Shown here: positions 1 through 64,000 of the stretch, in pieces
Position numbering within the stretch: position 1 is the first letter of the stretch
Layout of the letters: the number at the start of each line of letters is the position of its first letter
Origin: Chloroflexota bacterium
GTDB taxonomy: Bacteria; Chloroflexota; Anaerolineae; Anaerolineales; VGOW01
NCBI GenBank assembly: GCA_016197225.1
Contig: JACPWC010000024.1
Span: 1-64,000 of the forward strand
DNA length: 64,000 nucleotides
Direction: 5' to 3'
Position numbers and translations under genes: made by a program
The notes under the pieces: model-generated
Told to the model about the DNA's origin: nothing
Databases searched by the model: none
What the model saw: the letters and a program-made list of their open reading frames with translations, nothing else

Positions 1-764
1 GAGTCCACGCCGAAGTTGAACGTGCCGCCGGTGTGCGCGCCGTCGCGCATGGCTTCGGCCAGAGTCAGGTAGGCCGACGCAATGTCTTTGACGTACACGT
101 AATCGCGCTTCATTGTGCCGTCCGAGCGCACGATGGGCCGCTCGTTCAACAGCACCGAGCGGATCGTGCCCGGCACGATGCGGTTCCAGTTCAGGTCGCC
201 GCCGCCGTACATGTTGGCACAGCGAGTGACGGCCACAGGCATTTTGAAGGAGTGCGCGTAAGTCTGGGCGATGAGATCGGCGCACGACTTGGAAACGTCG
301 TAAGGGTGTTTGCCCTGAAGCGGCGCGGTTTCGGTGTAAGGCAGGACGTCATGTGAGCCGTAAGCCTTGTCGCTGGAGGCCAACACAAACTGCTCAAGTT
401 TGCCCCACTGCCGGGCCGCTTCGAGCAGGAGCCACGTGCCGCGAATGTTCGCCTCAAACGTGGGAACCGGGGCGCGGTTGGCGACCCCCACTACTGTCAA
501 TGCCGCCAGGTGGAAACAAGTCTGGATTTCGTACTCGGCAAAGATTCGATTCACGACCTCTTCGTCCGTCACCGAGCCGCGCACCACCTTGATGCGCTCC
601 ATCGTGCCGGAACGAACCAGTTGGCTTTGCGGAACCCAGTCACGGATCAGGCCGGCCACGTCCGCGCCCGCCTCCACTAGCCGGGCCGTAAGCCACGACC
701 CCAGCACCCCGGTGCAACCGGTGACCAACACCCGGCGATCTCGCCAGAAATTCAAATCAGTCAT
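1..764 (-). CDS. rfbG: CDP-glucose 4,6-dehydratase (C-terminus beyond the window)
   Basis: This short-chain dehydrogenase fold enzyme converts CDP-glucose to CDP-4-keto-6-deoxyglucose, the entry to CDP-deoxysugars for surface glycans. The gene is open at the window edge, so only the first ~254 residues are present. Reading from the ATG at 764 gives [16 protein letters not shown], then the NAD-binding glycine motif GCTGVLG, the family-typical ASSDKAYG stretch and the catalytic YxxxK as YDVSK. It lies 67 bases downstream of the cytidylyltransferase gene that supplies its substrate, which supports the CDP- rather than dTDP-sugar assignment. The gap between them holds a 7-nt-periodic repeat. A GDP- or dTDP-sugar dehydratase is the alternative, less likely given the neighbour. 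Confidence 0.85.
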
Positions 765-773
765 TGCTCCCTC

Positions 774-839
774 AAAATGACAAATGACGAATGGCAAATG
801 ACAAATTGGGTCATCCGGCATTTGTCATTTTTCATTTCC
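774..839. repeat. 7-nt-periodic inverted repeat (CAAATGA/CATTTGT words)
   Basis: Five contiguous 7-base units (AAAATGA, CAAATGA, CGAATGG, CAAATGA, CAAATTG) are followed after ten bases by three units of the complementary word (CATTTGT, CATTTTT, CATTTCC). The structure can fold as an imperfect hairpin. The stop codon of the cytidylyltransferase gene lies inside the right arm. The same word forms the long array near 31.8-31.96 kb. Confidence 0.8.
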
Positions 840-1620
840 AGACTTTCCACGGCGCGCCCCGATCCCAGAAATCATTCAGGGTTTGCGCCTCTTTGAAAGT
901 GTCCATTGAAGCCCAGAAACCGGCGTGGCGGTGCATCATCAACTGCCCGTCGGCGGCCAGCCGGGCCAGCGACTCTTTTTCCAGGTCAACATCCTCGCCG
1001 CCCTGCATGTAGTCCAATGCGGCGCGTTCGAAAACGAAGAAACCGGCGTTCACCCAGTTGGCCAGGCGCGGCTTCTCGCGCAAAGCTGTAATCTGATTAT
1101 CGTTCACGTCGAGGACGCCATATTGCGAATAGGGCTGATAGCCGGTGAGCGTCGCCAGCTTGCCGTGCGAACGATGGAAGGCCAGCAAAGCGTTAATGTC
1201 CACATCGCCAATGCCGTCGCCGTAAGTTACAAAGAAGCGCTCGGCGGCGATTCGTTCTCCAGCCAGCCGCACCCTCGCCCCTTTGTTCGTTGGCACACCG
1301 GCATCAAACATCGTCAACTGCCACGCGGCCTCTTGATTGGCGCGATGATACTTTCGCTGATCCGGCTGGCCGAGAGTAAAAGTCAGGTCGTGAGTCAGCG
1401 CTTCATAATCCAAGAAGTAGCGGCGGAACCAGTCGCCGCGATAGCCAAGCGGGAAGACGAAGTGAGCATGGCCGTAGTGAGCAAAAAGCTTCATGATGTG
1501 CCACACAATGGGCCGCCCGCCCACTTCCACCAAAGCCTTTGGCCGCCCTTCGGCCTCCGGCCCCATGCGCGTGCCCAGCCCGCCCACGAGCAAAATCACC
1601 GGTAAAGTTTCATTTGCCAT
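832..1620 (-). CDS. rfbF: glucose-1-phosphate cytidylyltransferase
   Basis: The enzyme makes CDP-glucose from CTP and glucose 1-phosphate. The 262-residue product opens with the nucleotidyltransferase signature LVGGLGTRMGPEAEGRPKAL (residues ~11-30) and continues with GRPIVWHIMKLFAHYG and YRGDWFRRYFLDYE, which are characteristic of RfbF rather than RmlA or GalU. Length matches the family (about 255-260). The ATG at 1620 overlaps the end of the upstream glycosyltransferase gene by 11 bases, and the dehydratase follows, so the three genes probably form one operon. The product presumably feeds a cell-surface polysaccharide or S-layer glycan; the final sugar cannot be told from this window. Confidence 0.9.
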   Translation of the reverse strand: MANETLPVILLVGGLGTRMGPEAEGRPKALVEVGGRPIVWHIMKLFAHYGHAHFVFPLGYRGDWFRRYFLDYEALTHDLTFTLGQPDQRKYHRANQEAAWQLTMFDAGVPTNKGARVRLAGERIAAERFFVTYGDGIGDVDINALLAFHRSHGKLATLTGYQPYSQYGVLDVNDNQITALREKPRLANWVNAGFFVFERAALDYMQGGEDVDLEKESLARLAADGQLMMHRHAGFWASMDTFKEAQTLNDFWDRGAPWKVWK

Positions 1621-4075
1621 CAGTCATCAATTCAGTCAACGGCCCCAGCGCCACGCGGGCATCGGCTACCATCTCTCCATTCTGCGAAACCGGCAAACGG
1701 GTCAGGCTGGGGAGGGTATACATTCCAACAGACACTTTCAGTTCGTCCAGCGAAACGCCCGATAAGTTGAGCGTGTAATCAGTCTGCACCCGCTCGCCCC
1801 GACTCCAGATAAAGGTCGGGTAGCCATCGGGGCGCGCATCCTGCCCGGCCACCAGATCATTCTTCTCATTCTGAACGTGAACAAAAATTGTCGCGTCCAA
1901 CTCCGGCTGTTCAACCAATGATTGCCAAAACAGCGACAGTCTGATCTGCCCGTCGGGCAACATTGACGCGCTCGCGCCGTACAACTTGAAAGCTTCACCG
2001 ATCACAGCCTTCGGCCTGACTTGCCCAGCATCTTCATCTGGCATGGAAGGCTGAGGCACTTTCACCCAGCCAATTTGATTCGTCTGCCCGTTCAGGCCCA
2101 CCACAAGCTGGTACGGCCCCGGCGCCAACCCGGCTGGCACATTAAGTGTATATGGAAACGGCACAACTTCATGCGCTTGCCAGGCCCAGGTTGGAAACAG
2201 CCAGCGCCATACTTCCACGTCCGCGCCGGCCACGCGCTCAAAGTCCGGCGTGAGCAAGCCGATGAACGAGCGATAGTCGTGCGACTGAGGCATATCCGTC
2301 ACCCAGTTCACGGTGTAAGTCACGCTCTGCTCAACATCGCCGGCCAAAGTTGTCGGCCCACTCCAGTTCACCACATGCACGCCGTTCCCGAACGAAGTCA
2401 GGCCGCCCTGCCGGGCCGGAGTCTCAAATTCAATTTGGGACGCCTCCACAGCCAGCACTTTCGCCATCGGCTCGCCGTTCCGGCGGTTGACGGCTTGGGC
2501 CTCATCAAGGCTGGCGATGAGTGCCGAGTGAGTCGCCGCCGTGAACGGCGGCAGAACCGTGATCGTCCCGTTTTGTAACAAGCCAAAGTTCCGCGTCGAG
2601 CGACGATAATCCCCCGACTCCAGCGCCCACGAAATCACTACCCTGGCCTCCGACGGAATTGCAAAAGTAGTGTCCGCCGTCGCCACGTTCGGGTAAGCCG
2701 TCATCAGCCAGGCCCGCGTCGTTTGCTGGCTCAACTCGTCGAGCGGAACCAGTAGTGGCCCGCTCTGCGCCGCCAGCCATTCGGAAAACTCGCGCCGGTC
2801 GGTTCGGAAGAACCACTCGCCAAGTTGCATGTCGCGCCCGAACATCGGGATCGTGCCAGGGTTCTGCCAATAACGAATATATGTTTGACGAGTCACGATC
2901 ACGTTCGTCAATGTGATCACCGCCAACGCCGTCAACGCCAGTTCTTTCAGCCGGGGAAGCCGCCACGTTAGCCCCCACCCGACTCCTGCGCCCACGACCA
3001 GCGGAAAGACGGCAAACACGCCGACGATGCGCAAGCCGTGCGGAATTTCGTTGGACATGGTCACCGGCAGAGTGACCAAAAACAAAAGCGCCGCGATGAG
3101 CCACGACGAAGCGTGACGAAAGCGAACGACCAACGCCGCCAGCCCCAACAAAAAGACGGCATTGAAGAGGACGGGCAGAACCGGCGTCAGGGCAACATTG
3201 TACTGCGGGTTGCCATCGCCCTTGCCAAAATACAGCCGCCAAAAATATTTGCCAAAGCCGGCGGTGGCCTGCAAGGCCCGGCTCACAAAACCGCCCGCCG
3301 AGCCGCCGCTCTCGCTCACTTCGGCGGCGCGGCCTATCACTCGTGATGGCTCGGCGAGCAGAAGCGGCACGAGCGGGGCCAACAGCAGAGCAACGACGAC
3401 AGTGATGATGACCAGCGCCGGCAGCCAGGTCTTCCACTGTTTTGATTTGAACGCCAGCAGGCTCAAGGCAAATGGCGCAAGCGTCGCCGGCACGGGCACG
3501 GCGGCGGTGTAACTGTAGAGCGCGCCGCCCAGACTCAGCCCGGCCCACAAAGCATCCAGCCGCTTGCCCGTTCGCGAACCACGCAACAGGAAGCCGACGA
3601 AGAGCAACATAAAAAACGCTTGCGGGATGGCGCGATACAAACTACGCGAGAGGGCGATGTGGCCCAGAGCCACAGCCAACGAAGCCGAGGCGGCCAGCCC
3701 GGCGATCCAACGCGCGTCTTGTGGCAAATCAATCAGGCACTGGCGCGTCGCCCAAAAGGTTGCGGCAACGGTCAAAATTCCAACCAACACGGTGCTCAGG
3801 CGAAAAGCAAAGATGCTGGAGCCAAACAGCAATGCCCCGCCAGCTTCCATGAAAATATACAACGGCTCTGGCCGGCCAAAGTCTTCGTAAAACGGGAAGC
3901 GCCCGGATTGCGTCAGGTGAAAGGCGTCGAGGGTGCTGATGGCCTCGTCGTCGCTCAGGCCCGGCGGCAGGGTTGCCAGATCGGCCACGCGCAACCATGC
4001 CGCGATGAGCAGGATGGCAATGGCCGCAAGCCATTTCGTGTATGTGTTCAATCCAGCCAATGTTGCCCGCATCAA
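1610..4075 (-). CDS. GT39/ArnT-like membrane glycosyltransferase
   Basis: An 821-residue polytopic membrane protein. After the first transmembrane helix (residues ~14-30) comes the acidic loop GLSDDEAIS, matching the catalytic Asp/Glu position of the GT-C fold (PMT/ArnT family), which uses polyprenyl-phosphate sugars. About ten further hydrophobic segments run to residue ~400. The remaining ~400 residues are a soluble, beta-rich extracytoplasmic region with two Ig-like or jelly-roll-like stretches. The stop overlaps the cytidylyltransferase start, so it is translationally linked to CDP-sugar synthesis. It may transfer the sugar, or its lipid-linked precursor, to protein or glycan outside the membrane; acceptor unknown. 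Confidence 0.7.
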   Translation of the reverse strand: MMRATLAGLNTYTKWLAAIAILLIAAWLRVADLATLPPGLSDDEAISTLDAFHLTQSGRFPFYEDFGRPEPLYIFMEAGGALLFGSSIFAFRLSTVLVGILTVAATFWATRQCLIDLPQDARWIAGLAASASLAVALGHIALSRSLYRAIPQAFFMLLFVGFLLRGSRTGKRLDALWAGLSLGGALYSYTAAVPVPATLAPFALSLLAFKSKQWKTWLPALVIITVVVALLLAPLVPLLLAEPSRVIGRAAEVSESGGSAGGFVSRALQATAGFGKYFWRLYFGKGDGNPQYNVALTPVLPVLFNAVFLLGLAALVVRFRHASSWLIAALLFLVTLPVTMSNEIPHGLRIVGVFAVFPLVVGAGVGWGLTWRLPRLKELALTALAVITLTNVIVTRQTYIRYWQNPGTIPMFGRDMQLGEWFFRTDRREFSEWLAAQSGPLLVPLDELSQQTTRAWLMTAYPNVATADTTFAIPSEARVVISWALESGDYRRSTRNFGLLQNGTITVLPPFTAATHSALIASLDEAQAVNRRNGEPMAKVLAVEASQIEFETPARQGGLTSFGNGVHVVNWSGPTTLAGDVEQSVTYTVNWVTDMPQSHDYRSFIGLLTPDFERVAGADVEVWRWLFPTWAWQAHEVVPFPYTLNVPAGLAPGPYQLVVGLNGQTNQIGWVKVPQPSMPDEDAGQVRPKAVIGEAFKLYGASASMLPDGQIRLSLFWQSLVEQPELDATIFVHVQNEKNDLVAGQDARPDGYPTFIWSRGERVQTDYTLNLSGVSLDELKVSVGMYTLPSLTRLPVSQNGEMVADARVALGPLTELMTDGK

Positions 4076-4118
4076 GCGTCAAACGAAAAAGGAGCCTTGA
4101 CCTTTGTCGTTTGTCGCT

Positions 4119-5162
4119 TCACTTTCCCTCCACCGCTTTTCTCAACCCTTCAACGTAAGGCGGCCTCACCACCCCGTTCTCGGTGACGATGGCGGTGATG
4201 TAGCGATGGGGCGTCACGTCGAAGGCCGGGTTGCGGGCGGTGATGCCTTCGGGCGCAACGGGTTCGCCGCCGATTTCCAAATTCAGCACTTCGGTCATCG
4301 AGCGTTCTTCGATTGGAATATGGCCGCCGTCGGGCAAGGAAAGGTCAACGGTGGACGTGGGGGCGACGACGTAAAATGGGACGTTGTTCTCTTTGGCGAC
4401 CACTGCCAGCTTGTAGGTGCCGATCTTGTTGGCCGCGTCGCCGTTGGCCGCCACCCGATCCGCGCCGACAAACACGGCTTTGACCTGGCCGGAGTACATG
4501 AAGTAACCGGCGGCGTTGTCGGCGATCAGGTCGAACGGGATGTTAAGGTTCTTGAGTTCCCAGGCGGTGAGGCGCGCGCCCTGCAAGCGCGGGCGGGTCT
4601 CGTCCACCAGAACGTGAATGTGTTTGCCGAGTTCGTGAGCCATGCGGATGGCGCCGAGCGCCGTGCCGTAGTCCACCGTCGCCAGCGCGCCGGTGTTGCA
4701 GTGGTGGAGCACGGTGTCGCCGTCGTTGATCAGAGTCGCGCCGTGCATTGCCATACGCTTGTTGACCTCTACATCTTCGTCGGCAATGCGTTTGGCCTCA
4801 ACCAACAGCGACGAGCGAATGTCGTCGGTGTTCGGTAGAACCAGGCGGCGGGCCAGGTCGAGCATCCGCGATGTTGCCCAGGCCAAGTTGACGGCGGTGG
4901 GCCGGGCGGCGTCCAGCACTTCTTTGGCTTGCGCTAAATCAATGAGCAGGCTGTCGCGGTCTCGCGCCGGGCTTTGCCGGGCGGCCAGGGCCATGCCAAA
5001 GCCGCCGGCGGCGCCAATGGCTGGCGCGCCGCGCACGACCATGTCGGTGATGGCTTTGGCGATCTCGCGGTAGTCGTCATACGTGATCACTTCAAAGCGC
5101 CCCGGCAGGATGCGCTGGTCAATCATTTGCACGGCGTCGTTTTGCCAGTCAACGGTTCTCAT
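4119..5162 (-). CDS. mtnA: S-methyl-5-thioribose-1-phosphate isomerase
   Basis: MtnA interconverts methylthioribose 1-phosphate and methylthioribulose 1-phosphate in methionine salvage, recycling methylthioadenosine from polyamine synthesis. The 347-residue product has the expected landmarks: [14 protein letters not shown] (~43-56), the catalytic-cysteine segment [18 protein letters not shown] (~153-170) and the aspartate loop [13 protein letters not shown]. Length equals the family norm (about 345-350), and the ATG at 5162 gives the usual MRTVDW start. No other salvage gene is nearby. The paralogous eIF2B family is the only serious alternative, but the Cys and Asp active-site residues favour MtnA. 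Confidence 0.93.
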
Positions 5163-5180
5163 AGTCTTGGCTCTGTTTTA

Positions 5181-5250
5181 ACACAAAGGCACGAAGGCGC
5201 AAAGCCACAAAGTTTTCTTGGTGTCTTCGAGTCCTGGTGCCTTTGTGTCC
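5181..5250. repeat. 8-nt-periodic CACAAAGG-type inverted repeat
   Basis: Octamer units (CACAAAGG, CACGAAGG, CGCAAAGC, CACAAAG) are followed by a complementary arm ending GTGCCTTTGTG. Related sequence occurs at 17583-17648, and a partial right arm lies near 12630-12655. It occupies much of the divergent gap between mtnA and the transglycosylase gene. Confidence 0.75.
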
Positions 5251-5338
5251 AACCGGGTACATAAAAAAACGCCCTCGAAAATGCGAGAGCGAGCGGAGCG
5301 AGTGCCGAACTCGGCAGTCATGGTAACATACGGGTCTT

Positions 5339-7765
5339 GTGTTGTCAAAGAGTTTTCGCCCTCACTACCTTCTGCCCGCCCTCTTCGGCTTCTTCGCCCT
5401 GCTCGCTTGCTCGTTGCCGCCGCTGACGGGCTTGATCGAATCGGCTACGGCAACAGCCACTTTTACAGAGACGGCTACCCCGACCGCCACCGCGACGGAC
5501 ACGCCGACTCCGACCCCGACGCCTCAGCCCATTGTCCGAGTCCAGGAAGGCGATCATCAACTGTTCAACGGCGACTGGGACTCGGCCATCGCCCTCTATC
5601 AAACCGCGCTCGATCAGCAACCGGGGACGGACATTGCCGCCGTCGCCCGCTTTGGCATTGCCACCGCTCACTTGCAGGCCGGCGATCTCGACGCCGCCAA
5701 CGGCGACTTCACCCTCTTCCTTCAGGCTTACCCAACTGATCCCCGAATCCCGGAGGCCTATTTTCAACTCGGCGCAATTGCCCAGGCGCAGGGCACGTGG
5801 AACGTTGCGATTCAAAATTATGGGCAGTATCTGGCGCTCAGGCCTGGCGTGATCGACTCGTACGTGTGGGAGCGCATTGGCCGTTGTTATCTGGAATCGG
5901 GCGACTATGTTCCAGCCGCCAATGCTTACGAGCAAGCCATCCTGGCCGAGCGCGCTGGTGGGCTGAACGATCTGGTGGAAAGGAAAGCCGAGGCTCTGCA
6001 AGCGCAGGGCGACCTGGTCGGCGCGCTGGCGCTTTATGATCTGGTCGCCAACTCCGTGTCCGCCGATTCAACGCTAACACTGGCCCGCATGGACATTTTG
6101 CGCGGGCGGCTTAACCTGCAACTTGGCAATACTGAAACTGCCTACACGTTTTTTCAGCACGCCGTTGACAACTACCCCCAGACGTTCGACGCTTATCAAT
6201 CGCTGATCGCGCTGGTTGACGCGGGCGTGCCGGTGGACGAACTTCAACGAGGCATCGTCAACTACCATGCCGAGTCCTACGAGGCCGCCCTGGCCGCCTT
6301 CGACCGCTACTTCGCCAGCACCGACTCGCCGGACGCGCGTGTTTATTACTACGCCGCCCTCACCCACCGCGCGCGCGGCAGCACCTTCAGCGCCATTCAA
6401 CGCTTTCAGGACGTGATTGACGGCTACCCCGACAGCGATTTGTGGGTCGAGGCCTGGACTCAGAAGGCCTTCACGCAGTGGGCCTGGGGCGACGATTATG
6501 CCGGTGCGACCGCCACGCTTCTCAAGTTCGCCGAAGTTGCCCCCGCGAACGGCGCTGTCCCCGAAGCGCTCTTTCAGGCGGGCCGCATCGCCGAGCGCGG
6601 GCGTGATCTGGATCGCGCCGTTTCGATCTGGTCGAGCCTCAACGCCAATTATCCAAACTCGCCGCAAGCGCCTGAAGGCGCGTTCCTGGCCGGCCTGGCT
6701 CTTTATCGCGAAGGCAGTTACAACTCGGCGGTCGAGCAGTTTGAGATCGCGGCCAACCACTCGCTGGCAACGGTTGAACGGCGCGCGGCGGCGTGGATGT
6801 GGGCGGCCAAGACGCAACGCCTTCGCGGCGACAGCGCCGCCGCTCAGGCGGCTTTCGATCAGGCCCTGGCCGCCGACCCCGGCGGCTATTACTCGCTCCG
6901 CGCCGCCGAACTCAAAGACGGCCTCGCGCCCTTCTCGCCCACGCAAGGTTACGACTTTAGTTTTGATGTGGCCGGTGAGCGCGCCATTGCCGAACAATGG
7001 CTGGCCGAAAAGCTGGGCATCGCCAACGACAACCTGGGCGCGATGGTCGGGCCTGCCGCCGCCGATGGTCGCTGGGCGCGCGCGCGCGAGTTGTGGGCGC
7101 TCGGCCTCACCGCCGAAGCCAAAGTTGAGTTTAATGAATTACGAGCGGCTTACGCCAGTGATGCGCTCTCGTTGTATAAGATGGCATTAGCTTTGCGCGA
7201 TCTTGGCGCTTACGCTCAGGCGATCCGCGCCGCCCGCGCCAGCGTGGACGCCATCGGTTTAGCCGACTCTTTTTCCGCCCCTGCTTTCTTCACCCACCTT
7301 CGTTTCGGCCCCTACTATGCCGATCTGATCACTAAAGCCGCCAGCGACTACAACGTTGATCCGCTCTTGTTATACGCTGTGGTTCGGCAGGAGAGTTTGT
7401 TTGAAGGCGGCGTCACTTCGTCGGCGGCGGCTCAGGGCCTCATGCAAATCATCCCTTCCACCGGCGAGTGGGTGGCCCATCAACTCAACTGGCCCGGCTA
7501 CCAGAACAGCGACCTTTATCGCCCTTACATCAGCCTGGAGTTCGGCGCATTTTATCTTGACTACCAGCGGCAATATTTCAACGGCGACATGTACGCCGCG
7601 CTGGCGGCTTACAACGCCGGGCCGGGCAACGCCGAAATCTGGCAGGGCCTGAGCGGCGACGACCCCGACCTGTTTGTCGAAGTCGTCCGCCTCGACGAAC
7701 CGCGCCGGTACGTCCGGGCGATCTATGAGTTCTATGAAATTTATCGGGGGTTGTACGGAAAATAA
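5339..7765 (+). CDS. lytic transglycosylase lipoprotein with TPR repeats
   Basis: An 808-residue secreted protein that should cleave peptidoglycan glycan strands. The GTG start at 5339 gives a lipoprotein signal (LFGFFALLAC, Cys ~24), followed by a Thr/Pro-rich linker, then many tetratricopeptide-like helical repeats (~60-600), and a C-terminal goose-type lysozyme-like SLT domain (~650-800). The SLT motifs are clear: QESLFEGGVTSSAAAQGLMQ with catalytic Glu 685, and ALAAYNAGPGNAEIW. The arrangement resembles Slt70, with TPR repeats replacing the alpha-superhelical U/L domains. The gene stands alone between mtnA (divergent) and an epimerase gene. Confidence 0.88.
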   Translation: MLSKSFRPHYLLPALFGFFALLACSLPPLTGLIESATATATFTETATPTATATDTPTPTPTPQPIVRVQEGDHQLFNGDWDSAIALYQTALDQQPGTDIAAVARFGIATAHLQAGDLDAANGDFTLFLQAYPTDPRIPEAYFQLGAIAQAQGTWNVAIQNYGQYLALRPGVIDSYVWERIGRCYLESGDYVPAANAYEQAILAERAGGLNDLVERKAEALQAQGDLVGALALYDLVANSVSADSTLTLARMDILRGRLNLQLGNTETAYTFFQHAVDNYPQTFDAYQSLIALVDAGVPVDELQRGIVNYHAESYEAALAAFDRYFASTDSPDARVYYYAALTHRARGSTFSAIQRFQDVIDGYPDSDLWVEAWTQKAFTQWAWGDDYAGATATLLKFAEVAPANGAVPEALFQAGRIAERGRDLDRAVSIWSSLNANYPNSPQAPEGAFLAGLALYREGSYNSAVEQFEIAANHSLATVERRAAAWMWAAKTQRLRGDSAAAQAAFDQALAADPGGYYSLRAAELKDGLAPFSPTQGYDFSFDVAGERAIAEQWLAEKLGIANDNLGAMVGPAAADGRWARARELWALGLTAEAKVEFNELRAAYASDALSLYKMALALRDLGAYAQAIRAARASVDAIGLADSFSAPAFFTHLRFGPYYADLITKAASDYNVDPLLLYAVVRQESLFEGGVTSSAAAQGLMQIIPSTGEWVAHQLNWPGYQNSDLYRPYISLEFGAFYLDYQRQYFNGDMYAALAAYNAGPGNAEIWQGLSGDDPDLFVEVVRLDEPRRYVRAIYEFYEIYRGLYGK

Positions 7766-7772
7766 AAGAGAC

Positions 7773-7851
7773 TGGCAACGGATGAGATAATAGATGTAAC
7801 GGATTCTGGCACGCCCTTCATCCGTTACATCTGCTACAAAATCCGTTGCCA
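7773..7851. repeat. nested inverted repeat upstream of the epimerase gene
   Basis: Two perfect nested stems: TGGCAACGGAT (7773-7783) pairs with 7841-7851, and the 13-base AGATGTAACGGAT (7792-7804) pairs with 7820-7832. It follows the transglycosylase stop and ends ten bases before the next start codon. It may act as a terminator or insulator; there is no T-tract. Confidence 0.7.
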
Positions 7852-7860
7852 AAGCAAACT

Positions 7861-8811
7861 ATGCGAATCTTGATCACCGGCTCAAGCGGCCAGATCGGCA
7901 CCAACCTTGCTCTGCGTTTGCTGAGCGAAGGCCACTTTGTCTTCGGCATTGACAAGCGGCCCAACACCTGGACGGATAAAATCTCGACGCTCCTGCAAGA
8001 CCTCAGCTCGCCTTATCGCGATTTTAAAGGCGGTATCGGCCACGTCGAGTACCCGCCCGACCTTGATCTCGTCGTCCACCTGGCCGCCCACGCCAAAGTT
8101 CACGAGCTGGTGGAGCAACCCGACCGGGCGCTGGAAAACATCACCATGACCTTCAACGTGCTGGAGTTTTGCCGTCACAACCACCTGCCCATCCTCTTCA
8201 GCAGTTCCCGCGAAGTGTACGGCGACATCCACCGTTACATCACCGAAGAGTCCTACGCCGACTTTGCCTACACCGAAAGCCCGTACTCGGCCAGCAAGAT
8301 CGCGGGCGAAGCCTTGATCTACTCTTACGCCCAGTGCTACAACCTGCGCTACCTCGTCTTCCGCTTCAGCAACGTCTATGGCCGCTACGACAACGACATC
8401 GAACGCATGGAGCGCGTCATCCCGCTCTTCGTTCGCAAAATTGGCCGGGGCGAGCCAATCACGGTTTATGGCAAAGAGAAGGTGCTCGACTTCACTTACG
8501 TTGACGACTGCATTGACGGCATCGCCAAAGGCATTGAATTGCTGGTAAGCGGCAAAGAGGCCAATCACACCATCAACCTGGCCTACGGCCAGGGCAACAG
8601 CCTGATCAACATGGCCGAATACATCGGCGAGGCGTTGGGCGTCAAGCCCGACATCACCGTGCAACCGGCCCGCGTCGGCGAAGTCACCCATTACGTCGCC
8701 AACATCGGCAAAGCCCGCGCCCTGCTCGGCTACAGCCCGACGACCACCCTGCGCGACGGCATCCACAAAGCGGTGGCCTGGTCGAACGAGTGGCGGGCAG
8801 CGAAAAAGTAG
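7861..8811 (+). CDS. NAD-dependent sugar epimerase/dehydratase
   Basis: An extended SDR enzyme of 316 residues. The ATG at 7861 (MRILITGSSGQIGTNLAL) puts the Rossmann glycine motif GSSGQIG at the N-terminus; an upstream in-frame TTG at 7846 would only add five residues and is less likely. The catalytic SSSREVYGD and YxxxK (YSASK) are present, with RFSNVYG and DFTYVDD typical of UDP-glucose 4-epimerase or UDP-glucuronate decarboxylase relatives. The substrate is a nucleotide sugar, but the sequence does not say which. The stop TAG is supplied by the small palindrome that follows. Confidence 0.82.
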   Translation: MRILITGSSGQIGTNLALRLLSEGHFVFGIDKRPNTWTDKISTLLQDLSSPYRDFKGGIGHVEYPPDLDLVVHLAAHAKVHELVEQPDRALENITMTFNVLEFCRHNHLPILFSSSREVYGDIHRYITEESYADFAYTESPYSASKIAGEALIYSYAQCYNLRYLVFRFSNVYGRYDNDIERMERVIPLFVRKIGRGEPITVYGKEKVLDFTYVDDCIDGIAKGIELLVSGKEANHTINLAYGQGNSLINMAEYIGEALGVKPDITVQPARVGEVTHYVANIGKARALLGYSPTTTLRDGIHKAVAWSNEWRAAKK

Positions 8812-8840
8812 AGCGACGCGAAGCGGGCAAATCGCTCTAC
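8808..8840. repeat. small palindrome containing CGCGAAGCG
   Basis: GTAGAGCGA (8808-8816) is complementary to TCGCTCTAC (8832-8840). Between them lies CGCGAAGCG (8817-8825), the same 9-mer that is inserted in three other palindromes of this window, here followed by GGCA rather than an exact copy of the preceding GCGA. The first bases supply the stop codon of the epimerase gene. Confidence 0.6.
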
Positions 8841-8859
8841 AATGCCTGGGAGGAGCATC

Positions 8860-9642
8860 ATGCCTCACATCCTGGTCACCGGCGGCGCGGGCGTCTTGGG
8901 CCGGGAGCTGACGCCGCAACTGCAAAAAGCCGGGCACACGGCGCGAGTGATGAGCCGCCGCCCCCGGCCTGTCAATCTCACGTCTGAAATTGAGTGGGCG
9001 CAGGCTGATATTGAAACCGGCGACGGCCTCGGTTCAGCCGTCTCTGGCGTGGAGACGATCATCCACACCGCCACCAGCCCCGGCAAACGCACAAAGCAGG
9101 TGGATGTAGACGGAACTCGCCGACTGTTGGAGAAGGCTCGCGAAGCCGGAGTCGCTCACTTCATCCACGTCTCCATCGTCGGCATCGAGCGCATCCCATT
9201 TCCATATTATGAAGCGAAAGTGGCCGGGGAAGCCGTCGTTCGCGGGGGCGGTGTCCCTTACACCATCTTGCGCGCTACCCAATTTCACAGTTTGCTTGAT
9301 GGCTTCTTTCAACCGCTCAGGAACCTGCCACTCTCATTTGCCTTCACCGATTTCAAATATCAACCGATTGATACCGGCGAGGTAGCCGACCGCCTGTGCC
9401 AGCTTGTGGCCGAGAAACCTTCCGGCCTGCTCCCCGACATGGGCGGCCCGGAAGTGTGGACGGTGGGTGAACTGTTGCCCGCTTGGTTTGCGGCGCAGGG
9501 CAGGCACTGCAAACTGATTCGCTTCCCGCTGCCGGGCGGGTTTGCGCACGCATTCCGCAACGGCTACAACACCTGCCCCGATCAGCGCGACGGCAACATC
9601 ACCTGGGCCGAGTGGCTGCGGCGAAAATACAAACGCAACTAA
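8860..9642 (+). CDS. NmrA-like SDR oxidoreductase
   Basis: A 260-residue atypical short-chain dehydrogenase of the NAD(P)H-binding NmrA/complex-I-NDUFA9-like group. The start at 8860 has a strong ribosome binding site (GGGAGGAG, 8848-8855) and gives MPHILVTGGAGVLG with the glycine-rich dinucleotide motif at residues ~8-14. There is no complete Tyr-xxx-Lys catalytic set, although YYEAKVAGE occupies the corresponding position. It lies 48 bases after the epimerase gene on the same strand. Members include quinone- or sugar-reductases and regulators; no specific substrate can be inferred. Confidence 0.75.
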   Translation: MPHILVTGGAGVLGRELTPQLQKAGHTARVMSRRPRPVNLTSEIEWAQADIETGDGLGSAVSGVETIIHTATSPGKRTKQVDVDGTRRLLEKAREAGVAHFIHVSIVGIERIPFPYYEAKVAGEAVVRGGGVPYTILRATQFHSLLDGFFQPLRNLPLSFAFTDFKYQPIDTGEVADRLCQLVAEKPSGLLPDMGGPEVWTVGELLPAWFAAQGRHCKLIRFPLPGGFAHAFRNGYNTCPDQRDGNITWAEWLRRKYKRN

Positions 9643-9746
9643 TGCCGACCGTTGGGCGGAATAACCTCCACAAATCCTGACGGGCTTCTCCACATTTCTT
9701 CCACAACGGATTGATAAGCTTAGAAAAACTTGCCAAGGAGTAATCA

Positions 9747-10712
9747 ATGAAAGCTGCTATCTACAGATCGTATGGCCCGCCCGAAGTTTTGAAGATTGAG
9801 GAAGTTGAAAAACCAACCCCCAAGGATGACGAGGTCCTCGTTAAAGTCCACGCCTCATCGGTGAACCCGGCAGAGTGGTATGGCATGACGGGCTTGTTCC
9901 TCGCCCGCATCGGTAACGGACTACTCAAACCCAAAGACACAAGACTCGGCGTGGATTATGCCGGGGTTGTGGAAGCCGTTGGCAGAGATGTGACACAGGT
10001 CAAGCCGGGAGATGAAGTCTTCGGCGCGCGGAGCGGGGCATTCGCGGAATATGTATGCGCTCGCAATATCATCATTCCCAAGCCTGCCAACATTACGTTC
10101 GAGCAGGCAGCGGCTGTCCCTGTGGCGGCGATCACGGCCCTGCAGGGACTGCGCGATCATGGGCAATTGCAACCCAGGCAAAAGGTGTTGATCAACGGCG
10201 CCTCCGGCGGCGTAGGCACGTTCGCGGTGCAGATCGCCAAAGCGCTCGACGCCGAAGTGACCGCGGTTTGTAGCACGCGCAATGTAGATATGATCCGTTC
10301 GCTGGGTGCAGACCATGTCACCGACTACACCAAGGAAGATTTCACCCGCACCGGCAAACGCTACGACATCCTGCTCGACATCGCCGGAAGCCGTCCGTGG
10401 CGCGAAATCAAGCGCGTGCTGAACCCAAATGCCCATTACGTCATCGTGGGTGCGCCGAAGGGCAACCGTGTGATCGGTCCGCTGGGCTTTATCATCAAAG
10501 CCCGCCTGGCTTCCCTTGGCGCAAGCCAGAAGGTGATTTTCTTCGTGGCAAGTTTCAAACGTGAAGACTTCCTGCTCTTGAACAACATGTTCGAGCGCGG
10601 ACAGGTCAAACCGGTCGTGGAAAAAACCTACCCACTTGAGAATATCTCCGAAGCCATGCGCCACCTCGGCACTGGTCACGCCAAAGGCAAGATCGTCGTC
10701 ACGATGCGATAA
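9747..10712 (+). CDS. zinc-independent NAD(P)-dependent alcohol dehydrogenase / quinone reductase
   Basis: A 321-residue medium-chain dehydrogenase with the Qor-like N-terminal GroES fold (MKAAIYRSYGPPEVL) and a nucleotide-binding motif NGASGGVGTFAVQIAKA (~150-167). The cysteine and histidine zinc ligands of classical alcohol dehydrogenases are missing, as expected for the quinone oxidoreductase branch. AAGGAG five bases before the ATG fixes the start. It sits just upstream of a two-component pair, and DNA here is visibly richer in A+T than its surroundings, so the three genes may have arrived together. Confidence 0.82.
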   Translation: MKAAIYRSYGPPEVLKIEEVEKPTPKDDEVLVKVHASSVNPAEWYGMTGLFLARIGNGLLKPKDTRLGVDYAGVVEAVGRDVTQVKPGDEVFGARSGAFAEYVCARNIIIPKPANITFEQAAAVPVAAITALQGLRDHGQLQPRQKVLINGASGGVGTFAVQIAKALDAEVTAVCSTRNVDMIRSLGADHVTDYTKEDFTRTGKRYDILLDIAGSRPWREIKRVLNPNAHYVIVGAPKGNRVIGPLGFIIKARLASLGASQKVIFFVASFKREDFLLLNNMFERGQVKPVVEKTYPLENISEAMRHLGTGHAKGKIVVTMR

Positions 10713-10755
10713 TCGAAAAGAAGGAGAATTCTTTCCACTTTCTTCATTCATCCTT

Positions 10756-10761
10756 TATACT
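10756..10761 (+). promoter_or_regulatory. -10 box of a leaderless promoter
   Basis: TATACT ends seven bases before the ATG at 10768, the spacing expected when transcription starts at or next to the start codon. No ribosome binding site precedes the ATG. Confidence 0.5.
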
Positions 10762-10767
10762 CCTCCC

Positions 10768-11451
10768 ATGCCGCCGCTCATCCTTGTTGTTGACGATGAA
10801 CCCAAAGTCGCCCGCCTCGCCCGTGACTATCTGGAGAAAAGCGGATTCCGCGTCGTCACCGCCGCAGACGGTCAATCTGCCCTGACAACTGCCCGCCGCG
10901 AAAAACCCGACCTCGTCATCCTCGACCTCATGCTCCCCCACATTGACGGGCGCGAAGTCTGCCGCATCCTGCGCCGCGAAAGCGACGTGCCGATCATCAT
11001 GCTCACAGCCTTATCTGAGGAGATTGACCAGGTGACAGGTCTTGAAATCGGCGCGGACGATTACATCACCAAGCCATTCTCCGTCCGCGCATTGGTGGCG
11101 CGTGTGAGGGCGCTCCTCCGCAGAACGCGCGGTGAAGTCAAAGCGCCGAGCATCGTTCGCGCCGGCGGGCTTGAAATTGACTCGGAAAAATATTCCGTAG
11201 CCTTCAACGGCAAGCCGATCAAACTCACGCCGAACGAATTCAAATTGCTTTACCTGCTCGCCGGACGCCCCGGTCAAACATTCACCCGCGAACAACTACT
11301 TGACGATCTTCATGGAACTGTATCCAGCATGGATCGGAGCGTAGACTCGCACATCAAAAACCTCAGAAAAAAACTGGAAAATGCTACTGGCGACTCCGTG
11401 ATCGAAACCGTTTACGGCATTGGCTATCGCTTCAACGAACCCGGCGCTTAA
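10768..11451 (+). CDS. OmpR/PhoB-family response regulator
   Basis: A 227-residue DNA-binding response regulator. The receiver domain (~1-120) contains VVDDEPK at the acidic pocket, the phospho-acceptor Asp in LVILDLMLPHIDG and the conserved Lys in DDYITKPF. The C-terminal winged helix (~135-227) has LTPNEFKLLYLLAGRPGQ and the ending VYGIGYRF typical of OmpR/PhoB members. The start at 10768 (MPPLILVVDDEP) is preferred over longer frames that run back into the dehydrogenase gene. The cognate kinase follows 15 bases downstream. Targets are unknown. Confidence 0.92.
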   Translation: MPPLILVVDDEPKVARLARDYLEKSGFRVVTAADGQSALTTARREKPDLVILDLMLPHIDGREVCRILRRESDVPIIMLTALSEEIDQVTGLEIGADDYITKPFSVRALVARVRALLRRTRGEVKAPSIVRAGGLEIDSEKYSVAFNGKPIKLTPNEFKLLYLLAGRPGQTFTREQLLDDLHGTVSSMDRSVDSHIKNLRKKLENATGDSVIETVYGIGYRFNEPGA

Positions 11452-11466
11452 TCTTTATCATCCCTT

Positions 11467-12540
11467 ATGACCACCCCATCCAACCGCCCCCGCCGCGCAA
11501 TCCGCTTTTTTGCTTACTTACTCATCTTCTTTCTCATCCTCGTTTGTTTCGTGGGCGGATTTTCCGCGCTTCTATTTGAGGTCTTTACCCAATCCTCCAC
11601 GGCAAAATCCAGTTGGCTCCTGCTGTGCGGTGGACCGGTCGTTTTTGTGACGCTCGTCGTCTTCGTCCTTTTCAATTTATATATGCGGTTTGGTCGTCCG
11701 CTCGAACAACTCTTCAAAACCATCAACGCAGTGGAAGCAGGCGACCTGTCCGCGCGCGTGCCCGAAAACAACTCCGACATGTTCAGCGATCTCATCAAGC
11801 GCTTCAACAAAATGGTCCGCGAACTCGAACGCGCCGAACAGCAACGCCGCAATCTTACCGCCGACATCGCCCACGAACTCCGCACGCCGTTACACGTCAT
11901 ACAGGGCAACCTCGAAGGCATCGTGGACGGAGTCTATCAACCGACGCCCGATCACATCAACAACACCCTGGACGAGACCCGACTACTCACCCGCCTCGTC
12001 AACGACCTGCAGACCCTCTCCTTTGCCGAAACGGGACAACTCCCGCTTCACCCCACCCGCTTCCTGCTCGCTGACCTTGTGAACGATCTCGCTTCGAGTT
12101 TTTCACCCCAGGCCGCTTCCCAAAACATTGACCTGAATACAAATATCGCCGACCCGAATCAAAAACTCACAGCCGATTACGACAGGCTCAATCAAGTTCT
12201 ATCCAATCTGATATCCAATGCCTTACGTCATACGCCCGAGGGCGGGACAATTTCCATTGAAACAGGATCAGGTTCAAACGAAGAAAGAAGCGTGCGAATT
12301 GTGGTCAAAGATACGGGCGCAGGAATCGCATCCGATGATCTTCCGTTCATCTTCGATCGCTTCTGGCGCGGAGACAAATCTCGTACTGAGAGAATGCATA
12401 CTGGGCTTGGTTTAGCAATCACAAAACAACTCGTCCATGCGCAAAACGGGACAATTGATGTGCAAAGTGACGGCTTGCCGGGCAAAGGCACAACGTTCAC
12501 TATCGAATTACCTCATGGAGCGATTACGCCAAACGCCTGA
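11467..12540 (+). CDS. membrane sensor histidine kinase
   Basis: A 357-residue kinase with two N-terminal transmembrane helices (~15-40 and ~55-75) separated by a very short loop, a HAMP segment (RPLEQLFKTINAVEAGDLSARVP), the HisKA phospho-acceptor histidine in DIAHELRTPLHVIQGN, and HATPase motifs (N-box NLISNALRHTPEGG, DTGAGI, FDRFWRGD, GLGLAI). The almost absent extracytoplasmic loop suggests sensing within the membrane or through another protein. It should phosphorylate the regulator encoded just upstream. Base composition is atypical: one 60-base line (12181-12240) counts 28 G+C. Confidence 0.92.
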   Translation: MTTPSNRPRRAIRFFAYLLIFFLILVCFVGGFSALLFEVFTQSSTAKSSWLLLCGGPVVFVTLVVFVLFNLYMRFGRPLEQLFKTINAVEAGDLSARVPENNSDMFSDLIKRFNKMVRELERAEQQRRNLTADIAHELRTPLHVIQGNLEGIVDGVYQPTPDHINNTLDETRLLTRLVNDLQTLSFAETGQLPLHPTRFLLADLVNDLASSFSPQAASQNIDLNTNIADPNQKLTADYDRLNQVLSNLISNALRHTPEGGTISIETGSGSNEERSVRIVVKDTGAGIASDDLPFIFDRFWRGDKSRTERMHTGLGLAITKQLVHAQNGTIDVQSDGLPGKGTTFTIELPHGAITPNA

Positions 12541-12663
12541 CGCCTGCCGTTGAGCGTTAACTTACAATTGGATTTCTTCTGCGAACTCATTGAGCAAGGG
12601 AAATTAAAACCGATGAGGGTAATCTTCGTAGCTTCGAGGCTTTGTGCCCTGGTGTTAAAACTG

Positions 12664-12696
12664 AGACCCTTCGGGTTTTAGAAACCCGAAGGGTCT
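12664..12696. terminator. bidirectional terminator hairpin
   Basis: A perfect 15-base stem (12664-12678 with 12682-12696, arms AGACCCTTCGGGTTT) and a 3-base loop lie between the convergent histidine kinase and solute-binding protein genes. Confidence 0.7.
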
Positions 12697-12704
12697 GAGA
12701 TTTG

Positions 12705-14384
12705 CTACGGCGCTTCCTCAATCACCCGCCGGGTCACAATGTACCAGTTCGCCAAACTATTGAAGCGGTCGCTGCGATCCACCAGTGGGCCGAGTTGGAC
12801 GCCGCTCACTTTCCTGTCTACAGCGTAGTTGAAGATGGGATAGTAGAGCATGAGGGCCGGAGTCTGGTCGGCGAACTTGGACTGGAAGGCGCGGTAGAAC
12901 TTGGCCCGATCCTTGTAAGATGGAATGGTGCGGGCCTGCTCCAGAATTTCGCTCATATCGCGGTTGTCGTAGCCACTGAAGTTCTGACCGGATTCGATCT
13001 GCGTCTGGTGCCAGAACGGATACGGGTCGGGGTCGGGGGTGGCGGCGAAACTTAAGTCCACGAGCGCGGCCTGAAAGGTGCGGTTGGTCAGCGCCGTCTT
13101 GATGTCATCCGGCGGCAGTGGCTCAATCGTCACTTTTACGCCTAGATCGGCCCACTCTTTCACAGCCATGCCGGCAACCGCGCTGTGAGTTGCATCGGGC
13201 GGGACAAGAAGCGAGAAGATTAACTGCTTGCCGCTCTTGCTTCGCACATAGTCGGGTGAGCCGGGGGCGGCTTCGGGCGGGAGCGCCCAGCCGGCGTCGT
13301 TGAGCAGTTGGGCCGCGTGTGCAGGGTCGAACTTCACCGGAATCAAATTGTCGTTGTAGGCCCACGTTCCGGGCAGGATGGGGCCGGCCGCGACGAAGGC
13401 CTGCCCTTGCAGAATCGTGTCCACCATAAGTTGGCGGTTCAACCCGGCGAGCAACGCCTGCCGCACGCGCTTCTCCTGAAAGAAGCTCACCGTTTCATTC
13501 TTCTGGTTCAAAAAGATCAAACTATATTCCGGCAAACGACTGCTGAATATTTCGAGTTGCGGGTTCTTCAACGCGGCGGCGAAGGTCTCCGGCGTGAAGT
13601 CGCTCAGGGTTTGCACCTCGCCGGCCAGATATGCCTCGTAGGCGGCCTGGGCGGTTGGGTAAAAGCGAAACCGAAGCTGGCTGAGGTAAGGCGCCTTGCC
13701 GGGGTAGCGCGGGCTCGGCTCCAGCACAACACTGGTGATGGAACTGTTCTGCCGGTCGAGGCTGACCAGCTTCATCGGGCCGGCGCCGACCGGCTGAAAG
13801 TTAAAGGCGTGATTGAGCAAACTACTGGCCGAGACGCCGCGAAGCAAATGTTCCGGCAGGAGGCCGACGGTGACGTAATCCATGAACGGGGCGAACGGCT
13901 CCGGCAGGACGAAACGAACCGTGTTGCGGGCCGGTGAGGAGACCGTCACCTTTTGCCACAGGCTGGCGACATCACCCGCCCCGGGAAAGTCCGGGGCTTG
14001 AAGCAGGCCGATAGTGAACAACACATCCTGTTGAGTAACGGGTTCCCCGTCGTGCCAGGTGAGGCCGTCTTTCAGGACAAAGGTGTAGGTGAGGCCGTCG
14101 GCGCTCACTGCCCACGACTCGGCCAAATCCGGGACGGGCAAACCGTCGGCGTCGAACTTCATCAGCCCGCTGAAGATAAGGCGATCCAGATCACGGTCAG
14201 CCGGACTGTTGCGATCAAAGAGCGGGTTGAGGCGGCGGGGCTGGCCGACGACGGCTTCGGTGAGCGTGCCGCCTTGCGCCGGGACGACGGTGGTGACCAG
14301 GCCCTGCGACTGGGTGTAGAGCAGGCCGCCGACAACGGCTAAACCGATAAGAGCCAGAATGGCCTGGGTGCGAATGTAACGCAT
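12705..14384 (-). CDS. ABC transporter peptide-binding protein (SBP family 5)
   Basis: A 559-residue extracytoplasmic binding protein of the DppA/OppA type. A hydrophobic N-terminal segment (ILALIGLAVVGGLLYTQ) anchors or exports it; no lipobox Cys is visible. The mature part shows the family pattern GGTLTEAVVGQPRRLNPLFD, AESWAVSADGLTYTFVLKDGLTWHDGEPVTQQDV (a hallmark of the family) and a C-terminal lobe. No permease or ATPase gene is adjacent, so it is an orphan here. Its ligand could be a peptide, nickel or another small compound. secG lies 86 bases downstream, separated by a palindrome. Confidence 0.88.
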   Translation of the reverse strand: MRYIRTQAILALIGLAVVGGLLYTQSQGLVTTVVPAQGGTLTEAVVGQPRRLNPLFDRNSPADRDLDRLIFSGLMKFDADGLPVPDLAESWAVSADGLTYTFVLKDGLTWHDGEPVTQQDVLFTIGLLQAPDFPGAGDVASLWQKVTVSSPARNTVRFVLPEPFAPFMDYVTVGLLPEHLLRGVSASSLLNHAFNFQPVGAGPMKLVSLDRQNSSITSVVLEPSPRYPGKAPYLSQLRFRFYPTAQAAYEAYLAGEVQTLSDFTPETFAAALKNPQLEIFSSRLPEYSLIFLNQKNETVSFFQEKRVRQALLAGLNRQLMVDTILQGQAFVAAGPILPGTWAYNDNLIPVKFDPAHAAQLLNDAGWALPPEAAPGSPDYVRSKSGKQLIFSLLVPPDATHSAVAGMAVKEWADLGVKVTIEPLPPDDIKTALTNRTFQAALVDLSFAATPDPDPYPFWHQTQIESGQNFSGYDNRDMSEILEQARTIPSYKDRAKFYRAFQSKFADQTPALMLYYPIFNYAVDRKVSGVQLGPLVDRSDRFNSLANWYIVTRRVIEEAP

Positions 14385-14397
14385 GATTTAAATGACA

Positions 14398-14445
14398 ACA
14401 GACGATGGACGGCAGACGGTTTCTCGTCTCGCGTCCATCGTCTGT
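14398..14445. repeat. 7-nt-periodic inverted repeat (ACAGACG words)
   Basis: Three contiguous heptamers (ACAGACG, ATGGACG, GCAGACG; 14398-14418) and a complementary arm. The outer 14 bases (14398-14411) pair perfectly with 14432-14445. It lies between secG and the binding-protein gene. Confidence 0.8.
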
Positions 14446-14470
14446 CGTCAATCGGCCGTTGTCAGTTCAA

Positions 14471-14704
14471 TTACCCCTGATTGGTCACAACCACGTTGAT
14501 CACCGCTGTCACAAAGAAGGCGATGGCGAGAACGATGGTGATGTTGAACAGCAGTTTCTCCACGCCGCGCCGGGCGCGGAAGACGCCGCCGCCTTCACTG
14601 CCGCCGGTGAGGCCGCCCAAACCTGCGCCCTTGCTTTGCAAGACGATGGCGGTGATCAGGGCGATGGAGAGAATGATTTGCACGATGTTGACGTAGAGAC
14701 TCAC
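14471..14704 (-). CDS. secG: preprotein translocase subunit SecG
   Basis: A 77-residue membrane protein with two transmembrane helices (~5-25 and ~52-73) joined by the glycine-rich loop SKGAGLGGLTGGSEGGG, followed by the family-typical FRARRGVEKLL. SecG assists SecYE during protein export. The start is GTG at 14704 with AAGGAG upstream, and a TATAAT lies at 14740-14745 on the same strand. Length agrees with other SecG proteins (70-80 residues in Gram-positives and Chloroflexota). Confidence 0.9.
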   Translation of the reverse strand: MSLYVNIVQIILSIALITAIVLQSKGAGLGGLTGGSEGGGVFRARRGVEKLLFNITIVLAIAFFVTAVINVVVTNQG

Positions 14705-14739
14705 AGTAAGTTGCTCCTTGCTAAACAGATAGTGGCGAA

Positions 14740-14745
14740 ATTATA
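14740..14745 (-). promoter_or_regulatory. -10 box of the secG promoter
   Basis: TATAAT on the minus strand, about 35 bases before the secG GTG and upstream of its AAGGAG site. No convincing -35 box is visible. Confidence 0.45.
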
Positions 14746-14786
14746 GCACAGCGATGATGCCGGTGAGCCTTGCCCAGCTCTTTCGT

Positions 14787-17024
14787 TCAACTCAAATGGG
14801 TAAAGTCCGGCGAATCGTCAGCCGCCTTTGCCACCCCGTCATCATCTCGCTTCAAAAACACCATGCCCAGCGGCGGCAGAGTCACCAGCAAGGAATGATC
14901 CTGCCCCTGCCAGGGCAAGTCGTCGGCGGGCAGGCCGCCGGTGTTGCCCACGTTACTGCCACCGTAATAAGTCGAGTCGCTGTTGAAAATCTCCCGGTAG
15001 AAACCGGCTTTGGGCACGCCGACCCGGTAACCCTGGCGGGGAACCGGAGTGAAGTTCGCCAGGACGACGATCTGATCATCAAAATTTTTGGCCCGGCGCA
15101 CGAACGACACGATGCTGTGATCCACGTCGCGGAAGTCAATCCACTCGAAGCCTTCCCAGGTGAAGTCCTGCTCGTGCAAGGCCGGCTGGGCGGCGTAGAG
15201 GCGGTTGAGGTCGCGCACACAGGCCAGCAGGCCGCGATGTGTTTCGTAGTCGAGCAGGTTCCAGTCGAGGCCTTTGGCGTCGGCCCATTCGATCCATTGG
15301 CCGAACTCGCCGCCCATGAAGAGCAATTTTTTGCCCGGATGGGCCGTCATGTAAGCATAGAGCGTTCGCAGGTTGGCAAACTTCTGCCACGAGTCGCCCG
15401 GCATTCTGGAAAGTAGGGAGCGCTTGCCATGCACCACTTCGTCGTGTGAGAGCGGCAGGATGAAGTTTTCGGTGAAGGCGTAGAGCAACGAGAAGGTGAG
15501 GCTGTTGTGGTGATAGCGGCGGTAGACCGGGTCCTGGCCCATGTATTTGAGCATGTCGTGCATCCAGCCCATGTTCCACTTGAGATCGAAGCCCAGGCCG
15601 CCGAGGTAGGTGGGGCGCGACACCATCGGCCAGGCGGTGGACTCTTCGGCAAAGGTCAGCGCGTCGGGGAAAGACTCGTGGACAAGTTCGTTGAAGCGCT
15701 TGAGGAAGTCCACCGCCTCCAGATTTTCGCGCCCGCCGAACTTGTTGGGAATCCACTCGTCCGATTTGCGCGAATAATCGAGATAGAGCATCGAGGCCAC
15801 GGCGTCCACTCGCAGGCCGTCGAGGTGATACTTGTCGAGCCAGAACAGGGCGCTATTAAAAAGAAACTCGCGCACTTCGTTGCGGCCAAAATTGAAGATG
15901 AACGTTCCCCAGTCCTGATGTTCGCCCAGGCGCGGGTCGGCGTGTTCGTAAAGGTGCGTGCCGTCGAAGAAGGCCAGGCCGTGCTGGTCTTTGGGAAAGT
16001 GAGCCGGAACCCAGTCGAGGATGATGCCCAGCCCGGCCTGATGAGCGGTGTCCACGAAATGGGCAAAGTCGGCGGGGGAACCGAAGCGCGAGGTGGGGGC
16101 AAAGTAGCCGGTCGTCTGGTAGCCCCACGATCCGTCGTAAGGATGCTCGGTGATCGGCAAAAGCTCAAGGTGAGTGAAGCCCTGCTCTCTGGCATAAGGC
16201 ACGAGTGTCTCGGCCAGCTCGCGATACGTGAGAAAGCGATTCTCGTCGCCGCGCCGCCACGTGCCAAGATGCACTTCATAGATGGAGATGGGCGATTGGA
16301 GGCTCTGGCGCTCTTTGCGGTTCGCCATCCATTCGTCGTCACGCCAGTCGAAATTGCGGAGGTCGGCCACGACCGAGGCGGTGTTGGGGCGCAGTTCCGA
16401 GGCAAAGCCGAACGGGTCGGTCTTGTTCACTACGTGGCCCCGATAGCGCGTTTTGAGTTCGTATTTGTAAATCTCGCCGGCGCCGAAGCCGGGCATGAAC
16501 AACTCCCAGACGCCGCTCGCGCCGCGCGGCCTCATAGGATGCCGCCGCCCGTCCCAATTGTTGAAGTTGCCTACCAAGCTCACGCGCTCAGCCGTAGGCG
16601 CCCACACCGAAAAGGCCACGCCGGGCACGCCGTCCACTTCGGTAATTTGCGCGCCCATCTTCTCGTAAAGCTTGAAGTGGTTGCCTTCGTTGAACAGGTA
16701 TAAATCCTGTTCGCTCAACACTGGTGGAAAGCGGTACGAGTCTTCAATGTCTTGAGAGCCGCCGCCGGGGAGGAACACCCGCAAACGGTAATGAAAGAAA
16801 TCGGTTCGACCGGGGAAGACGGCTTCAAAAAATCCGTCGGGGTGCAGCCGGCCCATGGCCTGCTCGACGCCATCATCCGTCAACACCAACACTTGCCCGG
16901 CCTGCGGCTGGAACGTGCGCACCGCCAGCCCGTCGTCGGCCAGATGGATGCCCAACACATCAAACGGCGCGCCGTGGTAACCGCCGGCAATGGCGGCGAT
17001 GGTTTCAGAAGATAGAGTCGTCAT
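14787..17024 (-). CDS. glgB: 1,4-alpha-glucan branching enzyme
   Basis: GlgB introduces alpha-1,6 branches in glycogen. The 745-residue protein has an N-terminal carbohydrate-binding module region (~10-110), the second CBM48 module with [20 protein letters not shown] (~130-150), and the GH13 barrel. Catalytic residues are in place: nucleophile Asp 407 in [10 protein letters not shown], general acid Glu 460 in FAEEST, and the third acidic residue in [10 protein letters not shown]. Length matches full-length bacterial GlgB (~730). No other glycogen gene is adjacent. An inverted repeat separates it from the small gene upstream. Confidence 0.95.
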
Positions 17025-17033
17025 GTAATTACT

Positions 17034-17116
17034 GACCGGATGACAAGATGAAGGGGTGACAAGGTGAACACCAAATCACAAACCGCCTTGTAATCCTGCC
17101 ACCTTGTCATCCGGTC
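17034..17116. repeat. 8-nt-periodic inverted repeat (TGACAAGG words)
   Basis: Octamers TGACCGGA, TGACAAGA, TGAAGGGG, TGACAAGG, TGAACACC run from 17033, and the outer 14 bases (17034-17047) pair perfectly with 17103-17116. It fills the gap between glgB and the hypothetical gene. Confidence 0.75.
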
Positions 17117-17132
17117 ATCCCCTCAGTTTCAA

Positions 17133-17558
17133 TTACTCGCCCTCATCCGTTCCAGCCACGCCCGGCGAGTCCATCCGCACCACTTCGCCGTGATAGTTGA
17201 CAACGATGCGGAAGCCCAACATGCCCAGCCATTGCCGCGCCTGCTCCGGCAGACCCTGATCCATCAGCTTGGCGAAGTTAGAATCAATGTTATTCAACGA
17301 CGAGTCGATCATGGCCTTGCTGAATAGATCATCGGAACCCATCATTTGCAAAGCGCCCTGAGTCACCGCGTCGCGGTTTTCCATGATCTGGTCGCGCAAT
17401 TCGGTGAGCACAGCCTTGTCAATCTCCTCAGCCGGCACGTGCCGCCGAAAGCCGTCATCGTCCACTATATAAAATGCTTCGCCGCCGACCGTCGTCGTTT
17501 CCACATTTTGATCGCGCTCGTCCACCACCAGCCCGCCGAACAATGCTGTTTTGCTCAT
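17133..17558 (-). CDS. conserved hypothetical protein
   Basis: A 141-residue soluble protein with no motif I recognise. The ATG at 17558 (MSKTALFGGLVVDERDQNVE) is preferred to a frame start 33 bases upstream, which reads through repeat DNA. The N-terminal half contains an acidic segment (YIVDDDGFRRHVPAEEIDKAV) that looks like a small beta-hairpin domain; the C-terminal half is mainly helical with GLPEQARQWLGMLGFRIVVNYHGEVV. No membrane helix, signal or metal site is evident. It is transcribed toward glgB and may be cotranscribed with it. Confidence 0.7.
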   Translation of the reverse strand: MSKTALFGGLVVDERDQNVETTTVGGEAFYIVDDDGFRRHVPAEEIDKAVLTELRDQIMENRDAVTQGALQMMGSDDLFSKAMIDSSLNNIDSNFAKLMDQGLPEQARQWLGMLGFRIVVNYHGEVVRMDSPGVAGTDEGE

Positions 17559-17582
17559 GCGATATCTCCACAAATTAACGCA

Positions 17583-17650
17583 AAGGCACAAGGCTACAAA
17601 GTTTTCTTAGCGAAGCTGGGTGTCTTTGAGCCTTTGTGTCCTGGTGTTTA
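17583..17650. repeat. 8-nt-periodic CACAAAGG-type repeat carrying an AGCGAAGCT insert
   Basis: GCAAAGGCACAAGGC and the later GAGCCTTTGTGTCC form the two arms. Compared with the copy at 5181-5250 the middle carries extra bases AGCGAAGCTG after TTTTCTT (17606 onward), related to the CGCGAAGCG inserts seen elsewhere. Confidence 0.65.
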
Positions 17651-17677
17651 CCTTGCGAATTGTACACGGAATACGAC

Positions 17678-17683
17678 TATAAT
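17678..17683 (+). promoter_or_regulatory. -10 box upstream of the lipase gene
   Basis: TATAAT lies 24 bases before the ATG at 17708, with GGGAGG between them, so this transcript has a short leader. Confidence 0.5.
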
Positions 17684-17707
17684 TGCGGCATCAATCAGGG
17701 AGGTTTT

Positions 17708-18520
17708 ATGCTCAAAACCAAAGACGGCATCAACCTATTCACCCAGAGTTGGAAGGCAACCGACCCGAAGGCCATCGTCGTTCTCACTCACGGCTTCGGC
17801 GAACACTCCAGCCGCTACCCGCATGTTGGCAAAGCGTTGAGCCAGGCCGGGTACTCGCTTTACACCTATGACCTGCGCGGGCACGGCCAGTCGGGCGGGC
17901 CGCGCGGCCACACCCCGGCTTACGAGTCCCTGCTAGACGATCTCGAAGCCGTCATCGCCGACGCCAAAAGCGACCAGCCCGGCAAAAAAGTTTTCGTCTA
18001 CGGCCACAGCATGGGCGGCAACATTACCCTCAACTACGCCCTGCGCCGCCCCTCCGGCCTGAGCGGAGTCATCACCACCGGCGCCTGGCTCAAGCTGGCC
18101 TTCGACCCGCCGGCCCTGCAACTGGCCCTGGGGCGGCTCATGGCCAACCTCATCCCGACCTTTGCCCAGCAATCCAATCTCGACGTTAACGCGCTTTCGC
18201 ACGACCCGGCAATTAGCAAGGCCTACGCCGAAGACAAGCTGGTGCATAGCACAATCACAGCCAGACTGTTTGTCGAAATTGTCGGCGCGGGCGAGTACGC
18301 GCTGGCCCACGCCGCCGAACTTACCCTGCCGGTCTTGCTTATGCACGGCGGCGGCGACCTTATCATCAGCCCCGGTGGAACCCGCCAATTCCACGAACGG
18401 GCCACTGTCGCCGATAAAACCATCCGCATGTACGACGGCCTGTTCCACGAGATTCATAATGAACTGGAACAAGCCACCGTGTTCAAAGACATGATCGAGT
18501 GGTTGAACCGCCACTGTTGA
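17708..18520 (+). CDS. alpha/beta hydrolase, monoacylglycerol lipase-like
   Basis: A 270-residue serine hydrolase of the lysophospholipase/monoglyceride lipase group (Hydrolase_4). It has the oxyanion region VLTHGFGEHSSRY, the YDLRGHGQSGGPRGH segment, the nucleophile elbow GHSMGG, an Asp in LLMHGGGDLIISP, and the catalytic His in YDGLFHEIHNE. The start at 17708 follows GGGAGG at a normal distance. No signal peptide is present, so it should act in the cytoplasm on monoglycerides or lysophospholipids. It is followed by a hairpin and the DsbA-like gene. Confidence 0.87.
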   Translation: MLKTKDGINLFTQSWKATDPKAIVVLTHGFGEHSSRYPHVGKALSQAGYSLYTYDLRGHGQSGGPRGHTPAYESLLDDLEAVIADAKSDQPGKKVFVYGHSMGGNITLNYALRRPSGLSGVITTGAWLKLAFDPPALQLALGRLMANLIPTFAQQSNLDVNALSHDPAISKAYAEDKLVHSTITARLFVEIVGAGEYALAHAAELTLPVLLMHGGGDLIISPGGTRQFHERATVADKTIRMYDGLFHEIHNELEQATVFKDMIEWLNRHC

Positions 18521-18532
18521 ACCTGACAATTG

Positions 18533-18582
18533 GCCGTGAAAAACCGGAGCAACGTCATTAGACTGCTCCCTTTTCTCACGGC
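18533..18582. terminator. hairpin after the lipase gene
   Basis: GCCGTGA (18533-18539) pairs with TCACGGC (18576-18582), and inner GGAGCA pairs with TGCTCC. It starts 12 bases after the lipase stop. There is no long T-tract, so terminator activity is inferred. Confidence 0.5.
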
Positions 18583-18597
18583 ATCATTTCATCACCT

Positions 18598-18614
18598 CAG
18601 ACACCCGGTGTCTG
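18598..18614. promoter_or_regulatory. 17-base palindrome upstream of the DsbA-like gene
   Basis: CAGACACC-C-GGTGTCTG is a perfect palindrome 25 bases before the GTG start. It could be an operator or another intergenic repeat word. No -10 box lies next to it. Confidence 0.35.
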
Positions 18615-18639
18615 GCTATCACTTTTTTGGAGGAAGCTT

Positions 18640-19359
18640 GTGACCAAGCGACAAGAACTCAGAGCAAGGCGACAGCGCGAATCGCGGCAGCGACAACTCT
18701 ACATCATCGGCGGAATCGTGGTGGTGGCCGTCGCCATCGTAGGCTGGCTGGCTTACCAAAACTTCCGGCCCATCGGCACTTTCAAATCTGTCGAATCTAC
18801 GCCCCCGCCCAACGCCGACGGCTCGGCCATCGGCAGCGCCGACGCCAAAGTCGTTCTGCAAATCTTTGAAGACTTTCAATGCCCGATCTGCCGCCGCTTC
18901 ACCCAAGACATTGAACCGCGCATCTTGAATGACTACGTCTACACCGGCAAGGTTAGGTACGACTTCCGTCATTTCATCGTGATTGACGGCAACAAGGGCG
19001 GCAACGAGTCCCAGCGCGCCGCCGAAGCCAGCGAGTGCGCCGCCGAGCAGGGCTGGTTCTGGCCCTTTCACGATATGCTCTACACCAATCAAACGGGCGA
19101 GGCTGTGGGCGATTTTATTGACCGGCGCCTCAAGGTCTTTGCCGTTGACCTCAGCCTCGACAAAGCTAAATTCAATTCCTGTTTCGACTCGGGCAAATAT
19201 CAGAACGTGGTGGCCGCCGATTTAATCGCCGCCCGCCAGAACGGCGTCACCGGAACGCCGACGATCATCATCCCTGGCAGTGTCCCGCTAAGCGGCGCTC
19301 AGGATTACTCAGTTTACCAACAAGCCATTGACGCCGCGCTCGCGGCGGCGGGCGGCTAG
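18640..19359 (+). CDS. membrane-anchored DsbA-family thiol oxidoreductase
   Basis: A 239-residue protein with a cytoplasmic basic start (TKRQELRARRQRESRQRQ), one transmembrane anchor (~25-42) and an extracytoplasmic thioredoxin-like domain of the DsbA/BdbD (Thioredoxin_4) type. The active site is CPIC in FEDFQCPICRRF, and the cis-proline loop is GVTGTPTIII. It likely forms or isomerises disulfides in exported proteins. GTG at 18640 has a good GGAGGAAG site before it. No VKOR or DsbB partner is nearby. Confidence 0.87.
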   Translation: MTKRQELRARRQRESRQRQLYIIGGIVVVAVAIVGWLAYQNFRPIGTFKSVESTPPPNADGSAIGSADAKVVLQIFEDFQCPICRRFTQDIEPRILNDYVYTGKVRYDFRHFIVIDGNKGGNESQRAAEASECAAEQGWFWPFHDMLYTNQTGEAVGDFIDRRLKVFAVDLSLDKAKFNSCFDSGKYQNVVAADLIAARQNGVTGTPTIIIPGSVPLSGAQDYSVYQQAIDAALAAAGG

Positions 19360-19365
19360 CGCCGG

Positions 19366-19418
19366 AAAACAGTGAACAGTAAACAGGAGCGGCGTTACCA
19401 GCCGCTCACTGTTTACTG
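19366..19418. repeat. 7-nt-periodic inverted repeat with terminator-like core
   Basis: Heptamers AAAACAG, TGAACAG, TAAACAG (19366-19386) are complemented by CACTGTTTACTGG at 19407-19419. The core GAGCGGC/GCCGCTC (19387-19393 with 19401-19407) forms a strong hairpin just after the DsbA-like gene. Confidence 0.75.
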
Positions 19419-19439
19419 GTCTCTATCGAGAATAAAGCC

Positions 19440-19456
19440 AAGACCTGTCAGGTCTT
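19440..19456. repeat. short palindrome AAGACCT..AGGTCTT
   Basis: A 7-base stem with a 3-base loop lies in the gap between the DsbA-like gene and the convergent KTSC gene. It could help terminate either gene. Confidence 0.45.
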
Positions 19457-19508
19457 AGCCCAGCCCGCCCCCGGCCAGCACGGTTAAAATGTTGAGCAAC
19501 GTCCCCAT

Positions 19509-19733
19509 CTAGCCCCGCCCTCTTACTTGATAACAAGGATACGCATCTCGAACGTTGCCCACGAAAAATTTTCCCTTCGACTCGGCCTGCATGAACTGCT
19601 CGTGTACTTCAGGCGGCACGCCATCATATTGATAGGTCAGTTCATTCTTAAGCACGACTTCCAGCACCTTCGTACCGGCGTCATAACCAATGGCATAAAT
19701 GAGGCTGGACTCTACTATGATGAGTCGCATCAT
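19509..19733 (-). CDS. KTSC domain protein
   Basis: A 74-residue protein that is essentially one KTSC domain: SSLIYAIGYDAGTKVLEVVLKNELTYQYDGVPPEVHEQFMQAESKGKFFVGNVRDAYPCYQV. KTSC domains (about 60 residues) occur alone or fused to enzymes and have no settled biochemical role. The upstream neighbour on the same strand is a second, interrupted copy, so a tandem duplication is likely. Confidence 0.82.
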   Translation of the reverse strand: MMRLIIVESSLIYAIGYDAGTKVLEVVLKNELTYQYDGVPPEVHEQFMQAESKGKFFVGNVRDAYPCYQVRGRG

Positions 19734-19757
19734 TGCGCTCCTTTCAATTGCGGTCGT

Positions 19758-19982
19758 TCATCGTCGCGAACGCCTCAATTGCGAATAATCATAAACATCC
19801 CGAATATTCGCCAGAAAGTATCAGCCTTTTGACTCCGCCTTCAACAGCCCTTCATACACGTCGGGTGGCACATCGAAATATTGGTATGTGCCACCCGAAT
19901 TGAAAATAATCTCGAGGATACGTTTCTGTTGATCGTATCCAACGGCATGGATCATGCTGGAGTCAACCGTTACCAGTTCCAT
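19758..19982 (-). pseudogene. KTSC domain paralogue interrupted by an in-frame TGA
   Basis: From the ATG at 19982 (MELVTVDSSMIHAVGYDQ) the frame encodes a KTSC domain up to KAESKG and meets TGA at 19821-19823. Translation continues in the same frame as YFLANIRDVYDYSQL to a stop at 19758. The intact paralogue downstream reads ESKGKFFVGNVRDAYPCYQV at this place, so the TGA replaces a basic residue and a single CGA-to-TGA change explains it. The truncated 53-residue product lacks the last strand of the fold. A sequencing error is also possible. Confidence 0.75.
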
Positions 19983-20019
19983 TGGATTTCCCTTCTTTCC
20001 CGTTTTACGTTTCACTCAT

Positions 20020-20025
20020 TATAAT
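20020..20025 (+). promoter_or_regulatory. -10 box of leaderless comEA promoter
   Basis: TATAAT ends six bases before the ATG at 20032 and there is no ribosome binding site, indicating a leaderless transcript. Confidence 0.55.
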
Positions 20026-20031
20026 TGCCTT

Positions 20032-20637
20032 ATGCTCAAAAACTGGCGACCTTTCCTCTTCGGCCTTTCCGTGGGCCTGCTGTCGGTTCCGCTCATTCTC
20101 GTCCTTAATCGAAGACAAACCAGCATCCCGATCAAACTTGCGCCGCCGCCGCCCACCCTCACGCCCGTGCCGCTTCGCATTCACGTCACCGGCGCAGTAA
20201 GAGCGCCAGGCGTGTACGAAATGCCGGCGGGCAGTATTTTGCAGGATGTCATCAACACCGCCGGCGGCCTCACCGAAGCCGCCTCCACCGGCCAACTCAA
20301 TTTGGCCCAACTGCTCAAAGACGGCGAACAGGTTTTCATTCCTGAACTGCCGCCCACTCTGCCGCCGACTTCCACCTCGGCTCCCGGTCAGCCCACCTCA
20401 ACACCTGCGCCGCAACCCACCGCCACCACCGGCGGCCTCGGCCAACTCATCAACATCAATACCGCCACTCAAACCGAACTGGAGACTCTGCCGCGTATCG
20501 GCCCCTCCATCGCCCAGCGCATCATCGAGTATCGCAACACCAACGGCCCGTTCAACACGATTGACGAGATCAAAAACGTCAAAGGCATCGGCGACTCCAT
20601 TTTCAATGCTATTGCGCCGCTGATCACAGTCAAGTAA
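20032..20637 (+). CDS. comEA: ComEA-like DNA-binding competence protein
   Basis: A 201-residue protein with an N-terminal membrane anchor (~8-27), an SLBB-type beta-grasp domain (~45-105; IHVTGAVRAPGVYEMPAG), a Thr/Pro linker and two helix-hairpin-helix motifs (~140-201) with ININTATQTELETLPRIGPS and VKGIGDSIFNAIAP. This is the standard plan of ComEA, which binds double-stranded DNA outside the membrane and hands it to the ComEC channel. comEC is not in the window. The start at 20032 follows a TATAAT directly. Confidence 0.9.
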   Translation: MLKNWRPFLFGLSVGLLSVPLILVLNRRQTSIPIKLAPPPPTLTPVPLRIHVTGAVRAPGVYEMPAGSILQDVINTAGGLTEAASTGQLNLAQLLKDGEQVFIPELPPTLPPTSTSAPGQPTSTPAPQPTATTGGLGQLININTATQTELETLPRIGPSIAQRIIEYRNTNGPFNTIDEIKNVKGIGDSIFNAIAPLITVK

Positions 20638-20690
20638 CAATTCACAATGCTCAATGCACAATTGCCCATTATGAATTGTGCATTGTGAAC
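20637..20690. repeat. 7-nt-periodic inverted repeat (ACAATGC words)
   Basis: Four contiguous heptamers (ACAATTC, ACAATGC, TCAATGC, ACAATTG; 20637-20664) and a complementary arm GAATTGTGCATTGTGAA. It fills the gap between comEA and the GT9 gene. The same word recurs in front of the parA gene at 38539-38559. Confidence 0.8.
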
Positions 20691-20693
20691 TCC

Positions 20694-21758
20694 ATGCTCC
20701 TTGCCCTCCGCTCCCTGGCCCTCCTCAAGCCCTGCTGTTTCGGCGATGTGATGCTCACCACACCTCTGCTTGGCATTCTGCGCCGGACCTATCCTCAGGC
20801 CCGCATTGATTTCATCGTCGGCTCGCACGCTCGCGCCGCCGTGCAAGCCAACCCGCTGATTGACAACCGCATTGATTGTGGCCGAGTCGGTCAGGGCGGC
20901 TACCCGCCAGCCGACATGCTGGCCCTCATTCGAAAACTTCGCGCCGGGCGCTACGATGCCATCTTTGTGCCAGACCGTTCACCGGCGCTGGCGCTGGCCG
21001 CTTCGCTGGGCGGCGCGCACTTCTCCATTGGCCTCAGCAGCGGCTGGCGCGGCCTGCCCTACAACTATCGCGTGCCGGTCTCGCCCGGCGACGTTCGCCA
21101 CGAAGCCGATCTCTATCTCGATCTTGCCCGCGCCCTCAACATCTCCACCGAGTATGCCGCCGTCGAATACACCCCGCCTGCCGACGACCGCAAAGCCGCC
21201 CTTCACATACTTGAACAACACAACCTCTTTGATAAGGCGTTTATTTTGATACACCCCGGCGGCGGCCAGAACCCGGGTATGACCTTCCACGAAAAGCGAT
21301 GGCCGCCGCCCAACTTCGCCCGGCTGGCGGCGCAACTCATGCGCGAGACCGGGTTGGCCGTCGCCCTGGTGGGCGGCCTGGGCGATGACCCGATCCTGGC
21401 CGCCGTCAAAGGCCTCATCAACCTCCCTCTCGCCGACTTTGGCCCGCGACCCTGGGGCCAGATTGGCGCGCTGGCCGAACGTTGCGCTTTGTACATTGGC
21501 AACGACACCGGCGCGACTCACATGGCGGTCGGCGCCGGGACGCGCGTGGTTATGATCCTCGGCCCCAGTGACCCGCGCCGCTACGCGCCTTACGGCCCGC
21601 GCAACTGGGTGAACTATGTTTGGCGCGAGTGGCGCGTGCCCGCCGCCGGGGTGAGCGCCGGAGCGCCCGGCTTCTCGTGGGATAATGGCGCGACTGTGGA
21701 AGATGTTTTTGAAACGGTGATGCATTTGCTGTATCTTGGCGCGCACAAACCATCTTGA
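20694..21758 (+). CDS. glycosyltransferase family 9 (heptosyltransferase-like)
   Basis: A 354-residue GT-B enzyme resembling ADP-heptose:LPS heptosyltransferases. The ATG at 20694 gives LALLKPCCFGDVMLTTPLLG, the usual N-terminal motif, and the second Rossmann domain has ILIHPGGGQNPG and YIGNDTGATHMAVGAGT, the nucleotide-sugar binding region. A Chloroflexota cell probably lacks LPS, so the acceptor is more likely another surface glycan. A frame start six codons upstream lies in repeat DNA and is rejected. Confidence 0.83.
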   Translation: MLLALRSLALLKPCCFGDVMLTTPLLGILRRTYPQARIDFIVGSHARAAVQANPLIDNRIDCGRVGQGGYPPADMLALIRKLRAGRYDAIFVPDRSPALALAASLGGAHFSIGLSSGWRGLPYNYRVPVSPGDVRHEADLYLDLARALNISTEYAAVEYTPPADDRKAALHILEQHNLFDKAFILIHPGGGQNPGMTFHEKRWPPPNFARLAAQLMRETGLAVALVGGLGDDPILAAVKGLINLPLADFGPRPWGQIGALAERCALYIGNDTGATHMAVGAGTRVVMILGPSDPRRYAPYGPRNWVNYVWREWRVPAAGVSAGAPGFSWDNGATVEDVFETVMHLLYLGAHKPS

Positions 21759-21773
21759 AGAACCAAGCCAGAA

Positions 21774-21852
21774 TCGTCAACGGATTTACCGGATTGAGCG
21801 GATTTGTTTCTTAATTCAATCCGGTAAATCCGCGCGAAGCGTCCGTTGACGA
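21774..21852. repeat. 24-bp perfect palindrome disrupted by a 13-base insert
   Basis: The left arm 21774-21797 matches the complement of 21816-21852 exactly once 13 bases are removed from the right arm. These are the 9-mer CGCGAAGCG (21833-21841) plus one of the two flanking TCCG copies (21829-21832, 21842-21845). It lies in the 144-base gap between the GT9 gene and the Het-C-like gene. Confidence 0.85.
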
Positions 21853-21902
21853 AAACAAACCACACTACCAGCTACTTTGCCGCGCAATTCCCGCCCACTC
21901 TC

Positions 21903-22526
21903 ATGATCGCCAAATATCACATCGCCGTCCTCACCGAAACAATCGGCTCACATTTTTCACCCGCCGCTCTGGGGCAAATCATTGAAGCCAATCTTGGGCA
22001 GGACAGGGGCCTCAATCAACTCAAATGGCACGTTCATTTCGATAACTGCGCCTTTGCCAAAGGCCGGGCTTACGTCGAAGAACAGCATGCCCTCATCGCC
22101 GGAACCGACGACCCGGCCATCATGCGGGCCGCCTTTGGCCGCCTCAGCCACGCCATCCAGGATTTCTACTCGCACTCCAACTACGTTGACTTGTGGCTGG
22201 AATCCAACGGCGGCTTTGCCAACACCTGTCCCGAAGACATCAACGGCCTCGACCCGGCTCTGCTCAACCACCCCGGCCTGACTTCTGGCTACTTTTATTT
22301 GTGGCGCGACATCATATATTATTTGCCCATCGTTGATCGTTTTGCTAAAAAGCATCTGGTCTTTCCCGGCTCACACGAAGCCATGAACCTTGACGCCCCA
22401 AGCACCGGCCCCAAATTTCCCTATTCGATCATTGCCGCCAAACAGCGGACGTTGTCTGAGTATCAACGCGCAACACAGGCGCTCGGCCCGGAGCGCGCCG
22501 CCCGGTTTCACGGCGCTCTTTTGTAA
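21903..22526 (+). CDS. Het-C/zinc-dependent phospholipase C-like protein, probably truncated
   Basis: A 207-residue all-helical protein with histidines and acids spaced as in zinc-dependent phospholipase C/Het-C relatives: HIAVLTETIG, HVHFDNC and the diagnostic SHAIQDFYSHSNYVDLW, followed by PSTGPKFPYSII. ATG at 21903 is chosen; upstream in-frame starts run into the palindrome. The stop TAA is formed by the first bases of a 70-base inverted-repeat element, and the reading frame appears to resume beyond it. No signal peptide is visible. Enzyme activity is a guess. Confidence 0.6.
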   Translation: MIAKYHIAVLTETIGSHFSPAALGQIIEANLGQDRGLNQLKWHVHFDNCAFAKGRAYVEEQHALIAGTDDPAIMRAAFGRLSHAIQDFYSHSNYVDLWLESNGGFANTCPEDINGLDPALLNHPGLTSGYFYLWRDIIYYLPIVDRFAKKHLVFPGSHEAMNLDAPSTGPKFPYSIIAAKQRTLSEYQRATQALGPERAARFHGALL

Positions 22527-22592
22527 GGGCGAAGCATTCGGAGCATTGTCTTGGCGAACGACCAGGCTAACATCCGAATGCTTCGCCCCTAC
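22523..22592. mobile_element. 70-base palindromic element, copy 1
   Basis: The left arm starts GTAAGGGCGAAGCATTCGGA (22523-22542) and the right arm is its near-complement TCCGAATGCTTCGCCCCTAC (22573-22592), around a 30-base loop. Copies 2 and 3 are at 42944-43013 and 62656-62726. The copy provides the stop codon of the upstream gene and lies directly before a reading frame with no start codon. Confidence 0.75.
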
Positions 22593-23584
22593 TGACGCAA
22601 TATAGGAACAAGATCAAGCCGCGCTTCACCATCCTCGACAACTGGGCCAAAGGCCGTTGCCCGGTATGCAACGCCTCGCCCCTGCAAATCGTCCGCGCGT
22701 CCGCCGCGCCCGATCAACTTGTCTGCCCCAAATGCGGCCTGGCCTGCGAGGTGGAAGAGGGCGGCTCGCGCATTCGCCCAAAGCAAGTGCCGGCCAGCCT
22801 CGGCCACCGGGGGCAGTTGGCGGCCAATATGTGGGTGACGGTTGACGAGCTACGGGCGCTGGCGCATCAAACGCCGCAAGCCGTTCAACCCACAGAGGCG
22901 GCTACCCCTGAGAGCGTCATCAGGCAAGCCCGGAAACTTTACGCGCTCGGCAACTCAGTCAGGCAGATCAAAACGATCCTCGAAGAGTCCAAAGCAACGC
23001 CCGATCAAATTGAAGCCGCGCTGGCCGAGGTGAGGCAACTGGATCGCAGGAAGCGCGAGAGCAACCAGCGAAGCCTGTGGCTGATGGGGAGCGCGGGCGC
23101 GATGTTCTTCTTGTTGCTGGCCGGGGTAGCCGCCGTGGTGGTGTTGAGGCCGGAACTGCGCCCCTCCCCGGCCACGCTCCGGCCCGGTGCGCCGGCGAAT
23201 GGACAACCGCCTGCCGCCACTGCCGCGCCCGGCTTTCCAAATTTGAATCTGCCTTCGGTGATTCCAACCGATGCGCTTGCGACGGTAGCGGCCCAGCCGA
23301 CAACGGGCGTGCAACAGGGCGTGGGGCCAGAGGCCAGTAAATGCCCGGTCACGCCTGTCAGCGCGGCGCGGTTGTTCGGCGGCGAGCCGGATTATTGGAG
23401 CGAGAACAACGACTTTGGCCGGGCGTGGGTGATGTTGGCCGCAAGCGCGCCGCTGACGATCCGAGTGCCGGCCAACATGTCGGCGGGTTATATGAGAATC
23501 AACGAAGGCCTGGAGATGATCTCGGTCGTCGGCCCGGCCACGCTGACTAACGTCAATTTTGTGACGATCTCATGTGAGCAGTAA
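22592..23584 (+). pseudogene. zinc-ribbon/single-TM protein lacking a start codon (3' part of a split gene?)
   Basis: The open frame after the palindromic element encodes a zinc ribbon (GRCPVC ... LVCPKCGLAC), a helical SHOCT-like segment (PESVIRQARKLYALGNSVRQI), a transmembrane helix (MFFLLLAGVAAVVVL), a Pro/Ala linker and a C-terminal beta domain with one pair of cysteines. From the in-frame TAA at 22568 to the ribbon there is no ATG, GTG or TTG; the first GTG (22751) falls after the ribbon. Removing 71 bases at the element joins it in frame with the Het-C-like gene. Translation from 22751 would give a 277-residue ribbon-less protein. Confidence 0.55.
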
Positions 23585-23614
23585 AAGCATTGGCCCCCTC
23601 AAGTAATCAGCGTC

Positions 23615-23658
23615 CTGAGCGGAGCGGCGACCCTTCGGCTTCACTTCGTTCCGCTCAG
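23615..23658. repeat. inverted repeat CTGAGCGGA..TCCGCTCAG
   Basis: A 9-base stem around a 26-base loop lies in the gap before the MaoC gene. It resembles dispersed CTGAGCGGAGCG words and is possibly a terminator. Confidence 0.5.
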
Positions 23659-23730
23659 GGTGCTACACTTGTGAGTAACACGATTGGATAAAATCACTTG
23701 CGAACAAAACTTTCTTGAAAGGGATAAACT

Positions 23731-24198
23731 ATGATTGAAACTTCTCGCCCGCGTGGCCGCTACTTTGAAGAGTTCGCCGTCGGCGACAAAATTACCACCG
23801 CCGGACGCACCGTCACCGAAACCGACATTGTCGGCTTTGCCGGGCTGTCCGGCGATTTCAACCAGATTCACGTTGACGATGAGTTTGCCAAAGGCTCGGT
23901 GTTCAAGCAACGCGTGGCGCACGGCCTGCTGGGTCTCTCGATTGCCTCCGGCCTGGCGGTGCAGACCGGCTTCATGGAAGGCACGATCATGGCTCTCCGC
24001 GAGTTGCAGGAATGGAAGTTCAGCAACCCGATTTTCATCGGCGACACGATCCACGTTGAGATTGAGGTGCTGGAGTTGAAAGCCATGCCCCGGCTGGGCG
24101 GCGGGCTGGTGACGATTAAGTTGACGGTGAAGAATCAGAAGGGCGAGACGGCGCAACAGGGGAAGTGGTTGGCGTTGATGTTGAGTCAGCCGAAATAG
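23731..24198 (+). CDS. MaoC-like (R)-enoyl-CoA hydratase
   Basis: A 155-residue hot-dog-fold protein. The hydratase-2 motif is intact: GDFNQIHVDDEFAKGSVFKQRVAHGLL, with the catalytic Asp and His five residues apart. It probably hydrates trans-2-enoyl-CoA in fatty acid or polyhydroxyalkanoate metabolism. GAAAGGGAT precedes the ATG. It is a single-domain protein of normal length with no linked acyl-CoA gene nearby, so the pathway is undefined. Confidence 0.88.
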   Translation: MIETSRPRGRYFEEFAVGDKITTAGRTVTETDIVGFAGLSGDFNQIHVDDEFAKGSVFKQRVAHGLLGLSIASGLAVQTGFMEGTIMALRELQEWKFSNPIFIGDTIHVEIEVLELKAMPRLGGGLVTIKLTVKNQKGETAQQGKWLALMLSQPK

Positions 24199-24233
24199 AG
24201 GACAACGGATTCGGCGAATTCGGCGGATTACAG

Positions 24234-24263
24234 CCTCCCGAAGGTTGAGGAACCTTCGGGAGG
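24234..24263. terminator. bidirectional terminator hairpin
   Basis: A perfect 13-base stem, CCTCCCGAAGGTT (24234-24246) with 24251-24263, lies between the convergent MaoC and glycosidase genes. Confidence 0.7.
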
Positions 24264-24272
24264 TTGTGTTTA

Positions 24273-25646
24273 TCAATGATCCGCTGTCGGCACGATCTCG
24301 ATCAGCACCCAGGGCGAGCCGCCGATGAAGCAACCGTCGTCGGGGTCGCAGGCGGCGGGCGGCAGGACGAGTTTGTAGTTGCCCTGCGCGTCAACGGTGA
24401 GCGAGTGCGCTTCGCCTTGAGCGTCGAAGAGGGTGGCATTGACGGCGTTCGGCGTCGGGCGCAGTTTGAGAGTCACGGGCTTGTCGCCACGCGCCCAGGT
24501 CACGCGGGTGATCGCCCCACCCCGATCCAGCTTGACGATGAAGTAGTTGGGCTTATCGGTGAGAGTCGCGCTCCTGGCCGACGTGAAGTGGGTGGTGACG
24601 ACGCGCAAGGCTTCGAGCGCGGGACGCGGCGAACCGTCGGGCCGGATGAGGCCGTAAGAATAAGGGTCGCCGCCCGGCAAAGCAGTGACAGGCGTCTCGT
24701 CAAAAAATTTGTAGACGGCGACCCGTTCGGCCCCGGCGGCCAACGCCAGAGCGTTGACCTGAATCACAAAGGCCGATTGTTGTTCCATCGTGACGGGCAA
24801 CAGAGGCGGGTTCACCACCGGATACTTTGGATCGTCAACCGGCGGCGCATTGGTCTCATTCACCCAGATCGGTTGCTTCAATCCATATCCAGCTAAAATC
24901 CCACGATAGGCTTTGAGGATGATGTAAACGTCGTCGGTCTTGAAGTAGACGTGGGCGGTTGCCACGTCAAAATAGAAGTTGTGGCTGGCGGCCTCCGGGT
25001 CTTCGCCGATCCGTTCGAGCAGGCGGCTGAGGTAGAGCGGGCGGTTATTCACCACGTCATGCCAGTAAGTCATCCCAGCCAGGTGAATGACGGCGTCCGG
25101 GTCAACTTCTTTGGCAACGAGATACGCGGTCTTGAGCAGGCGATAGTAGTCGTCCACTGAACCGGCGAACTGCGCGCCCGTGTCTTCAATGGCGATGTCG
25201 GGTTCGTTCCAGATGATCCAGTGTTTGATCTGGCTCTTGTGCTCGGCGACGATGCGGCGCACGAAGTTAGCCCACAGGTTGGCCGGATCGTCGTAGGGCA
25301 AGTCCAGGCCGCGTGGCGGGCCGCCGATGGGAATGGTGTCGGTTGCCCAGCGCGGCGTGCCCATGAGAATCGCCGTCATCTCGCGGCCAGCGGATTCGGC
25401 GTCAACCAACCGTTGCGCTTCGTCGGCTGGCGCTTTCCACTCGTCCGGCCCGTTCGGCTGGCGCGCGTCCCAGCGGATGACCATGCGATCCCAGCCCAGA
25501 CGCAAATCTGCCGCCTGCTCAGGGGCCATGTAGGCTTCAACTGCGCCGAAGCGCGGGTCAGGCGGGTCGGGCGGTTTGGCAGCGGCAAGCGTGCTGGTGA
25601 GAAGAGTGAGGCTGAGGAAGAGTTGAATGGCGCGGCGAGAGTTCAC
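24273..25646 (-). CDS. secreted clan-A glycoside hydrolase-like protein
   Basis: A 457-residue TIM-barrel protein resembling GH39 and related clan-A enzymes. The GTG at 25646 (VNSRRAIQLFLSLTLLTSTLAAA) creates a clean signal peptide and has AAAGG in front; an upstream TTG would add 14 unlikely residues. Putative acid/base Glu is in HWIIWNEPD and the nucleophile in IWVNETNAPP, at barrel strands 4 and 7. A beta-sandwich tail follows (~370-457). Substrate unknown; a xylan-, mannan- or glucan-like polysaccharide is plausible. Confidence 0.75.
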   Translation of the reverse strand: MNSRRAIQLFLSLTLLTSTLAAAKPPDPPDPRFGAVEAYMAPEQAADLRLGWDRMVIRWDARQPNGPDEWKAPADEAQRLVDAESAGREMTAILMGTPRWATDTIPIGGPPRGLDLPYDDPANLWANFVRRIVAEHKSQIKHWIIWNEPDIAIEDTGAQFAGSVDDYYRLLKTAYLVAKEVDPDAVIHLAGMTYWHDVVNNRPLYLSRLLERIGEDPEAASHNFYFDVATAHVYFKTDDVYIILKAYRGILAGYGLKQPIWVNETNAPPVDDPKYPVVNPPLLPVTMEQQSAFVIQVNALALAAGAERVAVYKFFDETPVTALPGGDPYSYGLIRPDGSPRPALEALRVVTTHFTSARSATLTDKPNYFIVKLDRGGAITRVTWARGDKPVTLKLRPTPNAVNATLFDAQGEAHSLTVDAQGNYKLVLPPAACDPDDGCFIGGSPWVLIEIVPTADH

Positions 25647-25762
25647 AACAAACCTTTGGGCATCAACAATGGGCCGGGTATAACTCAAACATTAGCAGAA
25701 CGCTGTCAGTGTTTGGTCAAAGGTTTTGCAAAGCAGGCGATAACTGCTCAGAGAATAAAATC

Positions 25763-25843
25763 AGGACGCAGATTTCGCAGATGAACGCAGATAAAAAGAT
25801 GCCAGCAAAAATCTGCGCGAAGCGTCTGCGTTTATCTGCGTCC
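25763..25843. repeat. CGCAGAT inverted repeat carrying a CGCGAAGCG insert
   Basis: The left arm contains GGACGCAGAT and ACGCAGAT; the right arm contains their complements. The right arm is interrupted by CGCGAAGCG (25816-25824) flanked by TCTG on both sides (25812-25815, 25825-25828). It lies in the 285-base gap between the glycosidase and the MBL gene. Confidence 0.8.
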
Positions 25844-25876
25844 AGTACTTGGCCTGAATAGCTACAGTCGGTGAAG

Positions 25877-25882
25877 TATAAT
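25877..25882 (+). promoter_or_regulatory. -10 box upstream of the MBL gene
   Basis: TATAAT, 50 bases before the ATG at 25932. Confidence 0.4.
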
Positions 25883-25931
25883 CTTTGACGTTTGTCGTTT
25901 CACTCCCACACCTCCACACTCCCAAACTCAA

Positions 25932-26735
25932 ATGCCTCACCTCATCCAACTCCCCACCCCCTTCCCGGTCGGCCCGGTGAATGTTTACCTGCTCGAAGGA
26001 GAACCGCTCACATTGATTGACTGCGGCCCCAAGCACCCCGAGACACTGGCCGCGCTCGAAGCCGGGCTGGCCGAACACGGCCATCGCCTCGAAGACATCC
26101 GCCAACTGATCATCACTCACCACCACATGGATCACGTCGGGCTGGCGAAAACCGTCGTCGAGCGTTCGGGCGCAAGCCTGCTCACCCATCCCTTCAACGT
26201 CCCCTACTTTGCAGATTACGAAGCCGAGCGCAAACGCCATCTGCCTTTCTAGAATCGGCTTGACGTACCAGAAGTCCACGTCCCACTTCTCCGTCTTGGC
26301 GAACAATTTCACTCCGTCGAACCGCCGACGCACGTTGGCCCATTCCAGCGGCGAAACCAATCGTTGGGCCCCATACGAAAGCTCCGCCCGCGCCCGAAGC
26401 GTCTGGTTGAATACATCCATCACATGAAGCGCATGGCGGCCCTCAAGCCGGTCATCACCTACCCCGGCCACGGCGAGCCGGTACACGACGTGCCCGCCCT
26501 GGTTCGCAAGCGGGTGGCCTTCCACCGCCGCCGCGCCGACAAAATCCACGACGTGCTTTGCGCTGGGCAACTCACGCTGTGGGAGCTTACCCGGCCCATC
26601 TTTCCCAAATTGAAGCGCGGGATGGATTATTTTCTGGCGCTGTCTGAGATTGTGGGGCATTTGGATATTTTGGTGGACGAGGGGCGAGTGGCGGCGAGTG
26701 AGGATGGAACGGTGGTGAAGTGGAGGGCGTCTTGA
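25932..26735 (+). pseudogene. MBL-fold hydrolase with its middle replaced by foreign DNA
   Basis: The first ~100 residues (MPHLIQLPTPFPVGPVNVYLL ... ITHHHMDHVG) carry the metallo-beta-lactamase zinc motif HHHMDH. The frame stops at 26252 shortly after YEAERKR. The family's C-terminal part resumes near 26410 (YIHHMKRMAALKPVITYPGHGEP) and ends at 26735. The stretch between is about half as long as expected and reads on the opposite strand as a piece of an alginate-export-like protein. The product cannot be a functional MBL enzyme because the middle His/Asp ligands are missing. Confidence 0.7.
26253..26405 (-). pseudogene. internal fragment of an alginate-export-family gene
   Basis: On the minus strand this ~150-base stretch encodes RAELSYGAQRLVSPLEWANV, then RRRFDGVKLFAKTEKWDVDF and WYVKPILE. 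The pattern YGxxRLVSPxxWANxRRxFDGxK is what I recall from alginate-export porin-like proteins of Planctomycetes and other outer-membrane bacteria. It has neither start nor end and is flanked on both sides by MBL coding sequence on the other strand. Confidence 0.6.
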
Positions 26736-26848
26736 AGGTTCTTTCGAGAGCAGAGGTGAAGGAGGGTGGATTAGATTTTGCCCCTCCCCCACCCGGCTTG
26801 CGCTACAACGAAACTCTCCCTTTCAGCAATACGCCATACGCTTTACGC

Positions 26849-26854
26849 TATAAT
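26849..26854 (+). promoter_or_regulatory. -10 box of leaderless PBP promoter
   Basis: TATAAT ends seven bases before the ATG at 26862; no ribosome binding site. Confidence 0.55.
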
Positions 26855-26861
26855 CCCTCTC

Positions 26862-29800
26862 ATGTCTTCCGAAGACCCCACCCAGCCGTCACAATCGCAA
26901 AAGCCCGAGCCGCCCGACGAATTCGCGACGGTAAAGCTTCCTCCCGCCGCCGACCAACCGACTACTCGACTACCCGACCAGCCGTCCACCAAAACCGAGC
27001 CGCCCAAACTCCCGCCCGTCTCGCCCAAAGTCAACCTCGATCCCAGCGGCATGCCCCTGCCCAGCCGCGTGCCAGAGCGCGACTCGCACGCCACTCGCGT
27101 TCAACGCCGGATTGTAGCCGGTGAGCTAGCTACGAACACCCAACCACCTATCCACCCAACCACCAAAACCTCCCCTCACCGCCGCCAAGCCAGAAAAGTT
27201 TTTCGCGCGATTACCGTGATCGCCCTCGGCCTGGCCGCCCTCGGCGTCATCGCCGTGGCCGCCGTTGCCTCTTATGGCGTTTACGAATACAGCCGCATCG
27301 CCCGCACTCTGCCCGACCCCGGCGATCTGGCCGACCGCGCCTCGTCGTTCGAGTCCACGTATATTTATGATGCTGGCGGCAACCTGCTTTACGAGATCAA
27401 CGACCCCAACAAAGGCCGCCGCACCCACGTCCCGCTCGATCAAATCTCGCCCTACCTCATCGCCGCCACTATCGCCACCGAAGACCGTGATTACTACAAC
27501 CACCCCGGCTTCGACGTCGTCGCCATTCTCAAGGCGGTGTATCGCGCTTATCGCTCCGGCGGTGAGTTAGCAGGCGCGTCTACGATCACCCAACAAATCA
27601 CCCGCGCCCTGTACTTCCGGCTGGCCGATTGCGACAAGCCCGACGCCGAAGTGGCCTGTTACGAGAAATCCTTCGAGCGCAAACTGCGCGAGATCGTCCT
27701 CGCTTCTGAAATCAACCGCCGCTACACAAAAGAGCAAGTGCTGGAGCTTTACCTCAACGAAATCTATTACGGCAATCTGGCTTACGGCATCGAAGCCGCC
27801 GCCAAGACTTACTTCAACAAAGACGCCAAAGACCTGACACTCGGCGAAGCGGCATTTCTGGCCGGCCTGCCACAGTCGCCCGCCATCTACGACGTTTACA
27901 CCGATCCCGAAACGGTGTTCGCCCGGCAGAAGCAAGTGCTGATTTTGATGGTCCAGGCCAGCGGCGACTGCGCCGCCACCGGCGGCATCATCGTGAGAAC
28001 CGCGCCCGATCAGGAGCAGTCCATTTGCGTCACTAATGAAGACGCCGTGAGCGCCATTCTCGACATCACCCAAAACCGCGCGTTCACCGCACCCACCATT
28101 GACGCTAAATATCCGCACTGGGTCAACTACATTCGCTACTTGCTCGAAGGCCAGGACGGCGAGAATGCCCAGGCGCTTTATCGTTCGGGCTATCGCGTCT
28201 ACACCACTCTCAACCCGGCCTTGCAGGATTTGGCCGAGGCTGAAGTGAAAGCGCAGGTGGATTCGCTGGCGGCATCCAATGTGACCGACGGGGCGCTGGT
28301 CGCCATTGATCCGGCCAGCGGCCATATTCTGGCGATGGTCGGGTCGAACGATTATGCCGATCCGGTTGACGGGCAGATCAACATGGCAATCCGCCCGCGT
28401 CAACCCGGCTCTTCTATAAAAACGTTGACCTACGCCGCCGCCTTTCAAAAAGGGTGGACGCCCGCCACCCTGCTCTGGGACGTGCCGACGAAATTTCCCG
28501 ACGGCGCGAACCCGCCTTACGAACCCAAAAACTACGACGATCGTTTTCACGGCCCGGTGCGCGTGCGCGACGCGCTGGCGAACTCGTACAACATTCCGGC
28601 AGTCAAGGCGCTCGAATTCGTCGGCGTGTACGACGACCCGGCCACGCCTGAACGCGAAGGTCTCATCGCCTTTGCCGAGTCGCTGGGCATCACAACGTTG
28701 ACTCGGAATGACTACGGCCTGGCCCTGACTCTCGGCGGCGGCGAAGTGACTCCGCTTGAGATGACGGGCGCGTACGCCACACTTGCCAACAACGGTCAGC
28801 GAGTCTTTCCGATTGCCATCACTCGCATCACCTATCCTTCAGGCGCAACCGTGTGTGAGCAACCCACCCGGCCCGACGAAGTGAAAACGGGAGAGGACGG
28901 AACACCGCTCCCCACCTGCCAGGCGGTTCCCCCGAATTGGGGCGCACAGATCGTCCGCCCCGATCACGCCTTCCTCATCTCCGACATCCTGGCCGACAAT
29001 CACGCCCGTTCACTCGCCTTCGGCCCCAATTCAACTCTGCATCTTTCTTTCTCTGCCGCCGTCAAAACCGGCACGACGAACGACTACCGCGACAACTGGA
29101 CGGTGGGCTACACGCCGAACCTGGCAGTGGGCGTGTGGGTGGGCAACGCCGACTTCACGCCGATGGCGCAAGGCGTGAGCGGCGTGACTGGCGCCGGCCC
29201 CATCTGGCACAACGTCATGGAGGGCGCGTGGGCGGCGCTCGGCACACAGCCGGCGCTCTTCACCCAACCGCAGAGCGCGACCATTGCCAACATTTGCGCG
29301 GCGACGGGTGCAGCTGAAAATGATTACTGCAAAGTGATCGTTGACCCGAAGCGGCCCAACGACCCGCCGGTGCGCTCCGAATTTTTTGCCGCCGGTCAGC
29401 CGCCTCTGCCAGCCGACCGCGATCTCGTCGTCAAACTTTTCCTCGACAAGTTCTCCGGCCTGCGCGCCAGCGAGGCCTGCAACGCCAAAAACCCTGAGAC
29501 GGCTGAAGAGAAAACTGTCGTCAACATTAGCGATCCGTTTGCGTTGGAGTGGCTGGAGAAAAACGAGCAGGGGCAAAAGTGGGCGGCCATTTTCGGAATC
29601 ACCTTCCCCATCACACCCGCGCCGACTGCCTTCTGCGACGACAAAGCGGCGCGGGCAGTCGCCATCATCACCTCGCCTTCCGAGAATCAAACGCTGGATG
29701 GTGTAATTGATGTGTTCGGTATTGCCAACGTCGCCAACGGCGAATTTGATCACTACACGGTGGACTACGGCCTCGGCCACGACCCCGGCGGCTGGGGATT

Positions 29801-30215
29801 TGTGAGCGGCGACGTGCCTAACCCGGTGGCTGAAAACGGCCTGTTGGCGAAGTGGGACCTGGCGTCACTGCCTGACGGCCCGGCCACGATTCGCGTCGTC
29901 CTCTACGACAAGGCCGGGCACACCTCCGAGTTCCGCGTCCGCGTTTTTGTTGCCCACCCGACGGCGACGCCTCTGCCGCCCAGCGACACGCCGCAACCCA
30001 CCAACACGCCCGCGCCCTCGTCAACCAGCGCGCCTACGAATACACCGCTCCCGACCGCTAGCGCGACGAGCGCGCCCGCGACCGATACGCCGACGGCAAC
30101 ACCCGAAACGCCAACCGCTAGCGCGACAGCGACCACTGAACTGCCAACCGACACTCCGACACCCGAACCGCCAACGGCGACGCCTGAAACACCGACGGTC
30201 GCGCCAACGCCATAG
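26862..30215 (+). CDS. class A penicillin-binding protein (PBP1A-like)
   Basis: A 1117-residue bifunctional peptidoglycan synthase. A ~110-residue Pro-rich cytoplasmic tail precedes one transmembrane helix (~120-145). The GT51 glycosyltransferase domain follows with ATEDRDYYNHPGFD and ASTITQQITRALYFR. The transpeptidase domain has SxxK in PGSSIKTLTY, SxN in NSYNIPA and KTG in KTGTTNDYRDNW. Beyond ~1000 there is a beta-sandwich domain and a long Thr/Pro-rich end that may span the wall. The ATG at 26862 follows a TATAAT directly; the frame upstream has no better start. Confidence 0.93.
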   Translation: MSSEDPTQPSQSQKPEPPDEFATVKLPPAADQPTTRLPDQPSTKTEPPKLPPVSPKVNLDPSGMPLPSRVPERDSHATRVQRRIVAGELATNTQPPIHPTTKTSPHRRQARKVFRAITVIALGLAALGVIAVAAVASYGVYEYSRIARTLPDPGDLADRASSFESTYIYDAGGNLLYEINDPNKGRRTHVPLDQISPYLIAATIATEDRDYYNHPGFDVVAILKAVYRAYRSGGELAGASTITQQITRALYFRLADCDKPDAEVACYEKSFERKLREIVLASEINRRYTKEQVLELYLNEIYYGNLAYGIEAAAKTYFNKDAKDLTLGEAAFLAGLPQSPAIYDVYTDPETVFARQKQVLILMVQASGDCAATGGIIVRTAPDQEQSICVTNEDAVSAILDITQNRAFTAPTIDAKYPHWVNYIRYLLEGQDGENAQALYRSGYRVYTTLNPALQDLAEAEVKAQVDSLAASNVTDGALVAIDPASGHILAMVGSNDYADPVDGQINMAIRPRQPGSSIKTLTYAAAFQKGWTPATLLWDVPTKFPDGANPPYEPKNYDDRFHGPVRVRDALANSYNIPAVKALEFVGVYDDPATPEREGLIAFAESLGITTLTRNDYGLALTLGGGEVTPLEMTGAYATLANNGQRVFPIAITRITYPSGATVCEQPTRPDEVKTGEDGTPLPTCQAVPPNWGAQIVRPDHAFLISDILADNHARSLAFGPNSTLHLSFSAAVKTGTTNDYRDNWTVGYTPNLAVGVWVGNADFTPMAQGVSGVTGAGPIWHNVMEGAWAALGTQPALFTQPQSATIANICAATGAAENDYCKVIVDPKRPNDPPVRSEFFAAGQPPLPADRDLVVKLFLDKFSGLRASEACNAKNPETAEEKTVVNISDPFALEWLEKNEQGQKWAAIFGITFPITPAPTAFCDDKAARAVAIITSPSENQTLDGVIDVFGIANVANGEFDHYTVDYGLGHDPGGWGFVSGDVPNPVAENGLLAKWDLASLPDGPATIRVVLYDKAGHTSEFRVRVFVAHPTATPLPPSDTPQPTNTPAPSSTSAPTNTPLPTASATSAPATDTPTATPETPTASATATTELPTDTPTPEPPTATPETPTVAPTP

Positions 30216-30216
30216 T

Positions 30217-30413
30217 AAGCAGAAAGCAGAAGGCAGTAAGCAGTAGGCAGTAGGCAGATCACAGTTTCATCCACCACTTTTCTCAAAAAAGAGATGTCAT
30301 CATGTTAAATGAAGTCGGCAGAATGTTGGGCGCGATGATAGCTCACCCCGAAAAATTCGCTCCAGCCCATAAAGGCTAACTGCCCACTGCCTTCTGCCCA
30401 CTACCCACTGCCT
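30217..30413. repeat. 7-nt-periodic repeats in inverted arms (GGCAGTA words)
   Basis: Six contiguous heptamers (AAGCAGA, AAGCAGA, AGGCAGT, AAGCAGT, AGGCAGT, AGGCAGA; 30217-30258) and five complementary ones (ACTGCCC, ACTGCCT, TCTGCCC, ACTACCC, ACTGCCT; 30379-30413) bracket a 120-base spacer. This fills the whole gap between the PBP and cation efflux genes; I see no gene or promoter consensus in the spacer. Confidence 0.85.
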
Positions 30414-30419
30414 CCCGCA

Positions 30420-31808
30420 ATGTCCCGCTCCCAACTCATCCGCCGCGTTCTGTTCATCATCCTCCTGCTTAACATACTGGTCACAGTCGTCAAGCTCATC
30501 GTCGGCTTCGCCACCGGCGCGCTCTCGGTCCTCGCCGACGGCTTCCACTCGATCATCGACTCGTCGTCCAACATCATCGGCCTGGCCGGGCTGTGGATCG
30601 CCTCTCGCCCGCCCGACGACAACCACCCTTACGGCCACCGCAAATACGAAAGCATCGCCACCTTCGCCATCGGCGGCATGCTCCTGCTCGTCTCCTGGGA
30701 GATCGTCCAGGGCATCGTCGAGCGGCTGACCACGCGCACCACGCCCAACATCTCCCCGCTCGACATCGCCATCATGGCCGCAACGTTCTTCGTCAATCTG
30801 GCCGTCGTCACTTATGAGACCCGGCAGGGCAAGGCTCTCAAATCCGACATCCTGCTGGCCGACGCCGCCCACACCCGGACCGATCTCTTCGTCACCGTCT
30901 CAGTCGTCGTCTCGCTCATCGCCGCCCGCTTCGGCATGGCCTGGGTGGATATTGTGGTGGCCGCCGGTGTAGTGGTGCTGATCGTCCGGGTGGCCTTCAG
31001 CATCGTCCGCCAAACGTCTGCCGTGCTCACCGACGCGCTGGTGATTGACCCGCAATTGATCGAGAAGACCGCCGCTGTTGTGCCCGGCGTGCAACACGTC
31101 CATCGCGCCCGTTCGCGGGGCAGCAGTGACGCCGCTTACGTGGACGTGCACGTGAGAGTTGACCCAGCCATGTCTACCGTGCAGGCACATGCCATTGCCA
31201 GCGAAGTGGAGCGGCGCTTGAAGGGCGACCTGCCCAACATCGTGGATGCTATCGTCCACATCGAGCCATACAAGCCGCCCGTGCTGTCCGAGTGGCAAGC
31301 CATTACCACCCGCGCCCGCGCCGAAGCCGACGCGCTCGGCATCGGCATTCACGATTTGCATGTGCATGAAGAAACGTCGGGCGGCTATACGCTTGAAATG
31401 CACGTCGAAGTTCCTGAGCATCTCTCGCTGGGCGAGGCTCACGGCATCGCCAACAATCTCGAAACCCGCATCCGCGAGGCCATCCCGCGTGTGATCGGCG
31501 TTACCACGCACCTCGAGCCGCTCCGCGCTACCGTCCCCGGCGAAGAAGGCCGGTACGAAATTCAGTTTGACGCCCTCGCCGACCAGATCGCCGCCGTCGC
31601 CAACGCCATCTCCGGCCCTGGCACGGCCCACGACATTCAACTCCATCACGTGGACGGCCATCTCACCACCTCCATTCACCTCACCCTGCCCGCCTCTCAA
31701 CCCCTCACCGAAGCCCACGCCCTGGCCGAAGAAGTGGAGCGGCGGGTCACGACCGAGCTACTGCAAATCAAGCGCGTCGTCGTCCACGTCGAACCACCCG
31801 AAGGATGA
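30420..31808 (+). CDS. cation diffusion facilitator with three tandem C-terminal domains
   Basis: A 462-residue CDF transporter that should expel Zn2+, Fe2+ or Mn2+ in exchange for protons. Six transmembrane helices occupy ~8-205. The metal-site motif HxxxD occurs twice, in ADGFHSIIDSSSN and DAAHTRTDLF. The usual single cytoplasmic ferredoxin-like domain is present in three successive copies (~208-290, ~300-372, ~385-462), each with a helix like EAHAIANxLE and a strand ending VHxEP. Typical family members are ~300 residues. The ATG at 30420 immediately follows the repeat. Confidence 0.88.
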   Translation: MSRSQLIRRVLFIILLLNILVTVVKLIVGFATGALSVLADGFHSIIDSSSNIIGLAGLWIASRPPDDNHPYGHRKYESIATFAIGGMLLLVSWEIVQGIVERLTTRTTPNISPLDIAIMAATFFVNLAVVTYETRQGKALKSDILLADAAHTRTDLFVTVSVVVSLIAARFGMAWVDIVVAAGVVVLIVRVAFSIVRQTSAVLTDALVIDPQLIEKTAAVVPGVQHVHRARSRGSSDAAYVDVHVRVDPAMSTVQAHAIASEVERRLKGDLPNIVDAIVHIEPYKPPVLSEWQAITTRARAEADALGIGIHDLHVHEETSGGYTLEMHVEVPEHLSLGEAHGIANNLETRIREAIPRVIGVTTHLEPLRATVPGEEGRYEIQFDALADQIAAVANAISGPGTAHDIQLHHVDGHLTTSIHLTLPASQPLTEAHALAEEVERRVTTELLQIKRVVVHVEPPEG

Positions 31809-31818
31809 AGCTCAACCT

Positions 31819-31960
31819 TTTGTCATTTGCCATTTGCCATTCGCCATTTGTCATTTGCCATTTGTCATTCGCCATTTGTCATTTGTGATTTGCCATTTGC
31901 CATTCGCCATTTGTCATTTGTCATTTGCCATTTGCCATTTGTCATTCGCCATTCGTCCTT
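31819..31960. repeat. long heptanucleotide array (CATTTGT/CATTTGC/CATTCGC)
   Basis: About twenty head-to-tail 7-base units with few variations, in the gap between the CDF and cupin genes. Open reading frames through it encode only monotonous peptides and run into the cupin gene; they are not believed. The array ends directly before the cupin promoter. Confidence 0.85.
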
Positions 31961-31966
31961 TATAAT
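31961..31966 (+). promoter_or_regulatory. -10 box of leaderless cupin promoter
   Basis: TATAAT ends seven bases before the GTG at 31974. The heptamer array occupies the -35 side. Confidence 0.5.
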
Positions 31967-31973
31967 TCGCCCC

Positions 31974-32636
31974 GTGCCTCTCACCATCCACACTCTCTCC
32001 ACCATCGCCGAGCGAATTGATCAGCCCTTCTCGCTGGTTTCATTGGGCCTGGTGGGCAGTATTGGCGTGCATTTATATATGGCTCAGGGCGAGATTGACT
32101 GGCACAAGCACATTGACGAAGACGAGTTGTTCTTCGTCCACAATGGGGCTATTGAATTGAATACCGAGTTGGGGAGCACGGTGCTGTACAGCGAAGAGGC
32201 CATGCTGGTGCCAAAAGGAGTCGGCCACCAGTCCAAGTCGGCCTTGCGCTCGGTCATCCTTCTCTTTCGCCAGCAAATCATGCCGGAGCGCAGAAACGGC
32301 CACCGCAACTACCTGGTGACTGGCGACGAAGCGCCGCTGGCGAAGGCTCGCCTGGGCAACATGGCGGCCCGGTTCACCCTGCCGTTTGAGCCTCAGAATG
32401 CGGCAATGCTGGAAGGCCACCGGCTCTCGGCGTTTATGGCCCGCGACTTTGGCCCGGCAGAAGTGGCCCGGCCCGGCGGGACGCTACTCTATACCATGCG
32501 CGGCTCGGCCAGCGTTGAACTGGAGTCGGGTGGGGCGCGTCTAGAGGCCGGCCAACTCACCATCATCCCTTCAGGGGTGGGTTATAAAATCCATTCGGCC
32601 AAACCGGCCATCCTCGTCAGATTCGAGCGCGATTAG
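31974..32636 (+). CDS. bicupin protein
   Basis: A 220-residue protein with two cupin barrels. The first (~25-105) has WHKHIDEDELFFVHNGAIEL with the metal-binding His-x-His and Glu. The second (~135-215) has PGGTLLYTMRGSASVELESGGARLEAGQLTIIPSGVGY and lacks the usual histidines, so probably only the first binds a metal. The start is GTG at 31974; longer frames pass through the heptamer array. Possible roles include a sugar isomerase, dioxygenase or small-molecule sensor; none can be singled out. Confidence 0.72.
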   Translation: MPLTIHTLSTIAERIDQPFSLVSLGLVGSIGVHLYMAQGEIDWHKHIDEDELFFVHNGAIELNTELGSTVLYSEEAMLVPKGVGHQSKSALRSVILLFRQQIMPERRNGHRNYLVTGDEAPLAKARLGNMAARFTLPFEPQNAAMLEGHRLSAFMARDFGPAEVARPGGTLLYTMRGSASVELESGGARLEAGQLTIIPSGVGYKIHSAKPAILVRFERD

Positions 32637-32639
32637 AGA

Positions 32640-32725
32640 AAGGATGAACGCTTCGCGTGAATTATGAAGGATGAAAACCAGGCTCTTCATCCTTCTTCCT
32701 TCCTCCTGCCTCTTTCATCCTTCTT
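32640..32725. repeat. GGATGAA heptamer repeat with a CGCTTCGCG insert
   Basis: AGGATGAA and GAAGGATGAAAA form the left side, and CTTCATCCTTCTTCC and later CTTTCATCCTTCTT the complementary right side. CGCTTCGCG (32649-32657, complement of CGCGAAGCG) is flanked by TGAA at 32645-32648 and 32658-32661. It lies between convergent genes. Confidence 0.75.
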
Positions 32726-33257
32726 ACGGGTCGGTTGCCCCCAACCCGTCGGCCAAGCCCAGCAGGATCAACTCTACTTCATCCAAGCTTTGCGCCAGCG
32801 GTGTGTCCGTCAATTCGATGCTGATCGGAACATCGAATTGAACCGGGACATTGGCGGCGATGGGAATCGTTTGCTTGATCGGCACTTCCACCGTCAGGCT
32901 GATGGGAATGCGGGTGGAGATGGGCACTTCGATGGTGCGCCGGCCAATGAGGGGAAACTGAATCGGCACACTGACCGTCGTGCTGATGGGGATAGTTTCA
33001 CTGATGGGAACCTGAACGGTGAAATCAATGGGCACGTTGGCCGCAATCGGCAGGTCTTCGTCAATATTCACGGCATAGTCGAAGCGGCTGGATTTTAGAT
33101 CGTCCACCATGCCCGCCGCCTCGGCAAAAGCCTGCCCGGCCTGCCGCCGCACCGACAGCAAGGTATTGATGACGATGAGGTTGAGAAGCAAAGATGTAAC
33201 GGCAATCACCCATAACAGAATTTGGCTCCACGGACGTTTGTTGGTGGGTTCAGACAC
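32724..33257 (-). CDS. single-TM protein with repeated VPI/TIPIST strands
   Basis: A 177-residue protein of unknown function. One transmembrane helix lies at ~11-31. The following ~130 residues are a striking run of alternating hydrophobic strands with repeated P-I and V-P-I elements (FTVQVPISETIPISTTVSV, then RTIEVPISTRIPISLTVEVP), suggesting a beta-solenoid or multi-strand barrel-like surface outside the membrane. It starts 18 bases after the methylase-like gene and is likely its operon partner. Confidence 0.7.
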   Translation of the reverse strand: MSEPTNKRPWSQILLWVIAVTSLLLNLIVINTLLSVRRQAGQAFAEAAGMVDDLKSSRFDYAVNIDEDLPIAANVPIDFTVQVPISETIPISTTVSVPIQFPLIGRRTIEVPISTRIPISLTVEVPIKQTIPIAANVPVQFDVPISIELTDTPLAQSLDEVELILLGLADGLGATDP

Positions 33258-33275
33258 GACAAGTCTCCTTGAGAA

Positions 33276-35525
33276 TTACAACAGCGGCAACTGCTCCGAG
33301 CCTTGATCCACAATCGGATCGAGGCCGAGGGCGGAAAGGAAGGCGGCGCGGTCGAGGTTGGGTTTCTCCAGCAGGCGGCGCACGTGCCGGAACTTGAGAA
33401 AGAGCCAGCCACCGGCATCCACCGCCTGGCGCAAGTGCGCGTCGCGCCCCAGCTTGTGCTGGATCAGCCCGGCCCGCCCGCCAGGGATCACCATCACCTG
33501 CCGGGCGCGGGTGGGCGGCGGCAGAATGTGGCGGGCCACTGCCGCCGTGTCGGAGATGATGAAACGAAATGAGGTCAATTCAGAGTCGGCATCGAGCCAA
33601 TTAATCTCAACCGCGCCGGTTTTCACTTCATAGCCCAAACGCTGGCCGAGCGATTTTAGCTCGGTGGACATGCGTTCGTAGTCGTCGGCGCGAGCCATCG
33701 GTTCATCTTCGGGGCGGAAGTGCCAGACGCCGTCTTTCTCCACGCCGTAGGATTCCAGGCAACGCCGAAAGAAGGCCGAGCCGGGCGTGAGCAGGCCGGG
33801 GAACTCGGTGCACAAATGACGCTCCAGCGTTGTGGTATCGGGGTGTTGCCCTTCCGGCATGTCGGCCAGGGCGTGGGCAACTTCGCGCTCCACCCGGTCG
33901 GCGAGCGGGTCAGCCGCTCCTTCCGAGTCGGCCAACCACCAGCGCCCGGCGCGAGGCGAGTCGGCTTCTGATTCTTCAACGCCCACGTGAATCAATTGTG
34001 GCGAGTTTACACAACCGGCCTCAATCGCTTCGGTGACCACGTCGAGCGGCTCGGTGGCGCTTTCTTCGACAGCGATGCGAAGCAAGTGCTCCTGAGAAAA
34101 CGCCACAAAGGCCGCGCCGGAAATGGTGGCCCAGCGCACCGGCTCACCGCGCTGGCGCATTACCTCAAGAGCCGCCGCCTCGGCGCGCAGGCGCAGGGTT
34201 GTGGTAAGTTTGCCTGGCGGCTCGACGGTGAGTTGATCAGGTTGAAACGTGAACTGCGCTTCGGCCGGCTCGGCGCGAATGGCGTGATGGATAAGTGAGA
34301 AGCTGGCGGCGTCGGCGGCGGTGAGGGCCGCGCCCACAAAGCCAGGGTCGGCCTCCGGCAGGAGCACGACAAAACGACCGCCGCGAGTGATCACTTTATG
34401 GCTGGCGCTGAAACCGGCGCGCAGGGCTTGTTCGTGCCACGACCAGTCGTAACGCTTGCGGCTGATGAATTTTTTCAACGGTTTGGCCGCCTCCTGCTCC
34501 CAAAGCCAGGCCGCCCAGATCGCCGTTAGAATCCAAAGCACGGCGTTCGGGCGCGGCAGGGCCGTGATCATGAACGGGGCGCACTTCGGCGGCACCAGGC
34601 CGGAGGCGTTGAGGTCGCGCATCGTGCCTTCAAACATGGCGACGGCGGGATTGGGCTTGTTCATCAGGTCGGGCACGGAGACGGTTGAAAGTCCGGTGGC
34701 GGCTTCCCCCTGGAAAGCGCCGTCTGAGGCGGATCGTTCCAGAGTCAGCCACAGATTCTTTTCACGAAAGCGAGTGTGCGGTTTGAGGGTGCGCGGTCGA
34801 ACGCCATCGAGCGAGGAGCCTTCGTCGTAAGCCATGAGCAACAGCAGGTCGAGGGCGCGGCGTTCGGGCGGGTGGAGGGTTAGCCCGCCAGACTTGTAAG
34901 TGAGAGTGAAGATGGCATGCAGGGCGCGGGCCGTGTAGGTCTCGAGGGCGTCAGCTACAATCTGGCGGTCGGGGTCGTCGGGCGAGGCGGCGCGATCCAG
35001 CGCCCAGAAGTAATGTGGGCCGCGCTTGCCGTCCGGCGCGTAGCGGGCGGCAAGTTCGGCGTCAGCCGGGTCGGTCGGGCGAGTCTTGTCTTCGCCGCAG
35101 GTCGGGCAATGATAAAATTTTTCGGCCAGCGCCTCTTTTTCCCAGGTGAAGAAATCCACTTCAACCGCATGGCCGCAATCGGGGCAAGTGGAGCGATAGA
35201 GATTCCGAAGATACTCTTCGAGACGGGTCTTGACGATGAGGGTGTCGGCCAGGCGGGTGAGGGCCAGCTTGAGGATTTTGACCGGAACCGGATCAATGGC
35301 GGCCATGAGGGCCAGCCGCAGAACCGGATTGTTGTTGACCAACAGAACTCGACGACCAGCGCGGGCCAGCTCCAGGGCGGCGCGCGGCGACTGGGCAAAG
35401 GGATCGATCACCAGGTCGCCTGGGGCGCTGTGTTGATCGCCATAAACAGCCATGATGCCATCGTCCAGCGGCGGCAGGTGGCGAGTGAGAGGAAACGGTG
35501 TGGCCGGGTAGCCGGGGATGAACAT
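33276..35525 (-). CDS. degenerate DNA-methylase-like protein with zinc ribbon
   Basis: A 749-residue protein whose N-terminal half resembles adenine-specific DNA methylases of the DUF1156 kind. GDLVIDPFAQSPRAALELARAGRRVLLVNNNP corresponds to the SAM-binding motif, but the usual Gly-Ser-Gly-Thr is replaced by AQSPRA. A zinc ribbon CPDCG...CPTCG follows (~112-145). Where the catalytic DPPY is expected the sequence reads MITALPRPN, followed by the typical AVLWILTAIWAAWLW helix. The C-terminal 250 residues are unlike known domains. Loss of both motifs suggests a non-catalytic protein. The start is fixed by a leaderless promoter. Confidence 0.6.
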   Translation of the reverse strand: MFIPGYPATPFPLTRHLPPLDDGIMAVYGDQHSAPGDLVIDPFAQSPRAALELARAGRRVLLVNNNPVLRLALMAAIDPVPVKILKLALTRLADTLIVKTRLEEYLRNLYRSTCPDCGHAVEVDFFTWEKEALAEKFYHCPTCGEDKTRPTDPADAELAARYAPDGKRGPHYFWALDRAASPDDPDRQIVADALETYTARALHAIFTLTYKSGGLTLHPPERRALDLLLLMAYDEGSSLDGVRPRTLKPHTRFREKNLWLTLERSASDGAFQGEAATGLSTVSVPDLMNKPNPAVAMFEGTMRDLNASGLVPPKCAPFMITALPRPNAVLWILTAIWAAWLWEQEAAKPLKKFISRKRYDWSWHEQALRAGFSASHKVITRGGRFVVLLPEADPGFVGAALTAADAASFSLIHHAIRAEPAEAQFTFQPDQLTVEPPGKLTTTLRLRAEAAALEVMRQRGEPVRWATISGAAFVAFSQEHLLRIAVEESATEPLDVVTEAIEAGCVNSPQLIHVGVEESEADSPRAGRWWLADSEGAADPLADRVEREVAHALADMPEGQHPDTTTLERHLCTEFPGLLTPGSAFFRRCLESYGVEKDGVWHFRPEDEPMARADDYERMSTELKSLGQRLGYEVKTGAVEINWLDADSELTSFRFIISDTAAVARHILPPPTRARQVMVIPGGRAGLIQHKLGRDAHLRQAVDAGGWLFLKFRHVRRLLEKPNLDRAAFLSALGLDPIVDQGSEQLPLL

Positions 35526-35531
35526 GGTAGG

Positions 35532-35560
35532 ATTATAGTTAAGGCTGAGAAGTAGGACAA
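35532..35560 (-). promoter_or_regulatory. leaderless promoter, TTGTCC-17-TATAAT
   Basis: On the minus strand the -35 box TTGTCC (35555-35560) and -10 box TATAAT (35532-35537) are separated by 17 bases, and the ATG at 35525 begins six bases after the -10 box. This is the best promoter match in the window. Confidence 0.7.
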
Positions 35561-35572
35561 GCCGACACTTTT

Positions 35573-35608
35573 AGACACGGCGTGTTTTTTTTGAAACAAG
35601 CCGTGTCT
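35573..35608. terminator. hairpin in the divergent gap
   Basis: AGACACGGCGTGTTT (35573-35587) pairs with 35594-35608 with one mismatch. It lies 25 bases before the HU-like gene, in its probable leader, so it could be an attenuator or a boundary element. Confidence 0.45.
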
Positions 35609-35632
35609 GCAGCCAAGCCAAAGGACTGACGG

Positions 35633-36028
35633 ATGACGACGAGACTTGAAGCAGTGGAAGCGTTACGGCCCCGGCTGGCGCTGGGGCCGGCGGCGACAAT
35701 TGAGCAGCTTGCCGAATTTATCGCCGGGCGAACCGGCGTGGACGTGGCAACCTCTCAGGCCGTGTTGGCCGAACTGAGTGAGGCCGTGATCTTTTTTGCC
35801 CGGCAAGGCCGGCCAGTGACGATTGACGGGTTGAGTACTTATTCGCCGTCCATAGATTTGAGCGGGGAGTTCGACTGCACCGGGCGGCTCGACCGTAAAA
35901 TTGTGCTAGCCCTCAACCAACCGGAGAGCTACAGCGGCGAGATCGCCAACCGCGAGAATATTGGCAAGGCCACTGCCGAACTGGCCGCGTTATGGGACCA
36001 AGCCCACCCGGAAGACAAAGTGAGATAA
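35633..36028 (+). CDS. HU/IHF-like DNA-binding protein
   Basis: A 131-residue protein resembling the HU-related fold: a helical N-terminal half (~20-65; TIEQLAEFIAGRTGVDVATSQAVLAELSEAV) and a beta-arm region FFARQGRPVTIDGLSTYSPSI, equivalent to the HU segment before the DNA-binding arms. It is closer to the divergent HU-like families than to canonical 90-residue HU, and the arm lacks the standard RNP motif. It is divergent from the degenerate methylase gene. DNA binding is likely but not shown. Confidence 0.6.
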   Translation: MTTRLEAVEALRPRLALGPAATIEQLAEFIAGRTGVDVATSQAVLAELSEAVIFFARQGRPVTIDGLSTYSPSIDLSGEFDCTGRLDRKIVLALNQPESYSGEIANRENIGKATAELAALWDQAHPEDKVR

Positions 36029-36030
36029 AG

Positions 36031-36066
36031 AAAACTTCCGAAGTTTGTTTAGACTTCGGAAGTTTT
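36031..36066. terminator. bidirectional terminator hairpin
   Basis: AAAACTTCCGAAGT (36031-36044) pairs perfectly with ACTTCGGAAGTTTT (36053-36066). It lies between the convergent HU-like and membrane-protein genes; the flanking A/T runs suit termination in both directions. Confidence 0.8.
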
Positions 36067-36086
36067 AGAAAAGGTTGCGCCTTTGA

Positions 36087-37760
36087 TTAAGGCTTCTTCT
36101 CTCCGGGTTTGAGAAGCAACTCCACAGCCTGATCTACCAGTTTCAACGCCACATTCTGTTGGAAGCCGGCCAACCAGCCCAGAATGTAGAGAAGGTAAAC
36201 GGCACTGCCACCCGCCGTGCTTCCGCCGCTCAAGGTGAAAATGCCGATTTGAGCGACCATCACCACAAACACGCCCATCACTGCCCCCATCAACGGGCTG
36301 GTGATGTACCACAACAGATGTTGTCGGTCGAAGTCCTGTTTGCTGACGTGGGCGGCGAGCGAGAAAATGGATTTTGAAACCCCGCCCAGGCCTCCGGAAA
36401 TGATCGTCACCCAGATCGTCAGAACCAACGTCGGCGTGAGCAAAGTATCACCGATGGCAAAACGCTGGGCAATTGCGCTACCCGACACCACGCCCAAAGC
36501 CAGCAACACCAGCCAGGCAATATCGTAAACCACCAAAAACCAGCCATAACTGTACGACCAGCGGCGGACGCGGCCGGAATAAAGTATGTCCGCCTCAACT
36601 TCCACCACGTAACGCACAGCGTCTTCATAATTTCTGCGCCCACCTAAAAGCAGGTTGCGGGCCGCTTTCAAGTTTTCAAGGTTAGCGGTGCGCTGGTGCG
36701 GCAAACTGCTGTCGTCGCTGACGGCTTGCTTCTCGGCATTGTCAATGCGTTGCCACAATTGATCAACGCGCTCGTCGGTGATCAACTTCTCCACCATCGA
36801 CTCTTCTTCCATAACAGGCGGCATTGCATACTCACCTTTGCCCGGTTGCGCGGCGCCCACACCTTCATTCAGCCGGCCGGCGTCCTGGGTGGAAAAATCA
36901 TCGGGTGTTGTAGAGACGGGTTGAGCAACGGCAAAATCGGAGGCGACAGACGGTAACGCAGGTTGCGTCGAAGCAAATGGATTGTATGGCTGAAAGCCGG
37001 CGGCAGGCGCTGGTGGGGCAACCGTCTCTGGCGGAGGTGAAGCCTCGCCGCGCGCGGCGCCCGTTTCACTTGAACTGGTGGGGGTTGTCTCAGCCATTGT
37101 TATCCTCTCCGGGAGCGTCACAGGCGCAACGTCGGGCATTGCGGGCGCGGTTGGCTCAACGGCTGGCATGGCGGCCACAGCCTCAGCCACCGCGTCTGGC
37201 ATTTGCGCTTCGGTGGAAGTGATGGGCTGATCGTCAAGCACAGCTTCTGCTTCGGCGGCTGGGGCGTCGGCTACAAAATCTGGCATGGGCGATTCAGCAG
37301 AGATGATGGGCTGATCGTCGTCAATCACTGCCTCGGCAGTTGCCGTTGGTTCAATGGCCGACGCAGTTGGCTCAACCATCGCCTCGTCCATTTTGCCGGT
37401 GATGCGGCGCGGCGGCGCGTTGGCCGACATGGACGGTTGAGGAGGAAGTGAAGGCCCAACCGGTTCACCGTCGCCCATCCCCGGAATCTTATTACGATCG
37501 TCATGGTGGCTGGGGAAGCGGGCCGCGAGGTCTTCCGGAGTCAAGTCCATCGGCTCGTCGCCAATTGCGCCCATCGGGGCCGGGTCTGGCCGGGCAAAGC
37601 GCGCAACGAGGTCTGCCGGGGAGAGGTCTTGCGGCTCATCGGCTGGGATGGCTCCGGTTTTTGCCATTGGCTCACGATCTTTGTTGCGGTCAAAGGGGTT
37701 GCCCTGGGGCGGCAAAAGAATCTCTCGCCCTTTGCCGAGGATGTTGGCTTCATCGCTCAT
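36087..37760 (-). CDS. ParA-linked membrane protein with long disordered N-terminus
   Basis: A 557-residue protein. Residues 1-320 are Pro/Ala/Glu-rich and probably disordered. They contain two copies of a short motif, EPQDLSPADLVARF (~41-54) and EPMDLTPEDLAARF (~67-80), and two copies of an acidic DDQPI segment. The C-terminal part has a helical region and four transmembrane helices (~415-540). The ATG overlaps the parA stop region by 11 bases, with GGAGG inside parA, so the two are translated together. I infer that the repeated motif may be the docking site for ParA; function unknown. Confidence 0.65.
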   Translation of the reverse strand: MSDEANILGKGREILLPPQGNPFDRNKDREPMAKTGAIPADEPQDLSPADLVARFARPDPAPMGAIGDEPMDLTPEDLAARFPSHHDDRNKIPGMGDGEPVGPSLPPQPSMSANAPPRRITGKMDEAMVEPTASAIEPTATAEAVIDDDQPIISAESPMPDFVADAPAAEAEAVLDDQPITSTEAQMPDAVAEAVAAMPAVEPTAPAMPDVAPVTLPERITMAETTPTSSSETGAARGEASPPPETVAPPAPAAGFQPYNPFASTQPALPSVASDFAVAQPVSTTPDDFSTQDAGRLNEGVGAAQPGKGEYAMPPVMEEESMVEKLITDERVDQLWQRIDNAEKQAVSDDSSLPHQRTANLENLKAARNLLLGGRRNYEDAVRYVVEVEADILYSGRVRRWSYSYGWFLVVYDIAWLVLLALGVVSGSAIAQRFAIGDTLLTPTLVLTIWVTIISGGLGGVSKSIFSLAAHVSKQDFDRQHLLWYITSPLMGAVMGVFVVMVAQIGIFTLSGGSTAGGSAVYLLYILGWLAGFQQNVALKLVDQAVELLLKPGEKKP

Positions 37761-38511
37761 GGTGAATAACCTCCGCTAGTTGCCGGTAGGCTCTGGCCGC
37801 GGCGCTGTTGGGTTGGTAAGCCAGCAGGGTCTTTCGCACCACTGGCGCTTCGGCCACAGCATCTTCGTCGGGGATGACGAAATCGAATACTTTGTCTTCA
37901 AACACGCTTCGCAGTTCGGCGACCACCTGCCGCGAGTGGTCGGAATGTTCGCGGTACATGGTCGCCAGCACGCCCAGCAGGTCGAGGCCGGGATTCATCT
38001 TTTTGTGGACGAGCCACACGGTTTCGAGCAGGGCGCGCACACTGCGCATGGAAAGGAACTGGCACTGGACCGGGATGAGGAGTTCCTGGGCCGAAACCAG
38101 GGCGTTGACTGTGAGCAGGCCGAGGCTGGGCGGGGTGTCGAAGAGGATGTAGTCAATAGGCGCGCGATTGCGGGCCAGCGCGTCACGCAAACGAAAGGCG
38201 GCGTTGGGCGCGCCGGCCATCATTAGTTCGGCAGCGGCCAGGTCTACACTGCCGGGCAGGATGTGCAGGTTGGGCCGCACGGTTCGCAGGCAGGCGGCCA
38301 CCGAGGTGTTGTCTCTACTCAGCAAAGTGTAGGCTGTGCGGGTGAGGTTGTAAGGGTCAAGGTTGCAGGAGGCGGTGAGGGCGGCCTGAGGGTCGAGGTC
38401 TACAACCAATACCTGCGCCCCGAGTTCGGCCAGCGCCGCGCCAAGATTGATTACGGTGGTGGTTTTGCCCACCCCCCCTTTTTGATTGGCAACCGCAATC
38501 TGTCGTGGCAT
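37750..38511 (-). CDS. parA: ParA/Soj-family ATPase
   Basis: A 253-residue deviant-Walker ATPase: KGGVGKTTTVINLG (~10-23), VDLDPQAALTASCNL, and the switch region LFDTPPSLGLLT. ParA proteins form dynamic dimers on DNA that position plasmids, chromosomes or protein clusters. No parB gene is adjacent; instead a membrane protein gene overlaps the end, so cargo positioning other than chromosome segregation is likely. The ATG at 38511 (MPRQIAVANQKGG) sits eight bases after a TATACT. Confidence 0.85.
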   Translation of the reverse strand: MPRQIAVANQKGGVGKTTTVINLGAALAELGAQVLVVDLDPQAALTASCNLDPYNLTRTAYTLLSRDNTSVAACLRTVRPNLHILPGSVDLAAAELMMAGAPNAAFRLRDALARNRAPIDYILFDTPPSLGLLTVNALVSAQELLIPVQCQFLSMRSVRALLETVWLVHKKMNPGLDLLGVLATMYREHSDHSRQVVAELRSVFEDKVFDFVIPDEDAVAEAPVVRKTLLAYQPNSAAARAYRQLAEVIHHER

Positions 38512-38519
38512 TGGCGGTG

Positions 38520-38525
38520 AGTATA
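38520..38525 (-). promoter_or_regulatory. -10 box of leaderless parA promoter
   Basis: TATACT on the minus strand, eight bases before the parA ATG. Directly upstream lie heptamers ACAATGC, ACAATTC, ACAATGA (38539-38559). Confidence 0.5.
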
Positions 38526-38538
38526 GCATGAAGAATGG

Positions 38539-38559
38539 ACAATGCACAATTCACAATGA
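38539..38559. repeat. three heptamers of the ACAATGC word
   Basis: ACAATGC, ACAATTC and ACAATGA are contiguous and match the repeat at 20637-20664. Only one arm is present. It lies within the parA promoter region in the gap toward the RCC1 gene. Confidence 0.65.
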
Positions 38560-38657
38560 GCATCACCTCTCTTCCAAACACTTCTCTTCACCTGGCGTGG
38601 CAGTCGCCGCCAACGAATCAGGGGTTGATCAGAATCGAAATTGCTTAGGGCAGCACG

Positions 38658-41600
38658 TTATGGCGGTGTTTGGAACCACCTTACGCTTGACCATTGGCTA
38701 GATGAAAACTGGCCCAACGACGAAGCGCCGCCGGTAGCACGCACACGCCAGTAATAGGTTTCGCCTGCTACCAACGGCAAGCCAGGCGTGTGCTGTGAAA
38801 CGGCCGCTCGCCCACTCTGCCCCCGGCCAAGCACATTGACAAAGTCAAGATCGGTTGCGATTTGCACTTCGTAATACGTCGGCGCTGGAGACGAATCCGC
38901 CCAATCCAGAGTTGGGGTGAGGTTCATCACCAGTGCGCCATTTCCGGGCGCTTGCAGGATTGGCACACTTGGCGGGTTGGCGGTGTTGAAATGCCGTTGG
39001 CGCGACCAATTGCCCGGCCCGTGCTGGGTGTTGCCCCGAACGCGCCAAAACAGTGTGACACCGCGCGGCAGATCAGCCGTCATCGTGTAAGCCGACGGCG
39101 AGAGATTCAGGTTGTTCACCAACGTTGTGAAGTTGGGATCGGTTGCAATTTGCAGGGTGTAGGAGGTGGCTCCGGTCACTTGAACCCAATCGAACAGAGG
39201 GCGCAAGCTTTGCGGCTGGCCGAAATTGCCAGGGAAGCTGGTTTCCGGCGGGGCCAGAGCCGTGCGAAAGACGCGAGTTGCCGACCAGAGGCTATATTGC
39301 CCAGCTTCATTGAACAAGCGAGCACGCCAGTAATAAAGAGCGTTTGGATTAAGCGAAGTAGAGGGCGTGAACGCCGAGGCGGCGATTGTCTGGGTTGTAA
39401 TTGGCGCAGAGAAATCGGGGCCATCATCAACTTGCACTTCGTAGTGATCCGGCGCGGGCGTCGAGTCGCCCCAGTCCAGCATAGGCGTGTAGGTCATTGT
39501 CAAAGCATTGTTTGTAGGCGAAAGCAAAGTGGGCGGCGAGCCAACTATCCAAACGACATCTGTGGGCGTTGTGCGCAAAATGAACCCGCCTTCGCCGAGT
39601 TGGCCGTACGTATTCCTCCCCCAGCACTTGATCCCGCCACCGGCAATCAAAGCGCAGGTGTGCCAGTGCCCTGCGGCGGCGGCCATAACATTGCTCGTCA
39701 ATCCATTCACGTTGACGGGGATAGCACGGTTTATCATCGTCGCGCCGTCGCCAAGCTGGCCGTAGTAATCATATCCCCAGCACTTAAGCCCGCCGCTGGT
39801 ATTCAGGGCGCAGGTGTGATATTGCCCGGCGGTCATGGCCGTGACGCCGCTTGCCAGGCCATTCACATTCACCGGTGTGGTCTGATCTGTGTACGTGCCA
39901 TCGCCAAGTTGACCGGAGAAGTTGCTCCCCCAACATTTGACTGCGCCAGAAACAGTTAATGCGCAAGTGTGACCGCCGCCTGTCGCAATGGCGGTCACCC
40001 CGCTCGTCAATCCACTCACATCCACCGGAGTATATTGTCGTGTAGTTGTGCCATCGCCGAGTTGGCCGTAGTTGTTCTCACCCCAACATTTGACGCCGCC
40101 AACGTCGGTCAGCGCACAAGCATGATATAAACCGCCAGTGATGGCCGCGACCCCACCCGTCAGACCGTTCACGTCCAACGGCGTTAAACCGCCTAAACTC
40201 GGACCGACGCCAAGCTGGCCATAAGTATTATTCCCCCAGCATTTAACCCCGCCAACATCGGTCAGAGCACACGTATGAAACCCGCCTGTTGCAACGGCGA
40301 CGACTCCGTTCGTTAACCCGCTTACATTCACTGGCGTGAGTTGACTTGTGGTTGTGCCGTCACCAAGCTGACCGAAGTCGTTCAACCCCCAGCACTTGAC
40401 GCCGCCTCCACTGGTCAGGGCGCAAGTGTGATATGAACCTTCAGCAATGGCCGCAACTCCACTCGTTAATCCGCTCACATCCGTTGGCACTGCGCGAGCG
40501 GTTTTCGTGCCGTCGCCAAGCTGGCCATAGAGGCTATTTCCCCAACACTTAGCTCCGCCGCCGCTCGTCAGAGCGCAAGTATTCAAATAATTCGCGGCAA
40601 TATCTGTCACCCCGCTTGTCAGCCCGCTCACATCCACCGGGGTGAGTCGCTCCAGGATTCTGTCAGTGCCTAGCTGGCCATGTCCATCCCATCCCCAGCA
40701 TTTAACCTCGCTCCCGGCGAGCAAAGCGCAGGTGTGCGAGTCGCCCAGATCAATGGTCGCCACCCCGCTTGTCAACCCGCTTACATTGACAGGCATGGAT
40801 TGGTTGACAACCGTGCCATCGCCAAGCTGGCCGTAGTCATTTTTCCCCCAGCATTTGACCCCGCCCCCGGCGAGCAGGGCGCAAGTGTGATAACTACCGG
40901 CAGCAATTTCTGCAACCCCGCTTGTCAATCCATTGACATCTACAGATGTAAGCTGGTTGGTGGTTGTGCCATCACCAACTTGGCCCTCAATGTTCCTGCC
41001 CCAACACTTGACGCCGTTTCCAGTTGTCAGGGCGCAAGTATGATAGTCACCCGCCGAAATTGCTGCGACTCCGCCCGTCAATCCACTGACATCCACGGGT
41101 GTGGGGCGATAAGTCGTTGTGCCATCGCCAAGCGCGCCCCAGCCGTTATAGCCCCAACATTTGGCCCCGCCTCCCGTCAGGACGGCGCAGGTGTGTAACC
41201 CGCCTGCGGATATAGCTGTAACGCCACTTGTTAGCCCGCTTACGGTTACTGGCGTGGCGCGATTTGTAGTCGTGCCATCGCCAAGCTGGCCTTGACCGTT
41301 GAGGCCCCAGCATTTGACCCCGCCTTCGGTAGTCAGGACGCAGGTATGCCAACTACCGGCGGCAATGGCCGCGACTCCGTTTGTCAACCCGCTCACATTT
41401 ACGGGTGTGGTGCGATCTATATTTCCCCCGTCGCCGACGGAGCTTTTTTGTCCCCAACACTTGACCCCGCCGCCAGTGGTCAAGGCACAGCTATGAAAGC
41501 CGCCAGCGGAAATGGCCGCCACCCCGCTTGTCAACCCAATCACGTCTACTGGTGTAGAACGCTCAATCGTTGTGCCATCGCCAAGCTGACCAGAGTCATT

Positions 41601-41867
41601 CCTGCCCCAACACTTGACCCCGCCCCCCGTCGTCAGAGCACAGGTATGCCAGCCGCCCGCAGAAACCGCCGCGATGGATGGGCTGACTAACGACGATTCA
41701 CTTGCCAGGCGACCAACCCTTCGCGAAGGCAAGCGAGCAGACTCGCCTGAGCCTTCGGAGAACCCCGAAAGAGCAAAGGCCGGTGTAGTGAGAGGGGACA
41801 AGGCGATGGAGATGGCAAACAGGCAACTTGAGAAGAATCGAAGTGACGCGCGAAGATGAATGGTCAT
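38658..41867 (-). CDS. secreted RCC1-repeat protein with three FN3-like domains
   Basis: A 1069-residue exported protein. A signal peptide (~1-33, ending TTPAFA) is followed by fourteen ~50-residue RCC1/BLIP-II-type repeats, each with HTCAL...GGGVKCWG and GQLGDGTT, enough for two seven-bladed propellers. Each blade has two cysteines flanking the strand, which suggests disulfide stabilisation outside the cell. Three fibronectin-type-III-like domains end the protein (~775-1069; LDWGDSTPAPDHYEVQVDDG and similar). No anchor is visible. It probably binds proteins or glycans at the surface. Flanking genes give no clue to the ligand. Confidence 0.85.
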   Translation of the reverse strand: MTIHLRASLRFFSSCLFAISIALSPLTTPAFALSGFSEGSGESARLPSRRVGRLASESSLVSPSIAAVSAGGWHTCALTTGGGVKCWGRNDSGQLGDGTTIERSTPVDVIGLTSGVAAISAGGFHSCALTTGGGVKCWGQKSSVGDGGNIDRTTPVNVSGLTNGVAAIAAGSWHTCVLTTEGGVKCWGLNGQGQLGDGTTTNRATPVTVSGLTSGVTAISAGGLHTCAVLTGGGAKCWGYNGWGALGDGTTTYRPTPVDVSGLTGGVAAISAGDYHTCALTTGNGVKCWGRNIEGQVGDGTTTNQLTSVDVNGLTSGVAEIAAGSYHTCALLAGGGVKCWGKNDYGQLGDGTVVNQSMPVNVSGLTSGVATIDLGDSHTCALLAGSEVKCWGWDGHGQLGTDRILERLTPVDVSGLTSGVTDIAANYLNTCALTSGGGAKCWGNSLYGQLGDGTKTARAVPTDVSGLTSGVAAIAEGSYHTCALTSGGGVKCWGLNDFGQLGDGTTTSQLTPVNVSGLTNGVVAVATGGFHTCALTDVGGVKCWGNNTYGQLGVGPSLGGLTPLDVNGLTGGVAAITGGLYHACALTDVGGVKCWGENNYGQLGDGTTTRQYTPVDVSGLTSGVTAIATGGGHTCALTVSGAVKCWGSNFSGQLGDGTYTDQTTPVNVNGLASGVTAMTAGQYHTCALNTSGGLKCWGYDYYGQLGDGATMINRAIPVNVNGLTSNVMAAAAGHWHTCALIAGGGIKCWGRNTYGQLGEGGFILRTTPTDVVWIVGSPPTLLSPTNNALTMTYTPMLDWGDSTPAPDHYEVQVDDGPDFSAPITTQTIAASAFTPSTSLNPNALYYWRARLFNEAGQYSLWSATRVFRTALAPPETSFPGNFGQPQSLRPLFDWVQVTGATSYTLQIATDPNFTTLVNNLNLSPSAYTMTADLPRGVTLFWRVRGNTQHGPGNWSRQRHFNTANPPSVPILQAPGNGALVMNLTPTLDWADSSPAPTYYEVQIATDLDFVNVLGRGQSGRAAVSQHTPGLPLVAGETYYWRVRATGGASSLGQFSSSQWSSVRWFQTPP

Positions 41868-42033
41868 TACGCAACCTCCAGCAAAGGGCGATTGGGGAAC
41901 TATGGCAGGCAGTGTACACCGTTCCGCGCTGAGGTGTAAATACTATACAGCCATAGGCGTTTGTAACGAATGTGGATGCTTTGCTTGGGCGAATCGCGCG
42001 AATCCGCCTTCTGGATTCCCCAACCCTCTGTGG

Positions 42034-42039
42034 TATAAT
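42034..42039 (+). promoter_or_regulatory. extended -10 promoter for rpmH operon
   Basis: TGGTATAAT gives an extended -10 box with TATAAT at 42034-42039. Transcription would start about 42046, leaving a leader of ~78 bases before rpmH. Confidence 0.6.
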
Positions 42040-42081
42040 CCCGCCCGAAGTAGGACGACACAATTCACTTGCAGTAACTTG

Positions 42082-42106
42082 CGGCCCACTGAGGCCGTAC
42101 TTTTTT
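42082..42106 (+). terminator. possible attenuator in the rpmH leader
   Basis: CGGCC (42082-42086) pairs with GGCCG (42093-42097), and three bases later comes a run of six T (42101-42106). It lies between the promoter and the rpmH ATG, so it could cause premature termination. Confidence 0.4.
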
Positions 42107-42123
42107 GAAGGGTAGAAACAGAA

Positions 42124-42321
42124 ATGCCAAAGCGAACCTATCAGCCTAAAATCCGCCGCCGCGCCCGCGTGCACGGCTTCCGCGCCCGCATGAAAACCGC
42201 CGACGGACGCAAGGTGCTCAAAGCCCGCCGGGCCAGAGGCCGGTGGCAGTTGGCCGTCAAGCGCGTGCATCTCAAGAAGGTTAACTGGAACGAAACCAAA
42301 GGCAGTAACAGCAACGTTTAA
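42124..42321 (+). CDS. rpmH: 50S ribosomal protein L34
   Basis: A 65-residue, very basic protein. The core [23 protein letters not shown]...[18 protein letters not shown] matches L34. The family norm is 44-47 residues; here a C-terminal extension of ~17 residues ([17 protein letters not shown]) is added. GAAGGG stands 11 bases before the ATG. The order rpmH-rnpA-yidD-yidC-khpB is the usual bacterial cluster. Expression probably depends on the extended -10 promoter and its leader hairpin. Confidence 0.93.
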
Positions 42322-42393
42322 AGCTGTCAGCTTTTAGCGGTCAGCATTCAGCCGCAACTGGTGCAAACCGCCGCTGGTTGAACGCTGAATGCT
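42322..42393. repeat. 7-nt-periodic repeat whose right arm covers the rnpA start
   Basis: Five contiguous heptamers (AGCTGTC, AGCTTTT, AGCGGTC, AGCATTC, AGCCGCA; 42322-42356) begin right after the rpmH stop. AGCATTCAGC (42343-42352) is complementary to 42384-42393, which contains the rnpA ATG (42389-42391). Confidence 0.75.
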
Positions 42394-42727
42394 CACTCTC
42401 AAAACGAGTCAAGATTTTCAGCGGGTGCGCCGCGAAGGTCGTTCATGGGGTCACCCGCTGATTGTTTTAATAGCCTGCCCTAATGATCAATCCAACATCC
42501 GGGTTGGCATTGCGGCAGGCAAAAATGTAGGAAACGCAGTCGCCCGCAACCGGGCCAAGCGGCGTTTACGCTCGGCGTTGCGGCAGGCCGAAGCGCAACT
42601 TGCGCCAGGCTGGGACGTGGTACTCATCGCCCGCCCGCCTCTGGTCAAAGCCAGATGGCCGGACGTGACCGAAGCCCTGGCTCAACTCATGCGCCGGGCC
42701 AAACTACTGCGCGGGAGTGAAGGATGA
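42389..42727 (+). CDS. rnpA: ribonuclease P protein component
   Basis: A 112-residue basic protein that assists the catalytic RNA in maturing tRNA 5' ends. It has the family's RNR signature in [21 protein letters not shown] (~48-68) and the N-terminal [14 protein letters not shown]. The length is normal. The chosen ATG lies within a hairpin formed with the upstream repeat, and no ribosome binding site precedes it. The stop overlaps the yidD start by four bases. Confidence 0.92.
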
Positions 42728-42933
42728 AGAAAGTTGCTCTTGGCCTGATCCGCTTTTACAAGCGCTTCATCTCGCCGATGTTGCCGCCGTCGTGTATTTA
42801 TCACCCCACCTGTTCAGAATATACTTATCAGGCGATTGATAAATACGGCATTCTGCGCGGCAGTTGGCTCGGCTTCAGGCGCATCTTGCGCTGTCATCCA
42901 TTTGCGCGGGGCGGCTACGACCCTGTGCCATGA
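42724..42933 (+). CDS. yidD: membrane protein insertion efficiency factor YidD
   Basis: A 69-residue protein with the YidD core: [41 protein letters not shown] and a C-terminal [13 protein letters not shown]. The three conserved cysteines are present. YidD aids YidC-dependent membrane insertion. The ATG overlaps the rnpA stop, as usual in this cluster. Confidence 0.93.
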
Positions 42934-42943
42934 CTGCGAATCT

Positions 42944-43013
42944 ATAGGGGCGAAGCATTCGGAAGATGATCTCGCAGTTCATCAAGATACTGCCCCGAAT
43001 GCTTCGCCCCTAC
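42944..43013. mobile_element. 70-base palindromic element, copy 2
   Basis: Arms TAGGGGCGAAGCATTCGGA (42945-42963) and CCGAATGCTTCGCCCCTA (42995-43012) around a 31-base loop unlike those of the other copies. CGAAT occurs just before the left arm (42937-42941) and directly after the right arm, a possible target duplication. It lies between yidD and the lipoprotein gene. Confidence 0.75.
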
Positions 43014-43048
43014 GAATGAATAATGGTTATAAGGAGTAGCTGGTCCCA

Positions 43049-44209
43049 ATGAACACTACCTATCGCCGCCTGGCGATCTTGATGATTTTGTTATCGGTCG
43101 TGCTAGCCGCCTGCGGCGCCGCTCCATCCCAATCGTGGCCCGGCCTTACCGCCTCCGGCGACACCGCCTACGTTGCCTTCAACACCAACGTCTACGCCGT
43201 CAACACTGCCAACGGTGTCAAGCGTTGGCAATTCCCTGCTGAAAACGATAGCAAAATCAGCCAATTTTTCTCCGACCCGGTGTTGGCTGGTGACATCCTG
43301 ATTGTCACCTCTTTCAACAAATCGGTTTACGCACTTGACGCGGCCACCGGAACTCAAAAATGGAAATGGCCTTCCCAAGTTGCTACGAAAGACTTTTTAC
43401 AGATTATCATAGACGTTTTCACAAGCCCGAAAGCAAAACCGGAGGATGGCTCAACCGATCGCCTCATCGCGCCTGCCGCTGTGTTCGGCGAAACCGTTTA
43501 CGTCGCCTCAGCCGACAACAATCTGTACGCCCTTGATTTGAATGGCAATTTCAAGTGGGCCTTCGCCGCCACGAACAGCCTTTGGGCCGCGCCCCTGCCC
43601 ACTGAAGAAGTGGTGTACGTGCCCTCGATGGATCACAATTTGTATGCCGTGGATGCCGTCTCTGGAAAACAACTCTGGTCGGTGCTATTGAACGGGGCGC
43701 TGGCAGGGACGCCGGTGCTGGATGGTGAGCAGTTGTACGTGGGCACGCTGAGCGACACTCTTTACGCCCTCAACCCCAGCACAGGCCGCGAGCTTTGGAC
43801 GGTGAAAGCCTCGGGCTGGGTGTGGGCCAAACCAGTGGTTGACGGCGGCACCTTGTACTTTGCCGATCTGGATGGGACGGTGTACTCGGTCAATACCGCC
43901 GAAGGCCGCGTCAACTGGCAAGTCCCGCTCGACGGCTCGATTCGCGGCACGCCCGTCCTGATTGACGGCAAGCTGGTGGTGTCAACCGACAAGCAGGGTA
44001 CAATATACGCGCTCAACGCCGCCGACGGCTCCCTTGCCTGGCCGCAAGGGAAAGTGCTCGACGAAAATAACGCCGATCGCCTCTTGGCGAACCTGGTTGT
44101 TCTGGATGATAAAGTTCTGATCGCGCCGCTGGCGGCGAAAAATCTCTTGTATGCTCTAAACCCTGGCGACGGCTCGGTGCTGTGGTTCTTTGATCCAAAA
44201 GCGAAGTAA
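43049..44209 (+). CDS. PQQ-type beta-propeller lipoprotein (BamB-like)
   Basis: A 386-residue protein with a lipoprotein signal (LSVVLAACGAA, Cys ~21) and about seven repeats of the pyrrolo-quinoline-quinone propeller type (VYALDAATGTQKWKW, LYAVDAVSGKQLWSV, LYALNPSTGRELWTV). No enzyme active site or calcium/PQQ ligands are obvious, so it is more likely a scaffold, as BamB is in outer-membrane assembly. AAGGAG lies 13 bases upstream. Its place between yidD and yidC suggests a role near membrane-protein insertion. Confidence 0.8.
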   Translation: MNTTYRRLAILMILLSVVLAACGAAPSQSWPGLTASGDTAYVAFNTNVYAVNTANGVKRWQFPAENDSKISQFFSDPVLAGDILIVTSFNKSVYALDAATGTQKWKWPSQVATKDFLQIIIDVFTSPKAKPEDGSTDRLIAPAAVFGETVYVASADNNLYALDLNGNFKWAFAATNSLWAAPLPTEEVVYVPSMDHNLYAVDAVSGKQLWSVLLNGALAGTPVLDGEQLYVGTLSDTLYALNPSTGRELWTVKASGWVWAKPVVDGGTLYFADLDGTVYSVNTAEGRVNWQVPLDGSIRGTPVLIDGKLVVSTDKQGTIYALNAADGSLAWPQGKVLDENNADRLLANLVVLDDKVLIAPLAAKNLLYALNPGDGSVLWFFDPKAK

Positions 44210-44218
44210 GGGAATACT

Positions 44219-45073
44219 ATGTGGGACACGTTCATCATCAATCCGTTCACCAACGCGCTCTTGTTGCTCTACACCTGGGTGGGCAACAACTTCACCCTGG
44301 CTATTGTCCTCTTCACGATTGCCGTCCGCCTGATCACCGTGCCGCTCACGATGTCGAGCCAGAAGAATTCACAGCGCATGGCGGCCATGCAGCCGCAAAT
44401 CAAGGAACTACAAGAGAAGTATAAGGACCAGCCGGAGAAACTCCAGACCGAATTGACTGCCCTGGGTTACAACCCGATGACGATGGTGGGCGGGTGTTTG
44501 CCAATGTTTCTGCAGTTTCCAATCATGATCGGCCTGTACCGATCCATCACCCACGTGATGGCCGTTTCGCCGCTGTCGTTGGTGGATTTGTATCACGCCA
44601 TCTACCCGGTCTTCCCAAATCTTGACAAACTGGTCCCGGTCAACAGCCATTTTCTCTGGCTCAACCTGGCCCTACCCGATCCAATTTATATTTTGCCGGC
44701 GCTGGTCTTCGCCACCACCTGGCTCTCGCAAAAACTGATTACCCCGCCCCCCCAACCCGGGGCCGACACCGGCCAGGCCGCCGAGATGACCAAGACCATG
44801 GGTATCACCATGTCGGTCATGTTTGGCTTCATGTCTTTGCAATTCGCTTCGGGCCTGTCCATTTACTTCATTGTGTCGAACCTGGTGAGCATGGTGCAGT
44901 ACCCGTTGACGAACGATCAACAGCGGGCGCGCTTGCTGGCTTTTTTGCGGCGTGAGCCGCTGCCGGCCATTGCCGCTCCCGCCTCAGCCGCCAAGAGCGG
45001 CAAACCCGCCGTGAAAACAAGCGGCAAATCGTCAAAAGCCGCCAGAGCCGCCAAAGCCGGCGCCAAAAAATAG
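44219..45073 (+). CDS. yidC: membrane protein insertase YidC
   Basis: A 284-residue Gram-positive-type YidC without the large periplasmic domain. The hydrophilic-groove Arg is in FTIAVRLITVPLTM. The cytoplasmic helical hairpin has QPQIKELQEKYKDQPEKLQTE, and the helices that follow include GCLPMFLQFPIMIGLYRSI. Five transmembrane segments are expected. The C-terminal tail is basic (SGKPAVKTSGKSSKAARAAK), possibly ribosome-binding. It starts nine bases after the propeller gene and is followed 23 bases later by khpB. Confidence 0.93.
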   Translation: MWDTFIINPFTNALLLLYTWVGNNFTLAIVLFTIAVRLITVPLTMSSQKNSQRMAAMQPQIKELQEKYKDQPEKLQTELTALGYNPMTMVGGCLPMFLQFPIMIGLYRSITHVMAVSPLSLVDLYHAIYPVFPNLDKLVPVNSHFLWLNLALPDPIYILPALVFATTWLSQKLITPPPQPGADTGQAAEMTKTMGITMSVMFGFMSLQFASGLSIYFIVSNLVSMVQYPLTNDQQRARLLAFLRREPLPAIAAPASAAKSGKPAVKTSGKSSKAARAAKAGAKK

Positions 45074-45096
45074 ACCTGCCGTAAAAGGTTAGCCCG

Positions 45097-45762
45097 ATGT
45101 CTGAGAATCGCACCTTCCTGGAAATCATTGCCCCCGACGTGGATGAAGCTGTGGCTCAAGCGCTGTTTGAACTTGGCGTGGAGCAGGATGAAGTGGATGT
45201 CGAGGTGCTGGACAGCGGCGACGCGCAGGAAGGCCGCCAGGCCCGAGTGCGGGTGTCAATCCGCCTCGTCGAGCCTCAGCCCGATGACCCGACGCTTCTC
45301 GCCGCGCGCAAAACGTTGCAGACTCTGCTGGAGAAGATGCTGGTTCGGGCGCGGATCAACGCTTCCTGGGGAGAGGCGGCTGACCCTGAGGAAAGCCGGC
45401 CCTTGATTCTGGATATTCAAGGCGATGATCTGGGAATGTTGATCGGCCACAAGGGTGAAACGCTGGCCGCCCTGCAATACATCGTCCGCCTCATCGTCTC
45501 CAAACAATTGGATCAACTGGTCAACGTCGTCGTGGATGTAGAAGGCTATAAAGTCCGGCGCGAGCACCAACTCCGACAACTTGCCAGGCGGCTGGCCGAG
45601 CAGGCAGTGCAACGTGGCCGCACCATCTCGCTGGAGCCAATGCCGGCCAACGAGCGGCGCGTCATTCATCTGGCCCTGCGCGACCATCCAGACGTGGTCA
45701 CCGAGAGTGTAGGCAATGGCCAATTGCGCAAAGTGACCGTCATTCCAAAGAACAAGAAATAG
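45097..45762 (+). CDS. khpB: RNA-binding protein KhpB/Jag (Jag-N, KH, R3H)
   Basis: A 221-residue protein. Jag-N domain (~1-50; TFLEIIAPDVDEAVAQALFELG), KH domain (~70-150; LILDIQGDDLGMLIGHKGETLAALQYI with the GxxG loop as GHKG) and R3H domain (~155-221; LEPMPANERRVIHLALRDHPDVVTES). KhpB binds RNA with KhpA and affects cell elongation in Firmicutes. It ends the ribosomal/insertase operon. Confidence 0.92.
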   Translation: MSENRTFLEIIAPDVDEAVAQALFELGVEQDEVDVEVLDSGDAQEGRQARVRVSIRLVEPQPDDPTLLAARKTLQTLLEKMLVRARINASWGEAADPEESRPLILDIQGDDLGMLIGHKGETLAALQYIVRLIVSKQLDQLVNVVVDVEGYKVRREHQLRQLARRLAEQAVQRGRTISLEPMPANERRVIHLALRDHPDVVTESVGNGQLRKVTVIPKNKK

Positions 45763-45802
45763 TATAACGGCGTTGAGGCCTCGCGCTTTGTAATTTAGTC
45801 TT

Positions 45803-45892
45803 GACAGTAGCCCGCCAGCGACGCGGGCTGTACGGTTTTGCAGGCTTACAGCAGAATTGCAAGGCAAATGGTTTGATAACGACCTTGCAAGG
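45803..45892. promoter_or_regulatory. repeat-rich leader of the signalling operon, with CCTTGCAAGG palindrome
   Basis: The gap holds a hairpin AGCCCGC/GCGGGCT (about 45810-45830) and the 10-base perfect palindrome CCTTGCAAGG (45883-45892), with the half-match TTGCAAGG at 45857-45864. These could be operator sites for the downstream signalling genes. A TTGACA occurs near 45802 but has no matching -10 box. Confidence 0.3.
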
Positions 45893-45951
45893 TTTAGGGC
45901 GGGTGCCCGATGTTAGTTTGCTGTTAGCTCCGGCGTACCAGTCAGTCATTT

Positions 45952-46341
45952 ATGGCCGATAGTCAACGACGCATTCTTTATATTGAAGACAACCCGGATA
46001 ACCGGCTTTTGGCGTTACGCATTCTCACTGCTGAAGGTTACGAGGTGTTGGTTGCCGCCAACGGCGCTGAAGGGTTGGCGAAGGCGGCGGAAAACAAGTT
46101 CAGCTTAATTCTGGTGGACATCAACATGCCAGAGATTGACGGTTACGCCGTCACTTCCCAACTTCGAGAAATGCCGCACCTGGCCCGCGTGCCCATCGTC
46201 GCCCTCACGGCCAACGTGATGCGCGGCGACCGTGAGAAGACGCTCGCCGCCGGGTGCGACGGCTACATTCAAAAGCCGATTGACATTGATATCTTCCCAC
46301 AACAACTTGCCCGATTCATCGAAGAGGCTCAGCCCACATGA
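45952..46341 (+). CDS. single-domain response regulator (receiver)
   Basis: A 129-residue CheY-like receiver domain: LYIEDNPDNRLL acidic pocket, phospho-acceptor Asp in LILVDINMPEIDGY, conserved Thr in IVALTANVM and Lys in GYIQKPID. It has no output domain. Similar DivK-type receivers shuttle phosphate or bind partners. The stop overlaps the next receiver gene by four bases, placing it at the head of the signalling cluster. Confidence 0.9.
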   Translation: MADSQRRILYIEDNPDNRLLALRILTAEGYEVLVAANGAEGLAKAAENKFSLILVDINMPEIDGYAVTSQLREMPHLARVPIVALTANVMRGDREKTLAAGCDGYIQKPIDIDIFPQQLARFIEEAQPT

Positions 46342-46826
46342 CGCTTCAGTCCACCACCGATCAATCAACCAACTCACCCAAACAGCAAAACGGCTCGACG
46401 CGCCAGCACCGGGCGATTCATGCTAAAGACGCGACCGTGCTTATTGTTGAAGACAACCCGTCCAATTTTGTGTTGATGGCCCGCATGTTGGCCTACATGG
46501 GCGTGCAACGCTGTGAATGGAAAACCTCCGGCTGGCAAGTCGTTGAGTTTGCCGATACCCTGCCGCAGGTTGATTTGATTCTGATGGACATTCGCCTGCC
46601 TTACGAGGACGGTTACGCCGCCCTCAACAAACTCCGTGAACATCCCCGCCTGGCCAACACCATGGTGGTCGCCGTCACAGCTGAAGCCAGCACCGAGCAA
46701 ATGTCCAGGGCGCGGGCCGCCGGGTTCGACGGCTTCCTGGGCAAACCGCTCGACACCGACAAATTCCCTGACCAAATCCGTCGGATGTTGCGGGGCGAAC
46801 CGGTATGGGAATTATCCACCCCGTAA
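46338..46826 (+). CDS. response regulator with N-terminal extension
   Basis: A 162-residue protein: ~30 residues of low-complexity polar sequence, then a receiver domain with LIVEDNPSNFVL, phospho-acceptor Asp in DLILMDIRLPYEDGY and Lys in FLGKPLD. Again no output domain. ATGA overlap with the preceding gene indicates coupled translation. It differs clearly from its neighbour, so the two may serve separate steps of a relay. Confidence 0.88.
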   Translation: MTLQSTTDQSTNSPKQQNGSTRQHRAIHAKDATVLIVEDNPSNFVLMARMLAYMGVQRCEWKTSGWQVVEFADTLPQVDLILMDIRLPYEDGYAALNKLREHPRLANTMVVAVTAEASTEQMSRARAAGFDGFLGKPLDTDKFPDQIRRMLRGEPVWELSTP

Positions 46827-46957
46827 GCCCGCCTTCAGGCTTCCCTTTAGCGAATCCAGCCGGCAAGCTATCCTTAACGCTGGCCTCTCAGCCTGCCTGG
46901 CGCCTCAGGTAACGTTGGACAACTTATTGGCATTGTCTCCCTGAAAGCGGCTCAGTT

Positions 46958-49900
46958 ATGTTGGCATCCATTCCTCCTTCTACCGCCCGTCGTCCTGCCG
47001 TTCCCCGCAGCCAGCTTATCCTTCTCGTCATCCTGCTCGTCATTGGGGCCGTGGCCGAGAATCTGATCCTGTTCAATTACCTCGATCTTTCGCAAAAGTT
47101 TCAAACGTCGGTCGCGCCTTCCATTAGCCTTCTACCAAAGCTCTCGGCTTTGCGGATAGAAGTGCTTCAATTACACGCCGAAGTCGAACTGGCACTCCAC
47201 CTGGACGTACCCGAGTTCACCTCTGTTGATGCGCGGCGGGCCAACGTGGCCGCCCGTCTGGAAGACCTGCAAACTGCCGCCGCCGGAAACGCAAAATATA
47301 CGCCGGCCATTGACGCCGTAAGCGTCCTGCTTGAAATCTACGATTCGCAAATCGCCGGCTTCCGCAATAGCCCTTCCGAGGCGCAAGTTCCGGTAATTGA
47401 GTTTGAACTGGGCCGCGCCTTCAAAGACACCGAAGCGCAGTTAGCCGGCATCTATAACGAGGAAGAGGCTTTGTTTTCCCGGGCAACCACCAACATCTTT
47501 GCCGCCGTCCGCGACACTCAGATCATCCTGCTGGGGGTTGGCGTTATTCTGTTCATCTTGAGCGCCCTCTTTGTCTTCAACACCCGGCGGACGGTTCAAC
47601 AGGAAGTTGGCCGCGTCTCTGAACAACTGCAAGTAGCCGCCGAGGTGGGTCGGGCGGCTTCGTCGTTGCTTAGCCTGGATGAACTCTTCGACACTACCTT
47701 GAGCCTGATCCGGGATCGTTTCAATTTTTATCATGCTTCGATCTTTCTGCTTGACGAGGCGGGCGAGAACGCCGTGCTTCGCGCCTCAATGGGCGAAGTG
47801 GGAGCGAGCCTGATCAAGAGCGGCTATAAACTAGACGTTGGCTCCGACACCATCATCGGCTACGTCACCGCCAACAACGCCGCCCGCGTCGCTTCCGACG
47901 TAAGCGACGACCCGGCTTATTTCCGGCATGAGCTACTCCCGAATACCCGGGCCGAGCTGGCCGTTCCTCTGCGCCAGGGCGGGCAAGTCATCGGTGCCCT
48001 TGACGTGCAATCGGTCAACAGCAACGCCTTCCCGAACGACCTGGTGCCCGTCATCCAAACCCTGGCCGACGAAATCGCCGTCGCCATCGGCAACGCCGCT
48101 CAGTACACGCGCGAAAAGGCTCGCGCTCAACAACTGGCTACGTTGCTCGAATCCTCAGTTGAGTTGAGCATCCCCCAAAGCAACTTCGACGCTTTGCTGG
48201 ACTTGATCGCCCGCCGGTCGTTGACGCTGATGCGAGCCAACGACGCCGAAATCTGGTTGCCCCTCAATGACGATGAAATCGAACTGCGAGCCAACGTCAG
48301 CGAGCCGACTCGGGTAGGGCAACGCCTGCGCCGGGGTGAGGGCCTGCCGAGTCAGGTGTTCGCCAGTGGCCGGCCCCTGCGCGTGGAAGATTACGCCAAG
48401 TGGGAAAGCCGGACCGGGGCTGTCGCCGGCGCCGCCTTCCGCGCCGCCCTGACCGTGCCTATGGCCTGGCAAGGCTCCACGGTCGGGGTGCTGACGCTCA
48501 CGCACAGCCAGCCCAACTGGTTCTCGGCAGATGATGAACGCATCGCCCAACTCTTTGCCTCGCAGGCGGCGGCGGCCATTGAAAACACCCGTCTCCTTCA
48601 GGAAACCCAGAACCGCCTCGGCGAACTTTACACCCTCAACCAGATCGGCCAGGCCGTTGCCGCCCAGACCGACTTGAACGGCCTGTTTGACGTGGTTCGC
48701 CGCGAAGTTCTGCGTGTCATCAACGCGCCGGTCATGTACATCAGCCTCTACGATTCCAAGCGCGAGCTTCTCGAAATCCCCTATTTCTACGAGAGCGGCC
48801 TGGTCACCTCGGTTGATCCTTTTCCGGTGGGGCACGGCCTCACCGGCCTCATCATTCAAACACGCCAGCCGCTGGTGGTGAACAACGCCGCCGAGGCCAC
48901 CACCCAGGGAGCCATCGTCGAAGGCGACCCGGCTGAGTCATATCTGGGCGTGCCGATCATCGTCCGCGAGAATGTCATCGGCGTGCTCGCGGTGCAGGAT
49001 TACGAAAAGCAAAACCTCTTCGCCCCGGCAGATGCGCGCCTGTTGTCTACCATTGCCTCGCAGATCGCGCTTGGCGTGCAAAGCATCCAACTCTACCAGC
49101 AAGTCCAGCGCCGCGCCGATCAACTGGCCGCCGCCTCGGAAGTGAGCCGGGCCACCATCTCCATGCTCAACCCGGCTCAACTTATTGTGGACGCCGTCGA
49201 ACTGATCCGGAGCCGGTTCAACTTGTATTACGCCGCCATTTTTATGGTGGACGATGAGGGCAAATGGGCGATGCTTCGGCACGCCACCGGCGACGCCGGG
49301 CGGCAGTTGCTTGAGAACGGCCACCGGCTGGAGGTTGGCGGCAACTCCATGGTCGGCGCGTGCATCGCTCAGGGGCAGGCCCGCATTGCGCTGGATGCCG
49401 GCAAAGAACGGACGCGCTTTGCCAACCCGCTTCTGCCCGATACCCGCTCCGAAATGGCCCTGCCCTTGAGAGTCGGCGAAACCGTCCTCGGGGCTTTGGA
49501 CGTGCAGTCCACTTTACACAACGCATTCTCCGAGTCCGACATTGCCGCCTTGCAGACGATGACCGATCAGATCGGCATCGCCATCCGCAATGCTCAACTG
49601 CTGGAGAATGCGCAACACACCCTCAAGGCGTTGGACTACGAAACCTACCTTCTCCAAACCCTCTTGGAAAATGTCCCGGACAAGATTTACTTCAAGGATC
49701 AGGAGGGCCGCTTCATCCGGGTAAGCAAGGCGGTGGCCGACAGGTTCAACCTGCCGCCCGAAGATATGATCGGCAAATGGGAGTTCGACTTCTTCACCGA
49801 GGCATACGCCCGCCAGGTTTACGAGGACGAGCAAACCGTGTTGCTCGCTAACCAGCCCATCTTCGGCAAGGTGGAGCAGGAACTGTGGCCCGATGGCTCG

Positions 49901-50764
49901 GCGACCTGGGCGCTGACCACGCGATTGCCTTTGCGAGACAGCGTGGGCCACGTCATTGGCACGTTTGGCATTTCGCGAGACGTCACCGAACTCAAGGCGG
50001 CAGAAGAAGCCTCGCGCCGCCGCGCCCAGCAACTGGTGGCCGCCTCGGATGTCAGCCGGGCCACCATCTCTATTCTTGACCCGGATCAGTTGGTGATTGA
50101 AGCCGTCGAAGCCATCCGTGAACGCTTCGACCTGTACTACGCCGCCCTCTTTCTGGTGGACGACGCCAGAGAGTGGGCCGTGCTCAGGCACGCCACCGGC
50201 GACGCCGGCAAGAAGTTGCTCGAACGAGGCCACAAACTGGAAGTGGGCGGCAACTCGATGGTGGGCTGGGCCGTCGCCAACCGCCGCGCTCGCATCGCCC
50301 TCGATGTCGGCGAAGAGCCGGTGCGCTTCGTCAACCCGTTCCTGCCCGACACCCATTCCGAAATGGCCCTGCCCCTCATCGTCGGCAACATCGTCATTGG
50401 CGCTCTCGATGTGCAATCCGTCCAGGTCAACGCCTTCTCCGACGCCGATGTTTCGGTATTGCAGACGATGGCCGATCAGATCGCCGTCGCTATTCAAAAC
50501 GCCCGGCTGTATCTTCAGGTCAACCGCCGCGCCCGGTTGGAGCAATTGATCAACCGCGTCACCGGCAAGATCCGCCGTTCGATTGACGCCGAGAGCATTA
50601 TCTCCACTACTCTCAGCGAACTCAATGACATTCTGCGCACCCGGCGGGCAGTGGCCCGGCTTGGCCCCGAGCACGACCTGCTCCCGCGGAAGCCCGGCTC
50701 GGGCCAGGGGAACGGCAACAATGGAAACAACGGCGGCAACGGCTCCCGACCGTCAGCGATCTAA
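46958..50764 (+). CDS. kinase-less membrane sensor with five GAF domains and one PAS
   Basis: A 1268-residue protein. A transmembrane helix (~18-40), a helical extracytoplasmic domain (~45-185), a second helix (~188-210), then GAF1 (~225-375), GAF2 (~395-550), GAF3 (~560-710), GAF4 (~720-880), PAS (~895-1020; YFKDQEGRFIRVSKAV) and GAF5 (~1035-1185). GAF1, GAF4 and GAF5 share a pattern like FxNPLLPxTRSEMALPL, and this variant is also in the next three sensors. A ~45-residue tail (~1192-1238) and a Gly/Asn-rich end finish it. There is no kinase, cyclase or DNA-binding domain. No chromophore Cys stands out. It probably senses and passes conformational signals to partners. Confidence 0.82.
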   Translation: MLASIPPSTARRPAVPRSQLILLVILLVIGAVAENLILFNYLDLSQKFQTSVAPSISLLPKLSALRIEVLQLHAEVELALHLDVPEFTSVDARRANVAARLEDLQTAAAGNAKYTPAIDAVSVLLEIYDSQIAGFRNSPSEAQVPVIEFELGRAFKDTEAQLAGIYNEEEALFSRATTNIFAAVRDTQIILLGVGVILFILSALFVFNTRRTVQQEVGRVSEQLQVAAEVGRAASSLLSLDELFDTTLSLIRDRFNFYHASIFLLDEAGENAVLRASMGEVGASLIKSGYKLDVGSDTIIGYVTANNAARVASDVSDDPAYFRHELLPNTRAELAVPLRQGGQVIGALDVQSVNSNAFPNDLVPVIQTLADEIAVAIGNAAQYTREKARAQQLATLLESSVELSIPQSNFDALLDLIARRSLTLMRANDAEIWLPLNDDEIELRANVSEPTRVGQRLRRGEGLPSQVFASGRPLRVEDYAKWESRTGAVAGAAFRAALTVPMAWQGSTVGVLTLTHSQPNWFSADDERIAQLFASQAAAAIENTRLLQETQNRLGELYTLNQIGQAVAAQTDLNGLFDVVRREVLRVINAPVMYISLYDSKRELLEIPYFYESGLVTSVDPFPVGHGLTGLIIQTRQPLVVNNAAEATTQGAIVEGDPAESYLGVPIIVRENVIGVLAVQDYEKQNLFAPADARLLSTIASQIALGVQSIQLYQQVQRRADQLAAASEVSRATISMLNPAQLIVDAVELIRSRFNLYYAAIFMVDDEGKWAMLRHATGDAGRQLLENGHRLEVGGNSMVGACIAQGQARIALDAGKERTRFANPLLPDTRSEMALPLRVGETVLGALDVQSTLHNAFSESDIAALQTMTDQIGIAIRNAQLLENAQHTLKALDYETYLLQTLLENVPDKIYFKDQEGRFIRVSKAVADRFNLPPEDMIGKWEFDFFTEAYARQVYEDEQTVLLANQPIFGKVEQELWPDGSATWALTTRLPLRDSVGHVIGTFGISRDVTELKAAEEASRRRAQQLVAASDVSRATISILDPDQLVIEAVEAIRERFDLYYAALFLVDDAREWAVLRHATGDAGKKLLERGHKLEVGGNSMVGWAVANRRARIALDVGEEPVRFVNPFLPDTHSEMALPLIVGNIVIGALDVQSVQVNAFSDADVSVLQTMADQIAVAIQNARLYLQVNRRARLEQLINRVTGKIRRSIDAESIISTTLSELNDILRTRRAVARLGPEHDLLPRKPGSGQGNGNNGNNGGNGSRPSAI

Positions 50765-50771
50765 ATCATTT

Positions 50772-51563
50772 ATGCCTTACGTCATCGCCATCTGCCACCA
50801 AAAAGGCGGCGTCGCCAAAACCACCACCGTGCTCTCGCTAGGGGCCTGCTTCGTCGAGCAACGCCATCAAACATTGATCATTGATCTCGACCCGCAAGCC
50901 AACCTGACCACTGCCGCCGGCCTGCACCCGGCCACCATGCGCCACTCGGCGGCAGACGTTTTGCTGGGCAATGAAACCCTGCTTCGCGTCAGCCGCGAAA
51001 CCAAACTGCCCGGTCTCGACGTGGTGCCTTCCAACCCCGACATGCTGGTGGTGTCGAAGGCGCTCTACGCCCGGTCGCAGTTTGAATACCTGCTGCGCGA
51101 CAACCTGGCCGGCAAAGACCTGGCCTTTTACGATTTCGTGGTCATTGACTGCCCGCCGTCGCTGGGGCCGATCACCATTAGCGCCCTCACCGCTTCGAAC
51201 CTGGTCGTCATTCCCACCCAGTGCGAATATTTTTCAGTCCAGGCCCTCGAAGGCATCTTCCAGATGATCCGGCTGGTGCGAACCAGAACCAACCCGCAAC
51301 TCATCTACCGGATGCTCATCACCATGTTCGACGGGCGCGGCCACCTGCACAGCCGGGTGCTGGCGCACATGCAACAACGGTTTGCCGACTCGATCCTGCA
51401 AACCGTCATCGGCGTAGATAGCAAACTGCGCGAGAGCCAGTTGGTGGGCAAGCCCATTACCGTTCACGCGCCGAACAGCCGGGGCACGCAACAGTACCGG
51501 CAGTTGACTCAGGAAATCTTGCAGTATGTCCAACAACGACAACAGTTACCAGAAACGGCTTGA
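50772..51563 (+). CDS. ParA-family ATPase inside the signalling operon
   Basis: A 263-residue ParA/Soj protein: Walker A KGGVAKTTTVLSLG, LIIDLDPQANLTTAAGL, and VIDCPPSLGPITISALTASN. No ParB neighbour. It starts seven bases after the sensor gene, and its last 38 bases overlap the next gene, whose product begins with a basic peptide and a coiled coil. ParA-like proteins such as ParC and PpfA position chemoreceptor clusters, so this one may place the GAF signalling complex. The longer frame starting at 50583 overlaps the sensor gene and is rejected. Confidence 0.87.
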   Translation: MPYVIAICHQKGGVAKTTTVLSLGACFVEQRHQTLIIDLDPQANLTTAAGLHPATMRHSAADVLLGNETLLRVSRETKLPGLDVVPSNPDMLVVSKALYARSQFEYLLRDNLAGKDLAFYDFVVIDCPPSLGPITISALTASNLVVIPTQCEYFSVQALEGIFQMIRLVRTRTNPQLIYRMLITMFDGRGHLHSRVLAHMQQRFADSILQTVIGVDSKLRESQLVGKPITVHAPNSRGTQQYRQLTQEILQYVQQRQQLPETA

Positions 51564-54015
51564 GTCACTGTTCTCTGGCATTGAGCCGCCAGAGCCGACC
51601 CCGCCGCCGCCCGAACCGCCCAGGCCCGAACCGCCAACGCCGCCCGCTCCCGACACAGGCGCATCGTCACAGGCCGAAGCGCAAGCGGCCATGGCTCAGG
51701 CCGAGCAACAAGCCGCCAAAGATCGTGAGCAAGGTGAAGCCGAGCAGGCCAGGCTTCGGGCCGCCATCGCTCAGGCAGAAGAACTGGCCGCCAAAGAGCG
51801 CGAACAACGCGAAGCCGAGCAGGCCAGGCTTCAGGCCACAATTGCTCAAGCCGAGCAACAGGCCGCCAAAGATCGTGAACAGCGCGAAGCTGAAGAAGCC
51901 CGCTTTCAGGCCGCTATTGTCCGCGCCCAGCAACAAGCCGCTCAGGAGCGCAAGCAACGCGAAGCCGAAATTGCCAGGTTTGAAGCCAGTGTGGATCGTG
52001 TGCGCCAGCAGGCCGCCCAGGAAATCGGCCAGCGCGAAGACGAACTGACCAAACTCGAAGCTGAACTGGCCCAGGCCCGGCAACAAGCCGAACAGGAACG
52101 ACAGGAACGTGAAGCCGCAATGGCGGCCATGGAAAAGTTGCGCGCCGCCCAGGCCACCGCCGGGGCGCCCGACACTGAGAAATCAACGCCCGCCCACGCC
52201 CTCCCCAAACCCGAGGCGGCCTCCCAAGCGAGTCCGGCGGCCAAACCCGCCCAGCACATTCCCGAAAAGGATTCCGCCCGGCACACCGCCAAGTTCACCA
52301 TCTCTCAGTGGCGCGAGAATTTGCTCAAAACTCTGCTGAACGGCGCAAGCGCCCTGGGCGCATTGACGCTAATCATTTCGCTCGTCAGAGTGATCAACGA
52401 TGGCGACTTGTTTCTGGGCCTCATTTACATTGTCGTCTACGCCGTCCTGCTGACGGCCACGTTCATTCGCATGCCTTACCGCCTGCGAGCCAGCATCTTC
52501 CTGCTCATCATGTACGGCCTGGGCGGGACGCTCCTGGTGCAATATGGCCTGAGCGGCAACGGGCGGCTCTTCCTCTTCGCCTTCACCGCCACCACCCTCC
52601 TGCTGTTGAGTTTGCGGGCCAGCCTGGGCGCGCTCATTATGAGCCTGCTGACGATGGGCGCAATCGGCTGGATGATGAGCAACAACTTGTTGACTACGCC
52701 CCGGGCCGAAGTGGTGGCCTCAACCGACTCGATCATCTGGGCCACCGGAAGCGTCGTCTTTCTCTTATTGGCTGTCGTGGTGATGCGCGGTTTGTCTATG
52801 CTCAAGACCGAATTCGTTTCAACCCGGTATCGCGAGCAGAGCATGGTGGAAGAACTGCAACGCGAACGCGAACAGCTTGAGCAACGCGTGCTCGAGCGCA
52901 CCAAACTCATCGAACGCCGCACCACCCAAATCGTCACCGGGGCCGAGGTGGCTCGCGCCGCCAGCGCCGAACTCAACCCCGACGAACTCCTGCGCCGGAC
53001 GGTGAACCTGATCCGGGAGCGTTTCGAGTTATATTATGTGGGCGCGTTTTTGGTGGACGAGACGGGGCGTTACGCCGAGTTGCGGGCCGGGACCGGCGAG
53101 GCGGGACAGACCATGCTTGCCAACCACCATCGCCTGGAAGTGGGCGGCAATTCAATGATTGGCCGCGCGGCCAGCGAAGGCCAGCCACGCCTGGCGCTCG
53201 ATGTCGGTTTTGAGGGCATTCGCTTCAACAACCCGCTCCTGCCCAACACCCGCTCGGAAATGGCCCTGCCCCTCATCGCTCGCGAGCATGTTCTGGGCGC
53301 AATTTCGATTCAATCAGATCAGCCCGAGGCCTTCTCGCCGGAAGACATCGTTTCTCTGCAAGGCATGACCGACCTGGTTGCTATTGCTCTGGACAACGCT
53401 CACCTCTTCCAGGAAGCCCAGGGCGCTCTGGCCGAAGTGACGACGCTTCATCAGCGGTATCTCTCGCAAGCCTGGGAGCGGTTCTCCCAAAGCCAGCACG
53501 ATCAGGCAGGCCGCTTGCCTACCTTTGCTTATGCCAACAACACGCTGATCCAGGGCGGCGCTGTGGAATTGCCGGCGATTGAGTCGGCGGTGGAAACACA
53601 GAAAGCGGTAGTGACCCACAGCCACGACGGCTCAACCGTCACCGTCCCGCTCAAATTGCGCGATCAGATCATTGGCGCAATCGCGCTGGAAGCCGAAGAG
53701 GCCGATCACGTCTGGGACCCGGACGAGTTGGCTCTCATTGAAGCCGCCGCCGAGCAGGCCGCTCTGGCGCTGGAGAATGCACGGCTGATCGAAGAGGCCG
53801 AGACGGCGCTGGCCGAAGCCCGTCGCCTGGCCAACCGCGAGCAAACCGTCAACGTCATCAGCGACAAGTTGCGCCGCCTGCCCGACGTGAACAGCATTCT
53901 CTCCACGACGCTGGTGGAGCTGGGCAAAACGTTGGGCGCTGGCAAAGGCCTGGTTCGGCTGAGCGGGCCAGGCAACAACCAAGAGATACCGGCTCGGAAG
54001 GTGAGCAATGATTAG
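51526..54015 (+). CDS. coiled-coil/membrane/2xGAF protein, putative ParA partner
   Basis: An 829-residue protein. The N-terminal peptide SYQKRLESLFSG and a Pro-rich stretch (20-42) lead into six 25-residue coiled-coil repeats (~55-204). Six or seven transmembrane helices follow (~265-430), then a helix (EELQREREQLEQRVLERTK), GAF1 (~470-620; NPLLPNTRSEMALPL), GAF2 (~640-755) and a C-terminal tail (~775-815) resembling that of the 5xGAF sensor. No kinase domain. The basic N-terminus before a coiled coil is what ParA-stimulating partners such as TlpT-like proteins have; the pairing is inferred from the 38-base gene overlap. Confidence 0.75.
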   Translation: MSNNDNSYQKRLESLFSGIEPPEPTPPPPEPPRPEPPTPPAPDTGASSQAEAQAAMAQAEQQAAKDREQGEAEQARLRAAIAQAEELAAKEREQREAEQARLQATIAQAEQQAAKDREQREAEEARFQAAIVRAQQQAAQERKQREAEIARFEASVDRVRQQAAQEIGQREDELTKLEAELAQARQQAEQERQEREAAMAAMEKLRAAQATAGAPDTEKSTPAHALPKPEAASQASPAAKPAQHIPEKDSARHTAKFTISQWRENLLKTLLNGASALGALTLIISLVRVINDGDLFLGLIYIVVYAVLLTATFIRMPYRLRASIFLLIMYGLGGTLLVQYGLSGNGRLFLFAFTATTLLLLSLRASLGALIMSLLTMGAIGWMMSNNLLTTPRAEVVASTDSIIWATGSVVFLLLAVVVMRGLSMLKTEFVSTRYREQSMVEELQREREQLEQRVLERTKLIERRTTQIVTGAEVARAASAELNPDELLRRTVNLIRERFELYYVGAFLVDETGRYAELRAGTGEAGQTMLANHHRLEVGGNSMIGRAASEGQPRLALDVGFEGIRFNNPLLPNTRSEMALPLIAREHVLGAISIQSDQPEAFSPEDIVSLQGMTDLVAIALDNAHLFQEAQGALAEVTTLHQRYLSQAWERFSQSQHDQAGRLPTFAYANNTLIQGGAVELPAIESAVETQKAVVTHSHDGSTVTVPLKLRDQIIGAIALEAEEADHVWDPDELALIEAAAEQAALALENARLIEEAETALAEARRLANREQTVNVISDKLRRLPDVNSILSTTLVELGKTLGAGKGLVRLSGPGNNQEIPARKVSND
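51688..52137 (+). repeat. six 75-base coding repeats (25-residue coiled-coil units)
   Basis: Successive units begin AMAQAEQQAAKDREQ, AIAQAEELAAKEREQ, TIAQAEQQAAKDREQ, AIVRAQQQAAQERKQ, SVDRVRQQAAQEIGQ and ELAQARQQAEQERQE. The first four are the most alike, also at DNA level, which points to recent duplication at the N-terminal side. Confidence 0.85.
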
Positions 54016-56296
54016 GCGTTTACTCAATCGCCTGGGCCGGGTGCGATCCAACTGGCCGCTGGCTACTCAGTTGGTTGTGGCGGTGTTGGCCGTGCTGGTA
54101 CCCACCACTGTGGCCGTTACTGTCATCGTGGTGGCAATCCTGCAAAACACGATTTCCGAACAAGTTGGCAATAATCTGTACACCATTGCCCAGTCCACGG
54201 CGCGGCGCGTGGCCGACCAACTGGCGCAGGAAGTAAACAACCTGGACACGCTGGCCCGCAGTCAAGCCGTCGTTGCTGACGTACAAACCGCCAATACCAG
54301 TTATCCGGCTTCCGAGGCGATTGCCCGCCAGGAACTCGATCAGATGACAGCGCAGTGGACGGCGGCTCAACCCAACAACCCGCTGGTGCTGGATCGCCAG
54401 AGCTTGACCTCCAGTATTGATTTACGCAACTTCGCCAATCGTTATCCCGACAACGTCGAAGTGTTTGTCACCGATCGCTATGGCGGTTTGGTCGCCATCA
54501 CCACCCCGCCCGAGGCCTTCGCCCATTCCGACGAAGTGTGGTGGACGCTGGCGTACAACAGCGGCATCGGCGCGGTGTACATCAGCCCGCCGGAATTTGA
54601 GCCGGTCAGCAATCTTTACACCATTGTCATCGCCGTGCCGATTTACCAGCCTAACAGCCGCGAAGTCATCGGCATCCTTCATGCCCGCTATCGCCTGCAA
54701 GCTTTGATCAACCAACTGACCGGCGTGGACGTGGGCGTGACCGGCGAGGCCATGCTATTCAGCGAGAGCGGCCTGCGGCTCGACACCACCTCGACTGAGG
54801 AGATTCGCATCCCGGAAGAAGAGTGGCGGAACATGCTGGACGCCCAGTGGCACATCGGCGAATTTCAGTCACAACAAAGCATGGTCGCCCAGGCTTTTGT
54901 CCTTACCGATGTCGGCCCGTCCGACATCAACAACCTGGGCTGGGCGGTCATCATCCGCCAAAACGTAAATGAAAGTCTGGCCGCCTCGCTGGCCGTCGTG
55001 CGGGCGGCGGGCGTCATCGGCGTCATCGGCCTGATCATCGCCATTGTCTTTACCATCTTCGTCGCCCGGGCGCTGGTGCAACCGCTGGCCGAACTGACGC
55101 GCCTGGCCAAGGAAGCCCAGAGCGGCAACCTCAACGTCAACGTGCCAATGGCGGGCCGCGACGAGATCGGCCAGCTCTCTCAAGCCTTCAATTCCATGAT
55201 TTCAGAAATCCGCGCCTCCACCGGCGTGCTGGAAGAAAAAGTAGCCGAGCGCACCACCCAGTTGGCGGCCATCAATGAAATCGCCGCCACCGTGTCATCC
55301 ACCCTGGAAATTGACGAAGTAATGGATCTCACCGTCAACCTGATTCGTGACCGGTTGGGCTTTTATCACGTTTCGATCTTCCTGCTGGATGAAGAGGGTG
55401 AGACGGCGATCCTGCGCGAGTCTACCGGCGAGGTGGGCCGCCAACTCAAAGAGCGCGGCCACCGACTGGGCGTGGGGTCGCAGTCCATTATGGGTTACGT
55501 CACCGCCAACCGCAAGCCGCGAATCGCGCTCGACGTGGGGTCTGACACCGTCCACTTCAAAAACCCGCTCCTGCCCAACACCCGATCCGAAATGGGCCTG
55601 CCGCTGATCGTGGGCGACACGCTGCTGGGCGCGCTCGACGTGCAGTCCACCCTCTCTAAAGCATTCGACACCGAAGACGTGGCGGTGCTTCAGAGCATGG
55701 CCAACCAGATCGCCGTTGCCATCAACAACGCGCGCCTGTTCAAGGAAGCGCAGACCCGCCTGGCCGAGATCAGCTTGCTCAGCCGTCAATACCTCAGCGA
55801 GGCCTGGGACAATTATTCCCGCTCGCACCCGGAAACGGTTAGCTTGCGCCTGGAAGGCAACACCGTCGAACCCGCGCCGGACGAGGCAATGAACGGCGAC
55901 CCTCTAAGCCTGACCCAGCCCTATTTGTCGAACGATGGCACCGAGATGTTTATCCCGATCACCTTGCGCGGTCAGGTCATCGGCGAATTCATGCTGAGCG
56001 CCCCGAACGAAGATCGGCAGTGGACACAGGATGAACTGAGGCTGGCCGAGGCAGTCATTGCCCAGGCGGCGCTGGCGGTTGAAAACGCGCGCCTGCTGGA
56101 AGAGACTCAAAGCGCGCTGGCCGAGACAAAACGCCTGGCCCGCCGCGAGCGCGTCATCTCTGAAGTGACCAGCAAGATCGCCTTTGGCTCGGACGTCAAG
56201 CGCATTCTGCAAATTGCCGCCGAGGAACTGCAACGTGCCACCGGCAGCAGCCGGGCCGTCGTGCGGTTAACCAGTCCGTCGCGGGAGGGCGCATGA
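54008..56296 (+). CDS. dCache-HAMP-2xGAF membrane sensor without kinase
   Basis: A 762-residue sensor. Transmembrane helix (~20-48), extracytoplasmic double-Cache-like domain (~50-325; NVEVFVTDRYGGLVAITTPP), second helix (~330-355), HAMP (~356-410; ALVQPLAELTRLAKEAQSGN), GAF1 (~425-575), GAF2 (~590-700) and a tail (~714-755; ISEVTSKIAFGSDVKRILQI). Cache domains bind small ligands such as amino acids or carboxylates. There is no kinase core or methyl-accepting region, so output must go through partners. It overlaps both neighbouring genes by 4-8 bases. Confidence 0.83.
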   Translation: MIRRLLNRLGRVRSNWPLATQLVVAVLAVLVPTTVAVTVIVVAILQNTISEQVGNNLYTIAQSTARRVADQLAQEVNNLDTLARSQAVVADVQTANTSYPASEAIARQELDQMTAQWTAAQPNNPLVLDRQSLTSSIDLRNFANRYPDNVEVFVTDRYGGLVAITTPPEAFAHSDEVWWTLAYNSGIGAVYISPPEFEPVSNLYTIVIAVPIYQPNSREVIGILHARYRLQALINQLTGVDVGVTGEAMLFSESGLRLDTTSTEEIRIPEEEWRNMLDAQWHIGEFQSQQSMVAQAFVLTDVGPSDINNLGWAVIIRQNVNESLAASLAVVRAAGVIGVIGLIIAIVFTIFVARALVQPLAELTRLAKEAQSGNLNVNVPMAGRDEIGQLSQAFNSMISEIRASTGVLEEKVAERTTQLAAINEIAATVSSTLEIDEVMDLTVNLIRDRLGFYHVSIFLLDEEGETAILRESTGEVGRQLKERGHRLGVGSQSIMGYVTANRKPRIALDVGSDTVHFKNPLLPNTRSEMGLPLIVGDTLLGALDVQSTLSKAFDTEDVAVLQSMANQIAVAINNARLFKEAQTRLAEISLLSRQYLSEAWDNYSRSHPETVSLRLEGNTVEPAPDEAMNGDPLSLTQPYLSNDGTEMFIPITLRGQVIGEFMLSAPNEDRQWTQDELRLAEAVIAQAALAVENARLLEETQSALAETKRLARRERVISEVTSKIAFGSDVKRILQIAAEELQRATGSSRAVVRLTSPSREGA

Positions 56297-59200
56297 GCCA
56301 GCCCGCGCACCTGCCCCGGCCAAACCAGTCCGGCTGGCAACTGGAACAATTCCGGCTCGTCTACCAGCTAGGCTCCCTGGCCGTCGGCCTGGGCCTTGTC
56401 ATCTACGTTTTGGCCTTCGCCTTTCTGCGCTACTGGCAAACACTGGTCATTGGCGGCCTGTTGGCCGTGGCGATAAGCGGCTTCTACATCTGTTGGCAAA
56501 TCGCCCGGCGCGGCAACCCCGAACGCGGCATCGAAGCCTTTGTCTACGCCATTGTGGGCCTCATGGTGTCGTCGTTCTATTTTCAATCCGACGTGATCGG
56601 CTTCAACATCATGGTGCTGTTTGTGCCGATTGTGCTGGCCAATTATCTGCTCCCGGCCCGTCGAACCCAGCGCGTAGTCGTCATCGGCAGTCTGGCAATT
56701 ATTCACAACCTCGTCATTGCCAGCCTCAACCCGTTTCACCCGCCAACCTTTCCGGCGCTGGCAACCGTCCTCTTAAACGTCGTTGTCGGGCCGAGCGTGC
56801 TGGTCGTCATTGCCATCGTCAACTATCGTTCCTCGCGCCGCACCGAGCAGGCCATTACCCAGTTGGAACAGCAAAGCGCCGGCCTGGAAGAAATCGTAAG
56901 CCGCCGCACATCCCAACTAGCCGTCGCCGCCGAGATTGGCCGCGCCGCCAGCAGTGTGCTCGATCTTTCCGAACTGCTTCATCGCACGGTTGAACTCATT
57001 CGCGACCGTTTTGGCTATTATCACGCTTCCATCTTCCTGTTGGACGAAACCGGAAGTCAGGCCGTCGTCCGCGAGTCCACCGGCGAAATTGGCCGCCAGC
57101 TCAAGGAGCGCAAACACACCCTGGCCGTCGGCTCGCAATCCATCATCGGCTACGTCACCTCGCGGCGCGCGCCGCGCATCGCCCTCGACGTTGACGCCGA
57201 CGCTGTCCACTTCAAGAATCCGCTTCTGCCAGAAACGCGTTCCGAAATGGCGATTCCCCTCATTGTCGGCGAACGCCTGCTGGGCGCGCTCGACGTGCAA
57301 TCGCGCGAGCCAAACGCCTTCACCTCCGCCGATGTGGCCGTTCTGCAAACCCTGGCCGACCAACTGGCCGTTGCCATCAACAACGCCGAACTCTTCGCCG
57401 CCCAACAACAACTGCTCGTCCAAAACCAGCAACTGCTCGAAGACTCGCAGAAGACGCTGGCCGAACTCAACGCGCTCACCGGTCGCCTCTCGCAAGAAGG
57501 CTGGAGGGAATTTCTGGAATCGCAAAGCGGCACCATCGTTGCCGAAACCGGCCGAGTGCCTTCAGCCAACGCCGACTCAGCCCTGGCCCAGGCGTTGGAA
57601 AAGGGCCGCCTCATCCAGACCGGCGGCGAACACGCCACCCTGGCCGCGCCGATTTTGCTTCGCGGTCAGCCCATCGGCGCCCTGGCCCTGGAAGAGATTG
57701 GCGCAGATCATGAGTGGACGGAAGACGACCTGGCCCTGGCTCAGGAAGTGGCCGAACACCTGGGGCTGGCGCTGGACAACGCGCGTCTGCTTGAGCAGTT
57801 GAACAAGGAACGTGAGCGGCTGGTCTTTCTGTTTGAGTCGTCGCAGGCGCTGGCCGCCAACCTGAGCCTGAACAACATCATTGCCACCGCCTTGAAGTTT
57901 GCCTCGTCCATCGGCGCCGAGCACGCTTACGTGCTGTACACCGGTGAAGGTCAGGCCATCTTCAGAAGCACCATCCCCGACCTCGACCGCTTCACCGGAG
58001 TCGAAACCCAGGCAGTGGTGAAAGCCGCCGCCGCCCGGGGCCTGGATCGCTGGGTGTTTGAAAATCGCCAGCCGGTGCTGGTGAAAGACGCCCTGCTCGA
58101 CGACCGCTGGTTGCCGCGCATCAGCCAGGAGCAGGTGCGGTCCATCCTCGCCGCGCCGCTGAGATCGCAACGCACCAACGAGGTGGTGGGCGTGCTGGCT
58201 TACACCCACACGCTCCCCAGCGCCTTTGCCGACGACCAGCTTCCCCTGCTCGACTCGATCAGCACCCAGATTTCGGTCGCTTTGCAAAACGCGATCCTCT
58301 ACCAGAATCTGGGTCGTCAGCAATATGGAGCGACGGCGCTGGCCAAAGCCACACAAGCCATGGCCCGAACCTTGAGTGAAGAAGACTTGATGCAGGCCCT
58401 GACCGAAGAACTGTTCAATGCATATAAGCCGAACGGAGTGACCGTCTTGCATTGGGAAGCCGCCACCGAGACCTTTACCCCCATTACCCTCAAACTCAAC
58501 CCCAACGAAGCCGATGCCTGGCCGGCTTTGCGCCAAAGCTTCCCCGCCAGCGACCGGCCAGACCTGATGGAAGTGATCCGCCGCCGCGCACTGTGGATGC
58601 AACGTCTCCGAGAAGAGCCGGAGGATAAAGTCCGCGAAACGATGAGCCTGCCCTTCATCTTTGACGAGCAGGTGGAAGCGGTGGTCGAGGTCGTTCACAC
58701 CGGGCCGTCGGCCGGCCTCAGCCCGGACGATGTCGAGTTGTTCCGCTCCATCACCACCTCGGCGGCCTATTCCCTGCAAACCGTGCGGCTCTACCAGCAG
58801 TTGCGCGAAACCGCCGACCGTCTGCGCGAAGTAGACCGGCTCAAGAGCCAGTTCCTGGCCAACATGAGCCACGAGCTACGCACGCCGCTGAATTCCATCA
58901 TCGGCTTCTCACGGGTCATCATCAAAGGCATTGACGGCCCGATCACCGACCTGCAACGCCAGGACTTGAGCGCCATCCACACCTCCGGCCAACACTTGCT
59001 CAACCTGATCAACGACATCCTTGACCTGGCTAAAGTAGAAGCCGGAAAGATGGATTTGTCGTTTGATAAAGTTGATCTGCCGGAGATCGTCAGGAGCGTG
59101 CTAACCACCATCAGCGGCCTGGTCAGGGAGAGGCCAATCCGTCTCATTCCGGAAATTCAACCCGACCTGCCGCCGGTGTATGCCGACAGCTTCCGCGTGC

Positions 59201-59970
59201 GCCAGGTGCTCATCAATCTGCTCTCCAACGCGGCCAAGTTTACCGAGCAAGGCTCCATCACCATCAAAGCCTTTGTCATTGACGCCTCGGCCCCGCGTCC
59301 GATGGTGCAAGTGACGGTGCGCGACACCGGCATCGGCATCTCTGAGGCCGACATCTCCAAACTTTTCCAGTCCTTCAGCCAGGTGGACGGCTCGGCCACG
59401 CGCAAGACGGGCGGCACCGGCCTGGGTCTGGCCATCACCCGTAACCTGGTGGAAATGCACGGCGGCGCCATTTGGGTAGAAAGCCAGTTGGGCGCCGAGA
59501 CGGCTTTCAACTTCACCCTGCCCGTTTACACCGAAATGATTGACGCGCCGGAACCGGCGCCGGGCGACAGCCGCCAATCCATCCTGGCCATTGACGACGA
59601 TGCGCGCCTGATTGACCTGTACCGGCGCTATCTCGAACCCAAAGGCTTCCTGGTTCACGGCCTCACCAACAGTCAGGAAGCGCTCGCCGCCGCCAAAGCT
59701 TTCAAACCTCGGGCCATCCTGCTCGATGTGCTGATGCGCGACCGCGACGGCTGGCAGGTCTTGCAGGAACTCAAGGATGACCCCGACACGCAACAGATTC
59801 CGGTCTTCATTTGCTCGGTGCTGGCCGAACACGAGAAGGCGTTGAGCCTGGGGGCCGCCGGTTATCTCGTCAAGCCGATTCTGGATGTAGACCTGTTTTC
59901 GGCCCTCAGCCGGCTGAATGGCGTGAGCGCGCATCATCCCAAGCCGGCCGTTGTCGCCGACAACTCCTAA
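56293..59970 (+). CDS. hybrid histidine kinase (TM-4xGAF-HisKA-HATPase-REC)
   Basis: A 1225-residue kinase, the only catalytic kinase of the cluster. Six transmembrane helices (~25-185), GAF1 (~210-365; NPLLPETRSEMAIPL), GAF2 (~385-505), GAF3 (~515-670), GAF4-like (~675-835), HisKA with phospho-acceptor His 860 in FLANMSHELRTPLN, HATPase (~960-1080; NLLSNAAKFTEQ, DTGIGI, GGTGLGLAI) and a C-terminal receiver with Asp 1145 in AILLDVLMRDRDGW. Phosphate could pass to its own receiver, the two receivers at the operon start or the receiver fused to the next enzyme. No HPt domain is visible in the window. Confidence 0.92.
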   Translation: MSQPAHLPRPNQSGWQLEQFRLVYQLGSLAVGLGLVIYVLAFAFLRYWQTLVIGGLLAVAISGFYICWQIARRGNPERGIEAFVYAIVGLMVSSFYFQSDVIGFNIMVLFVPIVLANYLLPARRTQRVVVIGSLAIIHNLVIASLNPFHPPTFPALATVLLNVVVGPSVLVVIAIVNYRSSRRTEQAITQLEQQSAGLEEIVSRRTSQLAVAAEIGRAASSVLDLSELLHRTVELIRDRFGYYHASIFLLDETGSQAVVRESTGEIGRQLKERKHTLAVGSQSIIGYVTSRRAPRIALDVDADAVHFKNPLLPETRSEMAIPLIVGERLLGALDVQSREPNAFTSADVAVLQTLADQLAVAINNAELFAAQQQLLVQNQQLLEDSQKTLAELNALTGRLSQEGWREFLESQSGTIVAETGRVPSANADSALAQALEKGRLIQTGGEHATLAAPILLRGQPIGALALEEIGADHEWTEDDLALAQEVAEHLGLALDNARLLEQLNKERERLVFLFESSQALAANLSLNNIIATALKFASSIGAEHAYVLYTGEGQAIFRSTIPDLDRFTGVETQAVVKAAAARGLDRWVFENRQPVLVKDALLDDRWLPRISQEQVRSILAAPLRSQRTNEVVGVLAYTHTLPSAFADDQLPLLDSISTQISVALQNAILYQNLGRQQYGATALAKATQAMARTLSEEDLMQALTEELFNAYKPNGVTVLHWEAATETFTPITLKLNPNEADAWPALRQSFPASDRPDLMEVIRRRALWMQRLREEPEDKVRETMSLPFIFDEQVEAVVEVVHTGPSAGLSPDDVELFRSITTSAAYSLQTVRLYQQLRETADRLREVDRLKSQFLANMSHELRTPLNSIIGFSRVIIKGIDGPITDLQRQDLSAIHTSGQHLLNLINDILDLAKVEAGKMDLSFDKVDLPEIVRSVLTTISGLVRERPIRLIPEIQPDLPPVYADSFRVRQVLINLLSNAAKFTEQGSITIKAFVIDASAPRPMVQVTVRDTGIGISEADISKLFQSFSQVDGSATRKTGGTGLGLAITRNLVEMHGGAIWVESQLGAETAFNFTLPVYTEMIDAPEPAPGDSRQSILAIDDDARLIDLYRRYLEPKGFLVHGLTNSQEALAAAKAFKPRAILLDVLMRDRDGWQVLQELKDDPDTQQIPVFICSVLAEHEKALSLGAAGYLVKPILDVDLFSALSRLNGVSAHHPKPAVVADNS

Positions 59971-59975
59971 TCGCT

Positions 59976-61661
59976 ATGGTTAACTTCACTCTCGAATGTA
60001 TTGATTGCGGTCATCGTTCACCGTCGGGCGGCGCGGGCGGCAAGTGCCAGCGCTGTGGCGGCGAGTGGCAGGAGGCGCGGTACGATTACGCCACCCTCGG
60101 CCCCAGCCTGAGCGCCATGCTGGCCAACCGCCAGTTCAACCTGTGGCGCTATCAGGACTTGTTGCCCCTGCGCAACCCGTCGAACATTGTCACCCTGGGT
60201 GAAGGCGGCACCCCTCTCTTCCACGGCTACAACCTGAGTCTCATGCTGGGCCGCCCCTACATTTACGTCAAAGACGAGCGGCAGGGGCCGACCGGCTCGT
60301 TCAAAGACCGGCAGGCGGCGCTGGCCATCTCGGCCATGAAAGAAAACGGCATTACCGAAGCCGTCGTCTCGTCCACCGGCAATGTCGCCATTTCGTATTC
60401 TGCTTACTGCGCCCGGGCCGGGATCAAACTGTGGGCCTTCCTCACCAGCATGGTTCCGCCCGACAAAATGCGCGAGGTGGCGCTTTACGGCACTCAAGTT
60501 GTCAAAGTCACCGGAACCTACGACCGGGCTAAAGAACTGGCCGGAGAGTTTGCCCGCCAGCGCAACCTGTACTTCGACCGGGGCGCGCGCAACATTGCCT
60601 CGGTGGAGAGCATGAAGACTCTCTCGTTTGAAGTGGCCGAGCAACTCACCCGCCTGTTGGGCGTGACTCCGGCCCGCCAGCCCAACGGTTCAACCGCCGC
60701 CCCGTGGCGAGCGCCCGACTGGTACATCCAGTCGGTGAGCGGCGGGCTGGGGCCGCTAGGCGTGGCTAAAGGTTTTTGGGAACTCAAGCAGATGGGGTTG
60801 ATTGACAAGATGCCGAAGCTGGGCGTCATTCAGGCCGAAGGTTGCGCGCCGATGGTCAACTCCTTCCATGCCGGGCTGGAGGTGGCCGAGCCGGTGATCG
60901 TGCCGCGCACTCACATTGCCACCCTCTCCACCGGCCAGCCGGGGCGCGTTTACACCCTGCTCCGCCAGCACATTTTGAAATACGGCGGCACGATGGAAAG
61001 TGTGAGCGACCAGGAAGCATTCCGGGCGATGCACGTGTCGGCTAAAATGGAAGGGCTGGCGATTGAACCGGCCAGCGCCGTGGCCTTCGCCGGGCTGTTC
61101 AAGATGGTGCGGGCCGGGTTGATCGCTCCAGACGACGTGGTGGTGATCAACGCCACCGGCCACACGATTCCGGTGGAGCGCGAAGTGCTGGGCGACGACT
61201 GGGCCAAGGTGCTCTCCGGCGAGGCGACGGAAGCCACTCCCCGGCCCCAGGCCGAGGGCCTGGTGGCGGCTCTGGAACGGCTCGACGAGCGCGTGCGCCG
61301 CATCGCCATTATCGAAGACAGCCCCGACGCCGCCCGCCTCATCCGCCGCATTTTGCAAGCGCGCGGCAACTACACCATTGACGAAGCCAACAACGGGGCC
61401 GCCGGTCTGGCCCTCGTCCGCCAGAACCTGCCCGACCTGATCATGCTCGACCTGATGATGCCGGAGATGGACGGTTTTCAGATGCTCGATCATTTGCGGG
61501 CCGACGAGGCCACCCGCAAGATTCCCGTCATCGTCATCACCGCCAAAGAGTTGACTCGCGAAGATCGTGAACGGCTGAGCGGCCAGGTGGAAGGGCTGTT
61601 GCAAAAAGGTTCGTTCATGGACGAAGACCTGCTCTCTGAGATGACTGAAGCCTTGAACTGA
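59976..61661 (+). CDS. threonine-synthase-like PLP enzyme fused to a receiver domain
   Basis: A 561-residue fusion. Residues 1-~445 are a fold-type II PLP enzyme of the threonine synthase group: an N-terminal zinc ribbon (CIDCG...CQRCGGEW), GEGGTPLF, the PLP lysine 110 in GPTGSFKDRQ, the phosphate-binding SSTGNVAISYSAY and the glycine loop SVSGGLGPLG. Residues ~447-561 are a receiver domain with IIEDSPDAARL, phospho-acceptor Asp 492 in LIMLDLMMPEMDGF and VIVITAKELT. The ATG at 59976 is five bases after the kinase stop. Threonine synthase makes threonine from O-phosphohomoserine; cysteate synthase-like activity is an alternative. Both halves keep their key residues. Confidence 0.85.
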   Translation: MVNFTLECIDCGHRSPSGGAGGKCQRCGGEWQEARYDYATLGPSLSAMLANRQFNLWRYQDLLPLRNPSNIVTLGEGGTPLFHGYNLSLMLGRPYIYVKDERQGPTGSFKDRQAALAISAMKENGITEAVVSSTGNVAISYSAYCARAGIKLWAFLTSMVPPDKMREVALYGTQVVKVTGTYDRAKELAGEFARQRNLYFDRGARNIASVESMKTLSFEVAEQLTRLLGVTPARQPNGSTAAPWRAPDWYIQSVSGGLGPLGVAKGFWELKQMGLIDKMPKLGVIQAEGCAPMVNSFHAGLEVAEPVIVPRTHIATLSTGQPGRVYTLLRQHILKYGGTMESVSDQEAFRAMHVSAKMEGLAIEPASAVAFAGLFKMVRAGLIAPDDVVVINATGHTIPVEREVLGDDWAKVLSGEATEATPRPQAEGLVAALERLDERVRRIAIIEDSPDAARLIRRILQARGNYTIDEANNGAAGLALVRQNLPDLIMLDLMMPEMDGFQMLDHLRADEATRKIPVIVITAKELTREDRERLSGQVEGLLQKGSFMDEDLLSEMTEALN

Positions 61662-62659
61662 TGGACTCCTCAGCGGCCCGCCTTCACGCCCGCAACGGCA
61701 TCGTCGCCGCTCTGTTCTCGGCCACCGTGCTCGGCCTGGCGCCTATCTTCGGCAAGCTGGCTCTGCGCGAGGGCATGGATCCGCTGGCGCTGGTTCTGCT
61801 TCGCACCGTTTCGGCGGCCATCATCCTGTGGGTCATCTTTCTGCTTTTTGGCCGCAAGTACATCTTCATCTACCCGGTCGGCTTCATTGCCTGCGCCGTG
61901 GCCGGGATTATCAATGGCATTGGATCGCTGTTTTTCTACAGTGGTCTGGCCATGCTCGACGCTTCGCTGGCCCAACTGCTCTACAGCATCAACCCCATCA
62001 TTCTGGTTTTTCTGCTACGGTTGGACGGCCAGCCGATTTCGCGGATCACTTTTGTGCGCATGATTCTGGCTGTGCCCGCCGTTTACCTCCTCACCAGCAA
62101 CACCGAGCACGTCGGCCAGCTTCAGGGGGTGGTGTTCATGTTGATCGGGGCGGCGGCTTATGCCCTGCACCTGGCCATTACTCAGCGCACGCTCCGCGAC
62201 ATGCCGTCGCAAACCGTGACGCTTTACACCTTGAGCGTCATGGCCATCACAGTCGCGCCCTGGGGTCTGTGGGCCATTTGGACAGGCACGCCGCTGGCCG
62301 AGGCGTCAGACGTGGCCTGGGCCGGCGTGATCGGCCTGACCCTGGCGACAGCTATGTCGCGGTTGTCGTTGTTTGTAGGGGTCAAACGGCTGGGCGGCAT
62401 GCAGGCCGCGTTGCTGGGATTGAGCGAATTGCTGGTGTCGCTGATCAGCGCCCTGATCTTCTTCAACGAGCAGTTGACGATCACCCAGTGGTCGGGCGCC
62501 ATCATCCTGATTGTCAGTGTGGGGCTGATTGGCCGCGAGCCGGATTTGGCATCACATTACGTGTCTTACGGCTGGCTGGGCTGGATGTATGGTCTGTTCG
62601 AGCGCCTGCACCCGCAACCTGAACCGCCGCCGTTGCGTTCCAAGAAGGCAACAAAGTAA
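61661..62659 (+). CDS. EamA/DMT-family transporter
   Basis: A 332-residue membrane protein with ten predicted helices in two EamA repeats (ATVLGLAPIFGKLALREGM in the first; GVIGLTLATAMSRLSLFVGV in the second). The family includes the threonine/homoserine exporter RhtA and other metabolite exporters. The start ATG shares one base with the stop of the threonine-synthase-like gene (TGATG), so translation is coupled. This makes export of an amino acid produced by that enzyme an attractive inference. The stop codon is supplied by the palindromic element that follows. Confidence 0.87.
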   Translation: MDSSAARLHARNGIVAALFSATVLGLAPIFGKLALREGMDPLALVLLRTVSAAIILWVIFLLFGRKYIFIYPVGFIACAVAGIINGIGSLFFYSGLAMLDASLAQLLYSINPIILVFLLRLDGQPISRITFVRMILAVPAVYLLTSNTEHVGQLQGVVFMLIGAAAYALHLAITQRTLRDMPSQTVTLYTLSVMAITVAPWGLWAIWTGTPLAEASDVAWAGVIGLTLATAMSRLSLFVGVKRLGGMQAALLGLSELLVSLISALIFFNEQLTITQWSGAIILIVSVGLIGREPDLASHYVSYGWLGWMYGLFERLHPQPEPPPLRSKKATK

Positions 62660-62726
62660 GGGCGAAGCATTCGGAGCGAAACCTCGCCTTAACTTCGAGC
62701 TTGCCATCCGAATGCTTCGCCCCTAC
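62656..62726. mobile_element. 71-base palindromic element, copy 3
   Basis: Left arm GTAAGGGCGAAGCATTCGGA (62656-62675), right arm TCCGAATGCTTCGCCCCTAC (62707-62726), loop of 31 bases different from the other copies. AAA flanks both sides. It ends the signalling operon, provides the EamA stop codon and lies between convergent genes, so it may act as a terminator. Confidence 0.8.
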
Positions 62727-62730
62727 AAAT

Positions 62731-63522
62731 TTATCCCCCTCGTTCCGAAAACATATACCCCTGCCCGCGCACGCTCACCAGACACTTGGCGCTATGCGGG
62801 TACTGCGCCAGCTTGGAGCGCAGACGGCTGATGGTGGGCCGGATGATCTCGCGCGCTTCGCGCTCGTCGGCCTGGTAGCCCTGGGCCTCACGCACCAGTT
62901 GTTGAGCGGTGAGCACTTCGTCGGGGCGGGTCATGAGAGCGGTGAGCAGGCGGAACTCGGTGGGGGTGAGATGCAGACTCTTGCCACCCACCGTGGCCTC
63001 GCGCCGGCTGAGGTCAAGGACGATGCCGCCGCCGCTGGCCAGTTTGGGTTTGGAGTCCGGGCCGGGGGCCGCCGAGGCGGGGGATACTTCCGTCCGTAGT
63101 TCTTTCAAGTTCTGCTCGATCTGGTTGATCAGTTGATCCTTGTGCGACATTTCCATACGCCGGGCCAGCCCGCGCCGCACTTTGTCAATGATCACGTCGG
63201 GCGCGGACGGCTTGAGCAGGTAGGCAAAGGCCTGGTTCTCGATGGCCTGCATGGCCGTGTCGAGCGTGCCATGAGCGGTGAGCAGGATGATGACGGTTTG
63301 GGGCGAGAGGCGGTGCGTTTCGGCCAGCACCCGGATTCCGTCCATGCCGGGCATTTTGAGGTCGAGCAACATCAAGTCGAAGGAGTTGGTGGAGAGCAAC
63401 TGCAGGGCCTCTTCGCCCGAAGCGGCGGCCTGCACCTCACAACCGTCGAGGCGGATGATTTCGCTGAGTGAGAGGCGCATCGCTTTTTCGTCGTCTACAA
63501 CCAGCACTTTGGGAGCAGTCAT
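62731..63522 (-). CDS. response regulator, NtrC-like receiver with winged-helix output
   Basis: A 263-residue regulator. Receiver (~1-125) with VVDDEKAMRLS, phospho-acceptor Asp in LMLLDLKMPGMDGI, and LLTAHGTLDTAMQAIENQAFAYLLKP as in NtrC-type receivers. A linker helix is followed by an OmpR-like winged helix (~165-263; LHLTPTEFRLLTALMTRPDE and SVRGQGYMFSERG). No AAA+ domain, so it does not act through sigma-54. Its ATG overlaps the kinase stop by four bases. Confidence 0.88.
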   Translation of the reverse strand: MTAPKVLVVDDEKAMRLSLSEIIRLDGCEVQAAASGEEALQLLSTNSFDLMLLDLKMPGMDGIRVLAETHRLSPQTVIILLTAHGTLDTAMQAIENQAFAYLLKPSAPDVIIDKVRRGLARRMEMSHKDQLINQIEQNLKELRTEVSPASAAPGPDSKPKLASGGGIVLDLSRREATVGGKSLHLTPTEFRLLTALMTRPDEVLTAQQLVREAQGYQADEREAREIIRPTISRLRSKLAQYPHSAKCLVSVRGQGYMFSERGG

Positions 63523-64000
63523 TTCGTTTCCCTTTCCAACGGCAAATAAACAGTAAATGTGGCCCCGGCACCGAGCGTGCTGTCCACCTCAATTCGGCCC
63601 CGGTGCGCTTCGACAATAGTATAACTGACGGCCAGCCCCAGGCCAGTGCCCCGATCTTTAGTAGTGAAGAACGGCTCGAACAGTTTGACCTGATCTTCAA
63701 TGGGGATGCCGGGGCCGGTGTCGGTGAACGACACCTGGGCCAGGCCGCCCGGCCCATCATGGGCCAGGCCTGTCTGCAAAGTCAGGCATCCGCCACCGGG
63801 CATCACTTCGCTGGCGTTGAGCAGAAGATTCAGGAAGACCTGCTTGAGGCTGTTGCGGACGACCGGCACGGCGGGCAGGGTCGAGTCGTAGTTCTTCTCC
63901 ACCTTGATCTGGTTGTCGCGCAGTTGCTTGGCGGCCAGGGCCAGCACTTCGTCGAGCAGGCTGTTGAGATTGGCCGGGGTGAAGTCAATCGTGCCGGGCC
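63519..64000 (-). CDS. histidine kinase, C-terminal part (runs off the window)
   Basis: Only the last ~160 residues are present. They contain the HATPase core: N-box NLLLNASEVMPGGG, DTGPGIP, LFEPFFTTKDRGTGLGLAV and the ending GATFTVYLPLERETK, typical of NtrB-like kinases. The dimerisation domain and sensor lie outside. It is translationally coupled to the response regulator downstream and presumably phosphorylates it. Confidence 0.85.
   Translation of the reverse strand, partial: PGTIDFTPANLNSLLDEVLALAAKQLRDNQIKVEKNYDSTLPAVPVVRNSLKQVFLNLLLNASEVMPGGGCLTLQTGLAHDGPGGLAQVSFTDTGPGIPIEDQVKLFEPFFTTKDRGTGLGLAVSYTIVEAHRGRIEVDSTLGAGATFTVYLPLERETK

Follow-up and report, generated by a model that had tools for sequence, protein, structure and literature searches.

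PLP enzymes of fold type II (PALP family) can bear C-terminal regulatory domains, as is the case of the ACT domains of biosynthetic threonine deaminase IlvA and of the PRK05638-type threonine synthase (ThrC). Canonical ThrC (TIGR00260; PRK08197/NF006050 for the zinc-ribbon type) shows the PLP fold type II, the lysine motif PTxSFKDR and an STGN loop, and the PRK08197-type proteins include an N-terminal zinc ribbon as well. In two-component signaling, enzymatic response regulators such as CheB, PleD, REC-cyclases and REC-metabolic enzymes combine a full receiver with an enzyme and have a kinase beside them; receivers are also known on metabolic enzymes, and in archaea such proteins were described as narrowly distributed (PMC5847659). 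Furthermore, Chloroflexota contain hybrid kinases that end in two tandem receivers.

The gene described here, located in a window of 64,000 nucleotides (the whole stretch of DNA analyzed) from a Chloroflexota bacterium, shares features with all of these systems. It has the fold, lysine motif, STGN loop and zinc ribbon of ThrC, but differs in that a receiver is always attached, the curated cut-offs are missed, two segments are replaced and other ThrC-like genes exist in the genome. Compared with described enzymatic response regulators, its output is a PLP enzyme, its receiver is C-terminal and its occurrence extends over many families instead of one family or genus. The regulatory domain occupies the same place as in ACT-bearing PALP enzymes, though it is a phosphorylation module and not an amino-acid-binding one, and it belongs to the same subclass as the second receiver of the tandem hybrid kinases but is carried by an enzyme rather than by a kinase. 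No receiver fusion of a PLP enzyme or threonine synthase was found in the literature searched, the main reviews (Galperin 2006, 2010) being outside that search. The gene and its parts are the following:

59976..61661, + strand: PLP enzyme-receiver fusion gene, 561 aa (open frame; Pfam PALP and Response_reg; full-length homologues in many genomes)
59997..60056, + strand: zinc ribbon CxxC...CxxC, residues 8-27
60147..61169, + strand: PLP fold-type-II catalytic domain, residues 58-398 approximately (Pfam PALP; best Foldseek matches are threonine synthases)
60303..60305, + strand: PLP lysine K110
61170..61295, + strand: linker, residues 399-440, with the conserved helix EGLxxAL (427-433), from the alignment of 72 copies
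61296..61658, + strand: C-terminal receiver domain, residues 441-561 (Pfam Response_reg)
61449..61451, + strand: phospho-acceptor Asp D492 (Asp in 73/74 copies)

The reading frame runs uninterrupted from the ATG at 59976 to the TGA at 61661 on the + strand (561 codons plus stop). Pfam assigns PALP to residues 72-395 (E 2e-62) and Response_reg (PF00072) to residues 443-546 (E 2e-20; 73.3 bits over a cut-off of 30.2). The residues expected of PLP fold type II (PF00291) are present (K110, STGN at 133-136, SGGxGP at 255-260 and T/S394), as is the complete phosphotransfer set of the receiver, that is, the acidic pair E447/D448, D492, T522 and K544. An AlphaFold model built with 11 sequences (pLDDT 72, pTM 0.62) forms both folds with a disordered linker (398-427), and supports the domain assignment, the interface between receiver and enzyme being beyond its reach. 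The fusion of a PLP enzyme and a receiver proposed in the initial annotation is therefore real, given the open frame, the two domains over their Pfam cut-offs and the relatives in independent genomes. Its domain layout stands with small shifts of the limits to those listed above, and K110, D448, D492, T522 and K544 lie at or near the positions claimed. The motif ITAKE does contain the conserved Thr (T522), but the Lys assigned to it is in fact K544, in LLQKGS.

As the source genome is distributed in 126 contigs, it could be argued that the fusion is an assembly or frame error of this contig, a possibility raised at the outset. The chance of this is negligible, as the same architecture recurs in numerous genomes assembled independently, several of them single contigs and one of these (G400) apparently Herpetosiphon aurantiacus, which rules out such an artefact. 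The full-length fusion was detected among 60 relatives with E-values down to 1e-239; within the class, 249 genomes were sampled and 81 carry its clade (E <= 1e-75), and a sample of the phylum has it in 41 of 400 (E <= 1e-70), two families outside the class among them. Matches to fusions extend to E about 1e-96 and are followed, after a gap, by other proteins from E about 1e-56 (35% identity). Neither the relatives nor the class sample yielded a receiver-free member of the PALP clade of the fusion, the shorter frames of this clade being contig-end or broken copies. A genome-wide scan with near-exact 8-residue patterns recovered complete fusions in Anaerolineae and other Chloroflexota records only, and none was found in the plasmids searched.

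Three architectures can be distinguished. Type A (PALP-REC) usually occurs in the order kinase-fusion-EamA, and type B (also PALP-REC) often has a kinase before the fusion and a single receiver after it, some loci also containing a receiver-cyclase gene or a further ThrC-like gene; type C is PALP-REC-REC (about 700 aa). In G400, apparently the cultured H. aurantiacus, the fusion is a type-B PALP-REC protein whose gene is flanked by those of a large PAS/GAF kinase and of a single receiver; an apparent cultured carrier makes the protein amenable to experimental testing. The source genome encodes one type A protein (59976-61661) and one type B (contig G000:C126, locus L154). Around the latter (8806-10485 of this locus, - strand) are clustered genes for a kinase, for a single receiver and for a receiver-adenylate/guanylate cyclase. 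Several type-B fusions are adjoined by a stand-alone zinc-ribbon PALP in which FKDRQ is replaced by FKARG (L159:8827-9996; genes in L160, L157, and L230). In the type-C copy L215:5775-7865 the second receiver reads MNLTLPD, with Asn at the site expected for the phospho-acceptor Asp. In a genome of the same genus as the source (G004, L163:7897-9471), the copy is broken: PALP residues 1-232 (81% identical) continue in frame into the EamA transporter, as would result from loss of the intervening stretch or from a collapse of the contig.

Conservation was counted over 74 aligned fusion copies. The four Cys of the zinc ribbon, K110, S133-T134-G135-N136 and K214-T215 are invariant (74/74), and SGGxGP and T/S394 are retained in about 72 and in 73 copies, respectively. 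In the receiver, D448 was found in 73/73, T/S522 and K544 in 72/72, and D492 in every copy except the broken L163, so that these four positions are complete in all intact copies, the exceptions being L163 and the contig-end copy L205. The domain is thus competent for phosphorylation as judged by its sequence, as had been anticipated. Within the linker, residues 413-426 are variable while the helix EGLxxAL is well conserved over 72 copies (G428/A432 in 96%, L429/L433 in at least 90%). Pairwise distances of the PALP and REC portions correlate with r = 0.87, as expected if both domains have travelled together. In the tree, the fusions separate from 21 stand-alone relatives (97/100), and types A and B are recovered with 98/98 and 100/100, respectively; three stand-alone rows (L233, L237, and L240) were disregarded as misread frames.

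The fusion gene is part of a cluster encoded on one strand:

46338..46826, + strand: single-receiver response regulator (Pfam Response_reg)
46958..50764, + strand: multi-GAF/PAS protein (Pfam)
50772..51563, + strand: ParA/MinD-type ATPase (Pfam AAA_31, CbiA)
51526..54015, + strand: MASE11-GAF sensor protein (Pfam)
54008..56296, + strand: Cache-HAMP-GAF sensor protein (Pfam)
56293..59970, + strand: hybrid histidine kinase with three GAF domains, HisKA, HATPase_c and one receiver, the likely phosphodonor (Pfam)
61661..62659, + strand: EamA (drug/metabolite) transporter (Pfam EamA), found directly downstream of 33 type-A fusions

The genes of this cluster (46338-62659) overlap or lie a few bases apart, except for a first gap of 131 nt; 5 nt separate the hybrid kinase from the fusion, whose stop codon shares 1 nt with the EamA gene. 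This tight spacing on one strand suggests that the genes are likely co-expressed. In 58 of the 74 loci, the first same-strand gene upstream of the fusion was called as a histidine kinase. The source genome (4.8 Mb) contains 76 HATPase_c matches, including gyrase-type proteins, in about 4,500 genes (an estimate), and therefore kinase adjacency by chance would be expected at less than 2%. In the other 16 loci a kinase was not called directly upstream; some of these fusions follow a receiver-cyclase gene, some reflect contig or gene-calling effects, and L207-L210 seem to be truly devoid of an adjacent kinase.

The origin of the receiver was examined against a pool of 135 neighborhood receivers (27 of them the second of a tandem), from which loci fetched by similarity to the query (e.g., L057) were left out. 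For all 72 complete fusion receivers the best match was a receiver in second position of a tandem pair, in 68 cases within a called kinase. The receivers of the fusions and of the kinase tails consequently constitute one subclass, and from these comparisons it can reasonably be inferred that the former descended from the latter. The proposal that the adjacent hybrid kinase is the likely phosphodonor is thus reinforced both by its position and by the shared receiver subclass. The kinase in the window (56293-59970) has one receiver, whereas 24 neighboring kinases at other loci have two. In view of the kinase adjacency and of the retention of D448, D492, T/S522 and K544 in intact copies, it is very improbable that the receiver is merely structural, or takes no phosphate, and that the enzyme is constitutive.

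The reaction catalyzed is less evident than the architecture. The nearest solved structures, by sequence and by fold (Foldseek), and the best NCBIfam models all correspond to threonine synthase, which favors the view that the fusion is a true second ThrC converting O-phosphohomoserine to threonine at a rate set by the kinase. In the same sense, the Herpetosiphon-type copy reaches 166.9 bits with TIGR00260, only 0.2 bits below the cut-off of 167.1. Even so, this view is rather improbable. The fusion in the window scores under the cut-offs of both ThrC models (TIGR00260, 138.7 vs 167.1; NF006050, 236.4 vs 303), as do the Herpetosiphon-type copy with NF006050 (234.5) and a type-C copy with both (142.7 and 269.8). 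The segment NSxNPYRxEGQKT of canonical ThrC, to which Asn154, Ser155, and Arg160 of the Thermus thermophilus enzyme presumably map as contacts of the substrate phosphate, is replaced by DRGxRxIxSxExMKT in all the fusions and is kept in the ThrC of the source genome itself and in the other canonical ThrC sequences aligned; likewise, GNAGN is replaced by SGGxGP. The search for another stand-alone threonine synthase, advised in the initial annotation, revealed a canonical ThrC (L003; TIGR00260, 304 bits) with a ThrB-like GHMP-kinase gene about 0.7 kb downstream, and two further ThrC-like PALPs in this genome also exceed the TIGR00260 cut-off. Moreover, the fusion is linked to a kinase and has been duplicated, which would be atypical of a housekeeping gene. 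The missed cut-offs, the replaced motif and the canonical ThrC elsewhere therefore make it unlikely that the fusion is the enzyme of threonine biosynthesis, and its substrate is probably other than that of ThrC. The step taken in the initial annotation from the fusion to control of a central biosynthetic enzyme is thus weaker than the fusion itself; that the protein is the threonine synthase of this genome was not sustained, and its role as the sole one is rejected given the canonical ThrC and the nearby GHMP kinase. Cysteate synthase (TIGR03844, 98.7 vs 324.9) and threonine ammonia-lyase/deaminase (TIGR01127, TIGR01124, and NF006390, all far below their cut-offs) found no support either. Proteins annotated as "threonine synthase" in these genomes may hence be something else.

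Based on these data, we propose, with a probability of roughly 60%, that the fusion belongs to the enzymatic response regulators. Its output would be a PLP enzyme that derives from ThrC but has a different substrate, and the neighboring kinase would act as its switch. The GAF-bearing upstream kinase, aided by the Cache, MASE11 and GAF sensor proteins, would autophosphorylate and hand the phosphate to D492; the resulting conformational change of the receiver would be relayed through the conserved linker helix and turn the enzyme on or off. The enzyme would act on an amino-acid substrate other than O-phosphohomoserine, probably making no threonine; its substrate or product may be what EamA transports in the type-A operons. 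It is also conceivable, although unlikely, that on command of the kinase the enzyme makes an amino-acid-like signal or effector exported by the EamA transporter; if so, a two-component system would have as its direct output neither transcription nor cyclic di-GMP but a small molecule synthesized by a PLP enzyme.

Enzyme folds can serve anew as sensors, and the operon is rich in sensor modules and single receivers and includes a ParA. The PLP domain might accordingly be a non-catalytic sensor of a ligand or of PLP, or a scaffold providing protein contacts in a kinase/receiver/ParA assembly. This is quite doubtful, as the catalytic PLP residues are all retained, which a dead sensor would not need. 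The enzymatic response regulator proposed above would represent one PLP-enzyme output maintained across many Chloroflexota families, some of them outside the class. It always comes with a receiver, takes three architectural forms and has a kinase next to it in most loci, and it offers a direct test of whether aspartyl phosphorylation can control amino-acid chemistry allosterically.

Two other elements of this region deserve mention. The ParA/MinD-type ATPase (50772-51563) is the only one of its kind inside the signaling operon and its family is kept in 23 fetched loci, where it might position a signaling complex. Convergent with the operon, a kinase and a winged-helix response regulator are encoded at 62731-64000 on the - strand, and an equivalent pair is found in many type-A loci.
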